DNA of 64,000 nt from Ischnura elegans (Eukaryota > Arthropoda > Insecta > Odonata > Coenagrionidae): the NCBI RefSeq assembly GCF_921293095.1, contig NC_060251.1, positions 38,421,644 through 38,485,643 on the forward strand, written 5' to 3'. Positions within the stretch are counted from its first letter, which is position 1. Each line of letters opens with the position of its first letter. The notes beneath the pieces were generated by a model. It was given only the letters and a program-made list of their open reading frames with translations. It did not search any database and was not told the DNA's origin. The position numbers and the translations under genes are program-made. Of the stretch, positions 1-64,000 are shown piece after piece.

Positions 1-358
1 ATTGGAAATGCTTGCCAATGCTATGTCCAGCATGGAAGAAACTGTCTAACCATTACAAAGCTATACTGCTGCATAGGTTAGATATAGTGTGTTTTTATTC
101 TTCTATCATCTCTCTCTCAAACCACAAATTCATCACAGGAGTATCAAAGGATTCAACTGGTTACACTTATTGCGAAATTCAAGGTTTTAAGGGAGAGTTT
201 GAATTTTCATGTTGCTACACCCTTTGTTGACTGAAAGGGTGAATAATTAGTTTTTTTAAGTCAGCCAAGAATATAAGAATATTAAAGCATGCATTTGAAT
301 TCGAGTGAAGTAATGCCATATGCCTTAAATTACCATGCAAAAGGAAATACTAAATTAC

Positions 359-513
359 CAGTTCTTCTTCAACTGCCTGATACTCTCGGACTTGTGAACT
401 AATGTTGACCTTGGTCACCTCAATATTAGGGCTAATATATAAGCAGGAACAGAACACACGACGAATAACTTCGCATGTCAATGAACTTGGAATCCTCGCC
501 GAGATAGTTGGAT
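359..513 (-). CDS. PLB1-like gene 1, exon 5
   Basis: 155 bases. It encodes DPTISARIPSSLTCEVI through to QAVEEEL. Acceptor TTTTCCAG at the high end, donor CTG|GTAATT at the low end. It enters in phase 1 and leaves in phase 0, with the same length as in genes 2 and 3. Confidence 0.85.
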
Positions 514-3500
514 CTGGAAAATGGAAATAGTTCAGATGTTGAGCCATCGTTTCAGTGAGTGATCCATGAGGTACGGTGCAAGCCAAAACCAGGAAGTATC
601 GTAATTCTTCACAATTCCAAACCAGGCATGCAGCACTCATCCTTCATCGGAAACGCAGGCGTTCGCCGGATACAGACTAAGCATGCCGGACAACGACACA
701 CGGTCAGGCCTGAAACTAGGAGAGTCTAAGGACACGAACATGCAACCATGCATATAAAACTAAATGTTAGTAATGGAAAAAAGGAAAAGCTAGCATAGTA
801 AGTGATTCATGCATGAGTTATAACATATGGAAAATTCATGCAGATAGTTATTAGGTAGTGACAAATATAATGAGTTATTTGTTAGAGAGGGAATCTGCAA
901 TATTTCAAGGGTCTGAAACAATATTAAAATTCGTGAGATTGCGCAATTCTATTAATGATAATCACTCAAATCTCTCGTTATTTTAAGCTCAAAGATTGTT
1001 TCAGACAACGGTATTGTAGGGGTATTCCAACGTTATTTTTAAAATTGACTGTAGTAGTCTCCAAACTCGTTAGAAATTTAAATATTTAGCTCCCGTTATT
1101 TTGTGAATACATCACGCACACATTTCTGGAATGAGAAGAAGGATATAAATACTGAAAATAACGTTATAGGAATTCACTTTCCCCTGAACTATACCGCTTG
1201 TCATAAATAGAACAAGATGCCAACTGATGTTAACGATAGCACATATGTTAAAACATTTGAACTGAAATATTATGATTGCTTACTTTTTCGGTAATAGCAT
1301 ATCTGTTAAAACATTTTTACTAAAATTTATGAAAATTTACTGTCTTGGGAATACCACAAGTTGCACTAATATTTTTTTTCAAATTTATGTTCTTGCTATT
1401 ATGGTTCATTTTTTTGCTGTAGCATTTTTTAATTTTTTTAGTTAGGAATACAAGAGAACGAAACATTTTCATATCCTGAATTGGAACCAGTCTCACCTAA
1501 AATTGAAAGCAGGTTTACGTACAACCTGGGCACATGTTTGTACAAGTAGTCCAGCGCTTTTTGTAAGTGGAGAAAATGCTGTCGAGAGGAGTGCTTTTCT
1601 CGATCAAAGCAATGACAGGAGCAGAGGTCATTATGTCCAATAAGTATGGTGAGGAGCTATAAGAAAAAAAGATAAAACATTTTTCGAAATTATCGACAGC
1701 TTAAGTCAAGGAAGTTCTCTCAGAAAATAATGAAATACCATTTTCAATTCCAAAACAGGTATATTCCTCCATTATTTACCATCAACTAGTAGAAATAACA
1801 TTTTACCAAACAATGGCCAAAAATAGCGCTTAAAAATTATAATTTTATTTAAGGTCTTAGGATGATATTAATCTGAGCATAAGAAAAGTATTGATTAAAA
1901 CTAAGTTGCTATTTACACTATTTCCTGATTTTCCGGTCGTATATGCCGAATAAAATTACGCATCATGCCAGTTTATTTTTAGTTATTGTCATTAAAATAC
2001 GGTTGCTGAAGTCAAATAATGCATATTAGTTTCATGAAAATGTCAATTTTGTATGCTCAAAAAATCGAAAAAACATTAGGTTAGTAGTATAATTTTTGAA
2101 ATTTCTATGGTAAATTTTTGCTTATTCTTATCAACGGATGTCATTGTGATATAATCTCTTTTTAAGAAAATATGCTAAGTTTTTTGGGTTTCACTCAGAA
2201 TGGAATTTCCTGACCTTCCAGTCATTGTTGAAGTCAATTCTCTTGTCCCTCTTCATTTTCTTCAGCAATAGCCGCACTTGGTCATGAATGTCGTCATCTA
2301 TCGCTCCTGCGATAGCGACGTTTAGCTGAGCATTATATGACAAAAAATCTCCTCCTCCTTTAGCGAAACCAATCACATTAGGGTTGAAAATCTTAATTAG
2401 ATTCGGCAGGGTAGTGATTTCACGCCATGTTCCGGCACCTCCTGTTCGTATGTAAGAGGTATTGCAAATCAATAATGATTAAAATCATTTCAAAAAATGA
2501 TCAGTTACATAAAATGATAAGTTTAGTTATTTTTGTCTTAAAACGTGTTAACTAGAGATACATTCCATACGGGTATTGAGATCGTGAGCAATTTTATCCA
2601 GGGTTTCTTAAATTATGCCGGAAAACTAAACGAAATGAAAATTCGTGATCTCCTAGAGCACCATGATTTTTAATCAGAGTATGCATTTAATTCAACGTGG
2701 CTTAAAAATTAAGTATCGTAAAAAATTGGGTAAATTATTTCAGCTTGTAAACTGGTGTAGGAGATATTATCTTAAACGAATCATGAATTTTCCTGGCTGC
2801 ACATTTTTATCCATTGCGATAGCCGTTTCAACGCCAATTAACGAGGGCTGTGTTGGGTTGGGTTCGTTTCAACGCCTATTAAAATTCCAACCCGACAAAT
2901 TATTGCGTCTACATCTTCACATTACGCTGCATGCTAACTGCAAAGGTGTTTAGTAGGGGGTCAACTATCACCTAATATTTAAAGTATGCATTTGAATATT
3001 TTCTATCCAATCAGCAAATATAGCTTACTTTGATTAACCTTATTTAAAAATTGAAAAGAGACAGATATTATTCTGCAACCTCGGGATACAGAATTTTGAA
3101 ATTGAACGGATAGTACAGAGAACATTCATGTTGACTGTTGGTCAACGTATGTAAAAGAATGAACTTTCACGAAAAATTCTCTAGAAAATTCATTGATGTA
3201 GGTGACCAGATCAAAACAATAACAGCAGATCAGTTGATGTTTAAGATTTAATGATAAGTACAATCTATATCTCTTTTTAATGAATTTCTTCAGAGTCGAA
3301 AGTGCTGCGTTTCAATTATAAAAGGCGACTTCGAATGGGAAACTTTACCAGAATGCAGAACAAAATTTAGGCAAAATTTACTTAAATTTGGAAACGAATT
3401 TTTCTCAGGTGACGTGAAAAATACCCTTCCTTCACCGTCGTATTGTGGTGTACGATATCACGAGAACAAAGTAAAGGAAATAGATTGTAAAATAGAGATA

Positions 3501-6500
3501 AACTTATCGAACATAATGTTATCCAACTTATGCAAGTATAGAGGAACCCTTTAATATTTATAACCCTGCGTGGTGCGTAATCTGGGATTCTCAAAATCGG
3601 GATGCGGTGATCCTGACAGGCACATGAAGATAAAAATTCCCAAAACGCCGTAAAAAATTAAACCAAAATTTATTAATCATCTTCAAGATGTGAACGTGGT
3701 AGACAATAAGGGAAAAAATATTATGAGCATTTTCTGAGTATTTAATTATGAAAGACAAGCAATGCAAGCCAGAAGGTGAAAATCGACAAATCTTGTTTGA
3801 CCCTCTGAGGGAAGGAGCAACGGAAAAAACTATGTCTGTACCTGTCAGATCGGCCGCTTAGAAAAAACGAATTCCCGTATCTATCCGTTCGGCAAAATAT
3901 CTCTCTTAATTTATCGGTTCATTCGGATCTGGAAATATAGTGGGGCTCAAAATGATGTTCTCTATTCCTAAAGATATCTTTTCTCAATTTTTCAAGCAAT
4001 CTAAGCCTAGCGCGAAGACTGTGTCTTTAGCGGCTGCCAGCCGAATTCGCGTAATTTGGCTAACGCTGTCTGTACGCCCGTAGAATTTTCTTTGACGAAT
4101 CGCGCAGTTTTCCTTTGTATTTAATACAGTTCACGGATATTTTTTGGCAACAACGTGTGAGAATGATTGGCTGTCACCATGGAAACGTTTAGGTTTACCG
4201 CTCTTACCTCCTGTCATGGACACCCCTCTGTCCTGAATTAAAAGACTGAAAGGGTATATCTCTCTCGCAGAATTCCCCACGGACAGTGAGTCACCAATGG
4301 CCGCGATGACGTCGATATCTCCCGGTCGCAGCTTGTGGACAGTGGTCGGCCGGCTCTTGGATCGCCATCCTGCTCCCTCAGGGTCGACTTCGCAAGGGTG
4401 CGGTATCCACGGCGGTATCCTGTCTTGAATCGGTTCTCTGTAAGGGTTGTTCTGTGGATACCTTAGGTTTCTCGTATCCTGTTGTGAAAAATAATGCATC
4501 TATGAATTCCCGAATCCTCGGCCGTAGTTATGAGGATAATTACTGCCAAAATTCAACGATCCGCTTGATTAATCAGGTCTCTTTTTGAAACTAAATATGA
4601 ATATAGAATATAATTCAATCACGATTCAATTGCCGCGTTTGAGAACGACGTTCCCGTGAGTCTATTGACCCAACTCAACCAGCTAGTATAAAAATATATC
4701 TAAACTATGGTTTTGCAGCGAGATTCGTTAGTATCGGAGAATTTCGAGAGCTTCTCCGTATTAAGGCCGTTTTTCAATGGTCACGTCATTACACAATCTG
4801 ACTTATACACGAGGCCCAATCAAAATTGTGTCGTGTAGAGCGGTGAATTGCTAGAACATAATCAAGTCGGCATAATAACCTCATTTCTAAAGGCCATTTT
4901 ACACGGGGTACGTACTTGCACAATCTGACGTATGTACGAAGGCGCAGCCAAAAATACGTCATGTAAAGCGGTGAATTGCTAGAACACATGAGGGAATGCG
5001 TGGACGTGAGATTGAAAACTTGCATCTGTTCTAATTTCGTTCATACATTCGCGAATTTCCACGCCATTTCAGAAATTAATGTAGACCTACTCTGCGCATT
5101 CCGTGCCCCGTTTAAAACGGCCTTAATTCTAAGCTTGAATACTTGCAATTTCAAAGTGTTTTCAGTGCTAATAAGCGCTATGCCGTGGACCGTGGAAAAC
5201 CAATTTACGCTTGGCAAAGCGAGCTTTTGCGGCCATTAAAGGACGCAGCATTTGGCGATAAAGGGCCTTATTCTCATAAAGTCTAGCCATGGTGATTCCA
5301 TGAGCAGCAAAATGATGCTTAGTATAGTGAATAATCATCGCCTGATGATGCGTCGTGCTATGGTCCCGAAAACTCGCTTGCAAAAGTGTGATACGCATCT
5401 GATCCCTTAATTCTCCAATACTACGAGAAGTACACCATATGATATGAGAGGAGTATGCTATAAGAAGTACACTAAGTAAATATATTCTACGATACTCGTA
5501 GAAGTTCACAAATAAATTGAATTTTTTGCACATTTTTGAGCTGTCGCTGTAAAATTTTGTTCGCGTGAAAAAGAAAACTCTAATATAGGCATTTGACATA
5601 GATAAAAAATATTTGATACAATTATACAATTGCAGCTTGATGCATATTTTTATATCAAACGGTTGTTTTTTTTTTTAATCTCCTGGATTTTTTGCTTTTA
5701 TACGAATTAATATTAGCAGTTTTACCTACGCTCATAGAAGTCGTCATAATCGTTGCACAATCTTAGTTATACACGATGGCCCAATCAAAATTGTGTCGTG
5801 TAAAGCGGTGAATTGCTATAACACAAGCGAGAATATTGGATGCGATTGAATACAATAACCCCTGCTCTAATTCCAATCTCGCAATTTCAGCATGTTTTCA
5901 GGGCTAACCTGGGCAATGCCGTGCCCTGTGTAAAACTATCTTCAAGCGTCGCCAAGCGAGCTTTTGCGGCCATTAAAGGACTCATTATCAGACGATAAAG
6001 AGCCATATTCTTATAGAGTATAGCCACGATTATCCATTGAGCAGTATAATGAAGCATAGGATGGGAACAGTCATTGCTAGATGATGCGTTCAGCAATGGC
6101 CGCGAAAGCTCAATTACAAAGCTTAATACGCAACTGCTTCCTACAACCTCCGATAATAGCAGTTTACAAATACATTGCATTTTTTCTTCTATTTTTGCTT
6201 TGTCGCATTAAAATTTCATTCGAATGAAAAAGAAAACTCAATTATTGTCATTTGAGATAGATAATAAACAATTGATGCTGTTATAAAATTGCAAATTGAT
6301 GCATATTTTTATACCAAACTGGTATTTAATTTTTATTTCTCTTTGATTTTTTCGCTTTGACATGAATTAATACTCGCAGTTATATACCAGAGGAAACCTT
6401 TAGAAACCATAAACATAACAATTAAGCCATATTCAATTAGTCTATAGGCACGGTAAGTTTTAAAAGCGTAATAAATCCCCTTTCCAGCGAAAGCTTAAGT

Positions 6501-7116
6501 TATTTCTTTTCGAGGAAAGATATGTGATACTACACTTAGTCCGTTTCCTAATGGAATTTTCTTCATACGATTAATTCCAAAAATTATACTGTGGATGATC
6601 AACCAAAATCCATTTCGATTAATGTAGCAATTTGGTGAATACCTTGCTGCTTACATGAACACTAGGAATCGGAGTTTACGGCAGCAGTGGAATGTAAAGG
6701 TTTTCACTTGTTAATTTTTTTGAACCTTTTAGTTCATTTTTTTAATTTTTAAGGCCAAAAATACATTTTCATTGGCTGAATGGAAAATATATTTTATACT
6801 TTAAAAGATCTGATTAATATGGAACTGGGGAAAGTGATTGCCAAAACATTGTGGCGTTAAGCATTTGGGGGTCTGTTATTGGTTCACATATCCTGAATCT
6901 CTTCTGTTAAATGCCTATGGAGTAAATTAAAGGGGATATGGAGCTTTTGCATACCTCAATTAAGTGCGAAAATACGTCCGTAGCGGGTTTCTTCCCGGAA
7001 GCAGAATATTGGTCCCGATTCACTACCTCAGCGTGACCAAAGACAATGGCGAGGAGCAGGCATATTGCTCGAAACAAAGTATTTTGCGAAAATACACCTT
7101 CACTACCTTCATCCAT
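359..7116 (-). CDS. PLB1-like secreted GDSL lipase, gene 1 (3' end outside window)
   Basis: Spliced gene: complement(359..513, 1497..1656, 2215..2441, 4208..4478, 6955..7116), 975 coding bases (325 codons) without a stop. Family role: phospholipase B1-type SGNH hydrolases release fatty acids from phospholipids and other glycerolipids. Exon 1 gives a start codon and a hydrophobic signal segment (LFRAICLLLAIVFGHAE), so the product is probably secreted. Exon 2 has the catalytic-serine block IGDSLS (Ser118). Exon 4 has the intact GHND oxyanion-hole block. Exons 6 and 7, with the Asp/His part of the triad, should lie to the left of the window, because positions 1-350 match intron 5 of gene 2 (15527-16020). 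All borders are GT-AG and all intron phases agree with the other three paralogs. The reading frame is open throughout, so it looks functional as far as it can be seen. Confidence 0.87.
1497..1656 (-). CDS. PLB1-like gene 1, exon 4 (GHND block)
   Basis: 160 bases. It begins LLTILIGHNDLCS, the SGNH block III with the oxyanion-hole Asn, followed by a Cys-rich stretch. Acceptor TTCTTATAG, donor TTTTAG|GTGAGA. It is too short to appear as a long open frame and was found by similarity to exon 4 of gene 3. Confidence 0.85.
2215..2441 (-). CDS. PLB1-like gene 1, exon 3
   Basis: 227 bases. It encodes GAGTWREITTLPNLIK, then the LNVAIAGAIDDDI and NNDWK segments that precede block III in PLB proteins. 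Acceptor GAACAG|GAGG, donor AAG|GTCAGG (a weaker donor than in the paralogs). Confidence 0.87.
4208..4478 (-). CDS. PLB1-like gene 1, exon 2 (catalytic Ser)
   Basis: 271 bases. It starts DTRNLRYPQNNPYREPIQDR and contains RPGDIDVIAAIGDSLSVG with the nucleophile serine, then RGVSMTGG. Acceptor TCACAACAG, donor GGAG|GTAAGA. Confidence 0.9.
4761..5126. mobile_element. MITE with TTAAGGCC termini, copy 1
   Basis: Left end TTAAGGCCGTTTTT, right end AAAACGGCCTTAA, about 366 bases, in intron 1 of gene 1. The interior carries two copies of a module ending GCGGTGAATTGCTAGAACA. Terminal sequence suggests a PIF/Harbinger- or piggyBac-like origin; superfamily not settled. Confidence 0.6.
5130..6390. repeat. 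Tandem duplication in intron 1 of gene 1
   Basis: About 5130-5740 is repeated at 5865-6390 with a third partial MITE of the TTAAGGCC family between (5741-5938). Both copies contain GCGAGCTTTTGCGGCCATTA and the AAAAAGAAAACT stretch. A third homologous block is at 21060-21424. Long open frames here on the minus strand are by-products of the repeat. Confidence 0.6.
6955..7116 (-). CDS. PLB1-like gene 1, exon 1 (signal peptide)
   Basis: 162 bases, 54 codons from ATG, ending HLIE before donor GAG|GTATGC. The hydrophobic core CLLLAIVF follows a 19-residue polar start. The matching exons of genes 2 and 4 have the same length and the same start codon, which supports this start. Confidence 0.8.
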
Positions 7117-7720
7117 GGCCCGGTTTTCTCAGCAGCAGTTGTTATCGCTCCGTCAGGAAGCTGTGGATCGACCAAATTTTACCGCTGAGGTCAAACTGGA
7201 AGAAGCACTGCAAAAAAACGCGGATTAGATATGCTGAAATGAAAGGTTAATTTGAAATATTATGTATCACCATGACGCTGAGGTGCATTTCTCGTAGATT
7301 TAGATTTAAACTCCATGGCACATGTATATATGTGACAAGTGTTAACTATCACGCGAGAATTGACACAATGCATTAGTTCAAGAGTTTGAAATATAGTTGC
7401 ATATAACAACCCACAACAAATGAGTACAACGAATATTACTTGCATATCATCCTGTTAGTACTAGCGGGAACTCTATTTCTGTGGCATTGAGTGGGGAGTC
7501 AACTAATTAGATACACTACCTAACAAACGGCTAGGTTTGAAATCGCGAAGAAAATACATCAGAGCGTCACACATAATAGGGTAGTTTCCTTCATCAAAGA
7601 AAACGAAAAGTATTGATTGCGATTCGTTACCCACCATTAGTGTATTCAAAATATACAAATTATTTCGTTTTATAAATAGCGTGTAATATTTCTAACCCTG
7701 CCGCGTGAACGGCGGTGAAA

Positions 7721-7872
7721 TACACAAGAATTGCCATGAGAAAAATTCCCCTGAACCGGTAAGCGAACCACGGACCTTTGGCTTTCCGGGCCACTGCGCA
7801 GACCACTACGCTTTCCAGGTTCTTTAATTCCAATGGCAATTATACCGATGCTCATGGTACTAGGTGTTAGGC
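7721..7872 (-). repeat. tRNA-derived SINE, minus copy
   Basis: Minus strand reads GCGTAGTGGTCTGCGCAGTG followed by a B-box-like GGTTCGCTTACC. One arm of an inverted pair with 7970-8095. Confidence 0.6.
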
Positions 7873-7969
7873 CCTCGCGGTCCATCAAGGATGGCAACGC
7901 GAGGGAGAAAGGATTTCCAAGAAGCCACAACCGGTTGAGAGCCTCATACCTGCGCTGAAGCCGCGCAAA

Positions 7970-8095
7970 GCGGTATAATTGCCGTTGCAATTGAAGAACC
8001 TGGATAGCGTAGTGGTCTGCGCAGTGGCCCGGAAAGCCAAAGGTCCGTGGTTTGATTCTCGGTTCAGGGGAATTTTTTCTCGTGGCAATTCTTCT
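7970..8095 (+). repeat. tRNA-derived SINE, plus copy
   Basis: GATAGCGTAGTGGTCTGCGC, then GGTTTGATTCTCGG as a B-box. Same family as 7721-7872, 15813-15952 and 35703-35802. Confidence 0.6.
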
Positions 8096-9018
8096 ATATT
8101 ATAAATAGCGGTTAGACGAAAGGCAATGGTCCATTTTTATCCTCATTTGAAAAGGGCCAGATTGGCGCCCATGAGATGCCACTCCACGTGACGTCACAGG
8201 GACCTAGTTTCTATAGGAGAAAATAGGAGTTATACATCGTCTGAGGTTACCAATGCATGCATGAGGCGCAGAGCTCAGGGAAACATGTCTTAATAATCAC
8301 TTATTAAAACTGGCTAAGGTCGGAAAGTTTTCTTAATTTGATAAGGTATGAATAATCCTTATTTAAGACAAGCGCTACCAGCCAGCAGGGTACTCAGCTA
8401 CCCGCTAGCAGCCTGCGTCGTATCAGCGCTAAGCCTCGCCTCAAGGTCACCTCACAGGGGTGCAGCGGGAACCAGAAATAAGTCTCACGGAGAGATTTCC
8501 CGGCATTCATACTTACGCGTCGCGTTTTCGCGCGCTTGAAAATTTTCATTTTTCATTTAATCGCGAAAGATAGATATCGTCAATTAAAAATCTAAATGCG
8601 TGAAGTACGTACTCCAGGTGTAATAATCTTTCGATTTAGGCAATAAAAAATAATAGGAAACCACCCTATTGGTGCCGGAAAAAAATGCTGAAAAGAATAC
8701 ATTAGATTAAGATATTTGGTGTGAAATTGAGAAATACTCTGTCGGGGAAGATTTCTTTTTACCGTGAACGAGATAGAATCAGTAAACTTATAGTTACAAT
8801 TTTAATCTGAATTAAATTACACGACCCTCATATAGTGAATTAATATCATCTTTACTGATTTGTTAATATTTTAGGCTCAGCAGTATGTAAAGAATAATGA
8901 ACTGTCGGTTTATTACTTGAATTTAGCTATGTGTTATGGTTCCATAACCCCTTCCCAGATTCACTTGTTGAAAGTTGAGCTTACCTGTGTATTTGCTGAT
9001 GCTTTTGCAGTTACCTCT

Positions 9019-9369
9019 TCAGCAGTATAGCAGTATGGTATTCCTTGCCGGAGTAAACTCACCGACAAATATCCAAGTATAGATGACTAGAATTTTTATA
9101 TTACTTCCAATTTCGTCAAGCCAATAAAACTTTTGCGGTCCATATATATCAATATCAATAGATTTTGGGATGGCCCCGTGCCAAGACTTTATAATGCCCA
9201 ACGTTGCGTCTCCTGCGTCCGAGACATCTGCAGCAAAAATGATCGTGTGGCCTTTATTGAATATCATTTTATAGGTGGTGAGTAGTGGAAGAGAATTCTC
9301 TGCACGTATTTTTTCTGAAATTGATCGGAAGCCAAGTTTCTTTCCTTTCTTTCCTTGTAGAATTATCAC
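9019..9369 (-). other. Open frame of unknown origin, decayed in its duplicate
   Basis: 116 codons on the minus strand, with KMIFNKGHTIIFAADVSD and the hydrophobic IKILVIYTWIFVGEF. I do not recognise the family. The duplicate at about 60050-60400 is recognisable but has in-frame stops and shifts, so this is more likely an old element or gene fragment than a gene. It may be the 3' side of the Penelope-like remnant next to it. Confidence 0.25.
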
Positions 9370-9458
9370 GAAGCCAAGTTTGCTTAATCTTCTGTGAGTG
9401 CTCTCTGTTGATGTTGCTTCGGTGCATTTTACTTTGAAGGCCTCCCGGAAGATTATCG

Positions 9459-9765
9459 TTGTGCAATGTTTTTTTCTGTCGAGAATTATTGGCTTTTATT
9501 ACTTTGGAGAGCATCGACTGCATGACCATATGGTGCGTGTTCAACGCTGACAGCATCATACGGAAGAAATTCGGGGAGTACACTGCACATTTGGTCGAGA
9601 TATGCTTAATGAATACTTATTTCAAGTGGAGAGGCGAATATTACGAGTAGACAGAAGGAGGAGCAATGGCATCTCCTATCTCTCCCATAGTGGCCAACAT
9701 GTACCAAGGGGAAGAAAAGTATCCCAACAGAGTTTGTGCCGCAGCCATATCTTCACTGGAGAATG
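9459..9765 (+). pseudogene. Penelope-like reverse transcriptase fragment, copy 1
   Basis: Reads IIRKKFGEYTAHL, then TYFKWRGEYYE, a stop, and TEGGAMASPISPIVANMY, matching the core reverse-transcriptase motif of Penelope-like elements (YF.F.G..Y.Q..G.AMGSP). A stop and a shift break it. Duplicate of 60488-60775. Confidence 0.55.
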
Positions 9766-10310
9766 TATTCCCTTTTTGACGGATTATATTCCTTGGAATA
9801 CGACGAGGGAAATTAAAATGCGGTCTTTTTTCAGCAACCAAGGTTGTACGGTGAACTTGCCTGCCTCAAATGCAACTCGTACCTACTGTTCAGCAGAATA
9901 TTAACGCATTCGATATCCTTTACCGTCGTGCCTTCGTTTTTGCCGCTAATTTCTTCGAACCCTCATTTCCTTTCATTCTTCGCACCTTCTCTGGCACTCG
10001 TTCTGAAATTCACTGAAAGCTCATCTCCATTTCCTAACTCTTTCGCCCCTGAAAACTTACTCATAAATATTTGTTAGACGTGAATGCAAGGCAGCAATGG
10101 CGAGGATCGGTTTTGAGCATCTGAAAGGATCAGGAATTACTCTAAATACCTAAGCAATAATCACTACAAAAGGTTTATTTCTTCTGTGGAGACTGAAAAT
10201 ATTTCCTCAATGCACAACCACACAATTCCTACAAATTTAAATGACGACACACAATTTTCCGAGGTAAATTCAATGAATCGGAAAAATGTAACGTAAAAAT
10301 ATTTTTTCCT

Positions 10311-11819
10311 AGCATGTAGCCAAAAATAGAAAAAAACTTTTATTTTTACCTATTTCATACATCACTACCTCATCATCTGTTTAGGAAAACAATTTAAAAA
10401 ATTACATTTCTAAATTGAACAATGGAAGACATTTATTAATGTCCAATTTCTTTTGATAGTATCTAAGGATCAAATGGTATATCTAAATTAATTTGGCACA
10501 ACGAAATCAATGCACGGAAAACATTATCTCATGAATTCACGGTTCAATTTGGTCAATATTCCTTCTTTTATTAAATTCGAAATCTCAGCAGCCAGCCCTT
10601 CGATGTTAATATGTCATCATCAACATATCTAGTTGCACATCTAGGTCTCCCTCTCACCCGATTTTTCAATGTCTCACCTCCCTCCATGTTGTGTTTCACC
10701 CAGCAGCACGAGGTACTTTTATTTTTACTCATCCCTCGCGATATTTTCACTTCTTTTCCGCTCTCGTCTGGTGACAACAGCATTGAAAATCAGTCCAGGA
10801 GCATATCATTCTCGATCCATAATAAAACGCGCTCTGACAAAGTGCTCGTCATTCCTAGAAACAATGCTAAAACTTCTTCAAAATTCTTCGATTGCATTCA
10901 TAAACGTAACCATCGAATCTGCTCGTTGACTGTCATGTTTACCTCAAGGGAAAGTTAATTGTGGTCCTCAGTCATTTTTGTTGATACGGGCGAAGGAAAA
11001 TTCAGGGGTGCACGCACGATACCGTTGAATTCGCACCTGTTCTTCGGAGTTCACCGCGAGTTCTCGGTGTTTGGGTCGAAACAAAGCTGTTCGAAAAGGA
11101 AGCACGTGGTCCCTCCGGTGCGAAACATTATCTGCGTTTCCTATCGTCCCAGAATTTTAGTTTGGTTTCGACCCGAGTAGTAGTTTTGACTCCGATTTCA
11201 TTTCGACCCTGAACTTAGCTAGAATGGTATAGAATTGCACAAAGTCGTGGATGTGTTTCAGGGACGCCGCATTGAGACTTACATGAAAATAACTAGCGGA
11301 ATTTCAACCACGAATGTTTAGGAATTGAGGATTCTTTGACATATTTGAAGAAGTATTATTCGTATCGGATACACGATCTTTAGGAAAAAGTGACCATAGG
11401 AGACGAGAGTCTTGTATTACAGAAAGGTACCGGAGATGAATTGAAAGAAAAAATGTGAGATAAGAGAAGAAATCGTCTGTACCGGGGAGCATGAGAAGGA
11501 AGAGAGTCATTGATACCATTCATATATGCATATATGTTTTTAGAAAAAGTTGAATAGAAGTTAGGTTTCCACAGAATATATTAAAACAATCATGCATAGA
11601 ATCCAACTCCATTAATATTTTTCGTGCTTGAATGCTCCATATTCAGGTTGTCAGTTATTTTGGTTTGTAGTGAAATGAGTTTTGAGTTTGGTTTTGCTTG
11701 TTTCATTTCTTTCTTAGCGTTGCAAATGTTTAAATGCATCCATAATACTTGCCCGAATAAATAATCCCGCGAATATTCACAATCATTTTTTCTTCGGTCG
11801 TACGGATTCATTGGAGCAA
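10311..11819. other. Spacer between units 1 and 2
   Basis: No supported gene. Minus strand 10571-10930 resembles the basic C-terminal end of LINE proteins (GETLKNRVRGRPRCATRYV) but is too weak to assign. The rest is unique AT-rich sequence. Confidence 0.4.
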
Positions 11820-11985
11820 TAAAAAAACGTCTTTTTTAAGAAAATTTAAGAAGAAATGAAGGAAAGGAATCATAGGGAAGTGAAAGAATTGGCATGGGAG
11901 GTTGTAAATTGAGGGCTTCATTCAATAGGCCCGAGGATTGTTGTATTAATGATAACTTCTGGTCATAGACCGTTGAAAGTATTTT

Positions 11986-11991
11986 TTTATT
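11986..11991 (-). terminator. Candidate polyadenylation signal, gene 2
   Basis: AATAAA on the minus strand about 300 bases after the gene 2 stop. It is conserved at the aligned place after gene 4 (43067-43072), about 315 bases after its stop. Confidence 0.4.
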
Positions 11992-12294
11992 CCTTCAGTA
12001 GGCACTATGGCTCAAATAAAACTTTGATATCGTCCATTAATTTCCTGAAATATGTATAACTAAAATCGTGCTTCTTAAACCTACTGTTTCTGCTCAGAAA
12101 ATGCACTGGAAGCGTTGAAATTTATCATCACATTATATTATCATTATATTCATCAGTTAGGTACGCTTAAGTGAGCCATGTTCATTGAAGCTCGAAATAG
12201 AAGAGACTTTACAAAAAAATTGCGATATATTTCGACTAGAATTGTTGGTAATAGGCTTCACAAATAATGTATCACAAATTCACAGTATACCCCA

Positions 12295-12455
12295 TTATTG
12301 ATACCCTTCCCAGTAAAAGGTTTCCGAGTTCTTGTTAGTGAAGAAATATGGTGCTCTAGTCGTTGGGCATTTGTATTCATCTATCAGGATATCATCCAAT
12401 GTCCTTGATTTGGCTCCAACAGGCTCCAGCATGTTATTCCACAGAAGAATGGACG
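12295..12455 (-). CDS. PLB1-like gene 2, exon 7 and stop
   Basis: 161 bases. SILLWNNMLEPVGAKSRTLD through NKNSETFYWEGYQ and TAA at 12297-12295. Acceptor CATTGTAG. Same length as exon 7 of genes 3 and 4. Confidence 0.85.
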
Positions 12456-15400
12456 CTACAATGCAATTTAAAAAATACCTGTTAATGATTAAAGTATTAA
12501 ATAATGATAGGTTAATTAATTATTAGATAAGCTATGACAAGATTTTATGATTATTGTCTCCTTTTCCGGTTTACAAAACGTTATGTTTCTTCAGGTCTAA
12601 ATTATTTATCACAGGAATGCAATAACTCATTATTTTGTTTTAATCCGTGTATCTCTGTTTTTTTCCAAAGAAATTAGGAATTCTTAACCCTTTTAAATTC
12701 TAAACCCATTGTATGAAGGAAATAGGTAGCAATTTTCTAAAATTACCTGTTGCCAATCCTCTTTGGTTCAGATGGAAGCACTCCTTCGTCCAAATAGGAA
12801 GTCTCTCCATCAAATATCGTACAAGTTGTGGGTTTTCTGGCTCGCCTGATTTAGTTGGACCGTTGAGAATGGCAGGAAAGGGCTGAAAAGTCACCGCAAA
12901 ATCTTCTCTACCCTCGTATCTTCCACTTAAGGTCTTTAATAAAGAGACGTGTACATATTCATTTTGGTGAGGGAGCATTTTTGTGATACGATACCGCAAG
13001 TCACATTTACTATGTGTGAGAAAATTTTATGGAAAAAGATCTTCCTCTATCTTAAATTTAATATTTCCTAGGAGGATACCTCAGTGTGGAAAATTGAGTG
13101 GTTAGTAAAATATATCTGCCAAATACTTCGAAGTGTCTTTGAAACCTTCCTAAGAAAGCAGCGACATATACAGGTTGGAGAAATGTTGTGTCACGAAATT
13201 TTAATACTGGATCGCTGATGCCAGCGAATGAGGAGGTCATTTTGAAGATTACAACACACCGCGACCCAATAATTCAATTGATTCGACCGGACACCCGGGG
13301 GAGAGAATGGGGTGGGAGGAAGAAAGGAGAGAAGGGCCGGATAGGATACACGCGACGCCACAAGGAGGGGATAGGAATGGAAGTGTAGGATAGGGAATAC
13401 CCACGTTGCCATTGCGACATCGGGACCCTCCAATAGCGCTACCGTTACTTTATTTATCTACGAAATCGGCAGATTTTTCTATCTGGAGAAATATCCATCA
13501 GTCATTTTGTTGGATAGAAGATAGTTCGATAGCTGATTCCAGTAGGTACCAAAATTACTTATTCTGTATTGGTCGAAAACGCACCATTTTTAAACTACAT
13601 AAACTTTGAGACAAGTGCTCCGATTGGCTGCGAGAGTGCTCGACAGGCAAATCCAAAAAATTGTATATTGTATTGTATATCGCTTTTACCACGTACAAAG
13701 AACTTTGGCATTAATACACTGCAGCTTTTGATTTCCTATTAACGATAATACACGTTTAGTTTTGTACATATCAAGATCGCACAATCATCCACTTACCTTC
13801 GACTTGAAAATGATACAGTTCCTTATACATAGACCCCTTCCGACACTTGTGCCACTAGTGACAAAATTTGGAGTGTGATTTAATGCGCTGGAACCGTGTT
13901 TAAATTATAACTTCTGCTGCTGCATAGTGGAGCCTCGTATGGTGATATAAACTCAATGGTTACATCATTCAAAGTAATGAGTCGTCTAGAGCATTCGGCA
14001 ACGGTGCAAACTCGCGGTAAATCGCAGTACTTGGCTTTCTGTCGTTTAAAAATGGTGCGTTTTCGATCTAAACACCATTGGTAATTTTGTTTCCTACTGT
14101 CATTAGCTATGTTGGGTTAAATTTATTTGACTCAATTTTTCTCCAACCTTTATGCATCGCGTTATGAACCATTATAAGCAAGCACATCTATTATCATTTG
14201 TTATCTAAGATTGATGTTACAACTCATGTTTTGAGATGAAGGGATGATTTACATGCTGATCTCGTCTGTTTTAATGCGTTAAAGTAATACAGTGGAACTT
14301 GGTTAATTCGAAGATCAACGTACTAGTTAAAAAATTCGAATTATCGAGTAATTCGAGTTAACCCTCCAGCAGGCGCGCCATATTCTCTGACACTAGCGGG
14401 CGCGCGTGGCACTCAGTGCAACACTTGGTTTTCCTCTGATATTAATAACAAAAACTCGAATTAAGAAGCGTACACTCATGATCTTGTTGGAATAATTGGT
14501 GCGTTTGGTTCACTGACCAACTACTATTAATAACGTGAGGCCGAAGCGGCACAACGTTGCACTTTGCGCCAAAGCGCGCCCGCTGGAGGGAAGAAGTCTT
14601 TAATAAATAGGTAAAAAAAATATTTTTCCAATCAATTCTCTTTATTAAATTGACACTGTTGCAATATAAATACTTTGAACATGCCTATTAACAAGATTAA
14701 TGTCACCTTATATCGGGAATATTTATTTCAACAAACTACGAAGTAAAGTATAGTAACATTTTTATTGTAACCTCAAAATGTTCTCAACAACATCTGAACT
14801 GCTGTGCACTACGAACTTAACTCGTAATCGTATACGTTTAGACAAGATGTCATTTTTGACAATGGCGTTATTAAAGGGTATTTTCAATGGATTTATAATA
14901 ATCTTTAGCCGTAGATTATAATTTATACCTTAATTTAACACACAATAAATTCGAATTATCCAAAATAGAATTCGAATTATCCACGATTTTTTAGCATTGC
15001 TTGGATAAAAAATGCTAGGGACCAAGAGAAATATTCAAATTAAAGAATATATCGAATTAAAGGAGTTCGAATTATTCAGGTTCCACGGTAATCCATTATA
15101 AAATAGGAAATAGTATAGTGTAAGGCTAAAATTCAAGGAAACCTATGGACACAATGGAGCTAAAAGGACGTACATTAAATAATTGCGGTACGTTGAAAGG
15201 ACTGAAATTTTAGTTGGGAGTCTTAGATTTGAATGAAACGGTAAATGGTTGTATAACACTTAAATCTGCTTTACTTGTGCAGATATACTAAGTAAATCGA
15301 ATGTATTAGCTGCTAAATGTGAAAATCTTTGACCTTGCCCCTAAAAATGAACGACAAAAATGTTGTAATGAATTTAAATACAGTTAATAGCCATGTCTTT

Positions 15401-18400
15401 CGGAGAAAGACGAATAATATAAAATAGAGCAATCAAAAGAATTTTACGGTGCGAGTAATTAGGAAATAAAATAGGGTAACATTGGGTTGTTTTTGAGTTG
15501 AAAGACCTTTTGCGAGAACTCCAAATTGGAAATGCTTGCCAATGCTATGCCCAGCAGGGAAGAAACTGTCTACACATTACAAAGCTATACTGCTGGATAT
15601 GTAAGATAGTAATATGTTTTTATTCTTCTATCAGCTCTCATTCAAATCACGAATTGATCGGAGGAGTTTCAAAGGATTTAGCTATTTGAACTTATTGCGA
15701 AAGTCAAGGTTTTGAGAGAGAGGTTGAATTTTCATGCTATTACAAACTTTGATGACTGAAAAGGTGAATAATTTAGTTTTTTGAAGTCAATTAAGAAGAC
15801 TTGAATGTTAAATATACAAGAATTGCCGTGAGAAAAATTCCCTTGGACCGGAATCGAGCCACGGACCTTAGGCTTTCCGGGCCACTGCGCTGTCAACTAC
15901 GCTATCCAGGTTCTGTAATTCCCATGGCAATATTACCGAGGTGTTAGGTTAAGAATGTTAAAGCATACATTTCAATTCGGGTGAAGTAATGGTATACACC
16001 TTAAATTACCGTGCAAAAGTAAATTCAAAATTACCAGTTCTTCTTCAACTGCTTGATACTCTCGGACTTGTGAACTAATGTTGACCTTGGTCCCCTCAAA
16101 ATTAGGGCTAACGTACAAGCAGGAACAGAACACACGACGAATAACTTCGCATGTCAATGAACTTGGAATCCTCGCCGAGATAGTTGGATCTGGAAAATGG
16201 AAATAGTTCTGATGCTGAGCCATCGTTTCAGTGAGTGATCCATGAGGTACAGTGCAAGCCAAAACCAGGAAATATCGTAATTCTTCACAATTGCAAACCA
16301 GGCATGCAGCACTCATCTTAGCCTTCATCAGAAACGCACGCGTTCGCCGGACACAGGCCAAGCTCGCCGGACAACGACACACGGCCAGGCCATAAACTGG
16401 GAGAGTGCTAAGGACACGAACATGCTACCATGCATATAAAACTAAATGTTAGTAATAGAAAAAGGGAAAAGCTAGCTTAGTAAGTGATTCATGTATGAGT
16501 TATAACATATAGAAATTTCATGCATATAGTTAGAAGATATTGGCAAATATAATAAGTTATTTATTAGAGAGTGAATATGCAATGCTTCAAGCGTCTGAAA
16601 AAATATTAACATTCGTGAGATTGCGCAATTCTATTGTTGATAATGACTCAAATCTCTCGTTTTATTAAGATCAAAGATTGTTTAAGACAATGGTATAGTA
16701 GGGGTATTTCTAGTCTTCATCATGGCCTATTAATCTTAGCCTTCATCAGAAACGCATACGTTCGCCGGACAACGACACACGGTCAGGCCATAACCTAGGA
16801 GAGTGCTAAGGACACGAACATGCTACCATGCAAATAAAACTAATTATTAGTAATTGAAAAACGAAAAGCAGGCCTTGTAAGTGATTCATGCATTATCATG
16901 GATATCATATCAAAAGTTCCTATGGATAGTTAGTATGTATTTAAAAAATATAATGAGTTAATAAGTACAGTGGGAAATTGAAAAACTTCAGAAGGTAGGG
17001 GGTAGGTAATTTAAAGCATTTTTTGTCCGCAAATATGGGGCCGAAATTGTTTCTGAGCTATGGCGTTGTAAAAAGTTTTTAGATGCGCTTTGCAGTAACC
17101 ATGAAGAGGTTATTCTTGGTATACAGCCTTTTCGACATTTTACGTAATACTCTGGAATTATAAGAAAATTAAATACTTAAGGTTGAACAAAAATGCGCAT
17201 TTTTAACTGTGTGAAACAAACTTAAAACTGGTGATATTCCTCAATAGTATTCTTGATACTCCCTCTTATCTCTCGCTTAAAGGTTTGATGTTTCAGAAAA
17301 TGGTATAGAAAGGATTTAACAACATAATTTTTTTAAATTTACTGTAGTACTCTTCAAACTCGTTAGAAATTTAAATATTTTGCTCCCGTTATTTTCTGAA
17401 TACACCCCAACGTATTTGTGGAATGAGAAGAAGGATCAAAATGCGGAAAGGATCGTTTTAGGAATTCTTTTTCCCCTGAATAATACCGCTTGTCGTAAAT
17501 GGGATAAAATACCAACTGATGTTAAAAATTGCATATCTGCAAAAATATTTGAACTGAAATATTATAATTTTATAATTTCTTGGGAATAGCATATCTGTTA
17601 AAACATTATTTGCATAGAATAGAAGAAATTTTGAACATTAGCTATCATTATATACATTGATACGTTGCAATATAGCGATTATTCCCCAGTAGAAATGTTT
17701 TTTATTTTCATTTTTACCGGAATAAAATAAATTTATATGTAAAATTTAAGGAACACTTGAAAATAGTATACTAAGAGATATTTCGAGCGCCAAAGGTTTC
17801 TTGAAGTCGGGATAGAGAAAAATGCCCTGGTTATTAACGTACTTATTGGTACAGAAAAAGCCTTTAACTGAATAACCATGATGTCAATAATTTTAACCAC
17901 TTACATGCATAATTTATTAATTTTAAAATTAGATAAGTTAGTGTGTTTCCAAGAATTCATGAAAAGTTACGCCATTGTTATCCCAGTTGAAGGTATGTAA
18001 CTGCCCTCTCCCACTGCGGCAGATAAACGGGAAGATAAAATGTCATTGGAGGCATATAACTAATTTGAAGGTTGACTACTTAAGTTATAATCAATAGTCC
18101 ACCTGGTTTATTATTTCATCCCCCACACCTGGACTTCAGAAAATTAATCGTTCCAGTCCCCCTGCAAAATGTTGTAGGCCTTTGCAAGGACTGCATCATA
18201 ACCATAATTGGAACCAGTCTCACCTAAAATGGACAGCAGGTTCACGTACATTTTGGGCACATGTTTGTACAAGTAGTCCAGCGCCTTTTGTAAGTGAAGA
18301 AAATGCTGTCGTGAGGAGTGCTTCTCTCGATCAAAACAATGATAGGAGCAGAGGTCATTGTGTCCAATAAGAATGGTGAGGAGCTATATGAAAGAAAGTA

Positions 18401-21400
18401 AAGACTTGTTTAGAAATTATCGATAGCTGAAGTCAAGGAAGTTCCCTAACGAAGCAATGAAATGCCATTTTCACTTCTAAAATAGGTATATTTTTCCATT
18501 ATTTGTCCTCAACTAGTGAAAAGAAAAATTTGGCTTAAGATTTACCGAAAATTGTGCTTGATAATTATAATTTTTATGTAAGGTCTTAGGATGATAATGA
18601 TCTGAGCATAAGAAAATCACTGATTATAATTAAAATGCCATTTTGACACTTGCCTGATTTTCAGTTCGTTATGCCAAAAAATAACGCATCATGCCAGTGT
18701 GTTTTGAGTTTCTTATTAACATTTTAATGCTGTAACTGTAGTCAAATAATATTAGTTTCATGAAAATGGCAATTTGTATGCTCAAAAAATCGAAAAAGCA
18801 TACGGTCTGTATTATAATTTTTGAAAGCTGTAAATTTACCAAATTTGCTTGTGTAATATTGGTGGATGCCATAATGGTATAAAAAACTTCTTTCTTAGAA
18901 AATATGCTAAAGGTATTTGCGTTTCACTCAAAATGGAATATTTTTTAGAAAGTTGGACTTTTGCACATTCCTCTCTGCTTAATGGGATTACCTTCCAGTC
19001 ATTGTTGAAGTCAATTCTCTTGTCTCTCTTCATTTTCTTTATCAATAGCCGCACTTGGTTATGAATATCGTCGTCTATCGCACTTGGGATAGCGACGTTT
19101 AGCTGAGCATTATATGACAAAAAATCTCCTCTTCCTTTAGCGAAACCAATCACATTAGGGTTGAAAATCTTAATTAGATTCGGCAGGGTAGTGATTTCAC
19201 GCCATGTTCCGACACCTCCTGTTCGTAATTAAGAGGTAATGCAAATCAATGACGATTAAAATCATTAAAAAATAATCGGTTAAATAAAATGATCAGTTTA
19301 GTTGCCAATACCTTTTTTTGTCTAAAACCTATTAACTAAAGATACATTCAATATATTTGGGTTATGTGATGAGAGGTAGTCTTCGAGTTGAATGAGTTAA
19401 AGATTACTATTCCTGCAAATCTTTCATATCACTGAATCAAAGGCCTTTTTAGTGACTGCTTGCAGTATTTTTTGGATCACCGAATTTTAATTGACGGGCC
19501 ATTGTGAGTATTATTTTTGTCTACCCCGGCTTTTAACTCGTGGTAAATCCATATCCATCTCATATTATTTTAAAATCTAGCATGGTGTTAAGTCCATACT
19601 AAACGGATACGAAAGACGAAGCCGCGCATATAATCTTCTCTGCCGTCACTATACATACAAAGTGTGGAACCTAATTGCTATACGAATATATATAATATTC
19701 TGCAAACTCTAGTGGCATAATTTCGATTTAAATGGAAGTTACACAGGACATTCATATTGACTGCGAAATGGTAAAAGAATTCACGAAAGTCACTCGAAAT
19801 AAGTCTCTCTAGAAGTGGACCAGATGATAACCATCACTCCAGCTCAGTTAAATTTACACTTTCGATCTACACATATTGAAGTTCTCGATTGAATCACCTG
19901 TCCATAGTGCAGCATTTCCAACACGTTAGGCGTGTTCCAATCGGAACATTAACAGGAATGTAGACCAATGTATAGGCGTCATTAAATTGACGACGTGAAA
20001 AAAATCCTTTTATGATGTCACGAGAAGAAAATGAAGGAAGTTGGCTGCAAAACAGAGAGAAATTTATCGACCATTGTTTCCACACTTATGCCATTATCGA
20101 GAAGCCCTTAATTGTTTTTAAGATTCTTGGAGGCTCTATCGTGTGAGAATGATAGTCTGTCGCCATTGAAACGTTTATCTTTCCGCTCTCACCTCCTGTC
20201 ATGGATACGCCTCTGTCCTGAATTATGACACCGAAAGGGTAAATCTCCCTCGCAGAATTCCCCGCGGTCAGTGAGTCACCAATGGCAGCGATGACGTCGA
20301 TATCTCCTGGTCGCAGCTTGTGGACAGTGGTCGGCCGGCTCTCGGATCGCCATCCTGCTCCCTCAGGGTCGACTTCGCAAGGGTGCGGTATCCACGGCGG
20401 TATCCTGTCTTGAATCGGTTCTCTGTAAGGGTTGTTCTGTGGATACCTCAGGTTTCTCGTGTCCTGTTGTTGAAAATAACGGATCTATGAATTCCCGAAT
20501 CCTCGGCTGAAGTATTGATGATTATTAATACCACAATTCAACGATCGGCTTCAGAAATTCAGGCCTCTTTTTGAAACAAAAATATGAATATGTGATGAAA
20601 AAATATGATTATAGAATGCGTAGCAAGGTTTTCGGGTTGACCTCCGCGTCGATGAAACGACGCAGAGGTCAACCCGAAAACCTTGCTACGCATGCTGCAC
20701 CACCCCGCGAAAGTCTCTATCAACGTGATAATAGAATGTAAATCAATCACAATTCAATGGCCGCGTTTGAGAACACCGTTCCCGTGAGTCCATTCACCCA
20801 ACCCGACCAGCTAGTGTACATAGATATCTAAAATACGGTTTCGCAGCGAGTTTCATTAGTATCGGCGGTTTACGGGAAATTCTGCGTATTAAGGCCGTTT
20901 TACACGGGGGATGTACTTGCACAATCGGAGGTGTGTGCGAAGGCCCAAAGAAGATCGTGCCGTGTAAAGCGGTGAATAGGTAGAACATATGCGAGAATAT
21001 TGGATGCGATTGGGCACAATAATCTCTACTATAATTCCAAGCTCGCATTCCCGCAATTTCAACATGTGTTCATTGCTAACCTGCGTGATGCCGTGCTTCG
21101 TGTAAAACTGCCGTTACGCTTTGCCAAGCGAGCTTTTTCGCCTACTAAAGGATGCATCTTCAGGCGATAAAGGGCTATATTCTCATAGATTATAGCCAAG
21201 GCTATCCCATGAGCAGAAAAAAGATGCTAAGTATACAATGTAGTGAACAATCATTACCTGATGCGCCCTGCAATGGCACCGAAAGCTCGCTTGCAAAAGC
21301 GTAATACGCACCTGCTTCCTAAAACCTCCGATACATGCAATTTTAAAAAAATATTGAATTTTTTATGCCTTTATTGCGTTGCCTCAGTAAAATTTTGTTC

Positions 21401-24400
21401 GCATGAAAAAGAAAACTTAAATGTGGGGGTGAGAAGCCAAGTGACTGGAGCGATTTCCTATAACATAAGTGTGTAAAAATATTGTTATTTATTTTAATAT
21501 GGAAAAATTCAATTCCATCGCTCTTAAAACTTCGGATTTTTGTACAAAAACCTTAGCATTTGGCAGTGCTCCGAACTCTCCAAATACAATAAAGAAAATC
21601 CAAAATACGATAAGTTTGGGAGAAACCTTTCCATCAGACGGTATAAAAGAGGAGCTCTGGATTTTTTCCATCGATGCCAAACTTCATCCGTTACTTCACC
21701 TCAACTGAACCGGTTTTCGGCACTGTATAAATCTACCCGCAGACCCTCAGCCTCTTCCGCCGCGGGCTATCCCAAATTTCTGCGCGTGGACTGATCTCCC
21801 CCATCCATAAAATTAAATCCGGTCTCTTCCGGAACCAGAGAGCTTCTCCAACGCCTTCAGTCGCCGTCCAGCGATTAGAGGAAGAAGGCAATCGAGGAAG
21901 ATCAGGGCGAAAGAAGAGTGGACGAAGATGAAGCTTGCTCCGGCGCTAGGGTGTCTGCTTGTCGCGGTGGTTGGTCTTTGCGAGGCTGATAGTTCACTGC
22001 TCCAGAATTGGGAACAGCGCTACTATGACTTCAGTCTGAGGCTTGCCAGGGTTTTGAACGGATCGACGCTGCCGGTAAGTCAGGCATCGTCCATTACACA
22101 TTTTTTCGGAGTTGGCACCGATTTGAAGCACTGCCAGAAGCTAAAGCTCCTTGCACAAAGCGATATTGGACGGCCGGTAAAAAAAATCCGACCGCCATTT
22201 TATCGGTGAAGCGCTGCTTGCACATACACCAGATTTTAACCGATCACATGATCACTTGCTTGGTTTACATGATCAACCGACTTTTATCGCTAAATGTACG
22301 TATTCGGTCAGGGTGCAAGTTCCCATACCCTACCGTTGTCCACTATTTGAATGTGGACGGTCGATATTTTACCGGCCGTCAATAATCGTTGAGTGTGCAA
22401 GGAAACTAAGGTTTGTGGTCTAGTATTGTATAAAAAATAATGACGGTCTTTGGTAAAGCATATGTAAAAATTACGGAGTATTTCCCTAAAAAGTTGGTTG
22501 GACCAAATGATACTTATGATACACACCGCTAATTAATTACAATACTTGAATAGTACTGAACTAAGCGAAATTAAGAAATAAAATCACCAAAAATACTTGA
22601 TAATGATCAATTGGCAAGATACTAGATGGTTTTTAAGGCTTAGAAATTAATTAATTACTGAACTGAGATTTGATTCCCCACACTATTTCAGAGTTTGACA
22701 TCGACGTCTAAACTCAGCTGCATTCTAACACTGACGGGCCCATGGCCTTGTTTGAATACTTAGATTTTTCCCATGATCATGTATTTATATCCATAATGCC
22801 TTAACACTTCCTTTTTGGCTAATTAACACGTAAATCATTTAGTGAGCAACGTAAGAGAATCATGGTGTATTTTTAGAAAACGGATGAATTCGTAAAAGAA
22901 AAATTCATTATTCCGAGCTAGTGTTTAGTGAGCAGTAGTTGAGAGTATAGTGTATGATAGAGAGCCGCGCAGAAAGTCAACTACTTGTTTCATTAAATGA
23001 TGCATTGCAAGTAAATTAATTAAAAAGGCATGATCGCAACAGCATTTCATCGTGCAATTCACAATGACAGCGGAATAAATACCTTTTAGAGGAGTTGCCC
23101 TTCAGGGAAAAGTCCCACCTTGCCTGCTAAATGAGGTCACGGGTTCGAGTCCCGCCATTGTAGGTTGCCCTTATCCAGGGCATGGATGTTCATTATATTT
23201 AATTTCTAACTTGTTGGAGAAACCCCTAGGTAAAGGCTAATATAGTTCTGCTTTCGGAGGTATGGCATTAAAAAAATAAATAGGGGAGGATATATTATTG
23301 GAGAATTCTAGCAAAAACATTTTCCGAAGATTGAGGCGCCAGTCATTGCTAGGATGTCGTTTTTAGACAGATGCTGTCCTTATTGATGCGCTGTCTGCGA
23401 CTTAAGATGTCTCTGGTGTCCCACGAAACACTAAGCTGATAACTTAACATCATTTTAATCTTTTAAGCTTCTTGGCGACACTAAATTTCAGGACTTCTCA
23501 AATTCGAAAATGTGAATATTTTCTACTCTTCCATAATTATTGTGGCAGCGACATATTTCGTCATTAAACTGTACTGCACAAAAGTACACGTGCCTTAAAT
23601 ATTTCCTGAATAGAGGTGAGAATGCATACATTTTTGATGTCACTTAAGAGGCAATATTGGGTTAACATTACTAGGAAAATATTTAATTTGGTAGTAATGT
23701 TAACTCTCTTGGTGAAAAATTACAAAATAAAATATTGAGAGTAATTCCTATCATTTTTCCCTAACAGGAACTCACAGCAAGCGCTTACGATCCCAGTGAA
23801 TGGTGGAAGATCCTCCAGGACAGAATCCCTGAGGACATTAAATTTCCCTGTCATTACACCGAAGATAAACCCGTGTGGAGATCTCGCAGTTCTCCGGCAA
23901 GCGTTCACCAACTCCGACCGGGAGATATCGATGTGATTATGACTCTGGGGGATTCCATATCAGCTGCGGCAGCGGCCAGAGAACCAGCACCCCTTGGATT
24001 CTTCACCGACCACAGAGGAGTTTCCTTCGTTGGAGGTGAGAAAATAAAACAGTGGGTGTGGGCTCCTTGGACTCTTTACACTTGGGACACTACAGTCCCG
24101 TAGGACACTGACTTTGCATAGGGATTAAATGGATGCCGAAGAAGCATTTAGGATAGGAAGTAAATGGTGCTGCCAATACTTCGGCTTCAGCCACAGTACC
24201 TTCTTCGATATATTGGCACTAAAGCCTATGAGTGATATAAATAATTTTTCGCGTTAAATTTAGCATTTTTTCATGATAATTATTCAATATTTAGAAAATG
24301 TTATCTATCGCATTCGCCTTTCATATAAAAGTAGTGATGACGATGGATGGGTACGGGATATTTAGTACATGGTAGTGACATAAGTTAAGGATCAGTGTCT

Positions 24401-27400
24401 CACTCAAATGCAGACCCATTTTGTATCACTTTCACGACCAAAATTTCTAGCATGAGCTTTCTCCTTTGTGTTACATAGGTATCTTTGAATAAAAAAACTT
24501 CAAACAGACTTTGTAGTTATCTGTCGGACTATGTATCTGTAGTTATAATTAATACTAAGGTCAAATGACGGATTCATAGTCGCCCACTGATTTTCACACC
24601 TCATCCATCCAACTTCTTTCACTTCTTTATGATGACTTCTCTTCATATGTTCATGAAATTCTCTCAAGCTTTTTTTTCAAGTCTAAAAAAATATTCTTAA
24701 ACTACATTGGAAACTATTCATTCGATGTTACCTTTCATTTTGTTCTCTACTTAATTTACATCACCCCTAGTTTGCATAGAAATTATAGAAAGGAAAATGA
24801 CAGTAAAAATTAGTGGGAGCAGTAAGTGTGCTTGATGGTTTTAGCATATTCTGGCGAGACCTTACTTCTATTCAATTTTTCATAGATCATAAATTAATGG
24901 GCTCCACGACGATTTTCCTTATCCTACTCCTTGGTAAAATCCCTTGTTTGTTATAGACCCCACTTTCTTTATATACAATATATCTCAGGCACCTTTCTTC
25001 AATACCAGATGCCACTACTAGGTATTATTCTCCTCTGATCACCTTTTCCTACGGATCTGAAACGACGATAAATTACTCTATACGTCGACAATTGCCGAAC
25101 TTCGGCTGCGTCAAGGTACGGGGTAACGTTCTGCATGGGAAGAACGGATTTCAGAGAACTTTATCTCATTTAAGATGAGAGATACGCCAAAAAAAACAAA
25201 TGTTCGGCCACAAAAATCCATCCGCTAGGTATTTCGTATAACTTTTTCAGTTGTTGGTCGCTATTTATTATGAATTGACGTATCGTAATGTTTTATTACG
25301 TTTTATTATAATTGTAACATCAGCTTTTTAAACATGTTTAAACCAAAGGCAGTTCGCCCAAATTGGTACATATTTTCAATCTCAACACATCTACCCAGGT
25401 ACCTATGTCGTTCCTCTAAAATTCTCCGGTACGCAACGTGTTCAGTCAAAACTTTTATCCAATCAATTTGTACCTATCAATAAGCCTAAGGATGGCGCAA
25501 TTGTGTATTATTTAGCTTGGACGAGAGGAAAAAGAAAAGACTTCATAGTTAAACTGGCTAAAGCACTGGACCGGAAATCGGAGGATTCGGGTTCGAATCT
25601 CGGTCAAGGTGAATGAATTTTTCTCTGCGGATTTTTCAAACAATTTGCGCATTACGGGTGACTCCGTTACGTTTTCACCGTGGCCAGTCCCGGTGTACTT
25701 AAATTAGTCAGGAGCGAAAACGTCTTTGTGTTCAAAGTTCGGGCTTTGCACTCCGGCTGTGGCGCTGTGCGCACGATTTCAACCTCTCGTGGCATCATAC
25801 GCTCAGCAGTCCATATCACCTTGTCATGTATAGTCCTCAAATTTCTGCAGGGGAGAATGACGCCTCGGTAGCTAAACTGGCTAAAGCATTCGAATCCCGT
25901 TCAAGGTGAAGGAATTTTTCTCTGTGGATTTTTCGCACAATTTGTGAATTGCGGGTGATTTCGTGAAGTTATCACCGTGGCTAGTCCCGGTATACTTAAA
26001 TTATTCATAGATATGAAAAACCGAAATTTCGTGCTAGAAGGCAGATCGTTAACATTATACACATATCAATCCTTCTTTTTGCCTACATAACCTCAAAACG
26101 GTATCACGAGGAAGAATGGTGCTTTATCCCGAAGAGTAAATTTTTCCCAAGTCAATCGAGTGGACAATTTTAACGGATCTGTACAAAGGAAAACTACTTA
26201 AATAACAACATAGCCGTCTAGAAAACGCCTGACTTTAAGGCCACACTTTCCACCATAAAGACACGGGCTCTCTAGAACATTGGGGATGGATTTACCCTTC
26301 AACATTAAACTAGAATTGGCAGGAAAATATACAAATTTCAGTAAACTGTTCCATGTCAAGTATTTATTTGAAAAATTAAGGTGATAATAACTGATACGTA
26401 CAATATTTATTACTTAAAAATCTATTATTAACAATATATCTGTCTATTGAGGTACTTATCAACGCTCCAATTCATGAATAAAATGCTCAAAAATTTCCAT
26501 AGTTGATAAAACTAGCAATCGTAATTCTATGAATATGAATGAATAGTGCAGGACTTTAAGCGCCACAAGTTAGGGTGGAAGAATAAAAAATAAATAGAAA
26601 TTTTAGTCGTAAAAGTGATATGCCTACAATGAATCTGCTACTTAAACTTATGACATTGCAGTACACGAAATGTCCCGGACCAATCACTCGTCATTACTTC
26701 TCTTTAGGTAGATAATTATTTTAAAATATTTCCTTGAATCTTGAAAGCAAAATAAAATTCAAGATGAAAAACTATTTCTATTCCTAATGGTTAGCGCTCG
26801 AGTACCAATAAATCCTAATAAACAGTTTATCATGTACCACGATGTTTTGGGGAGTGCATGACTTGTAGCAATTCTTGTTGACGACGTGAGGGAAATATGA
26901 GAGCCGTGTGAAAATGTACAGCCATTCCTGTTGACTACGCCGAACTAGCAAATGAGAGTGCTGTAATGAAAATAGTGGGGTTCGGTTGTACGTGTCGTCG
27001 CTTCCGATGTTTCGCCCTAAGTACATATTAATTGTTTTCGCAATGAGTGTGTATTTTGATTTGAGAAGTTAGGTATGAGTCGTCGCTCCTGAGTCTCTTC
27101 GTGAGTACTTTTCCTGGACAATTAAATTTGCAAGTTTTGTCACTTTGATTTGTGAAATAACAGTGCGTGTCGTCGATATCGATTATATATCTGAGTAATA
27201 ACTCGATCGATTATAAACATCGATTATATATCTGAGTAATAACTCAGATATATAATCGATAACGTAATCGGTAACGTTTCTATTTTCCGGTTCTAAAGCA
27301 GAATTTTAGTCGCAAATGAAGTTGCATGAAAAAAGCGCTATTTCGTGAGTCTAACAGTCTCATAAGAAAATTCCAACTCGAAAAGACTTTGGTCCTACCG

Positions 27401-30400
27401 GAAGTGTGACTCCGCGCAGGCAATTCATTTTATTCATAATCCTCTCATCACATCATTTATTCAAATTTTTTCTCAATTTAGCAACCGAAAATATTAACAG
27501 TGCAATAATTTATACTGGGAAATACTCAATTTTGAAGATGATACATTAGTTTTTACATGAAACTTTGTGAAATAAATATATATTCAAATGTTTTCGCTTT
27601 TTCAGGAGGTGAAAAAACTTGGAGAGAATACACTACTCTACCAAACATCTTAAAAGAATTTAATTCTGATTTATACGGCTACGCAACTGGAAAAGGCACT
27701 TTTTTCTCCAAATCTGCCCAACTCAATGTAGCTATTTCTGGATCCACTGATAACGATATACTCGCTCAGGCTATGTATTTGTACAATAAAAGTGCGGAAG
27801 ATCCTAAAGTCAACATGGAAGAGGATTGGAAGGTGACCATATAAAAGCATATTATATGTTTGTAACAATGTCAATCTCCGAAACAACTCAAAATAATAAA
27901 TTATTCACTTTTTTCCTACAGCTAATAAACATATTAATAGGTCAGAATAATATATGCTCATATTATTGCACTGATCCAGTCGGAAATTCACCGGATGCAC
28001 ATAAAACCCGTCTCCAAGAGGTTTTGGACTTCATCCAGGAAAAATTTCCAAGGACGTTTGTAAATCTCATTTCAATAGTAGGTATGTCCTCATAAGAGAG
28101 AAAAAGTGATACCTACTTGGAGCCGTGCATGATGCAACTGAAAATTTCGTATCAGTAATAAATGAGTCGATAATCAAAGAGGATAATGTAATTTTTTCAA
28201 CAGATACAACTCTCACCGCAAGATATCCGGGGTCAAGAGCCTGCGAAATTCTAAGACCAGTCACCTGCCCATGTTTGCTAGTGATACCTGATCTAGAGGA
28301 TAATATAGCAAAAATATCAGCTGTCGTCAGAGAATATCAGAAGAAAGAGGAAGAGCTGGTATTACACTATTTGCGTATTATTAATATCAGTAAAGTAACT
28401 AGAATTATGCTTTGGGGGATGGGGGAATTTGGGGGGGCGAAATCCCCCTTTAGGAGGGAGGAGGGGGAGGGACAGAAGTTGGCATGCCTGGATGTAAATT
28501 TTGCATCATTTTGGCGATTAAAATTTGGGTTTCACTCAAAATTCCGCGGGATATTTTCGCAACTGTGAAAACAGTATAATTTCGATACAGGAAAAAATTG
28601 TTTTTTTTTAATATCTCTGTGGCTTTGTAGCGGATTTATACCCCTTATTCCCCCCCATAGTTACGCCACTGATTAATATAGAAAATTTACTCTCAACGAG
28701 GATTTCAATGGCATAACCAAGATACGGGGTCTTCAACTTATACGCGGGTTATTCCACGCTACTCCAAGCATGAGTTCGCACAATCGGTTTTTATGAAAAA
28801 AAGGTGTAAATGTTTGGTTTATCAAAGGAGACATAATATTGGTAGATATAGTCGGCCGATTGAATATTTACATTCCATATATTGCATCTTTGAGAATATA
28901 AAGCTCAATTCCCCCGTATTCTATTTAAATTTACTAGCAGTAAAAGAGATAATCGAAATCATAATAAGACGGAGGAACTCAACTGACAGAATAAGCCATG
29001 ATGAACAAAATCTCTGAAGTTTTCATCAATATCTTATGGTACCTTGCATGCGTTACCATGTGCAGAAATATTTCTTGCATTTATTCCGACTCAAAACTAT
29101 CTTTTCATCCACTAAGGAACGTGACACCTCTAATGAGAAATACTACAAAATGAGACAATTTTGTTGCAATTAATTTTTAATTCACTGAATCGAGTTGAAA
29201 CTAAAAATGATTGATTTGCAGGCATCTGATGACCGCTACAAGAATAAAGAGGACTTTACTGTGGTTTGGCAGCCATTTTTCTTGTCAACTAATGCACCAT
29301 TGACGAGGGGAGCGCCAGAGACTCGAGTATTCTCCAAAGTGTTCACACCCACTTTGCCAATTTTGACTGCGGATTGTTTTCATCTCAACCAGCGAGGCTC
29401 AGCATTAGGTAAGACATTATTTTAGCAAGCTAGATATCATCAGCTTATTTGATGTCGTTATATGCTCATATAGTTCTCAATAAGTGTAAGAATCAACCTC
29501 ATTACGATGACTGCAGAGGTACATTCATCTTAGTTACTAAGCTATTCTTAGGAACTGGAAAATGAGTGGTAAACTGAACAAGGAAATGAATTTTTCGCAA
29601 AGAGATTTAAAAAAATCATTTACCCAAGCTCTGTGAATAATTTCACTCATATCTAGACTTTGCAGTGCTCTTTGAGTTCTTAAAGTGAATATGCCATAGA
29701 CGCTACCTGTATCCCTGTCCCGTAGCAAGTATTCCAAGAATCGTCAACGGAAGAAATTATATAATTATTGATTACTTTTAATTAATGTTGTGGTTTTGTT
29801 CTTCCGTTGACTCTCAAATGTCGCTATCGAGGGGTTAGGTGGAAGAGGGGACTTAGTCTCAACCTCGCCCGAATAAAGGCATATTATTATTATTGTATGT
29901 CCACTTATATTTGTTGCATCTTTATATACACGCAAAAAATAATTCAGCACCCTTCTAATCCAATGACATTCGGAAATAATAGCAACAAAATCTAAGAATG
30001 ATCAATAGTATAGTGCGCAGCTTTAATAAAAACTTGAAGTTCCAATTACTATTGATATCTATCAGGTTTCAAAAAACCACATTACTGACCATGATATATG
30101 CGCTGTTCTCTTACTAGTAGCGCTTTCAAGGCACTGATGACGAGTTTAATCAAATACCCCATCACAAATTTTTGCATTATCAAGCTATATACCTATAAGC
30201 TAATAACTTGCACAGTGGAAACATTCCTCATTTCCTCAAACTCTATATCTAGGATCCCAAAATAATAGGTATCTAAAGAGTGAGACGTTACCTTTTAGAT
30301 GTATAACTGAATAACAGAAATTTTATTTTCATTTGCAGTGGCACGAATTCTTTGGAATAATATGCTGGAGCCAGTGGGAAATAAAACCATGACACTGGAA

Positions 30401-33400
30401 GATATCTTCTTCCAAGGCATCAAATGTCCAACCAAGAAAAATCCCTATCTATTCACAGAAAAAAATTCGGAGACTTACCATAAACACTGTCACCAATGAG
30501 ACCCATCGAATCATATCCCCAAGCATGAGAGTCGAAGGTGAATGCTAGCAAAGATTTCTAAGTGCGTCGACAATCTAAGGATAACAATCAAAATTTGACA
30601 ACAATTTACGATAGCACAGTGAATGAGAAGTGAACTTGGAGTATAAAAAACAAAACATAGCAGATATATAAAAAAAAGTTGGCCATTGAACTACACTTAA
30701 AACTGCTTGTTCTGTAACCGTTAATGAAAACTATAACAAGATCCAATTGCTCAAAGCCAATTTAATAAAAGGTATCCAAAAATTTACCAAGACTAAGTTA
30801 TTAGAGATGCATATATGTATAATACTGAAAACTCTTTAAAAAGTTGGCATGAACTACTTTGGAATAAAACAACATTATGGTTCCTTCAAAATGGTAAGAA
30901 CTGTCCTATCAGAATGGCGTAACTAGGAATATGCTTTGGGGGGATGAGGGAGAGTGAGTGAGGGCTACCCCCCCTGGAAACGCGGAGTTAAGGAAATGTT
31001 TTGAAAATTAACATGCCTGAAAATGCATTTTACATCATTTTGGCACTTACAATTTAACTTTAAGCAGATGAAGTTATTATGTATCAAATCCAGAAAATAT
31101 TTTTAAATAATTTTTTTATCTCTCTGAGGCTTGGGGGGGGGGGGGGGGCTCATCCCCATAGGTATGCCACTGTCCTAACAGACGGCTCAGAAAGCTGTCC
31201 CAATGCCATTAAATATGATATAGCATTGTAGATCCTTTACCTCATATGCATTTTCTCTTTACCTCGAGAATTCTCAAAGATAAGATTTTTCCTTCATACA
31301 TTAATAGTCAAACGTCAAATGAGAATGCTTTTTTGAAAACTCTCTATATTTCTCTACTAATTCTGTACCCATAAAACGGGTATGCTTACTCCACCACTAT
31401 TACCATGTGGAAAGCATTTAACCATCGATTACGGATGCGGAGTGGTCAATTCTGTTGTTTCAGGGGGACAAAAATAAGACAATAAAGTAGCATTGAAGAG
31501 GAAGATTTCAGATTCGAGCCACCGGTCTCACTCCTTTATCTCAGCGCCCTTGTCTTTTTTCGCGACCTATTTATTTCGGGATGGAGTGACTTCTAAGCCG
31601 GACGCGAACGGTGTTCGTCCGCGCCTATGTGAACAGAGGCGACCGCTCCCCGCGCCCCGCGCGCGTAGCGCGAACCGTCCGCGTCAAGTTGAAACGGCCC
31701 TAAGAAGTACGGAAGTAAAATGAATAGAATAAAATGAAGGGCTTAGGGCTTCAATTAGGGCTAAAAATACAAACTTAGGGCTTAAATTTTGAAATCTTGC
31801 ACACAACAGGTGAGTTCAATCGCTATGTGCTATCAAATAACCATCGATTTCAGTTCACATCGATTTTTGATTTGACGCATAAAAAGCACGAGGCTTTTGC
31901 AGGAAAAAATAATTGGTTCACTGCAATCTTTGGTTACTTGAATGTGAAGCAGTGACGGTAGATAATTGTCAATGATTAAAGGTATTAAGAGATACATTTT
32001 AGAACGACTCCCTTTTTTTCATCGGCTAATCACAAGAAATGGTAATGTCAAAAGAAATCTTATCCAGTTTAGTCGGTCGTATGTTTCGGCCAACAAAAGA
32101 TTTTATGATGATCATTCAGAACGTGATTATGTGCTTAAAGCTAGTGTTTGATCGAGTGTTAATCTACCAATAGCCTTATTGTTTTCGGTTCAGGAAATCT
32201 TAAAGTGGTTCACCGTTCTGAAAAAAACGGTGCATTTTCTATGCACCGGTTTGAGAAAACAGTATGCTCTGGCCGGTCTATTGATTCTGTACAATCTCGG
32301 TACACCGGCTCAATAGACCGATACGGTTTTTATTTATGAACCAATTATTTTCTACTAAAGCTTTTTTTCTACTGCACCTTTATTTAGCAAGGTCCTTAGT
32401 TATATTTAATTCAGGAGAAATTATCGGAAAATATATAATTTGTGAATAATTTGCTCTGTGTTATCCGCAGAAAGAGGATCTTGATCCTATCATCGCCTAT
32501 TTCCACATTTCACTCGTGCAGAGAGAAATGGCATTCCCCCTTCACCCACAGTGGCCAAAGTGCCACAGATTTTTTGCGTTCAATGAGCAGTGGCTGAGTT
32601 CTCCCTTTGGGCAAATAAAAATTCGACATCTAGCTCATTCATTTCCGACAGGCGCTAGCCCCGCACGTAAAAGCGAATGCCTCTACGGAGGCAGCGCGGA
32701 GGGCTACTGAGCCGAGCGGGCGAAAAGAATGCTTAACACCAAAGGAAGGGATAAAGCAGCTTTTTGAGGTATGTTACTGTATCGAATTCTTTAAGTTAGC
32801 TGTAGACTACTCGTGAATCAACCACGTCATATCGTTCCACAATTATTTCCTTCCGTTTACCAGTTTACCTGAACAAAACGTGGGAATAACAAACTGCAGG
32901 CGATAAGGGAATGTTTTGAAGAAAAATATGGAAAACATAATGCCTAGATATCGGCTGAAAATCAACAAAAAAAGACAAGGGTACTAATGTGCATCAAAAG
33001 AGAGGAAGATAGGATAAACATAAAACTCGGTAAACTAAAAGCTTGAAGAAATGAAAGAGTTTTGTTACTAAGGAAGCCGATTAACCAACGACGCCAAAAG
33101 CAAGAAGAAAGAAAGATATTCTCGTACAAAGAGAAGAATCTACTCACAGCTACAAATACAAGCATACAAGTAAGGAAGCAACGTAACAGTTGCCACATAT
33201 GGAACATTTTTGTGTATGGGTGCGAGGTTTAGAAATTGACAGGTGCAGAAAGGTCAAGGGAGGAAGCATTCTAAATGTGGTACCTCCGAGAATGATGAAG
33301 ATTAAATGGATCGAACGAGTACGTAATGAGAGGAAAGAGAAGCCTTCTAAAAACCCTATGAATAACTTTGTCGGCCACATCAAGATGCACGATAGTCCGA

Positions 33401-34494
33401 TGAAGATATTCGTCGAATAACGGTAACGAACGGGAAGAAGAGAGAGGTCTCGTCACGTCCCATTAGTGCATAGCGTCCGATACATTGCGTATTTAATTTT
33501 TTTTCTGGGTTCCAGTTGACTTGCGCTACATTTTAATACTGTATTAAGTTCAAATGAATGTCTGTCTTCACCCCTCCCGCTAATATTTTTGTTGACTCAT
33601 TGAATTTATCGACTGGAGAAGTATTTTTGTGAGACATGGCACACGGGCGATATATCGGACGCTATGCACTAATGGGTTAATTAAATAAGACGGATAATCA
33701 AGGATATATGAGTGAGTTAGAAACCAAGGAGTACAAGTGATTTTTGTTTCCAAACAGAATTATATACAGAAATTAGCTAGAGAAAACAAAACGTGAAAAC
33801 TAGATACTTAGTAGTGCATTTGATTTTTCACACAATGTCAGCACAGAACAGAGACTCGCTCGTATCCCTTGGCTACCAAGTTTTTGTATACATCTTCTAT
33901 CAATTTCTGTACCTCACTCTGGTTGGAAAATAATTCACTGGTACCCCTTGGCTTCTCACCCCCTCAAATCTAGTAACTTGGCATAGATAATAATCATTTG
34001 ATAAAGTTATAAAATTGCAGATTGATGCATATTTTTACCAAACTGGTATTATATTAGCTCTTTAATTTTTTTAAGTTTTTATATGAATTAATATTCGCTG
34101 TTGTATATAATTATTCCTATTTAAATTTTTAAGGCAAAAAATATTTTCATTGGGTGAATGGAAAAGATAATTTATCCTTTAAAATTTCTGAATAATACGG
34201 AACTAGGGAAAAGTGATTGCCAAAGGATGGTGGCGTAAAGCATTTGGGGGCCTGTTCTTTGTGCACTTGTCCTGGACATCTTCTCTAAATAGCCTTTGGA
34301 GTAAATGACATTGGGTTTGGAGATTTGCTTGCCTCAATTATCTGTGAAAATAGGTCCGGAGTGGGCTTCGCCACGGATGAAGAATATTGGTCCCCTTCCA
34401 CTACCTCAGCGTAGCCAAAGACAATGGCGAGGAGCAGGCACATTGCTCGAAACAAAGTATTTTGCAAAAATGAACCTTCATTGTCTTCATCCAT
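12295..34494 (-). CDS. PLB1-like secreted GDSL lipase, gene 2, interrupted by nested gene 3
   Basis: Proposed structure: complement(12295..12455, 12747..12933, 16035..16189, 18224..18383, 18992..19218, 20193..20463, 34333..34494), 1323 bases, 440 residues plus stop. Motifs: signal peptide in exon 1, IGDSLTAG (Ser118), GHND (Asn229), and ECFH (Glu376, His379) where the family has DCFH. The C-terminus ends EGYQ with no membrane anchor. No exon 1 lies between exon 2 (20463) and gene 3. The only candidate is at 34494-34333, leaving a 13.9 kb intron 1 that holds the whole of gene 3 in antisense orientation. Unit 2 sequence stops at about 21424 and resumes at about 33964 at the same point of the ancestral intron, which argues for one split gene. 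Its exon 1 donor is GC rather than GT. Whether the long intron is still spliced is unknown. Confidence 0.8.
12747..12933 (-). CDS. PLB1-like gene 2, exon 6 (block V)
   Basis: 187 bases. TLSGRYEGREDFAVTFQPF, then WTKECFHLNQRG. The histidine of the catalytic DxxH block is kept but Asp is replaced by Glu. Acceptor ATTAAAG, donor ACAG|GTAATT. Confidence 0.87.
13171..14149. mobile_element. Long-TIR element in intron 5 of gene 2
   Basis: Left CAGGTTGGAGAAATGTTGTG and right CTCCAACCT; the inner inverted arms TCGAAAACGCACCATTTTTA (from 13573) and its complement (14047-14066) are perfect. A shared orthologous copy in unit 4 (44237-45146) has GTGGAGGAAATTTGTG on the left and CAATTTTTCTCCACCCTG on the right, so the insertion predates the duplication. 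About 320 bases at 13220-13540 are inserted in the left arm of this copy. Confidence 0.55.
14290..15088. mobile_element. pogo/Tigger-like nonautonomous DNA transposon
   Basis: Left CAGTGGAACTTGGTTAATTC, right GAATTATTCAGGTTCCACGG (inverted match), flanked by TA on each side (14288-14289 and 15089-15090). Repeated TCGAATTA motifs inside are typical of pogo ends. No transposase seen. Absent from the aligned position in unit 4 (about 45298). Confidence 0.75.
15813..15952 (-). repeat. tRNA-derived SINE with 10-base target duplication
   Basis: Flanked by GAATGTTAAA at 15803-15812 and 15953-15962. The aligned sites in unit 1 (about 280) and unit 4 (about 46220) are empty. Contains the minus-strand tRNA-like head. 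In intron 5 of gene 2, so it inserted after the duplication. Confidence 0.75.
16035..16189 (-). CDS. PLB1-like gene 2, exon 5
   Basis: 155 bases, DPTISARIPSSLTCEVI to AVEEEL. Nearly identical to exon 5 of gene 1. Acceptor TTTTCCAG, donor CTG|GTAATT. Confidence 0.85.
16313..16895. repeat. Direct repeat in intron 4 of gene 2
   Basis: 16313-16495 is repeated at 16735-16895 (CTTAGCCTTCATCAGAAACG onward). Units 1 and 4 have a single copy, so this is a local duplication in unit 2. Confidence 0.6.
16964..17240. repeat. Dispersed repeat, unit 2 copy
   Basis: Shares CAGAAGGTAGGGGGTAGGTA-type start and the GGTTATTCTTGGTATACAGCC stretch (split here to limit length) with 46856-47150. The unit 4 copy begins CAGGGTGTTTCAGGAGGG, which looks like a DNA-transposon end. 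Absent from unit 1. Confidence 0.4.
17380..17589 (+). pseudogene. Possible LINE 3' coding remnant
   Basis: A 69-codon open frame with YLWNEKKD and CRKWDKIPTDVKNCISAKIF resembles the C-terminal W.SLP..I...S...F end of non-LTR reverse transcriptases. The aligned stretch in unit 1 (1080-1290) has stops. Weak assignment. Confidence 0.3.
18224..18383 (-). CDS. PLB1-like gene 2, exon 4 (GHND block)
   Basis: 160 bases beginning LLTILIGHNDLCSYHC, ending VNLLSIL. Acceptor TCATATAG, donor TTTTAG|GTGAGA. Confidence 0.85.
18992..19218 (-). CDS. PLB1-like gene 2, exon 3
   Basis: 227 bases, GVGTWREITTLPNLIKIFNP to NNDWK. Acceptor GAACAG, donor AAG|GTAATC. The open frame runs past the donor into the intron, but the paralogs fix the border. 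Confidence 0.87.
20193..20463 (-). CDS. PLB1-like gene 2, exon 2 (catalytic Ser)
   Basis: 271 bases, DTRNLRYPQNNPYREPIQDR, VIAAIGDSLTAG and RGVSMTGG. Acceptor CAACAACAG, donor GGAG|GTGAGA. Frame fully open. Confidence 0.9.
20616..20693. repeat. Near-perfect 36-base-arm hairpin in intron 1 of gene 2
   Basis: Arms 20616-20651 and 20658-20693, one mismatch, six-base loop ATGAAA. It lies in an insertion (about 20620-20726) flanked by GATTATAGAATG and GATAATAGAATG, and absent from the aligned introns of genes 1 and 4. Confidence 0.8.
20889..21116. mobile_element. MITE with TTAAGGCC termini, copy 2
   Basis: Left TTAAGGCCGTTTTACACGGG, right CGTGTAAAACTGCCGTTA, in intron 1 of gene 2. Same family as 4761-5126, with one internal module. 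Confidence 0.6.
21642..21649 (+). promoter_or_regulatory. Candidate TATA box of gene 3
   Basis: TATAAAAG, 279 bases before the gene 3 start codon. A second candidate TATAAAT lies at 21726-21732. Either would give a leader of roughly 170-255 bases. Judged from sequence only. Confidence 0.35.
21928..22074 (+). CDS. PLB1-like gene 3, exon 1 (signal peptide)
   Basis: 49 codons from ATG at 21928, signal peptide then SSLLQNWEQRYYDFSLRLAR, ending at CTGCCG|GTAAGT. It lies in a locally GC- and CpG-richer stretch than the rest of the gene. Confidence 0.9.
21928..30499 (+). CDS. PLB1-like secreted GDSL lipase, gene 3 (complete, nested in gene 2)
   Basis: Join(21928..22074, 23768..24035, 27606..27832, 27922..28081, 28204..28358, 29222..29408, 30339..30499): 1305 bases, 434 residues plus TGA. 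All borders are GT-AG and the phases match the other paralogs. Residues 1-20 are a typical signal peptide (MKLAPALGCLLVAVVGLCEA). TLGDSIS gives the nucleophile Ser112. Block III reads GQNN (221-224) instead of GxND. DCFH gives Asp370 and His373. The protein ends CHQ, without the C-terminal membrane segment of vertebrate PLB1 and with only one lipase domain. It is clearly more diverged than genes 1, 2 and 4 are from each other, and its introns and flanks are not homologous to theirs. It lies on the opposite strand inside intron 1 of gene 2. Expected role: extracellular or gut lumen phospholipid or glycerolipid hydrolysis. Confidence 0.92.
23085..23283 (+). repeat. tRNA-derived SINE, second family, in intron 1 of gene 3
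   Basis: B-box GGTTCGAGTCC at 23142-23152, then TCCAGGGCATGGATGTTCAT and an A-rich end ATTAAAAAAATAAATA. Same family as the minus copy near 52870-53080. Confidence 0.6.
23768..24035 (+). CDS. PLB1-like gene 3, exon 2 (catalytic Ser)
   Basis: 268 bases, three fewer than in the paralogs. DPSEWWKILQDRIP, then LRPGDIDVIMTLGDSIS and RGVSFVGG. Acceptor CCCTAACAG, donor GGAG|GTGAGA. Confidence 0.92.
25544..26008 (+). repeat. Pair of tRNA-derived SINE copies in direct order
   Basis: Copy 1 at 25544-25706 with TAAACTGGCTAAAGCACTGG and B-box GGTTCGAATCT (25590-25600). Copy 2 at 25862-26008 lacks about 20 bases before TTCGAATCCCG. Both continue into CACCGTGGC.AGTCCCGGT.TACTTAAAT. Confidence 0.6.
27178..27260. 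repeat. AT-rich palindrome with direct repeat
   Basis: ATCGATTATATATCTGAGT (27219-27237) pairs perfectly with 27242-27260 across a four-base loop. The left arm plus centre is also repeated directly 41 bases upstream (27178-27204). Confidence 0.75.
27606..27832 (+). CDS. PLB1-like gene 3, exon 3
   Basis: 227 bases, GEKTWREYTTLPNILKEFN to MEEDWK. Acceptor CTTTTTCAG, donor AAG|GTGACC. Confidence 0.92.
27922..28081 (+). CDS. PLB1-like gene 3, exon 4 (GQNN block)
   Basis: 160 bases, LINILIGQNNICSYYC to FVNLISIV. The usual GxND motif reads GQNN. Acceptor TTCCTACAG, donor GTAG|GTATGT. Intron 3 before it is only 89 bases. Confidence 0.9.
28204..28358 (+). CDS. PLB1-like gene 3, exon 5
   Basis: 155 bases, DTTLTARYPGSRACEILRP to YQKKEEEL. 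Acceptor TTCAACAG, donor CTG|GTATTA. The open frame continues beyond the donor into the intron and a MITE; that is not coding. Confidence 0.9.
28388..28671. mobile_element. hAT-type MITE in intron 5 of gene 3
   Basis: 284 bases, flanked by an exact 8-base duplication ATTAATAT (28380-28387, 28672-28679). Ends CAGTAAAGTAACTA and TAGTTACGCCACTG. G-rich left and C-rich right interiors (CTTTGGGGGATGGGGG). Confidence 0.8.
29222..29408 (+). CDS. PLB1-like gene 3, exon 6 (Asp/His of the triad)
   Basis: 187 bases, ASDDRYKNKEDFTVVWQPF, then LTADCFHLNQRG holding Asp370 and His373. Acceptor GATTTGCAG, donor TTAG|GTAAGA. Confidence 0.92.
30339..30499 (+). CDS. PLB1-like gene 3, exon 7 and stop
   Basis: 161 bases, VARILWNNMLEPVGNKTMTL through ENPYLFTEK-type C-terminal region to HKHCHQ and TGA at 30497-30499. 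Acceptor CATTTGCAG. Confidence 0.9.
30764..30769 (+). terminator. Candidate polyadenylation signal, gene 3
   Basis: First AATAAA downstream of the gene 3 stop, 265 bases after TGA. Confidence 0.4.
30912..31172. mobile_element. hAT-type MITE downstream of gene 3
   Basis: Same family as 28388-28671: AATGGCGTAACTAGGAATAT at left, GGTATGCCACTG at right, with a near-exact target duplication TCCTATCA/TCCTAACA. Contains a run of 16 G (31133-31148). Confidence 0.7.
31173..33458. other. Spacer downstream of gene 3, inside the insertion
   Basis: No supported gene. 31560-31700 is GC-rich (CCGCGCCCCGCGCGCGTAGC). A possible MITE has inverted 15-base ends AAAATAATTGGTTCA at 31906-31920 and 32337-32351. 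Confidence 0.4.
33459..33676. mobile_element. 218-base MITE with 24-base perfect inverted ends
   Basis: Ends CCCATTAGTGCATAGCGTCC and its complement. The right flank is TTAA and the CCC end recalls piggyBac, but the left flank (ACGT) does not match, so the superfamily is uncertain. Confidence 0.65.
33709..33974. mobile_element. Foldback MITE at the right border of the insertion
   Basis: Arms of about 70 bases: left GAGTTAGAAACCAAGGAGTA (33713 on), right in reverse complement GGGTGAGAAGCCAAGGGGTA. Its outer end is the terminus that also stands at 21425-21441. Confidence 0.55.
34333..34494 (-). CDS. PLB1-like gene 2, exon 1 (signal peptide), displaced by the insertion
   Basis: 162 bases, 54 codons: MDEDNEGSFLQNTLFRAMC, then LLLAIVFGYAEVVEGD and finally FSQIIE. 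Clear homolog of exon 1 of genes 1 (6955-7116) and 4 (58500-58661), including the flanks. The donor is GAG|GCAAGC, so a GC-AG intron. No other exon 2 lies nearby on this strand; the next one downstream is 20193-20463. Confidence 0.7.
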
Positions 34495-34612
34495 GGCCCG
34501 CTTCTCGCTCCGTTGTAGTTGTAATCGCTCCGTTAGGAAGCTGTGGTTCTACCAAATTTCACCGCTGATATCCAACTGGTGCTGCAAGGAAGGTACTGCA
34601 AAAAAACCTGGA

Positions 34613-34621
34613 TTTTATATA
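34613..34621 (-). promoter_or_regulatory. Candidate TATA box of gene 2
   Basis: TATATAAAA on the minus strand, about 120 bases before the exon 1 start codon at 34494. The aligned position is eroded in gene 1 (near 7225) and partly in gene 4 (near 58770). Confidence 0.35.
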
Positions 34622-35702
34622 CTGAAATGACTAAATCAAGGTTTATTCGAAATATTGTTTATCACCATGATGCTGCGTTGCATTTCTCGTAGATTTAGAT
34701 TTAAACACCATGGTCATGCATATATGTGACAAGTGTTAACTATCACGCGAGAATTTACACATTGCATTAGTTCAAGAGTTTTAAATATAGTTACATATAA
34801 CAACCCACAACAAATGAGTTCAACAAATACTACTTGCATATCATGCTGTTGGTACTAGTGGAAACTTTATTTCGTAGGCGTAATATTAGTGGGAAGAGGT
34901 ACTGCAAAACACACGTGGACTATATTTACTGAAATTATTAAGTCTAGGTTAATTCGAAATATTAGTTATCACCATGATGCTTTAAATACCGCATGTTGAC
35001 GGATTATTAATACGTTGACTTCATGATATGCACTGTATTACGTATCACGTAGATTTAGGTTCAAACAATGACTCATGCATATATGTGAAAAGAGTAAACT
35101 ATCAACAAGAATTTACACAATACATTCATTCAAGAGGCACATATTATATTCCGCAACATATGAGTACAACAAAAATACTTGAATATCATCCTGTTAGTAG
35201 TACTGGAAATTTTGTTTCGTTAACATTGGTATTATTTATTTGTAGTTTTTTTATGAAAATTCCCGGTTTTACATCCACAATAATACTTTCAGTCATTTAT
35301 ATTGTGTTAAGAAGGGTTTATTTTTTACCATACCTCATGCAGTGCGTTTGTGTGATTTATGGTTATTGGAAAGTAATGCGTGCAAATGGATGAGTTCACC
35401 TCCCAAGCATCCATCTCCCCTTTAAACAGAAGGACTGCGTCAGAAGGATTCTATTGTGGAAAGCTTATACACCGAGTGATAGTTATTAATATAAGTTGAT
35501 AGCATGCTTGGATAGCATCTAGCAAAAGAATTACCGCAGACGAATGAAAGAGAAAATAAAATTAATGAGCAAAGCGGAAAGAGAAAAAACATGCTTAAAG
35601 TTGACATGAATTCCCATGAGAAAAAAATCATCATTCATGAGAATTACTCATTTATTTCGGATGAAATTCACTCATTAACACAATCTTTTGCTTTTGGATA
35701 TC

Positions 35703-35802
35703 TGAGTCATGGATGGCGTAGTGGTCTGCGCGTCGACCGGAAAGTCAAAGGTCCGTGGTTCGATTTCCGGTTTCTGGGACATTTTTTCTCTTGTCGATTC
35801 CT
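35703..35802 (+). repeat. tRNA-derived SINE, fragment
   Basis: GATGGCGTAGTGGTCTGCGC, then GGTTCGATTTCCGG and a TTTTTTCTC tail region. Short open frames over it are not genes. Confidence 0.55.
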
Positions 35803-36590
35803 GTTCCTCATCGCTGTTCACGCGTCAGGCTTCGAAATATTACAAATGCTTAAAGTCGTTTTTGCGAGTGGAGACGTTAATTGAATCAATATTAACTATC
35901 AATCGAATAAATTGACCGAATTTACATTCTACGTATATTTAGGTAAAAAATACAATGCAACATGCATGTATGTGATAAGTGTTAACTATGACCAATATTT
36001 TACATCATGCATTCGTTCAAGAGTTAACAATAAGACCCAAAGCTACACACATCCCATAAATAAAGGTGCATTAGTAAACTATGTCCATATCATCCTGTTA
36101 GTACTTCTGCTAACTTTATTTCGTAAAAGTTGATTGGGAAATAAAATAAATAGATAAATTACCTGGATAATGAAAACTACCCGACGCATGCCCAGGTTTC
36201 GAATCGCGTAGAAAACGTCACCCATAATTTTGCGCTCATGCCGGAATGAGAATTTCCTAATTGCGAAGCTAATGCGGAAATTGGTGGCTTTTAGCAAAAT
36301 GAAAAGTGAGTGAATTAACATTTTGGAAGTTTATGCACACACGAAATGAAGGTAAGACTTCATGCTATTATCAGCGCCTTTGATTTCAAATTCTGGGCCG
36401 GTTTCTATAAGCCAGTATTAACCAGCTAAGCCAAGCCTAAACGACATAAAATACCTGTATAGAGCCTGATAGGTGAAACAGGTCATGATAGCCAATAAAG
36501 GTGTAGAGAACTAATGTTGATTATTAGAGGTAGCTTCCCAAAATGGGTCGCGTTCCATTGATAGTACTTATGGTGAGATTCCGCAATATA

Positions 36591-37195
36591 CAGTGTGTCC
36601 CAAAAAGAATGACCCGATTTTAAATAAAATTATTTATTAGGAAGAAGGGCTTAACATCAACATATTGTATACTAAATTACTCACAAAAGACAAAAGTTTA
36701 TAAAAAGCCATCATAAAAGTTCAATATGTCCTCCATTGGCTGCGCGGAATACATCTAGCCGATAGCTGAATTCATCCCAAACTGAGCGTAAGGTGTCTCT
36801 GTCACTTAAGCTACAGCAGCTGATATTCTTGTTTTTAGTTCATCAACGTCACGAGGTAAGAGAGGAACGTAATCACGCTGTTAAACGTTTCCCAAAAGGA
36901 AAAAATCGCATGGTATTATGTCGGGGGACTTAGGAGGCTAAGAGTGTTAAGCCTGGTCTCGCGGTCCTGTACGTCATCTTCAGCGATACTGGCTGCACCT
37001 TATTGTTAGACCTAATTGTTAGACCAATGGTCTAAGGGTTGCACGCTCCACATCAGTGCTCGTAGAGACATTCAGCGGATTTTTCTAAAAATCTAAACAA
37101 TGCCGATCACATCTGGCGCTGTTTCGCTTGCCTAGTGACATTTGTTGCAATATTATTACAAGTTAAAATCGGGTCATTCTTTTTGGGACAGACTG
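36591..37195. mobile_element. mariner-like element, decayed
   Basis: 33-base inverted ends with one mismatch (CAGTGTGTCCCAAAAAGAAT at left, its near complement at right), flanked by TA. 605 bases. Interrupts unit 2 sequence that is continuous in unit 4 near 61630. Confidence 0.8.
36715..36940 (-). pseudogene. mariner/IS630-type transposase C-terminal remnant
   Basis: The minus strand reads SPDIIPCDFFLLGNV, a stop, RDYVPLLPRDVDELKTRIS and further stops. SPD..PCDFFL is the block holding the third catalytic residue of Tc1/mariner transposases. The N-terminal half and the other acidic residues are missing. Confidence 0.65.
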
Positions 37196-37300
37196 TATTT
37201 TTGGAGGTCTCCAGTGAGCTACAATGGATTTAGCCACTTGTATTTAAAGGTTAGATCACATACCTTTAAGGGAGCTCTTAGTAATACAAAATGGTCCAAC

Positions 37301-40300
37301 CTGCTTCCTGCATCGACCAATTGGATGTGCCCGAATGTACTATGCACTGACCTGCCTAACTGTTCAATCCATCATGCGTCTTCATAGCTAGCCTATGTGC
37401 TTCTTTCTACTGTATCTGCTGCAGACTGTGAACGAGAAAAGATCTTATCCCGAGTTTATTTAAATAATCACCTCCCACTTTGAATAGTTTCATCTTTATA
37501 TGGTAGACTTATTCACGCATTATTTCGCACGTGACCTATGCTAGGTGAGTAAAGTCACGTGTTGAGTATTCAGGTGTTCAGAGACCGCTGATAACTTCGC
37601 AGTTTCTAACTGAACGTTTACAAATTAGTACGCGTCTTTTGGCATCCTGAGTGAAATCATCTTTGGGCAGAGCACTTGCCGTTTCAGTATCTATCTTATC
37701 CGTTGAGTTATCCTTATCCGTGATCATTGACACTTGCAGAGAAGTACGAGGTCACGCTTAGGTACACACATCGAAGGAATATGCCGCTTTGCTATGAGAG
37801 AAAAACCTTGAATGCATGAAGCGAATAAAGCGATACATTCGACAAGGATTTCTGAGAGAAGTGCCGTATTTAGCTGTCTTTTTAAGTAATTTTTTTTAAA
37901 TAAAGTAAATTAAATTTTTCAAGATTTTATAATAAAGAATTATCTTCAGTTAATGCATTGTTTGAATTAATTAAAAATTATTTAAGAAGATAATTTTTTA
38001 AAAAAGAAACATTTATTTAAAGTAAAAGTATTGCATGTAAATTTAGTAAGCGCGAGTCTAGGGTAACCACGAGGTGTCCCGAAATAATTTTGAATCTAAA
38101 AAAGATTCTGCAGAATTATGGAGACAAAATAAATCGCTTTCCCAATATCCTCTAAATTTATTTTAACTTCAACCAAAACGTCCGAGTGGACTACCGTAAT
38201 AAGGTCAGTACAGCTTTGTATCTTTTGGGCGTGAGGAGGTAGGTGGATACAAAACAAATTCTTTTCGCATAAGTTATTGAGGCTAAAATTCAAAATCCGG
38301 TTGGCACAGAATTATTTGATTCTTATATTTTAAGTTTGTACTTCTTCCAGGAATTAGAGTCGAATGTAGCGCCATTTACTTTCTACTTAGGCAATTTGCA
38401 ATTATTTAGAGAATTTAAATGATGTAAAATAAAAATTATAATGTACTCTAGAATAACGTAACGGTGGATTCGTATCCTACGCTACTGAATAAAGTTGCGA
38501 AAAAGTGCCATCTCTCAATTATGAAGCCACGCTTAATCTTGTTCGTACATTTTTTCATTAAAATTTAGAGTTCATCCTGTTAAAGTTGCCATGGTATTTT
38601 TCTGTTTATTTTTGGATTGCGCTTAAGCGTACCCGGCAGGGGGCAGGAGGGGGCAGCTGACCCCCTTTGAAGCTATAGTACATCTAGTTCAAAAGAAATT
38701 TTTGAAAAAAATTCTTGAAATCCTTGAAAAGTGATAATGGTATTAAACATCTAATTATGGTTAAAATATTTTTTGCGAGCAAATGCTTTAAAAAAACAAT
38801 AAATCGCTGTCATAATTTTCTTGAAACTTTGGTTTAATAACTTTTTCTTTGTTACAGCTTGAACGACCACGGCTTGCCCCCCTTTAACTTTGATCCTGGG
38901 ATTGCAAAAAAATTCTGGAACAAAGATTTAATTTATTGTTGCCTAAGGAACAGAGCTCATTTTCCGCAATCAATTGTATGCTTTATGGAAATTTTTTTAT
39001 AGAGAAATAATTTTTTTTTCCTTTCTATGCACAAAATCCTTCCCTTTGCACTGGTGTTGAGTCTGTATTTGTGAATAAAACGGAATCGATAGTAGCTGCG
39101 ACCTTCGTGACGTCTGTTATAGCGGCACCGAGTTAAGACTATTCCAATTCCAGAGCTGCCCGCAATCGATTCTCTTGACCATGTATCGCTTGCCTTAACG
39201 AGACATATATCCTTAAATGTCGGTGGAAGTATCCTTTCGAAAGAGTTGAAAACGTTCTCCTGAAGTCAAAACTCTCTCCTGCGACGGGTTTCTTTGACTT
39301 CTCGACTAACCTGAAAAATATTTATCATGAAGTATTGACGGATGAAAAACGCGGGGGTAAAGGTTGAGTAAATCATTATAAAGGTATGAGCCATTCAAGA
39401 TAGCTTTAAACGGAGCATTTCGTCCATCAACCCGGCCTGGTGTTTATCTCATGATATTTATTGCACGAGGAATGGCGATGTGGTTCCAAAGATCGCACTG
39501 GCGAGTCCGGTCGCGGCGCAGCCGCAGCGAGTTTACCATCACCCCTAGGCGGCGAAGCCGTAGCCCAGGGAGGGACTGTTAATCCGTTCTCAGGAACATG
39601 CCTGCGATGCTAGCCAGGGAGGGCGCTGCCTATTCCCCCCTGACTTTGCGGGGAGTTTGGGGGCGAGGATACGAGTAACGGCGAAGTCGTTCCGAGGAGA
39701 ATGCCGCGTTAGGCGTTAACCTTTCCCCCTGGCTACTCTTGTGCTAAAATTTATTTACTTTCAAAAACCAGAATCCTTGCCCCAAGGCCCCTAGGTACTT
39801 GGTACTCAAAATTGAATTTTTTGGGCTGTAAAAACTATTCCGATTAGAAATATGCGAGTATGGACCGTAGGGGCCGAAATTTCGTTTATTTTGGCGTATA
39901 TGTCCGAAAATTCGTTGTTGCAGTTGTCGAATATATGTGCGAGAGGAGAGCTCCGAGACAACCTTAAAGCGCTGTTAAAATCCTCGAAATTCGCAAAACT
40001 GTCTTAACCTCCCTGACCGTGATCTACTACTGGTAAGTAACCCACCAGCCTCCCGACCAAACCGTCGCATTTGTCCCTGTCCTATATCCGCCACTGTCCC
40101 TAGTGTATAGAGTCCACGCAGTCCATACCCTCCGTTATATTCGCTTACCTCCGACGAAGGCGATTCCTCTGTGGTCGGTGAAGAATCCAAGGGGTGCTAG
40201 TTCCCTGGCCGATGCCGCAGCTGATAGGGAATCACCCAGAATCATAATCACATCGGTTAACTCCCCGTCAGAGTTGGTAGACGCTCGCGTGAGACCTGCG

Positions 40301-40330
40301 ATATATATATATATATATATATATATGGGT
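37301..40330. other. Spacer between unit 2 and the retroelement cluster
   Basis: No supported gene. Very AT-rich at 37860-38040. A strikingly GC-rich stretch lies at 39480-39740 (GGCGAAGCCGTAGCCCAGGG). An AT microsatellite ends it. Confidence 0.4.
40301..40326. repeat. (AT)13 microsatellite
   Basis: Uninterrupted AT dinucleotide run of 26 bases, directly beside the LINE endonuclease fragment. Confidence 0.95.
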
Positions 40331-40359
40331 TCATCTTCGTTTTGATCGTTTATTTATTT

Positions 40360-40612
40360 CGGTTTTATCTCTTTCATTTCGGTTTCCTAATCCATATTTT
40401 CTAATTATCATTCCATCTTGTCCTTCGTCGACAACCGCATTCCAGTCTCCAAAAATATTATGATTTTCTTCCCCTCTTATATGTTTTATAACTTCCATTA
40501 TATCTTGGTAGACATCTTCTACTTCTTCATCTTCATAATCTGATCTAGTCTTGTAAACCTGCACCACTACAGCAGCAATGGGTTGAGCTTCTTTCTTCAC
40601 CATTACTATCAT
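40360..40612 (-). pseudogene. LINE apurinic-type endonuclease fragment
   Basis: Reads VVVQVYKTRSDYEDEEVEDV, IFGDWNAVVDEGQDG and KYGLGNRNERD. GDWNA is the conserved endonuclease/exonuclease/phosphatase motif of non-LTR retrotransposons. It loses frame after NERD. Possibly the same family as the element at 62290-64000, whose endonuclease is outside the window. Confidence 0.6.
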
Positions 40613-40699
40613 TTCATTAAACTATTTTCCCTTGCACCCCGGTGCTCTTTCTGTACGATTTAGCGAACATCTGTGCTTCAATTTGTAACTTATAAAACA

Positions 40700-42060
40700 A
40701 AGGACTCTTTCTGAGTCACTGCTTTCGGGGGTTCCTCCGCGTTGTGTTGTCCGTAACTGACGACAGTTTCCCCAGCTATCCTGCTGGCGTCTTAAGGTCA
40801 GAGGTAGCGATGCATAAATTTGGCCGTCTTATATAGGCGCTTGGGGGTCGGTTCTTATTGGTTGTTTTTAGGTGGATTGTGATAGGGCATTTATTTTGTG
40901 GTCCGTTTTCCATGTGTTGGCTAACGATTAGCCGTCTTCCATGTTGCAGTTCTCAGGAGGCTTAGCTATGTCTATAGCCTCTCTGATTAGCCTGGGATAG
41001 TAGCCGCTTTCATTACACAGAACTGGGCCTTTGCACTCTAAGCCACCATGGTGGCGCCACCAAGGAAGCACCACCACGAAAGTCATTGAGCTATATGTAC
41101 AACAGCACACTGGGTCACACAGGTGGCTTGGTCGCGCTCTTGAAAGCGCGGCCAAAATTGCGGTGGCCAGAGCACCCGACTTGGCTCGCCACCACAGACG
41201 CGCCACCAGCCGAAAATCATTGAATCACTGCACGCTAGCGCTACTCTTTGGCGACGCCAGTAGGTTCGTTTTGTTTTGTTTTTCTTCAGCGTAACTTGTG
41301 ATCATGGTGAGGCTTGACGTGGAACGTTTTTATCTTGGAAGTGCAAACCATGCAAGCGTTGTGGGACATAAGTCTTGAAGTGTAATCGGACAGAGATGTA
41401 AACCGTAAAAACGGTTGTATCCAGTATTTTCTCACTGAGCAAGTGTGGAGGCTGATGAAGTGGCTCACCACTCAAAGTTACTCGCCACCAAACGCGCTTC
41501 CAAAGTGGCGCTTCCATGGTGGCGCCACCATGGTTGCATAGTGTTTCACAGTCAGTCCAGGTTCCGACCACACTTGCTTCGAGATGGCGGAAAGGCGTAA
41601 CTACTTCTTCTCCGTAGCTCGTTCATATTCCCTGATCCTGGTTTTGATAGATTGTCCAGTCTGCCTAACGTAATGTTAACCACAGGAGCATTGCATTTGA
41701 TACATTCCATCGTACAGTAAGCGCGAGATCTTGTCCTTCGGCATAGGCAGAAGGTCGCTTGTTTTCTAGCAGCAAGTAAAACTGGTTTTCACATTATGTT
41801 TGGCTAGAATTTGTCTCTTTTTTATTTGGCCAGCGGACAATGGCAACGCCACAAGTCCACCTTTACACATATGAAGAAGAACTTCTGCCCTGACCCGGTG
41901 GCGATCCCGAGAACTCTTCAGTAACTGCTGCCTTCTCCCCCGGGTGATTAGAGGCATAATTGTTGTCCAAATCACGGAATCTTCACAGATTTCGATATCA
42001 ATAAAATAACCTACCTTGCCCAAGGATAGACCATCAACCCCTCAAAACGCTATCGCTTTC
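40700..42060 (-). pseudogene. Penelope-like element C-terminal remnant (GIY-YIG side)
   Basis: Minus-strand fragments in shifted frames: KNVKTSFTCC-type stretch at 41766-42023, a C.CG..YV.QTGQSIKTRI..Y block at about 41610-41730 resembling the GIY-YIG endonuclease of Penelope-like elements, and SGYYPRLIREAIDI at about 40950-41010 resembling its tail. Interrupted by the element at 41034-41543. Confidence 0.5.
41034..41543. mobile_element. TIR element inserted in the Penelope remnant
   Basis: Left CACTCTAAGCCACCATGGTG, right ends CACCATGGTTGCATAGTG. The right end contains the perfect palindrome CCATGGTGGCGCCACCATGG. No clear target duplication. Confidence 0.6.
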
Positions 42061-42332
42061 GTCCACGACTGCTTTTTAGACAGGTGAACGCGCTTATAAT
42101 ATCGCATCTAACCTTTTTGTCCAGTGGTCGACCCACATTCCGTTACCTGGTGGACGCACTGGATGTCTTTAAGCTTAGCCGCGATTATAATGTAATGGCG
42201 GATAACAGCGGGGCTTTGACAGGAGAAAAGCCTGTGCCCCGAACAATTTTCATTGGAGTAATAGAAAAACGTCATTTTTTAAGAAAATTTAAAAAGAAAA
42301 TGAGGAGAAGGAATCATAGGGAATTGAAAGAA

Positions 42333-42969
42333 TAGGGTAGTTTCCTTCATCAAAGAAAACGAAGGGCATTGTTTGCGATTCATTACCCACCAGTAGTGTA
42401 TTCATAATGTGCAAATTATTTGGTTTTAGAAATTCCAGTGTAGACGAATATTAATGTTAAATTTTAAAAAGATTTGAAAAAGGCCAGATTGGCGCCCATG
42501 CGATGCCACTCCACGTGACGTCAAATGGGCCCAGATGCTATACGAGAAGATAGGAGTTTTACATCGTCTGAGATTACCAATGCATGCATGAGGCAGAGAG
42601 CTCAGTGAAACATCTCTTAATAATTACCTATAAAAATTGCCTAAGTTTCCTTTGCTTGTTAAGGTATTAATAATCCTTATTTATCTATCTATTAATAATC
42701 TATCTGCTAGCAGGGTATTCTACTACCTGTTAGCAGCCTGCATCGTATCGGCACTCATAGCCTCGCACCAAGGTGGCCTCACACAGCGGCAGCCGGAACT
42801 AGAATGACGCACTCCCAGAATTCATACTAAGCAGTCGCGCGCCCTTGAAAATTTTCGCTTTTCATTTAATTGCGAAAAATAGATATTTTCATATAAAAAT
42901 CGTAAAATAAGTACTCCTGGATTAATTATCCTTATATATAGGCAATAAAGAGAATAGGAAACAACCCTA
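42333..42969. mobile_element. TAGGGT-terminal DNA element, copy B
   Basis: 637 bases, left TAGGGTAGTTTCC, right GGAAACAACCCTA. Inserted between GAAAGAA and TTTACATGGG. The unoccupied paralogous site in unit 2 (about 11900) reads GAAAGAATTGGCATGGG. The shared interior runs through ATCGTCTGAGATTACCAATG. Confidence 0.62.
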
Positions 42970-43066
42970 TTTACATGGGAGAGGTTTAAATGGAGGACTT
43001 TATTGAATATGCCCAAGGGTTGTGAATTCATTATAACTACGGATCGTACACTGTTGAAAGTATTTT

Positions 43067-43072
43067 TTTATT
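43067..43072 (-). terminator. Candidate polyadenylation signal, gene 4
   Basis: AATAAA on the minus strand about 315 bases after the gene 4 stop, in the same context as the signal after gene 2 (GGAATAAAAAAATAC on the minus strand). Confidence 0.4.
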
Positions 43073-43384
43073 CCTTACGTAGGTAGTATGGCTCAAATGA
43101 AACTTTGATGTCGTCCATTAATTTCCTGATATATGCATAGTTAAAATCATGCTTCATAAAACTACTTTTTCTACGCAAATAATGCACTGAAAGCATTTAA
43201 ATTCATCATCACATTATATTATCATTATATTCATCAGTTAGGTACGCTTAACTGAGAAATGTTCGTGGAAGGTCGAAATAGAAGATGCTTCTCAACACAA
43301 TAGAAATATATTTTGACAAGAATGAGTTGGTAATAGGCTCCACAAGTTCACAAATAGTGTGTCACAAATTCACAGTAACCCCCT

Positions 43385-43545
43385 TTACTGATGCCCTTCC
43401 CTGTAAAATGTTTCCGAGTTCTTGTTAGTGAAGAAATATGGCGCTCTAGTCCTTGGGCATTTGTATTCATCCAGCAGGATATCGTCAAATGTCCTTGATT
43501 TGTGTCCAACTGGCTCCAGCATGTTATTCCACAGAAGAATGGACC
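43385..43545 (-). CDS. PLB1-like gene 4, exon 7 and stop
   Basis: 161 bases, SILLWNNMLEPVGHKSRTFD to ETFYREGHQ and TAA at 43387-43385. Acceptor CATTTAAG. Confidence 0.85.
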
Positions 43546-46500
43546 CTTAAATGCAATTTAAATACCAATTAACGCTTAAATGATGATAGGTTTTTTAATT
43601 ATAAAAATTGTAATAAGATTTTATGATTATTGTCTCCTTTTCTGGTTTACTAAACGTTAATGTTTCTTTAAGTCTAAATTCTTCAAGAAAGGAATGAATT
43701 TTCTCCTATTTCTTTAATTTAATTTTTATATATTTTTTCTCAAGAAAATACGAATTATTAACCATTTTGAATCATTTATGAAGGGAATAGAGAGCAATTA
43801 TGTATAATTACCTGTTGCATATCCTCTTTGGTTTGGATGGAAGCACTCCGTCGTCCAAAGAGGAGGTCTCCCCTTAAAAAATCGTGCAAGTTGTGGATTT
43901 TCTGGCTCGCCTAATTTTGTTGGACCATTGAAAATGGCAAGAAATGGCTGAAAAGTCACGGCAAAATCTTCTCTCTCCTCGTATCTTCCACTTAACGTCT
44001 TTAAGAAAAAAATGTAGTGATTATCCTTTGCATGAACCAGCATTTTTGTGAAATGATACTGCATGTGAGAAATACTGTACGTGAGCAACTTATACGGAAA
44101 GAATTTATCCTGTGATCTAAATTTTAAAATTTCCGAGGAGAATGCGTCATTGTGAAAAAGTGAGTACTCAGTGCAATTAAATTACCAACTACTTCGAAAT
44201 GTCTTTAAAAAATTTCTGAGAAAACAGCCATGTATACTGGGTGGAGGAAATTTGTGTCATGATATTATAATCCTGGATAGCTGGTGGTAGTAGGAACGAA
44301 AATTAGTAATGACGAGCGTGCTGCGCCCGCTCCCAGCGGGCTTCCCCCGCTCTCTTCAATGCAGGTCCACAGAGTGATTGGCGCGTTTCTAATTTTAAAA
44401 TGTAGAAAAAAAGCAGGGTCTTGTGTACAAATTTAATTGGAATGTTCATGTACAAATTGAGGTCAGAGGACCTCTTTAAACACAACATAGGAAGTAATTA
44501 CACTATCCTCTGTTAAACGCACATGATGACTCATACTTACGTATCAACAGGAGACTTGAATGTGGAATCAGCCGCATTTTGATAAAAGTTATTTAAAGAA
44601 TGCGAGATAGTGTAGCAAATGAACAAATGTATCAGTTTGTGCGCCGTTAACGTCAGGAATATTTACCGTTTTTTTTGTTTAATTATTTAAAAAGCTATTT
44701 TAGGAAACAATAGCAATATTTAGGAAGTAAGATATACCGTCGCATGTTCTCTGATAAATTCTGTGCATTTTGGTACTTCATTTGTAGAGTTTGGTTACGT
44801 ATAATTTGAGAAAAAGTAGAAATAATATAGAAGATGTTTCGGTTTTAAAGGCGCCATATTTCAATTACAGTAACTATGTGCCAGGCGCTCCGATTGGCTG
44901 CGAGATTGCTTTGTTGCCGGATGCCTTGGATACATTGCGATCTTTGATAGGCAAAGCTTTCGAAGTTACGATGTCCACTGTATTCCGCAACAGTCAAAAC
45001 TCGAGGTCAATCGGATTGCACATCTTAGTTTTTTTTAGTTTAAAAATAGTGCATTTTCGACAGAAACATAATTTCTAATATTGAATTCTACTGGCAGCAG
45101 CTATCTAGGGTTAAAATCTCGTGGCACAATTTTTCTCCACCCTGCCCTATGGTGAAAGTGAGAGATTCTATCGGATCGAATCATTTGAAACGAGTGTAGG
45201 CCATAAAAGGCAACGACTAAGATGTTATCTAAGGATGATGTTTCAGCTCATATTTATATTATGGTTTCCGTGCTAATATCGTCTGCTTTAATGCGTGAAA
45301 ATGATGCAGATTTTGGTAAATGGGAAAGAGCATGGTTTAAGACGCACATTTAAGGAAATGTAAGGATGCAATGGTTCTAAAAGGAGGTGCAGTCAATTTA
45401 AGATAATTGCGGTACGTTTGGAAGGACTTGAATTTTAGTAGGGAATAAGAATTGAATGAAATGATCAATATGGGCAATAAGGAACATCCGTTGTTTTTGT
45501 ACAGTTATTATGCATAAATTGAATTGGCTAGCTGCCAACAGTGACTGTTTTTTCTCCTGCCCGTAAGAACGAGCGGCAAAAATGTCGAAATAAATTAAAG
45601 CACATATAGTAATAGGGATGCGCGATTACTCGAAAATTCAAGTCGAGTTGATTAGTTGGTACTCAACTCGAGAGATTCGAGTTGTATAATGAATGCCGAG
45701 TCGAGTAGTTTTCGGTTGCAGAGCTGTCGAGGCCAGTGAGTTGCCCAAATGATCAAATATTACATGATACATTTAAATATACCTACAATCTTAATTACAA
45801 TTGTACAAATATCTTTGTTGAGGGTTCTTCTGAGCAGTTTGGATACGTACTTTGACGACAAATTACTAGAGGCTAATTCATTTCAATTGTGCTTATGGAA
45901 CTGTTTAAGACACCTTAATTTTCACTCATCTCCTAATTGTAACTCCATCACCATCAACGTTCATTGCTATCTTTGCCTTTTTTTACATCAAGCTAAGCAT
46001 TCATAATAGAAAATTGGATTGGAAAAAAGGGGATTGAAAAAAATGAGAATGCATTCTTTGCTGTATTGCCTAGTTCAAGAATTACCATACTCGACCCGAC
46101 TGGACTCGAGAGTGTCTCTCGGGTCGAGTCGAGTAGTTTTCAATTCGACTCGATACTTGACTCGGGGTACAAGTGCTACTCGCACATCCCATAAAAATAG
46201 GGACAGCCAAGAAGGCTTGAATGTTAAAGTATGCATTTGAATTCGGGTGAAGTTATGCTGTATGCCTTAAATTACCATGCAAAACTAAATACTAAATTAC
46301 CAGTTCTTCCTCAACTGCTTGATACTCTCGGACTTGTGAACTAATGTCGACCTTGGTCTCCTCTATGTTAGGGCTGACATATAAACAGGCACAGAGCACA
46401 CGACGAATGACTTCGCACGTCAATGAATTTGAAATCCTTTGTTGGATCGCGATAGTTGGATCTGGAAAAGGGAAAGCTCATGTAGTTGAGATACGTTGAG

Positions 46501-49500
46501 CCATTGTTTCGGTAAGCGATACATTCTACATCAACATCTAAGAGGTACCGTGCAAGCCAACACGAGGGTGTGTGATAGTTCGTCACCATTCCAAACCAGG
46601 CATGCAGCACTCATCCTAGCCTTCATTAGAAACGCACACGTTCGTCGGACACAAACCACGCACACCGTACAACGACATGTCAGGTCATGAACTTGGAGAC
46701 TGCTAAGCACACGAACATGCTACCGTACAAGTGAAACTAATTATTAGTAATGGAAAAACGGAAAGTTAGCGTACTAAGTGATTCATGCAGGAGAAATTAC
46801 ACGTAAAAAATTCATGCCGATAGTTAGTAGGTATTTACAAATGTAATAAGGTTTTAACTACAGGGTGTTTCAGGAGGGATTTGCAATACTTTGCAGAAGG
46901 TGATAGGGTAAGCAATTTCAAACATTTTTGCCCATAAACTTGGAATCGCAACTCCTTAGCTACTGATTGTTAGCTATGGCATTGCAAATTTTTTAATGCA
47001 CTTTTCTATTACTATGAAAGGCTTTATTTTGGTTATCCAGCCTTTTCGACATTTTATTTAATACTCTGGTTTTTTAAGAATACTAAATAATTAAGGTTGA
47101 GCAAAAAGTGCATTATTAACTGTCTAAAATAGTGTTAAAATTGGTGAGATTCCTAATCTGTTGCGTAAGCTTGCCCCGTTCTGCGGTAAGCTTACGCAAC
47201 GCGAGACTGTTGCTTCACTAACGCTTAAAATCTCGTTAAAACAATAATATTATGGATAATTAGGTGTAATATATGTATGGACTAGATTTATATGCTTTTA
47301 TTAGATTAGGCAAAAGTTATCCCAATTCAAGGTGACTTGGGCCAAAATGTAAAAAAAATCCTGGTTGTTAGAACACTTAGATATTCAGAAACAGCTTTAA
47401 ATTGAGGGGGCATACTCTGTCAATAATTTTAACCACTTGTTTACATTATTTATTTCTTTTTTTTATTTAGATAAGTTTATTTTTCCTAAGAAATCATGAA
47501 AAGTTGGGCTAAAGTAGACGGTATGTAACTGCCTTCTTTCACTGATATATGGGAACATTTGAATTCATTGAAGGCGTATAACTAATTTCAAAATTGGCAC
47601 CGAGAGTTGTAATTATTATTCCTCTGGGTTTATCCTTCCACCCCTGCAACAAGCTTTTAGGAAATTAAGCGTTCAAGTCCCCCTGTCCTCCTTCGAAGGG
47701 CCTTCAACCCGCGCCCCCGGAACTCATGCGGCCCCCAGGGGCTTATGGAAATATTTTATCGCCAACCAAATATCGACACACTAAGTACACGTACTAGTAA
47801 AAGAAAAAAAATGTTAGAAATGCACTAATTGATTGATATGTTCTACCAATAATATTATTGCACTTCGAAATCATAAAAAATTACTTAAACTTGATTGATT
47901 TGGCGGTGAATTGACTTGGAGCATTGTGGTCATCCGGACGATGTGAATTCGATATTTGGCCCTTGCATTAAAAAAGGTCGAAGACCCATGACGTAGGCCA
48001 TGGCAAGAAGTATGACATATCTCTAATTGGAAACGTTCTCACCTAAAATGGACAGCAGGTTGACGTACATCTTGGGCACATTTTTGTACAAGTAGTCCAG
48101 CACCTTTTGTAAGTGAAGAAAATGCTGTCGAGAGGAGTGCTTCTCTCGGTCAAAACAATAATAGGCACAGAGGTCATTGTGTCCAATAAGTATGCTGAGG
48201 AGCTATAAGAAAAAAATATAAATACTTGTTTCGAAATTACCGATTGCTGGAGTCAAGATAGTTCCCTCAGAAAGGTATGAAATACCATTTCCAATGCCAA
48301 ATAGGAGTGCTCTTCCAATGTATAACATCGGCTAGCGAATTATGCCAGTGAAGTGGTTATGAGGAAGACCTAATAAGAGTAGGAGAGAAGAGAAGCCTCA
48401 TGAAAATCTTAATAAGAAGACGGAACAACCTTAAAGGCCGCATCTTGAGATATGACGGAAAAAAGAAACGGGAGCAAAATAACTTCTGAGGACTTCCACA
48501 TAATTTTGGCTTGCCATTGTCCAAAAACTTCATTTTTAAATGCCATTTTTATAATCTAAGATCTTAAGGTGATACTTATCTTAGCAAGGGGAAAATATTG
48601 CTTATTACTAGAATGCCATTTTGACAAACATCTGATTTTAAGTTCGTTATGCCGAAATAATAACGGATAACGTCATTGTATTTCGAATCATTTACATTTT
48701 TTATACTGTGAATGAAGTCAAATAGTTTCATGTTAATAGCGATTTCGTAGTCTCAAAAAATCGGTAAAGCATAAGGGTAATAGAATAATTTGTGAAAATC
48801 AGTATTGCATGGTCATTTTGCTTATTCATATCTATGGATGTCATTGTGATGTAAAATATTTTTAAGAAAATATGCAAAATGTATTCATTTTGCGTTTCAC
48901 TCACAATGAAATCACCTTAAGTAGCCCTTTCGCAACCTCTCTGCTTACCTTCCAGTCATTGTTGAAGTCTATTTTCTTGTTTCTCTTCATTTTCTTCATC
49001 AATATCAGCACTTGGTTATGTAAATCGTCATCTATCTCTCCTGTGATGGCGACGTTTAGCTGAGCATTATATGACAAAAAATCTCCTCTTCCCGTTGCGA
49101 AACCAGTAACATTAGGGTTGAAAATCTTAATTAGATTCGGGAGCGTAGTGATTTCACGCCATGTTCCGACACCTCCTGCTCATATATAAAGGAAATTCAA
49201 GTCAATAATGATTAAAGTCAGTTTAAAAGTGATCAGATAAGTAAAATTAACTGTTTAGTTATTTTTGTGTTAAATCTATTAACTAAAGATATATTCAATA
49301 TATTCGGGTAATGAGATCCCAAGCAATTTTCTCCGGGGTTTCTTAAATTATGACGGAAAATTCAACGAAAATGAAAATTCGTGATCTCCTAGAGCACCAT
49401 GATTTTTAATCAGAGTATACATTCATTTTTTCAGTCATGTTAAAAGTTGAAGTGTTTTTAAAAATTGGGCAAATTATTTCATCTTATTAACTGGTGTAGG

Positions 49501-52500
49501 AGATAATACCTTATAAGAATCATGAATTTTCCAGGCTTCACATTTTATTCCTTGCGATAGCCGTTTCATCGCCAATTAATGAGGGTTTCAATGTCATCCT
49601 TACTTATGGCAGTAGTTCATGGATGGAGTGACAAAGCTGTATTGACTAGATTAGTCTAACTCATAACCAACTCTTGCAAGCGAGTTAGTCTTCGACTTGA
49701 ATATGAGAAATATTACAATCTTTAAGTTTAACAATCTTGTTGATGACCGTATCGACTGCTTGTAGTATTTGTTAATTACCAAATTTTTTTGACGGGCCAC
49801 TGTGAATATAATGTTCGTTTACCCCAGCTTTTAAAACCCTTTTCCGTCTAAAGTTATTCCGTCTATCGTTATAGCCCACATTATAGGGATTTGAAACATT
49901 AAGCCGGGTATGAAATCTGTTCTACGATCACTATACCTACAAAGTGTGGACTCCAATTGCTACACGTTCGTATGCAGGTCTGAAACGCCATTTTAAGTTC
50001 CCAGCTTCACTTTTTGAGCCACTGTATAGAGAAATCAAATTCGCTTGGTACATTCCACACTGACAAATTATTGTAACTACAACTACACATTACGCGACAA
50101 GCTAACTACAGATGTGTTTGGTAGGAGGTCAACCATCATCTAACAGTTAATGTAACCATTTAAAGTTTTTGTATCCCATCAGCATATACAGAAATATTAT
50201 AGCTTTACTTTGATTAACGTTATTTCAAAATTGAAAAAAAGACAGATATTATTCTGCAATCTCGGGAAACAGTATTTTGAAATTGAACGAATAGTACAGA
50301 AAACATTCATATTGACTATTGGTCAACGTCGCAATCGTAAAAGAATGCACTTTCACGAAAAGTTCTCGAGAAAACTCACTCATATCGTGGACCAGATCAA
50401 AGCCATTACACCAGCTCAGTTGATGTTTTAGATGTAATGATAGGTACACCCTGAATCTCTTTATTGTGAATTTTTCCATTGAATCACTAGTCGAAAACAC
50501 AGCGTTTCAAATACATTAGGCGAGTTCGAATAGGAATATTTCCGGGAAAGCACAAGAAAATTTACGTAAATTCGGAAAAGAATTTTCCTCGGACGACGTG
50601 AAAAATACCCTCCGTTTACCGTCGTACTGCGGTGTATGATATCACGAGAAGAAAGTAAAGGAAATAGATTGTAAAAAAGAGGGAAATTTACCGACCATGG
50701 TATCATTTTCAGGACGTACATGATGTAGGCAATAAAGGAAAAATCTTATGATTATTTTCTGATAATTTAAATATACAAAAAAAAACATGGCAGTCGCGGG
50801 ACTGCCGTTGGAAGTGAAAACTTTGTATGTTTAAAAATTTTGGATGTTGATTGACGAAGTTTTTTAAAAGGATTTATGGTTATCTTTAGTATTTTAAAAG
50901 TAATATTTTAATTAAAAATTACATTAAACAAATTGTTTTTATTAATTTGAAAATTCTTACAATTATTATTTACACAGGTAATATAAACAAACTAAAATAC
51001 GTACAAGAAGCCTATGTTACTAAATAAACGTAATGTCTATGCATATTCAGTACCTATTAACAATATCTGAGTTCTTATCTTCAGTGATTTAAATTCCTCC
51101 CATTGCTATCATTGTCTTTATCTGTTCATTCTAAAACTGATACTATAGGCTTATGGTAACTGATGTAAGAAACAAAATTTTTTGACTCGAATCCATCTAA
51201 ATGTCGGGTAAAAACAGCATCTATTGTTGCGTTGTATCTTGTGGTGCTTTAAATTGATCATTTGACAAGGTTAATCCAAACAGTGCATTGTTTTTAGTTT
51301 AGAGATCCTATCTCGCATTCCCTTTTTTAATGTAATATTATGTAATGTAACGTTTATTTAATGTAACGTTTTCGTATTTGTTTCTAAAGAGTTTTGCTCC
51401 AACCTTTCTTATTCCATTGATAAATCTTCAAGATGAGTTTTTGACCCCTTTTGATTAACGACTTAACGTTGTAAATAAAATTTACACATCACCAACGTGA
51501 GGTAATGCAAGGGTAACTGAAGTTCTGAAGCACACTACGCTAAATCTATTTCATCCGATACGTTCGTCGTTCTACGAAGCGATGAACATCAGTAGGATTT
51601 ATATTGTCTCTTGAAGCGAAAAAATCTTACATCACGGAAAATCTCTTCCTCGTCAAAACAATAGCCACACCTCGCCCACCTATCTAATGGCAAAACGATC
51701 TCCTCGATAGGTGGGAGCGCAGACTCAGGCCAGTAAGGAAAGCCTGACGAGGTACGGCCATTACAATTTCATAACTCCCCTTGTAATCGAGATAAAGTTA
51801 CAATTCTCTCACCAAAATAATTTTATAGTTTATCCTTATTACATACGCAGCATACATGGACTTATATTGTATGATACTACAATTAGTAAGCGATTGCTTC
51901 CCACCATACAAAAATAGGGAATTTAGGCCGAAAGATAATATAGCAACGTCGAAATTCAGCTAATAGCATAAAAAGGTTTACCTATATGAGAAATTAGGCA
52001 TCAAAAACATTTAATGCAGTTTTTAGGATGGTATTGAGAACTGTTAGCCGACAGGAGATTGAAAAATCCACGGAAAACTGCCGTGAAATAACCAGCGGCT
52101 GAAATAACGGCGCGATAAAAATATTTCAGAAACTCAAAAATTCATAACTCCTTTTTTGCTCAAGTTATAATAATAAAGTAACAATATTTTCACCAAAAAT
52201 GCATTCATAGTTTTCTCCAAATTTCATACCCAGCATATGTGGACCTATATTGTAAGGTGCGAAAGTTAGCAGGCGATTGATTTGTACCTTGAAAAATTCC
52301 ATATTTTTCGTCCAAAAGGTATACAAACAAACATAAAAACGTTTAAACTGAGTTGAAAGCATATTAAAGTTGACCGGTATGGACAAAAAGGTACAATATG
52401 CGCTCCCTGCAAGTTTCAACTTAATACTAAGAAGAGTCTGCCGGCAACTGGATTAGGAATACAAACTCGGAAAAGCCAAGTAACTAGCCGGTATTCAAGA

Positions 52501-55500
52501 AAATGTTTTTTTTAACTATTGTTATGAACAAAATACACTAACTATTGTCAACACTAAACGTAGCCTTTCTGTTTCAGAATAAATTTTCATGCACGAGGAA
52601 CGAGAAAATTAAAAAAATCTTTCTCTCTTTATTTCCCTCTCCTTCGTTAACAGCGAGACAATGACGATTTTGAGGTGACGCTCACGCGAGTTCAGAATTC
52701 TTTTACCCATCTGAAAAAAGTGCCTAAAGCGCCATAAGAATTTTTCACTTAATAAAAATGCAAGCCAAAATGGGAAAATCGCAAATCTCGTCTGACACCC
52801 TTAGAGATGAAGAGACGGAAAAAACAATGTCTGTGCCTGTCGGATCGGCCGCACCTTACTCAGGGTTAGGATATTTTATTTATATATTTATTTTTATTTA
52901 TTTCCCACTTTCCCGTAAACAGCACATTGCGGCCTTTACAACGGGTTTTTTCAACATTAACAACGCATAACACAAACATCCATGCCCTGGATAGGGACCA
53001 TCTACCCAGGCGGGATTCGAACCCGCGACCTGCAGATTGGCAGGCGAGGACTTTACCCCACCGCCACCGAGGCCGGCGATCTACATCTACATCCGCATAC
53101 CACGCCGCAAGCAGTCTAAAAAGGCGTGTGGCAGGGGGATGTTAGTACTTCAATCGTCTACGTATAAAAACCAAATACTCAAACAAAATTACGACTGGCA
53201 TTTATTAAAGTCCTTTATGGTTCGGGGTAAAACGAATCCCAATATCTATCCGTTCGGCAAAATACCTCACTAAATTTATCACTTTTGTCGGACCTGTAAA
53301 TAAAGAGGGGCTCAAGACGATGTTCTCAGTGCCGCTCCTGAAGATATCTATTCTCAATTTTTCAAGCAATCTATAGCCTAGCGCGCAGCCTCCGAGACTC
53401 TTGCAGCTCCGTGCCGAATTTGCTTCACACATTGTGGTCCGTTCACGTTAAAGTACGTGTTTCCTCACCCGGCGATAGTGATCCGGTAACGTATTTTTAC
53501 ATGTTTTTTGTATAATGATTAGTCACTCCCGTCTACGGAATTATTTTGGACCGTTTGGCCGAGTTATTGTTCTTGCAAATAAGAAATAAAAACATGTCCA
53601 TTAAAAATATATGTTCATTATAAACACGTGATATATGATCATGCGACAAACATGCATTACCTCTCGAGTTGTCTGAGTTTAATTGTATACTTGTAGCTTC
53701 TGCGTAAAAATTCAAAAAAATGGCTGGCCTCAAGGGCCAGTCAAATGCAAAGAGCATCGGACAAAGAATTGACATCTGGCTTACGCTGTCATTGCGCCCT
53801 TGGCATTTTTTTACGAATCGCGCAGTTTTCCTTTGTATTTAATTCAGTTCACGGATATTTGTAGGCACCAACGCACAGTGGGCTGAAATCGAAAAAAGCT
53901 GGCCAAAAATCAAAATATCGACTTTTTCATTTCGAACCGGGAATAGTATTTCATCATTTTAGAATTTTCAAGGCATGTAAAACTGAAGTTAATTTTTTGT
54001 CAAAATATTTGTTTAATTTTTATAGCTCTCTAAAAATCAACAAAAATCTATGAAATCGTGAGTGCGCGATTTATACGAAAAAGTTCAACGTTTGTTCCCC
54101 ATGCAATGGAATACAGTTAATAATTCAGAATTTTTGAGGATATTTATTGATAGTACCACTCTTTTAGTTAATTAAGAGCGAACTTTTGTTTTAGTCAATT
54201 GTTTTTTATTAACTTTATGAATTGTTAAAAATATCACTGTTTTTCGTTAATTTTTTTACATTATGCTAGGATAAAAATAGAAAATGAAATAGAAAAGTAG
54301 TTACCGCCGCTTGCGGCTCCTAAGATATTTACACCAGGAGTTTGACTGAAGTCTATATTGTAAGACGAATCTTGCTCCAACTTGCTCCCCTCCGATTTTT
54401 TCGTGGTAAAGCAAAATGATGTCGGGCGGTTGTCGCGCTCCATGACCCGCAATACACGGCGTAGACAACTCGGGAACTTAGGATGACATGCGTCGTGATC
54501 CGTTTGAGAGACTGGATTTTCCCTTAATTGTGAGTACATCGTACTCAACTACTTGTTATTTGCGGTGTATTTATGGTTTATACCCTCTTCTGACGATTAT
54601 ATCCCTGGGTCTTTCCGCGGGAGCCGCGTGCGGACGGCAATAAACCTAACGGTTCGCGCGGTCTCCAAGCCCTTTGTCCTCAGCGGCTACCCTTTTATGC
54701 ATCCATATTTGTTCTTTTGCTATGAACACGTGCAAGTGTTTCCATTCTATAATTTGGATTTTCCCAAAATATCCCATCTATGCGATTGGCACGCTATCTG
54801 GCCGAGTGCTCAGCATCAGTATTCAGTATTCCTTGCCGAAGTGTGTGCCGAAGGTCGTTCACAGTTTAGTTGCCCAGTTATGGATACAGCATTAGAGACT
54901 CGCCAAGATTTACGTAGTGTGATCTTGGCAAATAGAAGGGGGACCATCAAGCAGAAGAAATCGTTAGTATTTTAGTTTTTACACAAAAACCTTTTTTGGG
55001 AGGAGATGAGGAAATAAAAATTTTCCTCGAGGCCTTCATTCAAAAAGTGTTTTTCATAAATACTTTCGAAAGTGGGTTGAGTGCACCAGAGTGATTAGTA
55101 GATTTCTGAAGTTGAATCATATTTATGAATGAATGAATGAAAAAAATTGTTCAAAACGCATTCCTGTCCAGAATGGATCTTATTGTTGATCTACCAAAGG
55201 CAGGTTTTGGTACTACAAATGACGGCAATACTGCGAGATGCTACTTCGTAAATCTTGCACTATTAGCTGAAATTGCAGGTAAATTGTAATAGTTCATTCA
55301 GTGATACGATAAGAGATAGACGAAACAGTTTATTCCAAAATATTCTAATGTAAGCAATTGGAAGTTGAAATAGAAATTTGTCGAAAGTTGATAGTGGTTT
55401 TAAATACCATAAAATAAATGGGAGTGGTAATAGTATTTTTACTCCAGGGAATTCACTTAGTCAACTTACTGGGTTTTATTAATCGTTAATTAGTTAATAT

Positions 55501-58500
55501 GTTATTATTACCTGAGTTGGTAAATTATTAGTAATCGACAATCATAATAGAACGCCATCTACAATTCTCCTCCAGGAATTTCTGAAGAACTAATTACCCG
55601 CTTCCCGGTAATTTTGAGAGCTGTCTCTACTGGAATTCGAGTAAATGATAAAATTTTCTCAACTTATTGCCTTATAACAGCTAAAATATGTGTAAAACTC
55701 TATCCATGGTTTCATATGCCGCCAACTCTTCACAAAGTTTTACTGCATGGAACGGAAATTGTGCAAAATGCCATACATCCCATTGGACAGCTCTCCGAAG
55801 AGGCGTTGGAAGCCCGACACAAGGATATAAGAGAATATCGCGAAAAACACACCAGGAAAGTTTCTAGAATTGCCACAAACTATGACCTTTTCCATAGGCT
55901 TCTGCTTACGTTAGATCCTTTCATTTCTTGCTCTGCGGAGGTTCCAAGTAAAGTAAAAAAATTACCAGAGAAGGAGAAAAATCTTCTGGTGAATAGCGCA
56001 AATATTTTAGTACATGAGGAGCCTTCATCCTCTGACTCCGAATAGATTTAAATATGGCACACCTTTGTTTTGAGAACTTTGCAATAAAAGTATTTGTCAA
56101 TGGTATTAATTATTATTATTATGCTTCAATGACCGAAATTTAAGTTTTGAAAGGCTCAGTAGCCATTTTTAATCATCACATACCTTATGAGAAGCTACGA
56201 GATACCTTAAACATAGTTAAAAATGGAATAAATTTTGTTTTTCCTTTGATATTCCCATATCAAAATTTCGACTTGCCCCTGGTAACTAAGATACCCGCAT
56301 AACTTTACCCTATTTTTGAATTTTATTGTCCTCCTAAACAATGTTCTGCACTAAATCATCGTAAATAAGTTCCATTGTGTCCATAAAATACCCAATTTGC
56401 AAAAAGTTTCATTAATTTAGCAATACTTTAGACTACAGCGATTTTTGGCCAGCTATTTTTTATTTCAGCCCGCTGTGCAACGTGGGAGAATTATTGGATG
56501 TCTCTATTGAAGCGTTTAGCTTTACCGCTCTTACCTCCTGTCATGGACACCCCTCTGTCCTGAATTAAAACACCGAAAGGGTGTATCTCTCTCGCTGAAA
56601 TCCCCACGGACAGTGAGTCACCAATGGCCGCGATGACGTCGATATCTCCGGGTCGCAGCTTGTGGACAGTGGTCGGACGGCTCTCGGATCGCCATCCTGC
56701 TCCCTCAGGGTCGACTTCGCAAGGGTGCGGTATCCATGGCGGTATCCTGTCTTGAATTGGTTCTCTGTAAGGGTTGTTCTGTGGATACCTTAGGTTTCTC
56801 GTATCCTGTTGATGAAAATAATGCATCTATGAATTCCCGATTCCTCGGCTGATGTTATGTGGTTAAAAAATACCAAAATTCAGCGAACCGCTTGATGTAT
56901 TCAGGCCTCTTTTTGAAATATATATAATTATGGAATGTAAATAAATCACGTTCCAAGGGCCGCGTTTGAAAACGCCGTTCCCGTGAGTCTATTCACCCAA
57001 CCCAACCAGCCAGTATACAAATATATCTGAACGAGGATTTAGCAGTGACATTCATTAGTATCGGAGGATTTCCGAAGCTTCTCCTCATTAAGGACAACAA
57101 TTTCTCTTGCATTCCAGCAGGCCTCTTCAGGTTGAAGTGAAAACACGGCATCAAGCACTTAGACCTGAAGACGCCTGCTAAAATGCAGGAGAAACTGTCT
57201 CTCCATCACAACGACGACGTGGTGAAACCCGAAAAATGCAGCCTTCATAACGTATCGCAATATATTTTATATTCAGGTCGAAGTGACCTGAAGACGCCTG
57301 CTGGAATGCAGGAGAAACTGTTGTCTCCAACACAACCACGACGCGGTGAAACCCGGAAAATGCAGTCTACATCAACGCGAACCGCGGAATCCTTTGCACC
57401 AACTTAAGCTTTCGCTGGAAAGGGGATTTATTACGCTTTTAAAACTTGGGTGGTATTCAGGGGAATTTGCCAGTTTTCGTAACCCATGCTTAGTATTTGT
57501 TAACTTTCTAAGGAGAATCAGCACGATATTGAATTTGTAATCTAACAACTTTAAATATTCTATCTTTTCTCCAATTTTTGTTGTTGTTATGTTTACATGT
57601 ATCAAATATTTATTATCTATGTCAAAATGAAATGTATTTACTTTTTCCTCGTATTGTTGTAACAGGACTAAGCTCTTAAAGTTAACTTATTCCACTTGTG
57701 TTAACTCCATTATTTTAACAATATTAAGCCTCATGCTGCTATGTTATTCTGCTCATGGATAACCGAGGCTATATACTATAAGAATATGGCATAATTGCTA
57801 TGTTTATGGTTTTTTACGGTTTCAACTGGAATATAACTGCGAATATTAATTCATGTCAAAACAAAAAATTCAAAGTTAAATAAAAGCTAAAATACCAGTT
57901 TGGTATAAAAATATGCATCTATTTGCAATTTTATAGCCGTATCAAATATTTATTATCTATGTCAAATGCTTAGATTTAAGTTTTCTTTTTCACGCGAACA
58001 ATATTTTACTGCGAATACTACGGAAAATGCAGCCTAGAAGGCTTAAGTTATTACTTTTCGAGGAAAGATATGTGATGCAGCACCTAGGACATATCCTAAT
58101 GGAGTTTTCAATTTACGATTAATTTCAAATAATATAGAGTGGATGATCAACCAAAATCCATTATGATTAATTAGGAAATTTGGTGAATACTTTGCTGCAT
58201 ACATAAACACTAGAACGAAGATGACGACTGCAATGGAAAGTGAAGGCTTTCATTTGTAAGATTTCTTTAACCTTTTAGTTCATTTTTTTATTTTTAAAGC
58301 CAAAAACATATTTTCATTGGCTGAATGGAAAAGATATTTTATCCTTTAAAAGTTCTGTGTTATTTGGAACTGGGGAAAAGAGATTACCAAAGGATGGTGG
58401 CGTAAAGCATTTGGGGGTCTGTTATTTGTGCACATATCCTGAATCTCTTCTCTTAATTGCTTTGAAGTAAATTACATGGGATATGGAGCTCTTGCTTGCC

Positions 58501-58661
58501 TCAATTATCCGTGAAAATAGGTCCGTAACGGGTTTCTCCCCGGAAGCAGGATGTTGGTCCCCTTCGGCAACCTCAGCGCAGCCAAATACAATGGCGAGGA
58601 GCAGGCATATTGCTCGAAACAAAGTATTTTGCGAACATGAAACTTCTTTGTCTTCATCCAT
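43385..58661 (-). CDS. PLB1-like secreted GDSL lipase, gene 4 (complete)
   Basis: Complement(43385..43545, 43812..43998, 46301..46461, 48043..48202, 48949..49175, 56535..56805, 58500..58661): 1329 bases, 442 residues plus stop. Signal peptide in exon 1 (FRAICLLLAIVFGCAEV), IGDSLSVG (Ser118), GHND (Asn229) and ECFHPNQRG (Glu378, His381). As in gene 2 the triad Asp is Glu. Exon 5 is six bases longer than in the paralogs, adding two residues near its start (IAIQQRIS). The exon 1 donor is GC. Intron 1 is short (1.7 kb). Intron 2 (49176-56534, about 7.4 kb) carries a complete-length Transib and a SINE. Frame open throughout, so probably an active gene. Same strand and same layout as genes 1 and 2. 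Confidence 0.9.
43812..43998 (-). CDS. PLB1-like gene 4, exon 6 (block V)
   Basis: 187 bases, TLSGRYEEREDFAVTFQPF, then LWTTECFHPNQRG. Asp of DxxH is Glu. Acceptor CTTAAAG, donor ACAG|GTAATT. Confidence 0.87.
44237..45146. mobile_element. Long-TIR element in intron 5 of gene 4
   Basis: Counterpart of 13171-14149. Inner right arm TTTAAAAATAGTGCATTTTC at 45039. A GC-rich piece around 44310-44350 (CTGCGCCCGCTCCCAGCGGG) is private to this copy. Confidence 0.5.
45616..46192. mobile_element. hAT-like nonautonomous element in intron 5 of gene 4
   Basis: Left GGGATGCGCGATTACTCG, right CTACTCGCACATCCC, with many TCGAGTCGAGT repeats near both ends. Absent from the aligned place in unit 2. Target duplication not recognisable. 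Confidence 0.55.
46301..46461 (-). CDS. PLB1-like gene 4, exon 5 (six bases longer)
   Basis: 161 bases, DPTIAIQQRISNSLTCEVI to AVEEEL. The insertion of two codons relative to genes 1-3 keeps the frame. Acceptor TTTTCCAG, donor CTG|GTAATT. Confidence 0.83.
46856..47150. repeat. Dispersed repeat, unit 4 copy
   Basis: Begins ACAGGGTGTTTCAGGAGGGA. Homologous to 16964-17240 and in the corresponding intron 4. No coding potential and no clear right terminus. Confidence 0.4.
47160..47200. repeat. Short hairpin in intron 4 of gene 4
   Basis: Arms GTTGCGTAAGCTTGCC (47160-47175) and 47185-47200, one mismatch, nine-base loop. Not present in the aligned sequence of unit 2 (about 17235). Confidence 0.7.
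48043..48202 (-). CDS. PLB1-like gene 4, exon 4 (GHND block)
   Basis: 160 bases, LLSILIGHNDLCAYYC to VNLLSIL. Acceptor TTCTTATAG, donor TTTTAG|GTGAGA. Confidence 0.85.
48949..49175 (-). CDS. PLB1-like gene 4, exon 3
   Basis: 227 bases, GVGTWREITTLPNLIKIFNP to NNDWK. Acceptor TATGAGCAG, donor AAG|GTAAGC. Confidence 0.87.
50760..52740. other. Inner part of intron 2 of gene 4
   Basis: AT-rich, no gene. A diverged direct repeat: 51764-51950 against 52141-52325 (CATAACTCC, then CACCAAAA, then TGGAC.TATATTGTA). Confidence 0.5.
52870..53160 (-). repeat. tRNA-derived SINE in intron 2 of gene 4, with a second repeat at its head
   Basis: Minus-strand B-box GGTTCGAATCC (53013-53023), A-rich tail at 52870-52910. 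Followed by CATCTACATCTACATCCGCA (53078 on), a separate dispersed repeat. Absent from the aligned site in unit 1 (about 3855). Confidence 0.65.
53874..56477 (+). mobile_element. Transib DNA transposon (defective)
   Basis: 2604 bases with 38-base inverted ends matching at about 34 positions, starting CACAGTGGGCTGAAATC, and flanked by the 5-base duplication CAACG (53869-53873, 56478-56482). 5-base duplications and CACWRTG ends are the hallmark of the Transib superfamily, the relatives of RAG1. The aligned uninterrupted site in unit 1 is near 4147. Only the C-terminal transposase part is recognisable. The rest (54240-55100) has open frames I cannot assign. Confidence 0.85.
55137..56045 (+). pseudogene. 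Transib transposase, C-terminal part, split by a putative intron
   Basis: Exon-like part 55137-55277 reads VDLPKAGFGTTNDGNTARCY, then donor GCAG|GTAAAT. Acceptor TCCTCCAG and a second part 55576-56045 continue in frame with GISEELITRFPVIL, then GQLSEEALEARHKDIREYR, which aligns with the region of the catalytic Glu in Transib and RAG1 proteins, and a stop after SSDSE. About 200 residues remain of a protein that is usually several hundred longer; the aspartates lie in the missing part, so the copy cannot be autonomous. Confidence 0.75.
56535..56805 (-). CDS. PLB1-like gene 4, exon 2 (catalytic Ser)
   Basis: 271 bases, DTRNLRYPQNNPYREPIQDR, VIAAIGDSLSVG and RGVSMTGG. Acceptor CATCAACAG, donor GGAG|GTAAGA. 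The Transib ends only about 57 bases beyond this exon's low end. Confidence 0.9.
57166..57383. repeat. Tandem repeat of about 120 bases in intron 1 of gene 4
   Basis: CCTGAAGACGCCTGCT, then ATGCAGGAGAAACTG, then GGTGAAACCCG.AAAATGCAG, twice (from 57166 and from 57289). A dispersed repeat fragment without coding capacity. Confidence 0.6.
58500..58661 (-). CDS. PLB1-like gene 4, exon 1 (signal peptide)
   Basis: 162 bases, 54 codons, MDEDKEVSCSQNTLFRAIC, then LLLAIVFGCAEVAEGD and finally SRIIE. The donor aligned with gene 1 is GAG|GCAAGC. An alternative in-frame GT donor (CAT|GTAATT) lies 27 bases further down, which would add nine residues. Confidence 0.75.
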
Positions 58662-60487
58662 GGCCCGGTTCTCTCAGCTGCAGTTGTGACTGCTCCGTTA
58701 CGAAGCTGTGGTTCTACCGAACTTCACCGCTGATATCCAACTGGAAGAGGTGCTGAAAAATTACGTAGATTATATTTGCTGAAATGACTAAGTCTAGGTT
58801 AATTAGAAGTATTAGTTACCACCATGATGCTTTATATTCTTCAAGTTGACGGATTATCAATAGTTTGACTTCAATGGCATGCATTTTGCTATATGTCACG
58901 TATATTTAGCTTTAAACAATGACTCATGCATATGTATGAAAGTGTTAACTATCAACAAGAATTAACACAATCCATTCATTCAAGAGGCACATATTATATC
59001 CCACAAAAAATGACGCCTTACAAATGTTACTTGTATATCATCCTGTTAGTAGCACTGGAAAATTTGTTTCGTAAACATTGAGTGGGGTGTGAACTACTTA
59101 GATGCTTTACCTAACAAATGGCTAGGTTTCAAATCGCGAAGAAAATACATCACAACGTCCGACATAATCAGTGCTAGGAAAAAAATGCTTAAGAGTTTAC
59201 CTTAGATTAAGAAATATTGCGTGGCATTGGGAAATACTTAGTTTGGGGAAGATTTTTTCTTACCGTGAACGAGATAGAATTACTAAATTTAGAACAATTT
59301 TAATCTGCGTTATTCAGCTGCAGTTGTAATCGTGCCGTTAGGATGCTGTGGATCTACCAAACTTCAACACTGAGATCCAACTGGAAGAGGTACTGCAAAA
59401 TTACGCATATTAACACTTTAATTCCATTAATATGCACTGAAGTACATGGCACTTAGATTTAGGTTTAAAGGCAATGGCACATGCATAGGTATATGTGATG
59501 AGTGTTAACTATCACCAAGAATTTACACAATGCATTCGTTCAAGATTTAGAACTAAAGCTACATATTATGTCCCAAAATAAATGATGTACTACCAATGCT
59601 ACCTGCATTTTATCCTGTTAGTAGTATTGCGAAATTTATTTCGTAAACATTAAGTGGGAAGTCAACTAACTAGGTGCACTAACTAACAAATGGCTCAGTA
59701 TCAAATCGTGTAAAAATACATCACCACTTCACACATAATTGGTGCCAGGAAAAAATGCTGAAAAGTTTACCCTTGATTGAGATATTTTGCGAAAAATTAG
59801 GAAATACTTAGGAAAGATTTTTTCGTACACTTAACGGGAGAGGATCGTTAAATATATAACTACAATTTTAATCTGAATTATTCTACACGACCCTCATCTA
59901 GTGAATTAGTATCATCTTTACTGGTTGTGGAATATGTTCGGCTCAGAATTTTGTAAATAAAAATGAAATGTCGCTTTATAACTTGAATTTAGTGATGCCT
60001 TGTGGTTCCATTACTCCTACCAAGATTCACATGTTGAAAGTTGAGCCTACCTGTGTATTTGCTGATGCTTGTGAAGTTACTTCCTCAGCAATGTAGCAGT
60101 ATGGTATTCCTTGCCGGAGTAAACTCACCAACGAATAGCCAAGAATAGATAACAAACATTTTTAGACGACTAGCATTTTCGTCGAGTCACTAAAACTTTT
60201 GCGATCCATGTTTGTCAATACCAATGGTTTTTGGGGGTGACCTCGTGTCAAGACTTTAAAATGCCCAACGTTTCCTCTCCTGTATCCGAGCCGTCGTCAG
60301 GGAAAATGATCGTGTGGCCTTCATTGAGCATCATTTTATAGGTGGTGAGTCCGGGAAGAGAATTTTCTGGACGTATTTTTTTCTGGAATTGACCGGAAGC
60401 CAAGTTTCACCATTCTACTGTAAGTTTTCTCTGTTGCAGTTGCTTCAGCGCATTATACTTACGAAGGCCTCCCGGTAGAAACTCGTT

Positions 60488-60775
60488 ATGGAATATTTTT
60501 TTCCTGGCGAGGATTTTTGGGTTTTTTTTATCTATGGCATGACCTTGCTAGGCGTGTTCAATGCTGCCAGCATCATCCGGAAGAAATTCGGAGAGGGCAC
60601 TGCACATTTGGCCGAGACATACATAAAGACTACGTATTTCAAGTGGAGAGGCGAATATTACGAGCTGACAGAAGGAGCAGCAATGGGATATCCTATCTTT
60701 CCTGTTGTAGGCAACATGTACGATGGGGGAGAAAAGTATCCCAACATATTTTGTGCCACCACCATCGCTTCGTAG
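60488..60775 (+). pseudogene. Penelope-like reverse transcriptase fragment, copy 2
   Basis: 95-codon open frame with ASIIRKKFGEGTAHLAE, then TYFKWRGEYYELTEGAAMG and PIFPVVGNMY, the reverse-transcriptase core of Penelope-like elements. Better kept than its duplicate at 9459-9765. No YVDD box follows, so it is a fragment. Confidence 0.6.
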
Positions 60776-62289
60776 GAGATTGCATTCTCTTTTTGACGGA
60801 GTATAATCCTTGGAACGAGACGAGGGAAAATTAAAATGCGGTCCTTTTTAAGCAACGAATATTGCGACGGTGAATTTGTCGGCCTCGTATGCCATTCGCT
60901 CTGTTGACCAGAATGGTAGCGCATTCGATACCCTTTGCCGTCGTGCCTTCGTTTTTTTCGCTAACTTCTTCTAACCCTCATTTCCTTTCATTCTTCGCAC
61001 CTACTCTTGCACTAGTTCTGAAATTCTCTGGAAGCACATCTCCACTTCTGCACTCTCTCGTCTCTGAAAAATTAGTGATAAATATTTGCGAGACCTAATC
61101 TGCAAGGCAGCCATGGCGAGGAACGGTTTTGACCATCAGAAAGCATCAGGTATTACACTAAATACCTAAACAGCATCACTACAAAAGGTTTGTGAGCGTC
61201 AATTGTGACTGAAAATATTTCTTCAATGTGCTTACACACTTTTCATACTAATTTAAATGGCAACATATAACGTTCCGAGGTAAATTCAATAAATCGGAAA
61301 AAATGTGACATTTTAGTTTTCCCTAGCCAGCACACAAAACGTCTTGGATATCTTCATCACAGGTACAGAATACGGAACCTTGGGACACTCTGAAGGTAAA
61401 GACTAACACATGTTCTTATCAGCGCCTTTGATATCGAATTCTTGGCCGGTTTCTGAAATCCAGTATTAAGCAGCTTAGCTAAGCTAAACGACATAAAATA
61501 TCTATAACTAACCTTATTGGTGAAACTGGTCATAATAGCGTATAAAGTTCTATAGTGCTACGGTTGAAATATTTGATGAAGCTTACAGAAAATGGTGGCG
61601 TTCCATAGCCAATGTTCTTTTTATAATCCCGTAAAAGCGTTTTGGATTTTTCCTGTTAGATACGATGGATTTAGCTACTTATAATAAAAGGGTAGGTAAT
61701 CCTTATCAAAAGAAGATAATACGAAACCTTGGGACACACTGTATGCAGAAATCCAACGAGCACCAAAAGGGATCTCCCATCACCATTTAGCAAAAAGTTA
61801 TGGCTGGAGACTGAAATGATTTATCAATCCATCCCTCTCACCGTCGAGGACAACAGGTACGAAGAGCTGAATGAATTAATGAAAATACTTACGTGAGTAA
61901 ATATAGATGAAAAAAATAAGGACGACCATCCCCCAGAAAATTAAGACACCAAAGCTCAAGTCTTGGAGAAGAAAATATCGAGGAGTAGAAAATAGTCTTC
62001 CTGCCATCCATCAAAGAAACGAGGAATAAAATATCTGGAATATTAGGAACGTACAAGATAAAAACCTTATTTGACTCTTTGAGTGCCGGTCGCTACTTTA
62101 AAAGCCCTAGTGAAAAATCAGGCCATTTTTACTAAATTCATACTTTTGTTAGGCATTAGCATCAAAATCATATTTATTGCGAAGACTGTTTCAATAAAAT
62201 TTACATTGCTCTTATTATTGAACGGGTTGAATAAATTTTTGCTAACTTTTAACTTTCTCATGTAGGTATGAAAACCTACGGTTTTTTTA

Positions 62290-64000
62290 AAAATTATTAT
62301 TATTAAAGTATTCTACCGATTAAGGAAGGTTTCCATGGAGAACTTCAGAAGAATTCTAGGATCCTTCCTCCCCATCAACCACTTCCCTCTTCAGTTCACA
62401 ATGAGGCCAACTCCCTTTAATTATATCTAAAAATTTCTATTCTTTTGCTTCTTCTCCCTCGTTTACCTAACATTCTACCCTCTAACCCTGTTTTCAACAT
62501 CCCCTCCCCGCTAAGTATTCGTTCCATCCATACCCCCTGTCTCTTCCGTATCTCGTCTAAAAGTTGCCTCTCCTCACCCACCATGTCCAGCACTTCATCG
62601 TTCCTCCTCCTCTCCGTCCATTTCACCTTTTCCATTCTTCGCCACACCCACATTTCGAATGCCTCCAGTCTTTTCTCGTTCTCCTTCGTAAGTGTCCACG
62701 TTTCTGCACCGTAGAGAGCTACACTCCAGATCAAACTCTTCACTTACCTTTTCTTTAAACTCTTACATAACGATCCTCTCAGAAGCTCCTCCGTGTTCAT
62801 GAACGCCTCCTTTGCTAATCCGATTCTCTTCCTGATGTCCTTACAACTATATCCGTTTTCCTCTCACGCACTGCCTAAATGGTTGAACTGCTCAACCTGC
62901 TCAAGTTTTTCACCACTCACCTTCACCTTAAGTTTCTCATTCCTCGCTCGTGATGCTTTACAAAACCGCATTACCTTGCTCTTCTTGTGATTAATCCTCA
63001 TCCCATACTCCTCGCAACGCTCGTATAACGAATCCACTATAGCCTGAATCCCCCTCGCTGACCGGCGAATTAACACCTGATCATCCGCGAATCACACTGA
63101 GTTAAACATCATTCCTCCTACTTACTCCAGCTTCTAACTCATCCCACGCTTCCCTCACCATCTCCTCAGCGTACACGTTAAAGAGCGGCGGCGATAGACG
63201 ACAGGTAGCTTTGCTCACTACTCGGCCCATGCTTGCCCACCCAGATTCTCCGTCCGCTACCCTCACTTGCGCACTCTGGGTCATATACAGATTACGAATC
63301 CATCGCCTATCCCTCAAATCTACACCTATTCTCCTGATTATATCCATTAACTAAACCCAGTTCTCCCTATCAAATGCTTTTTCTAAATCCACGAAACTGG
63401 CATACATGTCTTGGTCATGTCCTAGGTTCCTCTCTACGAGGGACCTCATTATTGCTATTGCGTCAGGAGTTGACTTCCCTTTTCTAAAACCAAACTGATC
63501 TTCACCCAAATTCTCCTTAGCCCTCGCTCCCATTCGTCTGTTCAATATCCTCAGTACTACTTTCACCGCTTGCGATATTAGGCTTATAGTCCTATGATCT
63601 CCGCATTCAACAGCTTTCTTCTTTTTCGGTAGATCCGTCTTCACAAAATCCTCCGACAAACATCCCTCCTCATAGATCCTGCGTACTAGTTCGAAAAACC
63701 TTTTCTTACTATCCCTCTCTAGATTCTTCAGCTGCTCATATGGGATAATGTCCACGCCCTCTGCTTTCCTAGGCTTCATATCACGAAAGCCTCTCTTGAT
63801 TTCCACATCTAAGATCCCCGGCCCAAGATTATCCTCCTCCATTGCACTTCCCTCTTCTAGAGTCAATATTTCTGGTCTGTTCATTCCGTCATACAGTTCT
63901 TCCGCGTATTCCTTCCATCTACTCTGTACCTCTTCTCTCTCGGTTAGCATCCTTCCATCTTTAGCCTTAACCCTTTCATTGCGTAACATTTTCTCAGAGT
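62290..64000 (-). mobile_element. Non-LTR retrotransposon (LINE), 5' part outside window
   Basis: 3' end with a TAA-type tail near 62293-62310. The reverse transcriptase runs on the minus strand from the right edge: HRTISLISQAVKVVLRI, QFGFRKGKSTPDAI and FVDLEKAFDR (to about 63360), one in-frame stop, IGVDLRDRRWIRNLYM (63102-63347), the catalytic FADD (about 63081-63092), then INHKKSKVMRF and the C-terminal LYGAETWTLTKENEKRL (62417-62743). Stops and shifts make it inactive. Confidence 0.82.
63351..63989 (-). pseudogene. LINE reverse transcriptase, N-terminal RT blocks
   Basis: 212 open codons with GVDIIPYEQLKNLERDS, the DLPKKKKAVECGDHRTISLI block and DMYASFVDLEKAFDRENW, i.e. RT blocks 1-4. 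It ends at a stop directly after the catalytic-Asp block; the reading continues in the same frame as MDIIRRIGVDLRD downstream, so one nonsense mutation separates them. Confidence 0.75.

Follow-up and report, generated by a model that had tools for sequence, protein, structure and literature searches.

How does a complete gene come to lie antisense in an intron of another gene of its own family? The origin of a nested gene is often hard to read, and two GDSL-lipase genes of Ischnura elegans raise this question. We analyzed a window, the whole 64,000-nucleotide stretch G000:C6:38421644-38485643, and searched the genome of 1.72 Gb in 110 contigs. The window contains a tandem family of these lipase genes, with genes 1, 2 and 4 on the minus strand and gene 3 on the plus strand.

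Gene 2 is the host. Its predicted exons lie on the minus strand at 34333-34494 (exon 1, with a GC donor), 20193-20463 (exon 2), 18992-19218 (exon 3), 18224-18383 (exon 4), 16035-16189 (exon 5), 12747-12933 (exon 6) and 12295-12455 (exon 7 with the stop). The preliminary description had noticed an in-phase exon 1 for this gene at 34494-34333, and it indeed joins exon 2, starting at 20463, in phase and gives an intact predicted ORF. By these predicted exons, gene 2 must splice across an intron of 13,869 bp (13.9 kb). An 84-bp palindrome, 90% self-complementary, is found at 20613-20696 in the same intron.

Gene 3 is the guest. Its predicted exons lie on the plus strand at 21928-22074 (exon 1 with the start codon), 23768-24035 (exon 2 with the GDS motif), 27606-27832 (exon 3), 27922-28081 (exon 4), 28204-28358 (exon 5), 29222-29408 (exon 6) and 30339-30499 (exon 7 with the stop). 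A complete gene antisense in intron 1 of its paralog had been proposed here, and the seven predicted exons with their intact frame bear this out. The predicted exons span 21928-30499, entirely within intron 1 of gene 2 (20464-34332) and on the opposite strand. The antisense overlap had been put at 8.6 kb, and its length is right at 8572 bp (8.57 kb), but the overlap sits in the intron of gene 2. Interference between the two genes, proposed earlier together with double-stranded RNA, is possible in principle.

Two more members of the family are found left of the window. Gene 0, closely related to gene 3, occupies -17138 to -28499 in window coordinates on the minus strand, within the 50 kb added on each side. 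Gene -1 lies on the minus strand at -73083 to -85599 in window coordinates, about 93 kb from gene 3 and its surroundings. On the other side, 11 exon peptides had no match in the 50 kb that follow the window on its right. Between genes 2 and 4, a decayed gene-3-type exon 2 with adjoining intron stands on the minus strand at 40095-40304, 84% identical to 23881-24089. A tRNA match (RF00005, 38.3 bits) is found upstream of gene 1 at 7998-8070 on the plus strand.

All six genes (-1, 0, 1, 2, 3 and 4) have seven predicted exons and an intact frame of 1302-1329 nt including the stop. Their predicted introns are GT-AG, except for intron 1 of genes 2 and 4. There the GC donor AG/GCAAGC is found at 34332 (gene 2) and 58499 (gene 4), and gene 1 has GT. 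The two proteins run against PF00657 of Pfam score 61.7 bits (gene 3) and 48.5 bits (gene 2) at a gathering cut-off of 23.6. No relative of gene 3 appears in PDB at E 0.001.

The gene 3 protein is 88.9% identical to that of gene -1, 83.4% to that of gene 0 and 45.6-46.1% to those of genes 1, 2 and 4. Judged by these identities, the lipase family is of two old classes, and genes 2 and 3 are distant paralogs at 46% amino acid identity. Hence, the wording that gene 3 sits in its own paralog is valid for the distant class only, its close paralogs lying left of the window. The dS is 0.140 between genes 3 and -1, 0.198 between genes 0 and 3, 0.160 between genes 1 and 2 and 0.216 between genes 2 and 4, and it is saturated between genes 2 and 3. 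A deep branch of the six-gene tree is very long, and we leave this tree out of our branching-order arguments.

We reject a pseudogene reading of gene 3 on its intact predicted ORF and splice sites. Its omega against gene -1 is 0.37. The gene 3 lineage has 14.5 nonsynonymous to 15 synonymous changes at a site ratio of 3.45, some of which may predate the insertion. The gene -1 lineage has 26 to 8, with little sign of constraint.

In the chained alignment of genes 3 and -1, 159 indels fall in 8964 noncoding aligned bases (17.7 per kb) and none in 1118 coding bases; exon 6 is outside the chain and has a one-codon difference. At half the divergence, a neutrally evolving gene 3 would be predicted to have gathered about 7.9 frameshifts and 4.6 stops, and the probability of none is 0.0004 and 0.01, respectively. 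With the intact frame, the low omega and the lack of coding indels, gene 3 is probably functional.

How the gene was placed there is recorded at the borders. A block with the outer limits 21423 and 33965 (12.5 kb) breaks intron 1 of gene 2; it had been described at 21425..33963, and the block is real with its limits shifted to these positions. The left joint reads GAAAACTTAAAT to 21422 and then GTGGGGGTGAGAAGCCAAG at 21423-21441 on the plus strand, a 19-bp stub of a MITE terminal inverted repeat joined directly to the upstream DNA of a paralog. The right joint reads CTTGGCTTCTCACCCCCTC at 33947-33965 and then AAATCTAGTAACTTGG from 33966.

The preliminary description had units 1, 2 and 4 continuous at the same ancestral point. 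This is confirmed, since unit 2 is homologous to the others on both sides of the block and its flanks directly adjoin there. The left flank (to about 21420) and the right flank (from 33963) of unit 2 abut in unit 1 at 5753-6241 and then 6237-6386, and in unit 4 at 58011-57974 and then 57980-57831. The empty sites in intron 1 are thus 6237-6241 on the plus strand in unit 1, with a second copy of the piece having its site at about 5578, and 57974-57980 on the minus strand in unit 4. In unit 4, the intron sequence that surrounds the empty site is inverted (57762-58014), and in unit 1 it is present twice (5499-6384).

AAAT stands outside both block ends, read directly at 21419-21422 and 33966-33969. 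The inverted unit 4 is uninterrupted with GAAAACTTAAATCTAAGCATTTG, and the two uninterrupted unit 1 copies have diverged at the target. From the border sequences and the uninterrupted unit 4, AAAT is doubled around the block but single in unit 4, as expected for a target-site duplication. Scanning the join length, a 4-bp duplication is the best for unit 4 though narrowly (42 versus 41 for 7 bp), and for both unit 1 copies 4 bp ties with 6 bp.

Because of the empty sites in units 1 and 4 and the AAAT on both outer sides, it is supported that the MITE-bounded block, with its whole and apparently intact gene, entered the intron after the units had duplicated. The opposite order would have gene 3 ancestral in the intron and lost from units 1 and 4. 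We found nothing in favor of this order, and it faces the uninterrupted targets in both units, the matching flanks on both sides of a MITE next to gene -1 and a dS between genes 3 and -1 (0.140) that is not above that between units 1 and 2 (0.160), as point values. On the empty sites we reject it as extremely improbable.

The border elements belong to a repeat family. The 17-mer GGGGGTGAGAAGCCAAG is exact at 21425-21441 on the plus strand and 33947-33963 on the minus strand, and has no other site in the window with up to 3 mismatches allowed. Genome-wide, 271 and 278 exact copies (549) were found on the two strands with 0 and 0 for the reversed control. Thus, the 17-mer is the end of a repeat family, and its pairing here by chance is ruled out. 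The 17-base ends had been claimed at both borders, and they are inverted and exact, although the right one is the tip of a full MITE of 256 bp and the left one belongs to the 19-bp stub.

The complete MITE lies at 33710-33965 on the plus strand with arms of about 69 bp at 78% identity, and one 60-aa stop-to-stop frame overlaps it. The family is of high copy number, with 3556 first-look candidates (the best 40 scored) besides the 549 exact ends. Its target duplication is 4 bp, perfect in 19 of the 40 copies with usable flanks, and in none of them at 3 or 5 bp. This set of 40 includes the window copy, itself matching at 3 of 4 positions, and excludes L022 for too little flank.

Among 100 of the 549 end places, three plus-then-minus pairs of MITE size were picked out by eye. 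Further plus-then-minus pairs are 1.1 kb (L022) and 46 kb apart, the latter at G000:C2:115595618-115642073 and possibly due to chance. L022 (394-1533) is a member of this MITE family that is interrupted near position 49 by an insert of about 890 bp. We therefore reject it as a second gene-carrying block. The insert matched only itself and a 34-bp stretch among the sequences compared.

The two joints differ in homology. The left one has 0-3 bp, and the right one is inside MITE sequence that is common to gene -1. The stub does not continue as a MITE beyond 21441, where the bases are the gene's own upstream region, also common to gene -1. Extended by the next five block bases, the stub occurs exactly only once in the genome, here in the window. 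When up to 3 mismatches are allowed, it matches 29 places versus 2 for the reversed control. Several of these near-matches read GCCAAGTGATT and would represent MITE variants, so a 3-bp TGA microhomology at the left joint is possible, if a resident MITE had that end.

Where did the block come from? A genome search with the block start (the best 40 of 50 candidates) returned the block itself, gene 0, gene -1, one rearranged fragment and short repeats. A search with the 3′ flank (the best 40 of 2550) returned gene -1 and a 500-bp repeat, and the unique part of the flank was matched by gene -1 alone. A rearranged gene-3-type upstream fragment, L009, lies at -45405..-45759 in window coordinates and has no exon match nearby.

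The gene -1 locus (G000:C6:38331644-38351643) is on the strand opposite to the block. The block is largely collinear with it over 21442-33709 on the plus strand, and the chain of 11 pieces covers 10335 of 12544 bp with 84.8% identity in noncoding DNA. The upstream homology of gene -1 begins right after the stub at 21442 and is 79.6% over 21442-21598. Within the block, a 218-bp stretch with 30-bp inverted ends (33459-33676) is absent from gene -1. Gene -1 itself has a second, partial exon 5 (L061/L062; -82084..-82236 and -83252..-83386 in window coordinates).

Gene -1 carries a MITE at the same site as the right MITE of the block. It has ATAT on both sides (AAGGATATAT) and unrelated sequence beyond, and the block's right MITE has the same ATAT on its inner side (33706-33709) and AAAT on its outer side. 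The same site and inner flank tie this MITE to the surroundings of gene -1, and the block stops exactly at the outer end of the MITE. At the left-border position, no MITE end is found in gene -1 or gene 0, the two paralogs that keep the upstream region.

By these alignments, gene -1 is the nearest surviving relative of the donor. Judging from the anatomy of the insert, gene 3 probably retains its own upstream region and is read independently. An assembly error at one or both borders is another conceivable explanation. However, a matching duplication with element ends at both joints is unlike a misjoin, as is the noncoding divergence of about 15% from gene -1, and we give such an error hardly any credence.

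The preliminary description likened the block to a composite transposon. In composite transposons, inverted ends enclose a block that bears genes, and the target is duplicated around it. The gene 3 block shares its position between inverted ends, those of one MITE family, with a single AAAT duplication outside and a whole gene inside. It differs in that its left end is a 19-bp stub and no two-ended donor was found. What lacks support is the movement as one unit.

In that scheme, a block with an upstream MITE end and a full downstream MITE is moved in one step by the transposase of the family. The inverted outer ends, the perfect AAAT outside and the ATAT inside all fit the use of the outer ends, and a cut-and-paste move needs no surviving donor. 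Against it, the left MITE has only 19 bp, gene -1 and gene 0 lack a MITE end there and one more copy is needed, in which a MITE was acquired and truncated. The block's MITE is also not a sister to that of gene -1 in the whole-element test described below. No donor or other site with the same bounded block was found among the best 40 of 50 matches to the block start or the best 40 of 2550 to the 3′ flank. With the left stub and the absence of the left end in gene -1 and gene 0, the composite transposon is rejected as a full account, and the one-step transposition appears unlikely.

We think, with moderate confidence, that a break at a MITE resident in gene 2 was mended with a copy of the gene -1 locus, reached through MITE-MITE homology, and that the left side was closed by end joining. 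A type B MITE would first have inserted at AAAT in unit 2. The site of this resident MITE would then have been broken, perhaps at its excision. The right broken end, with MITE sequence retained, would have entered the MITE next to gene -1 (or its ancestor) by strand invasion.

Copying would then run inward through the whole gene for about 12.3 kb, and on the left, end joining would attach the new strand to what was left of the resident MITE, the 19-bp stub. The outcome would be gene 3 antisense in the gene 2 intron with its own upstream region kept. We infer the break, the strand invasion at the gene -1 MITE, the copying of about 12.3 kb and the joining to the stub; the insertion, its boundaries, the duplication, the donor-like paralog and the intact predicted genes are what the locus itself displays.

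If the resident MITE took part, the block's MITE need not be the sister of the gene -1 MITE. We sampled 46 MITE copies, 41 of full length, and typed them by an indel motif into 22 of type A and 17 of type B, with the window and gene -1 copies kept apart from the typing. The sample leans to one side, as 29 of the 39 typed comparison copies are best matches to the window MITE. Of 10 markers, the window MITE has seven of type B, one of type A (33713) and two of neither type; the gene -1 MITE has four of type A, four of type B and two of neither.

Five of the 10 markers differ in the direction of the repair model, namely 33800, 33900, a one-base gap, 33906 and 33909. At these, the window MITE is B and the gene -1 MITE is A (three) or neither (two). 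The two MITEs match at 203 of 254 bases, which ranks 28th of 40 copies, and at 41 of the first 48 aligned bases, which ranks 8th. A tree that pairs the two as sisters is rejected over the whole element (AU p 0.0045, 40 rows, L022 excluded) and is not rejected over the left half (p 0.31) or the right half (p 0.17) alone.

A switch from gene -1-like to B-like sequence is placed best after 33715, but its gain over all-B is only 2.6 log units, so no internal breakpoint is demonstrated. The lnL totals of the pure models mix unlike models, uniform divergence versus site profile, so we rely on the markers instead. Position 4 of the stub is G, as in 65% of type B left ends, versus T in 91% of type A; the reversed right end also has G, so this base says little on the type.

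The non-sister relation and the five differing markers are expected if the block's MITE recombined with a different, resident MITE. We hold at a moderate level that a resident B-type MITE in unit 2 recombined with, or replaced, the MITE of gene -1. The level is moderate because the copies are biased to best matches, the breakpoint is not demonstrated and the MITE of gene -1, being B at 4 of 10 markers, may itself be the converted one.

In an alternative kind of repair, a gene -1-like fragment would enter at or inside the resident MITE by template switching or end joining, and no MITE-MITE homology step would take place. The left joint suits it with little or no homology, or 3 bp (TGA) with a GCCAAGTGATT end. 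Its right joint, lying exactly at the MITE end, would then be a coincidence, and we consider this repair distinctly unlikely. The repair through MITE-MITE homology has its own difficulty in that the published copies made in this way are far shorter.

Such copies are described for human synthesis-dependent strand annealing, with maxima of 619 bp for donors within 5 kb and 3424 bp for donors farther away (PMC2671141). There too, sequence from elsewhere is copied into a break and interrupts a transposable element; the gene 3 block is different in being about 12.3 kb long and carrying a whole gene from a donor about 93 kb off with a putative MITE anchor. In rice, fillers of 1-123 bp are reported at excised DNA transposons (PMC4423477). 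They are alike in that a break at a DNA-transposon site is filled with foreign sequence, and the gene 3 block is far longer than such fillers.

Opposite-strand nesting of protein-coding genes is exemplified by ceh-10 in polq-1 of C. elegans, where 566 further pairs are counted, with several hundred in many animals, and where nested genes of this layout can induce their hosts (statements of PMC12274878). Like ceh-10 as presented there, gene 3 is complete, on the opposite strand and in a host intron. Unlike that pair, genes 3 and 2 are of one family, and the joints, the empty sites and the donor-like copy are visible.

For plants, Wicker et al. (2010) reportedly described gap patching, in which genes travel as filler when breaks near transposable elements are repaired. 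Among the open-licence papers screened, none reports MITE-anchored repair as the way in which a gene came to lie within its paralog. Nesting on the opposite strand and copying into a break under repair are both already known. The case of gene 3 is longer than the known repair copies and carries a whole gene, but belongs with them in kind. It illustrates gene nesting clearly and does not represent a new kind of system.

With an empty site, a target duplication, element remnants and a donor-like copy in one tandem family, this route of nesting can be tested step by step. A wider role is possible, if doubtful: the high-copy MITEs may serve as homology anchors for break repair that copies whole multi-exon genes into MITE sites, building antisense nested pairs without gene transposition, here with both members under selection. 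If such MITE-anchored repair is common, genes would change place and strand whole, with their introns and upstream region included.
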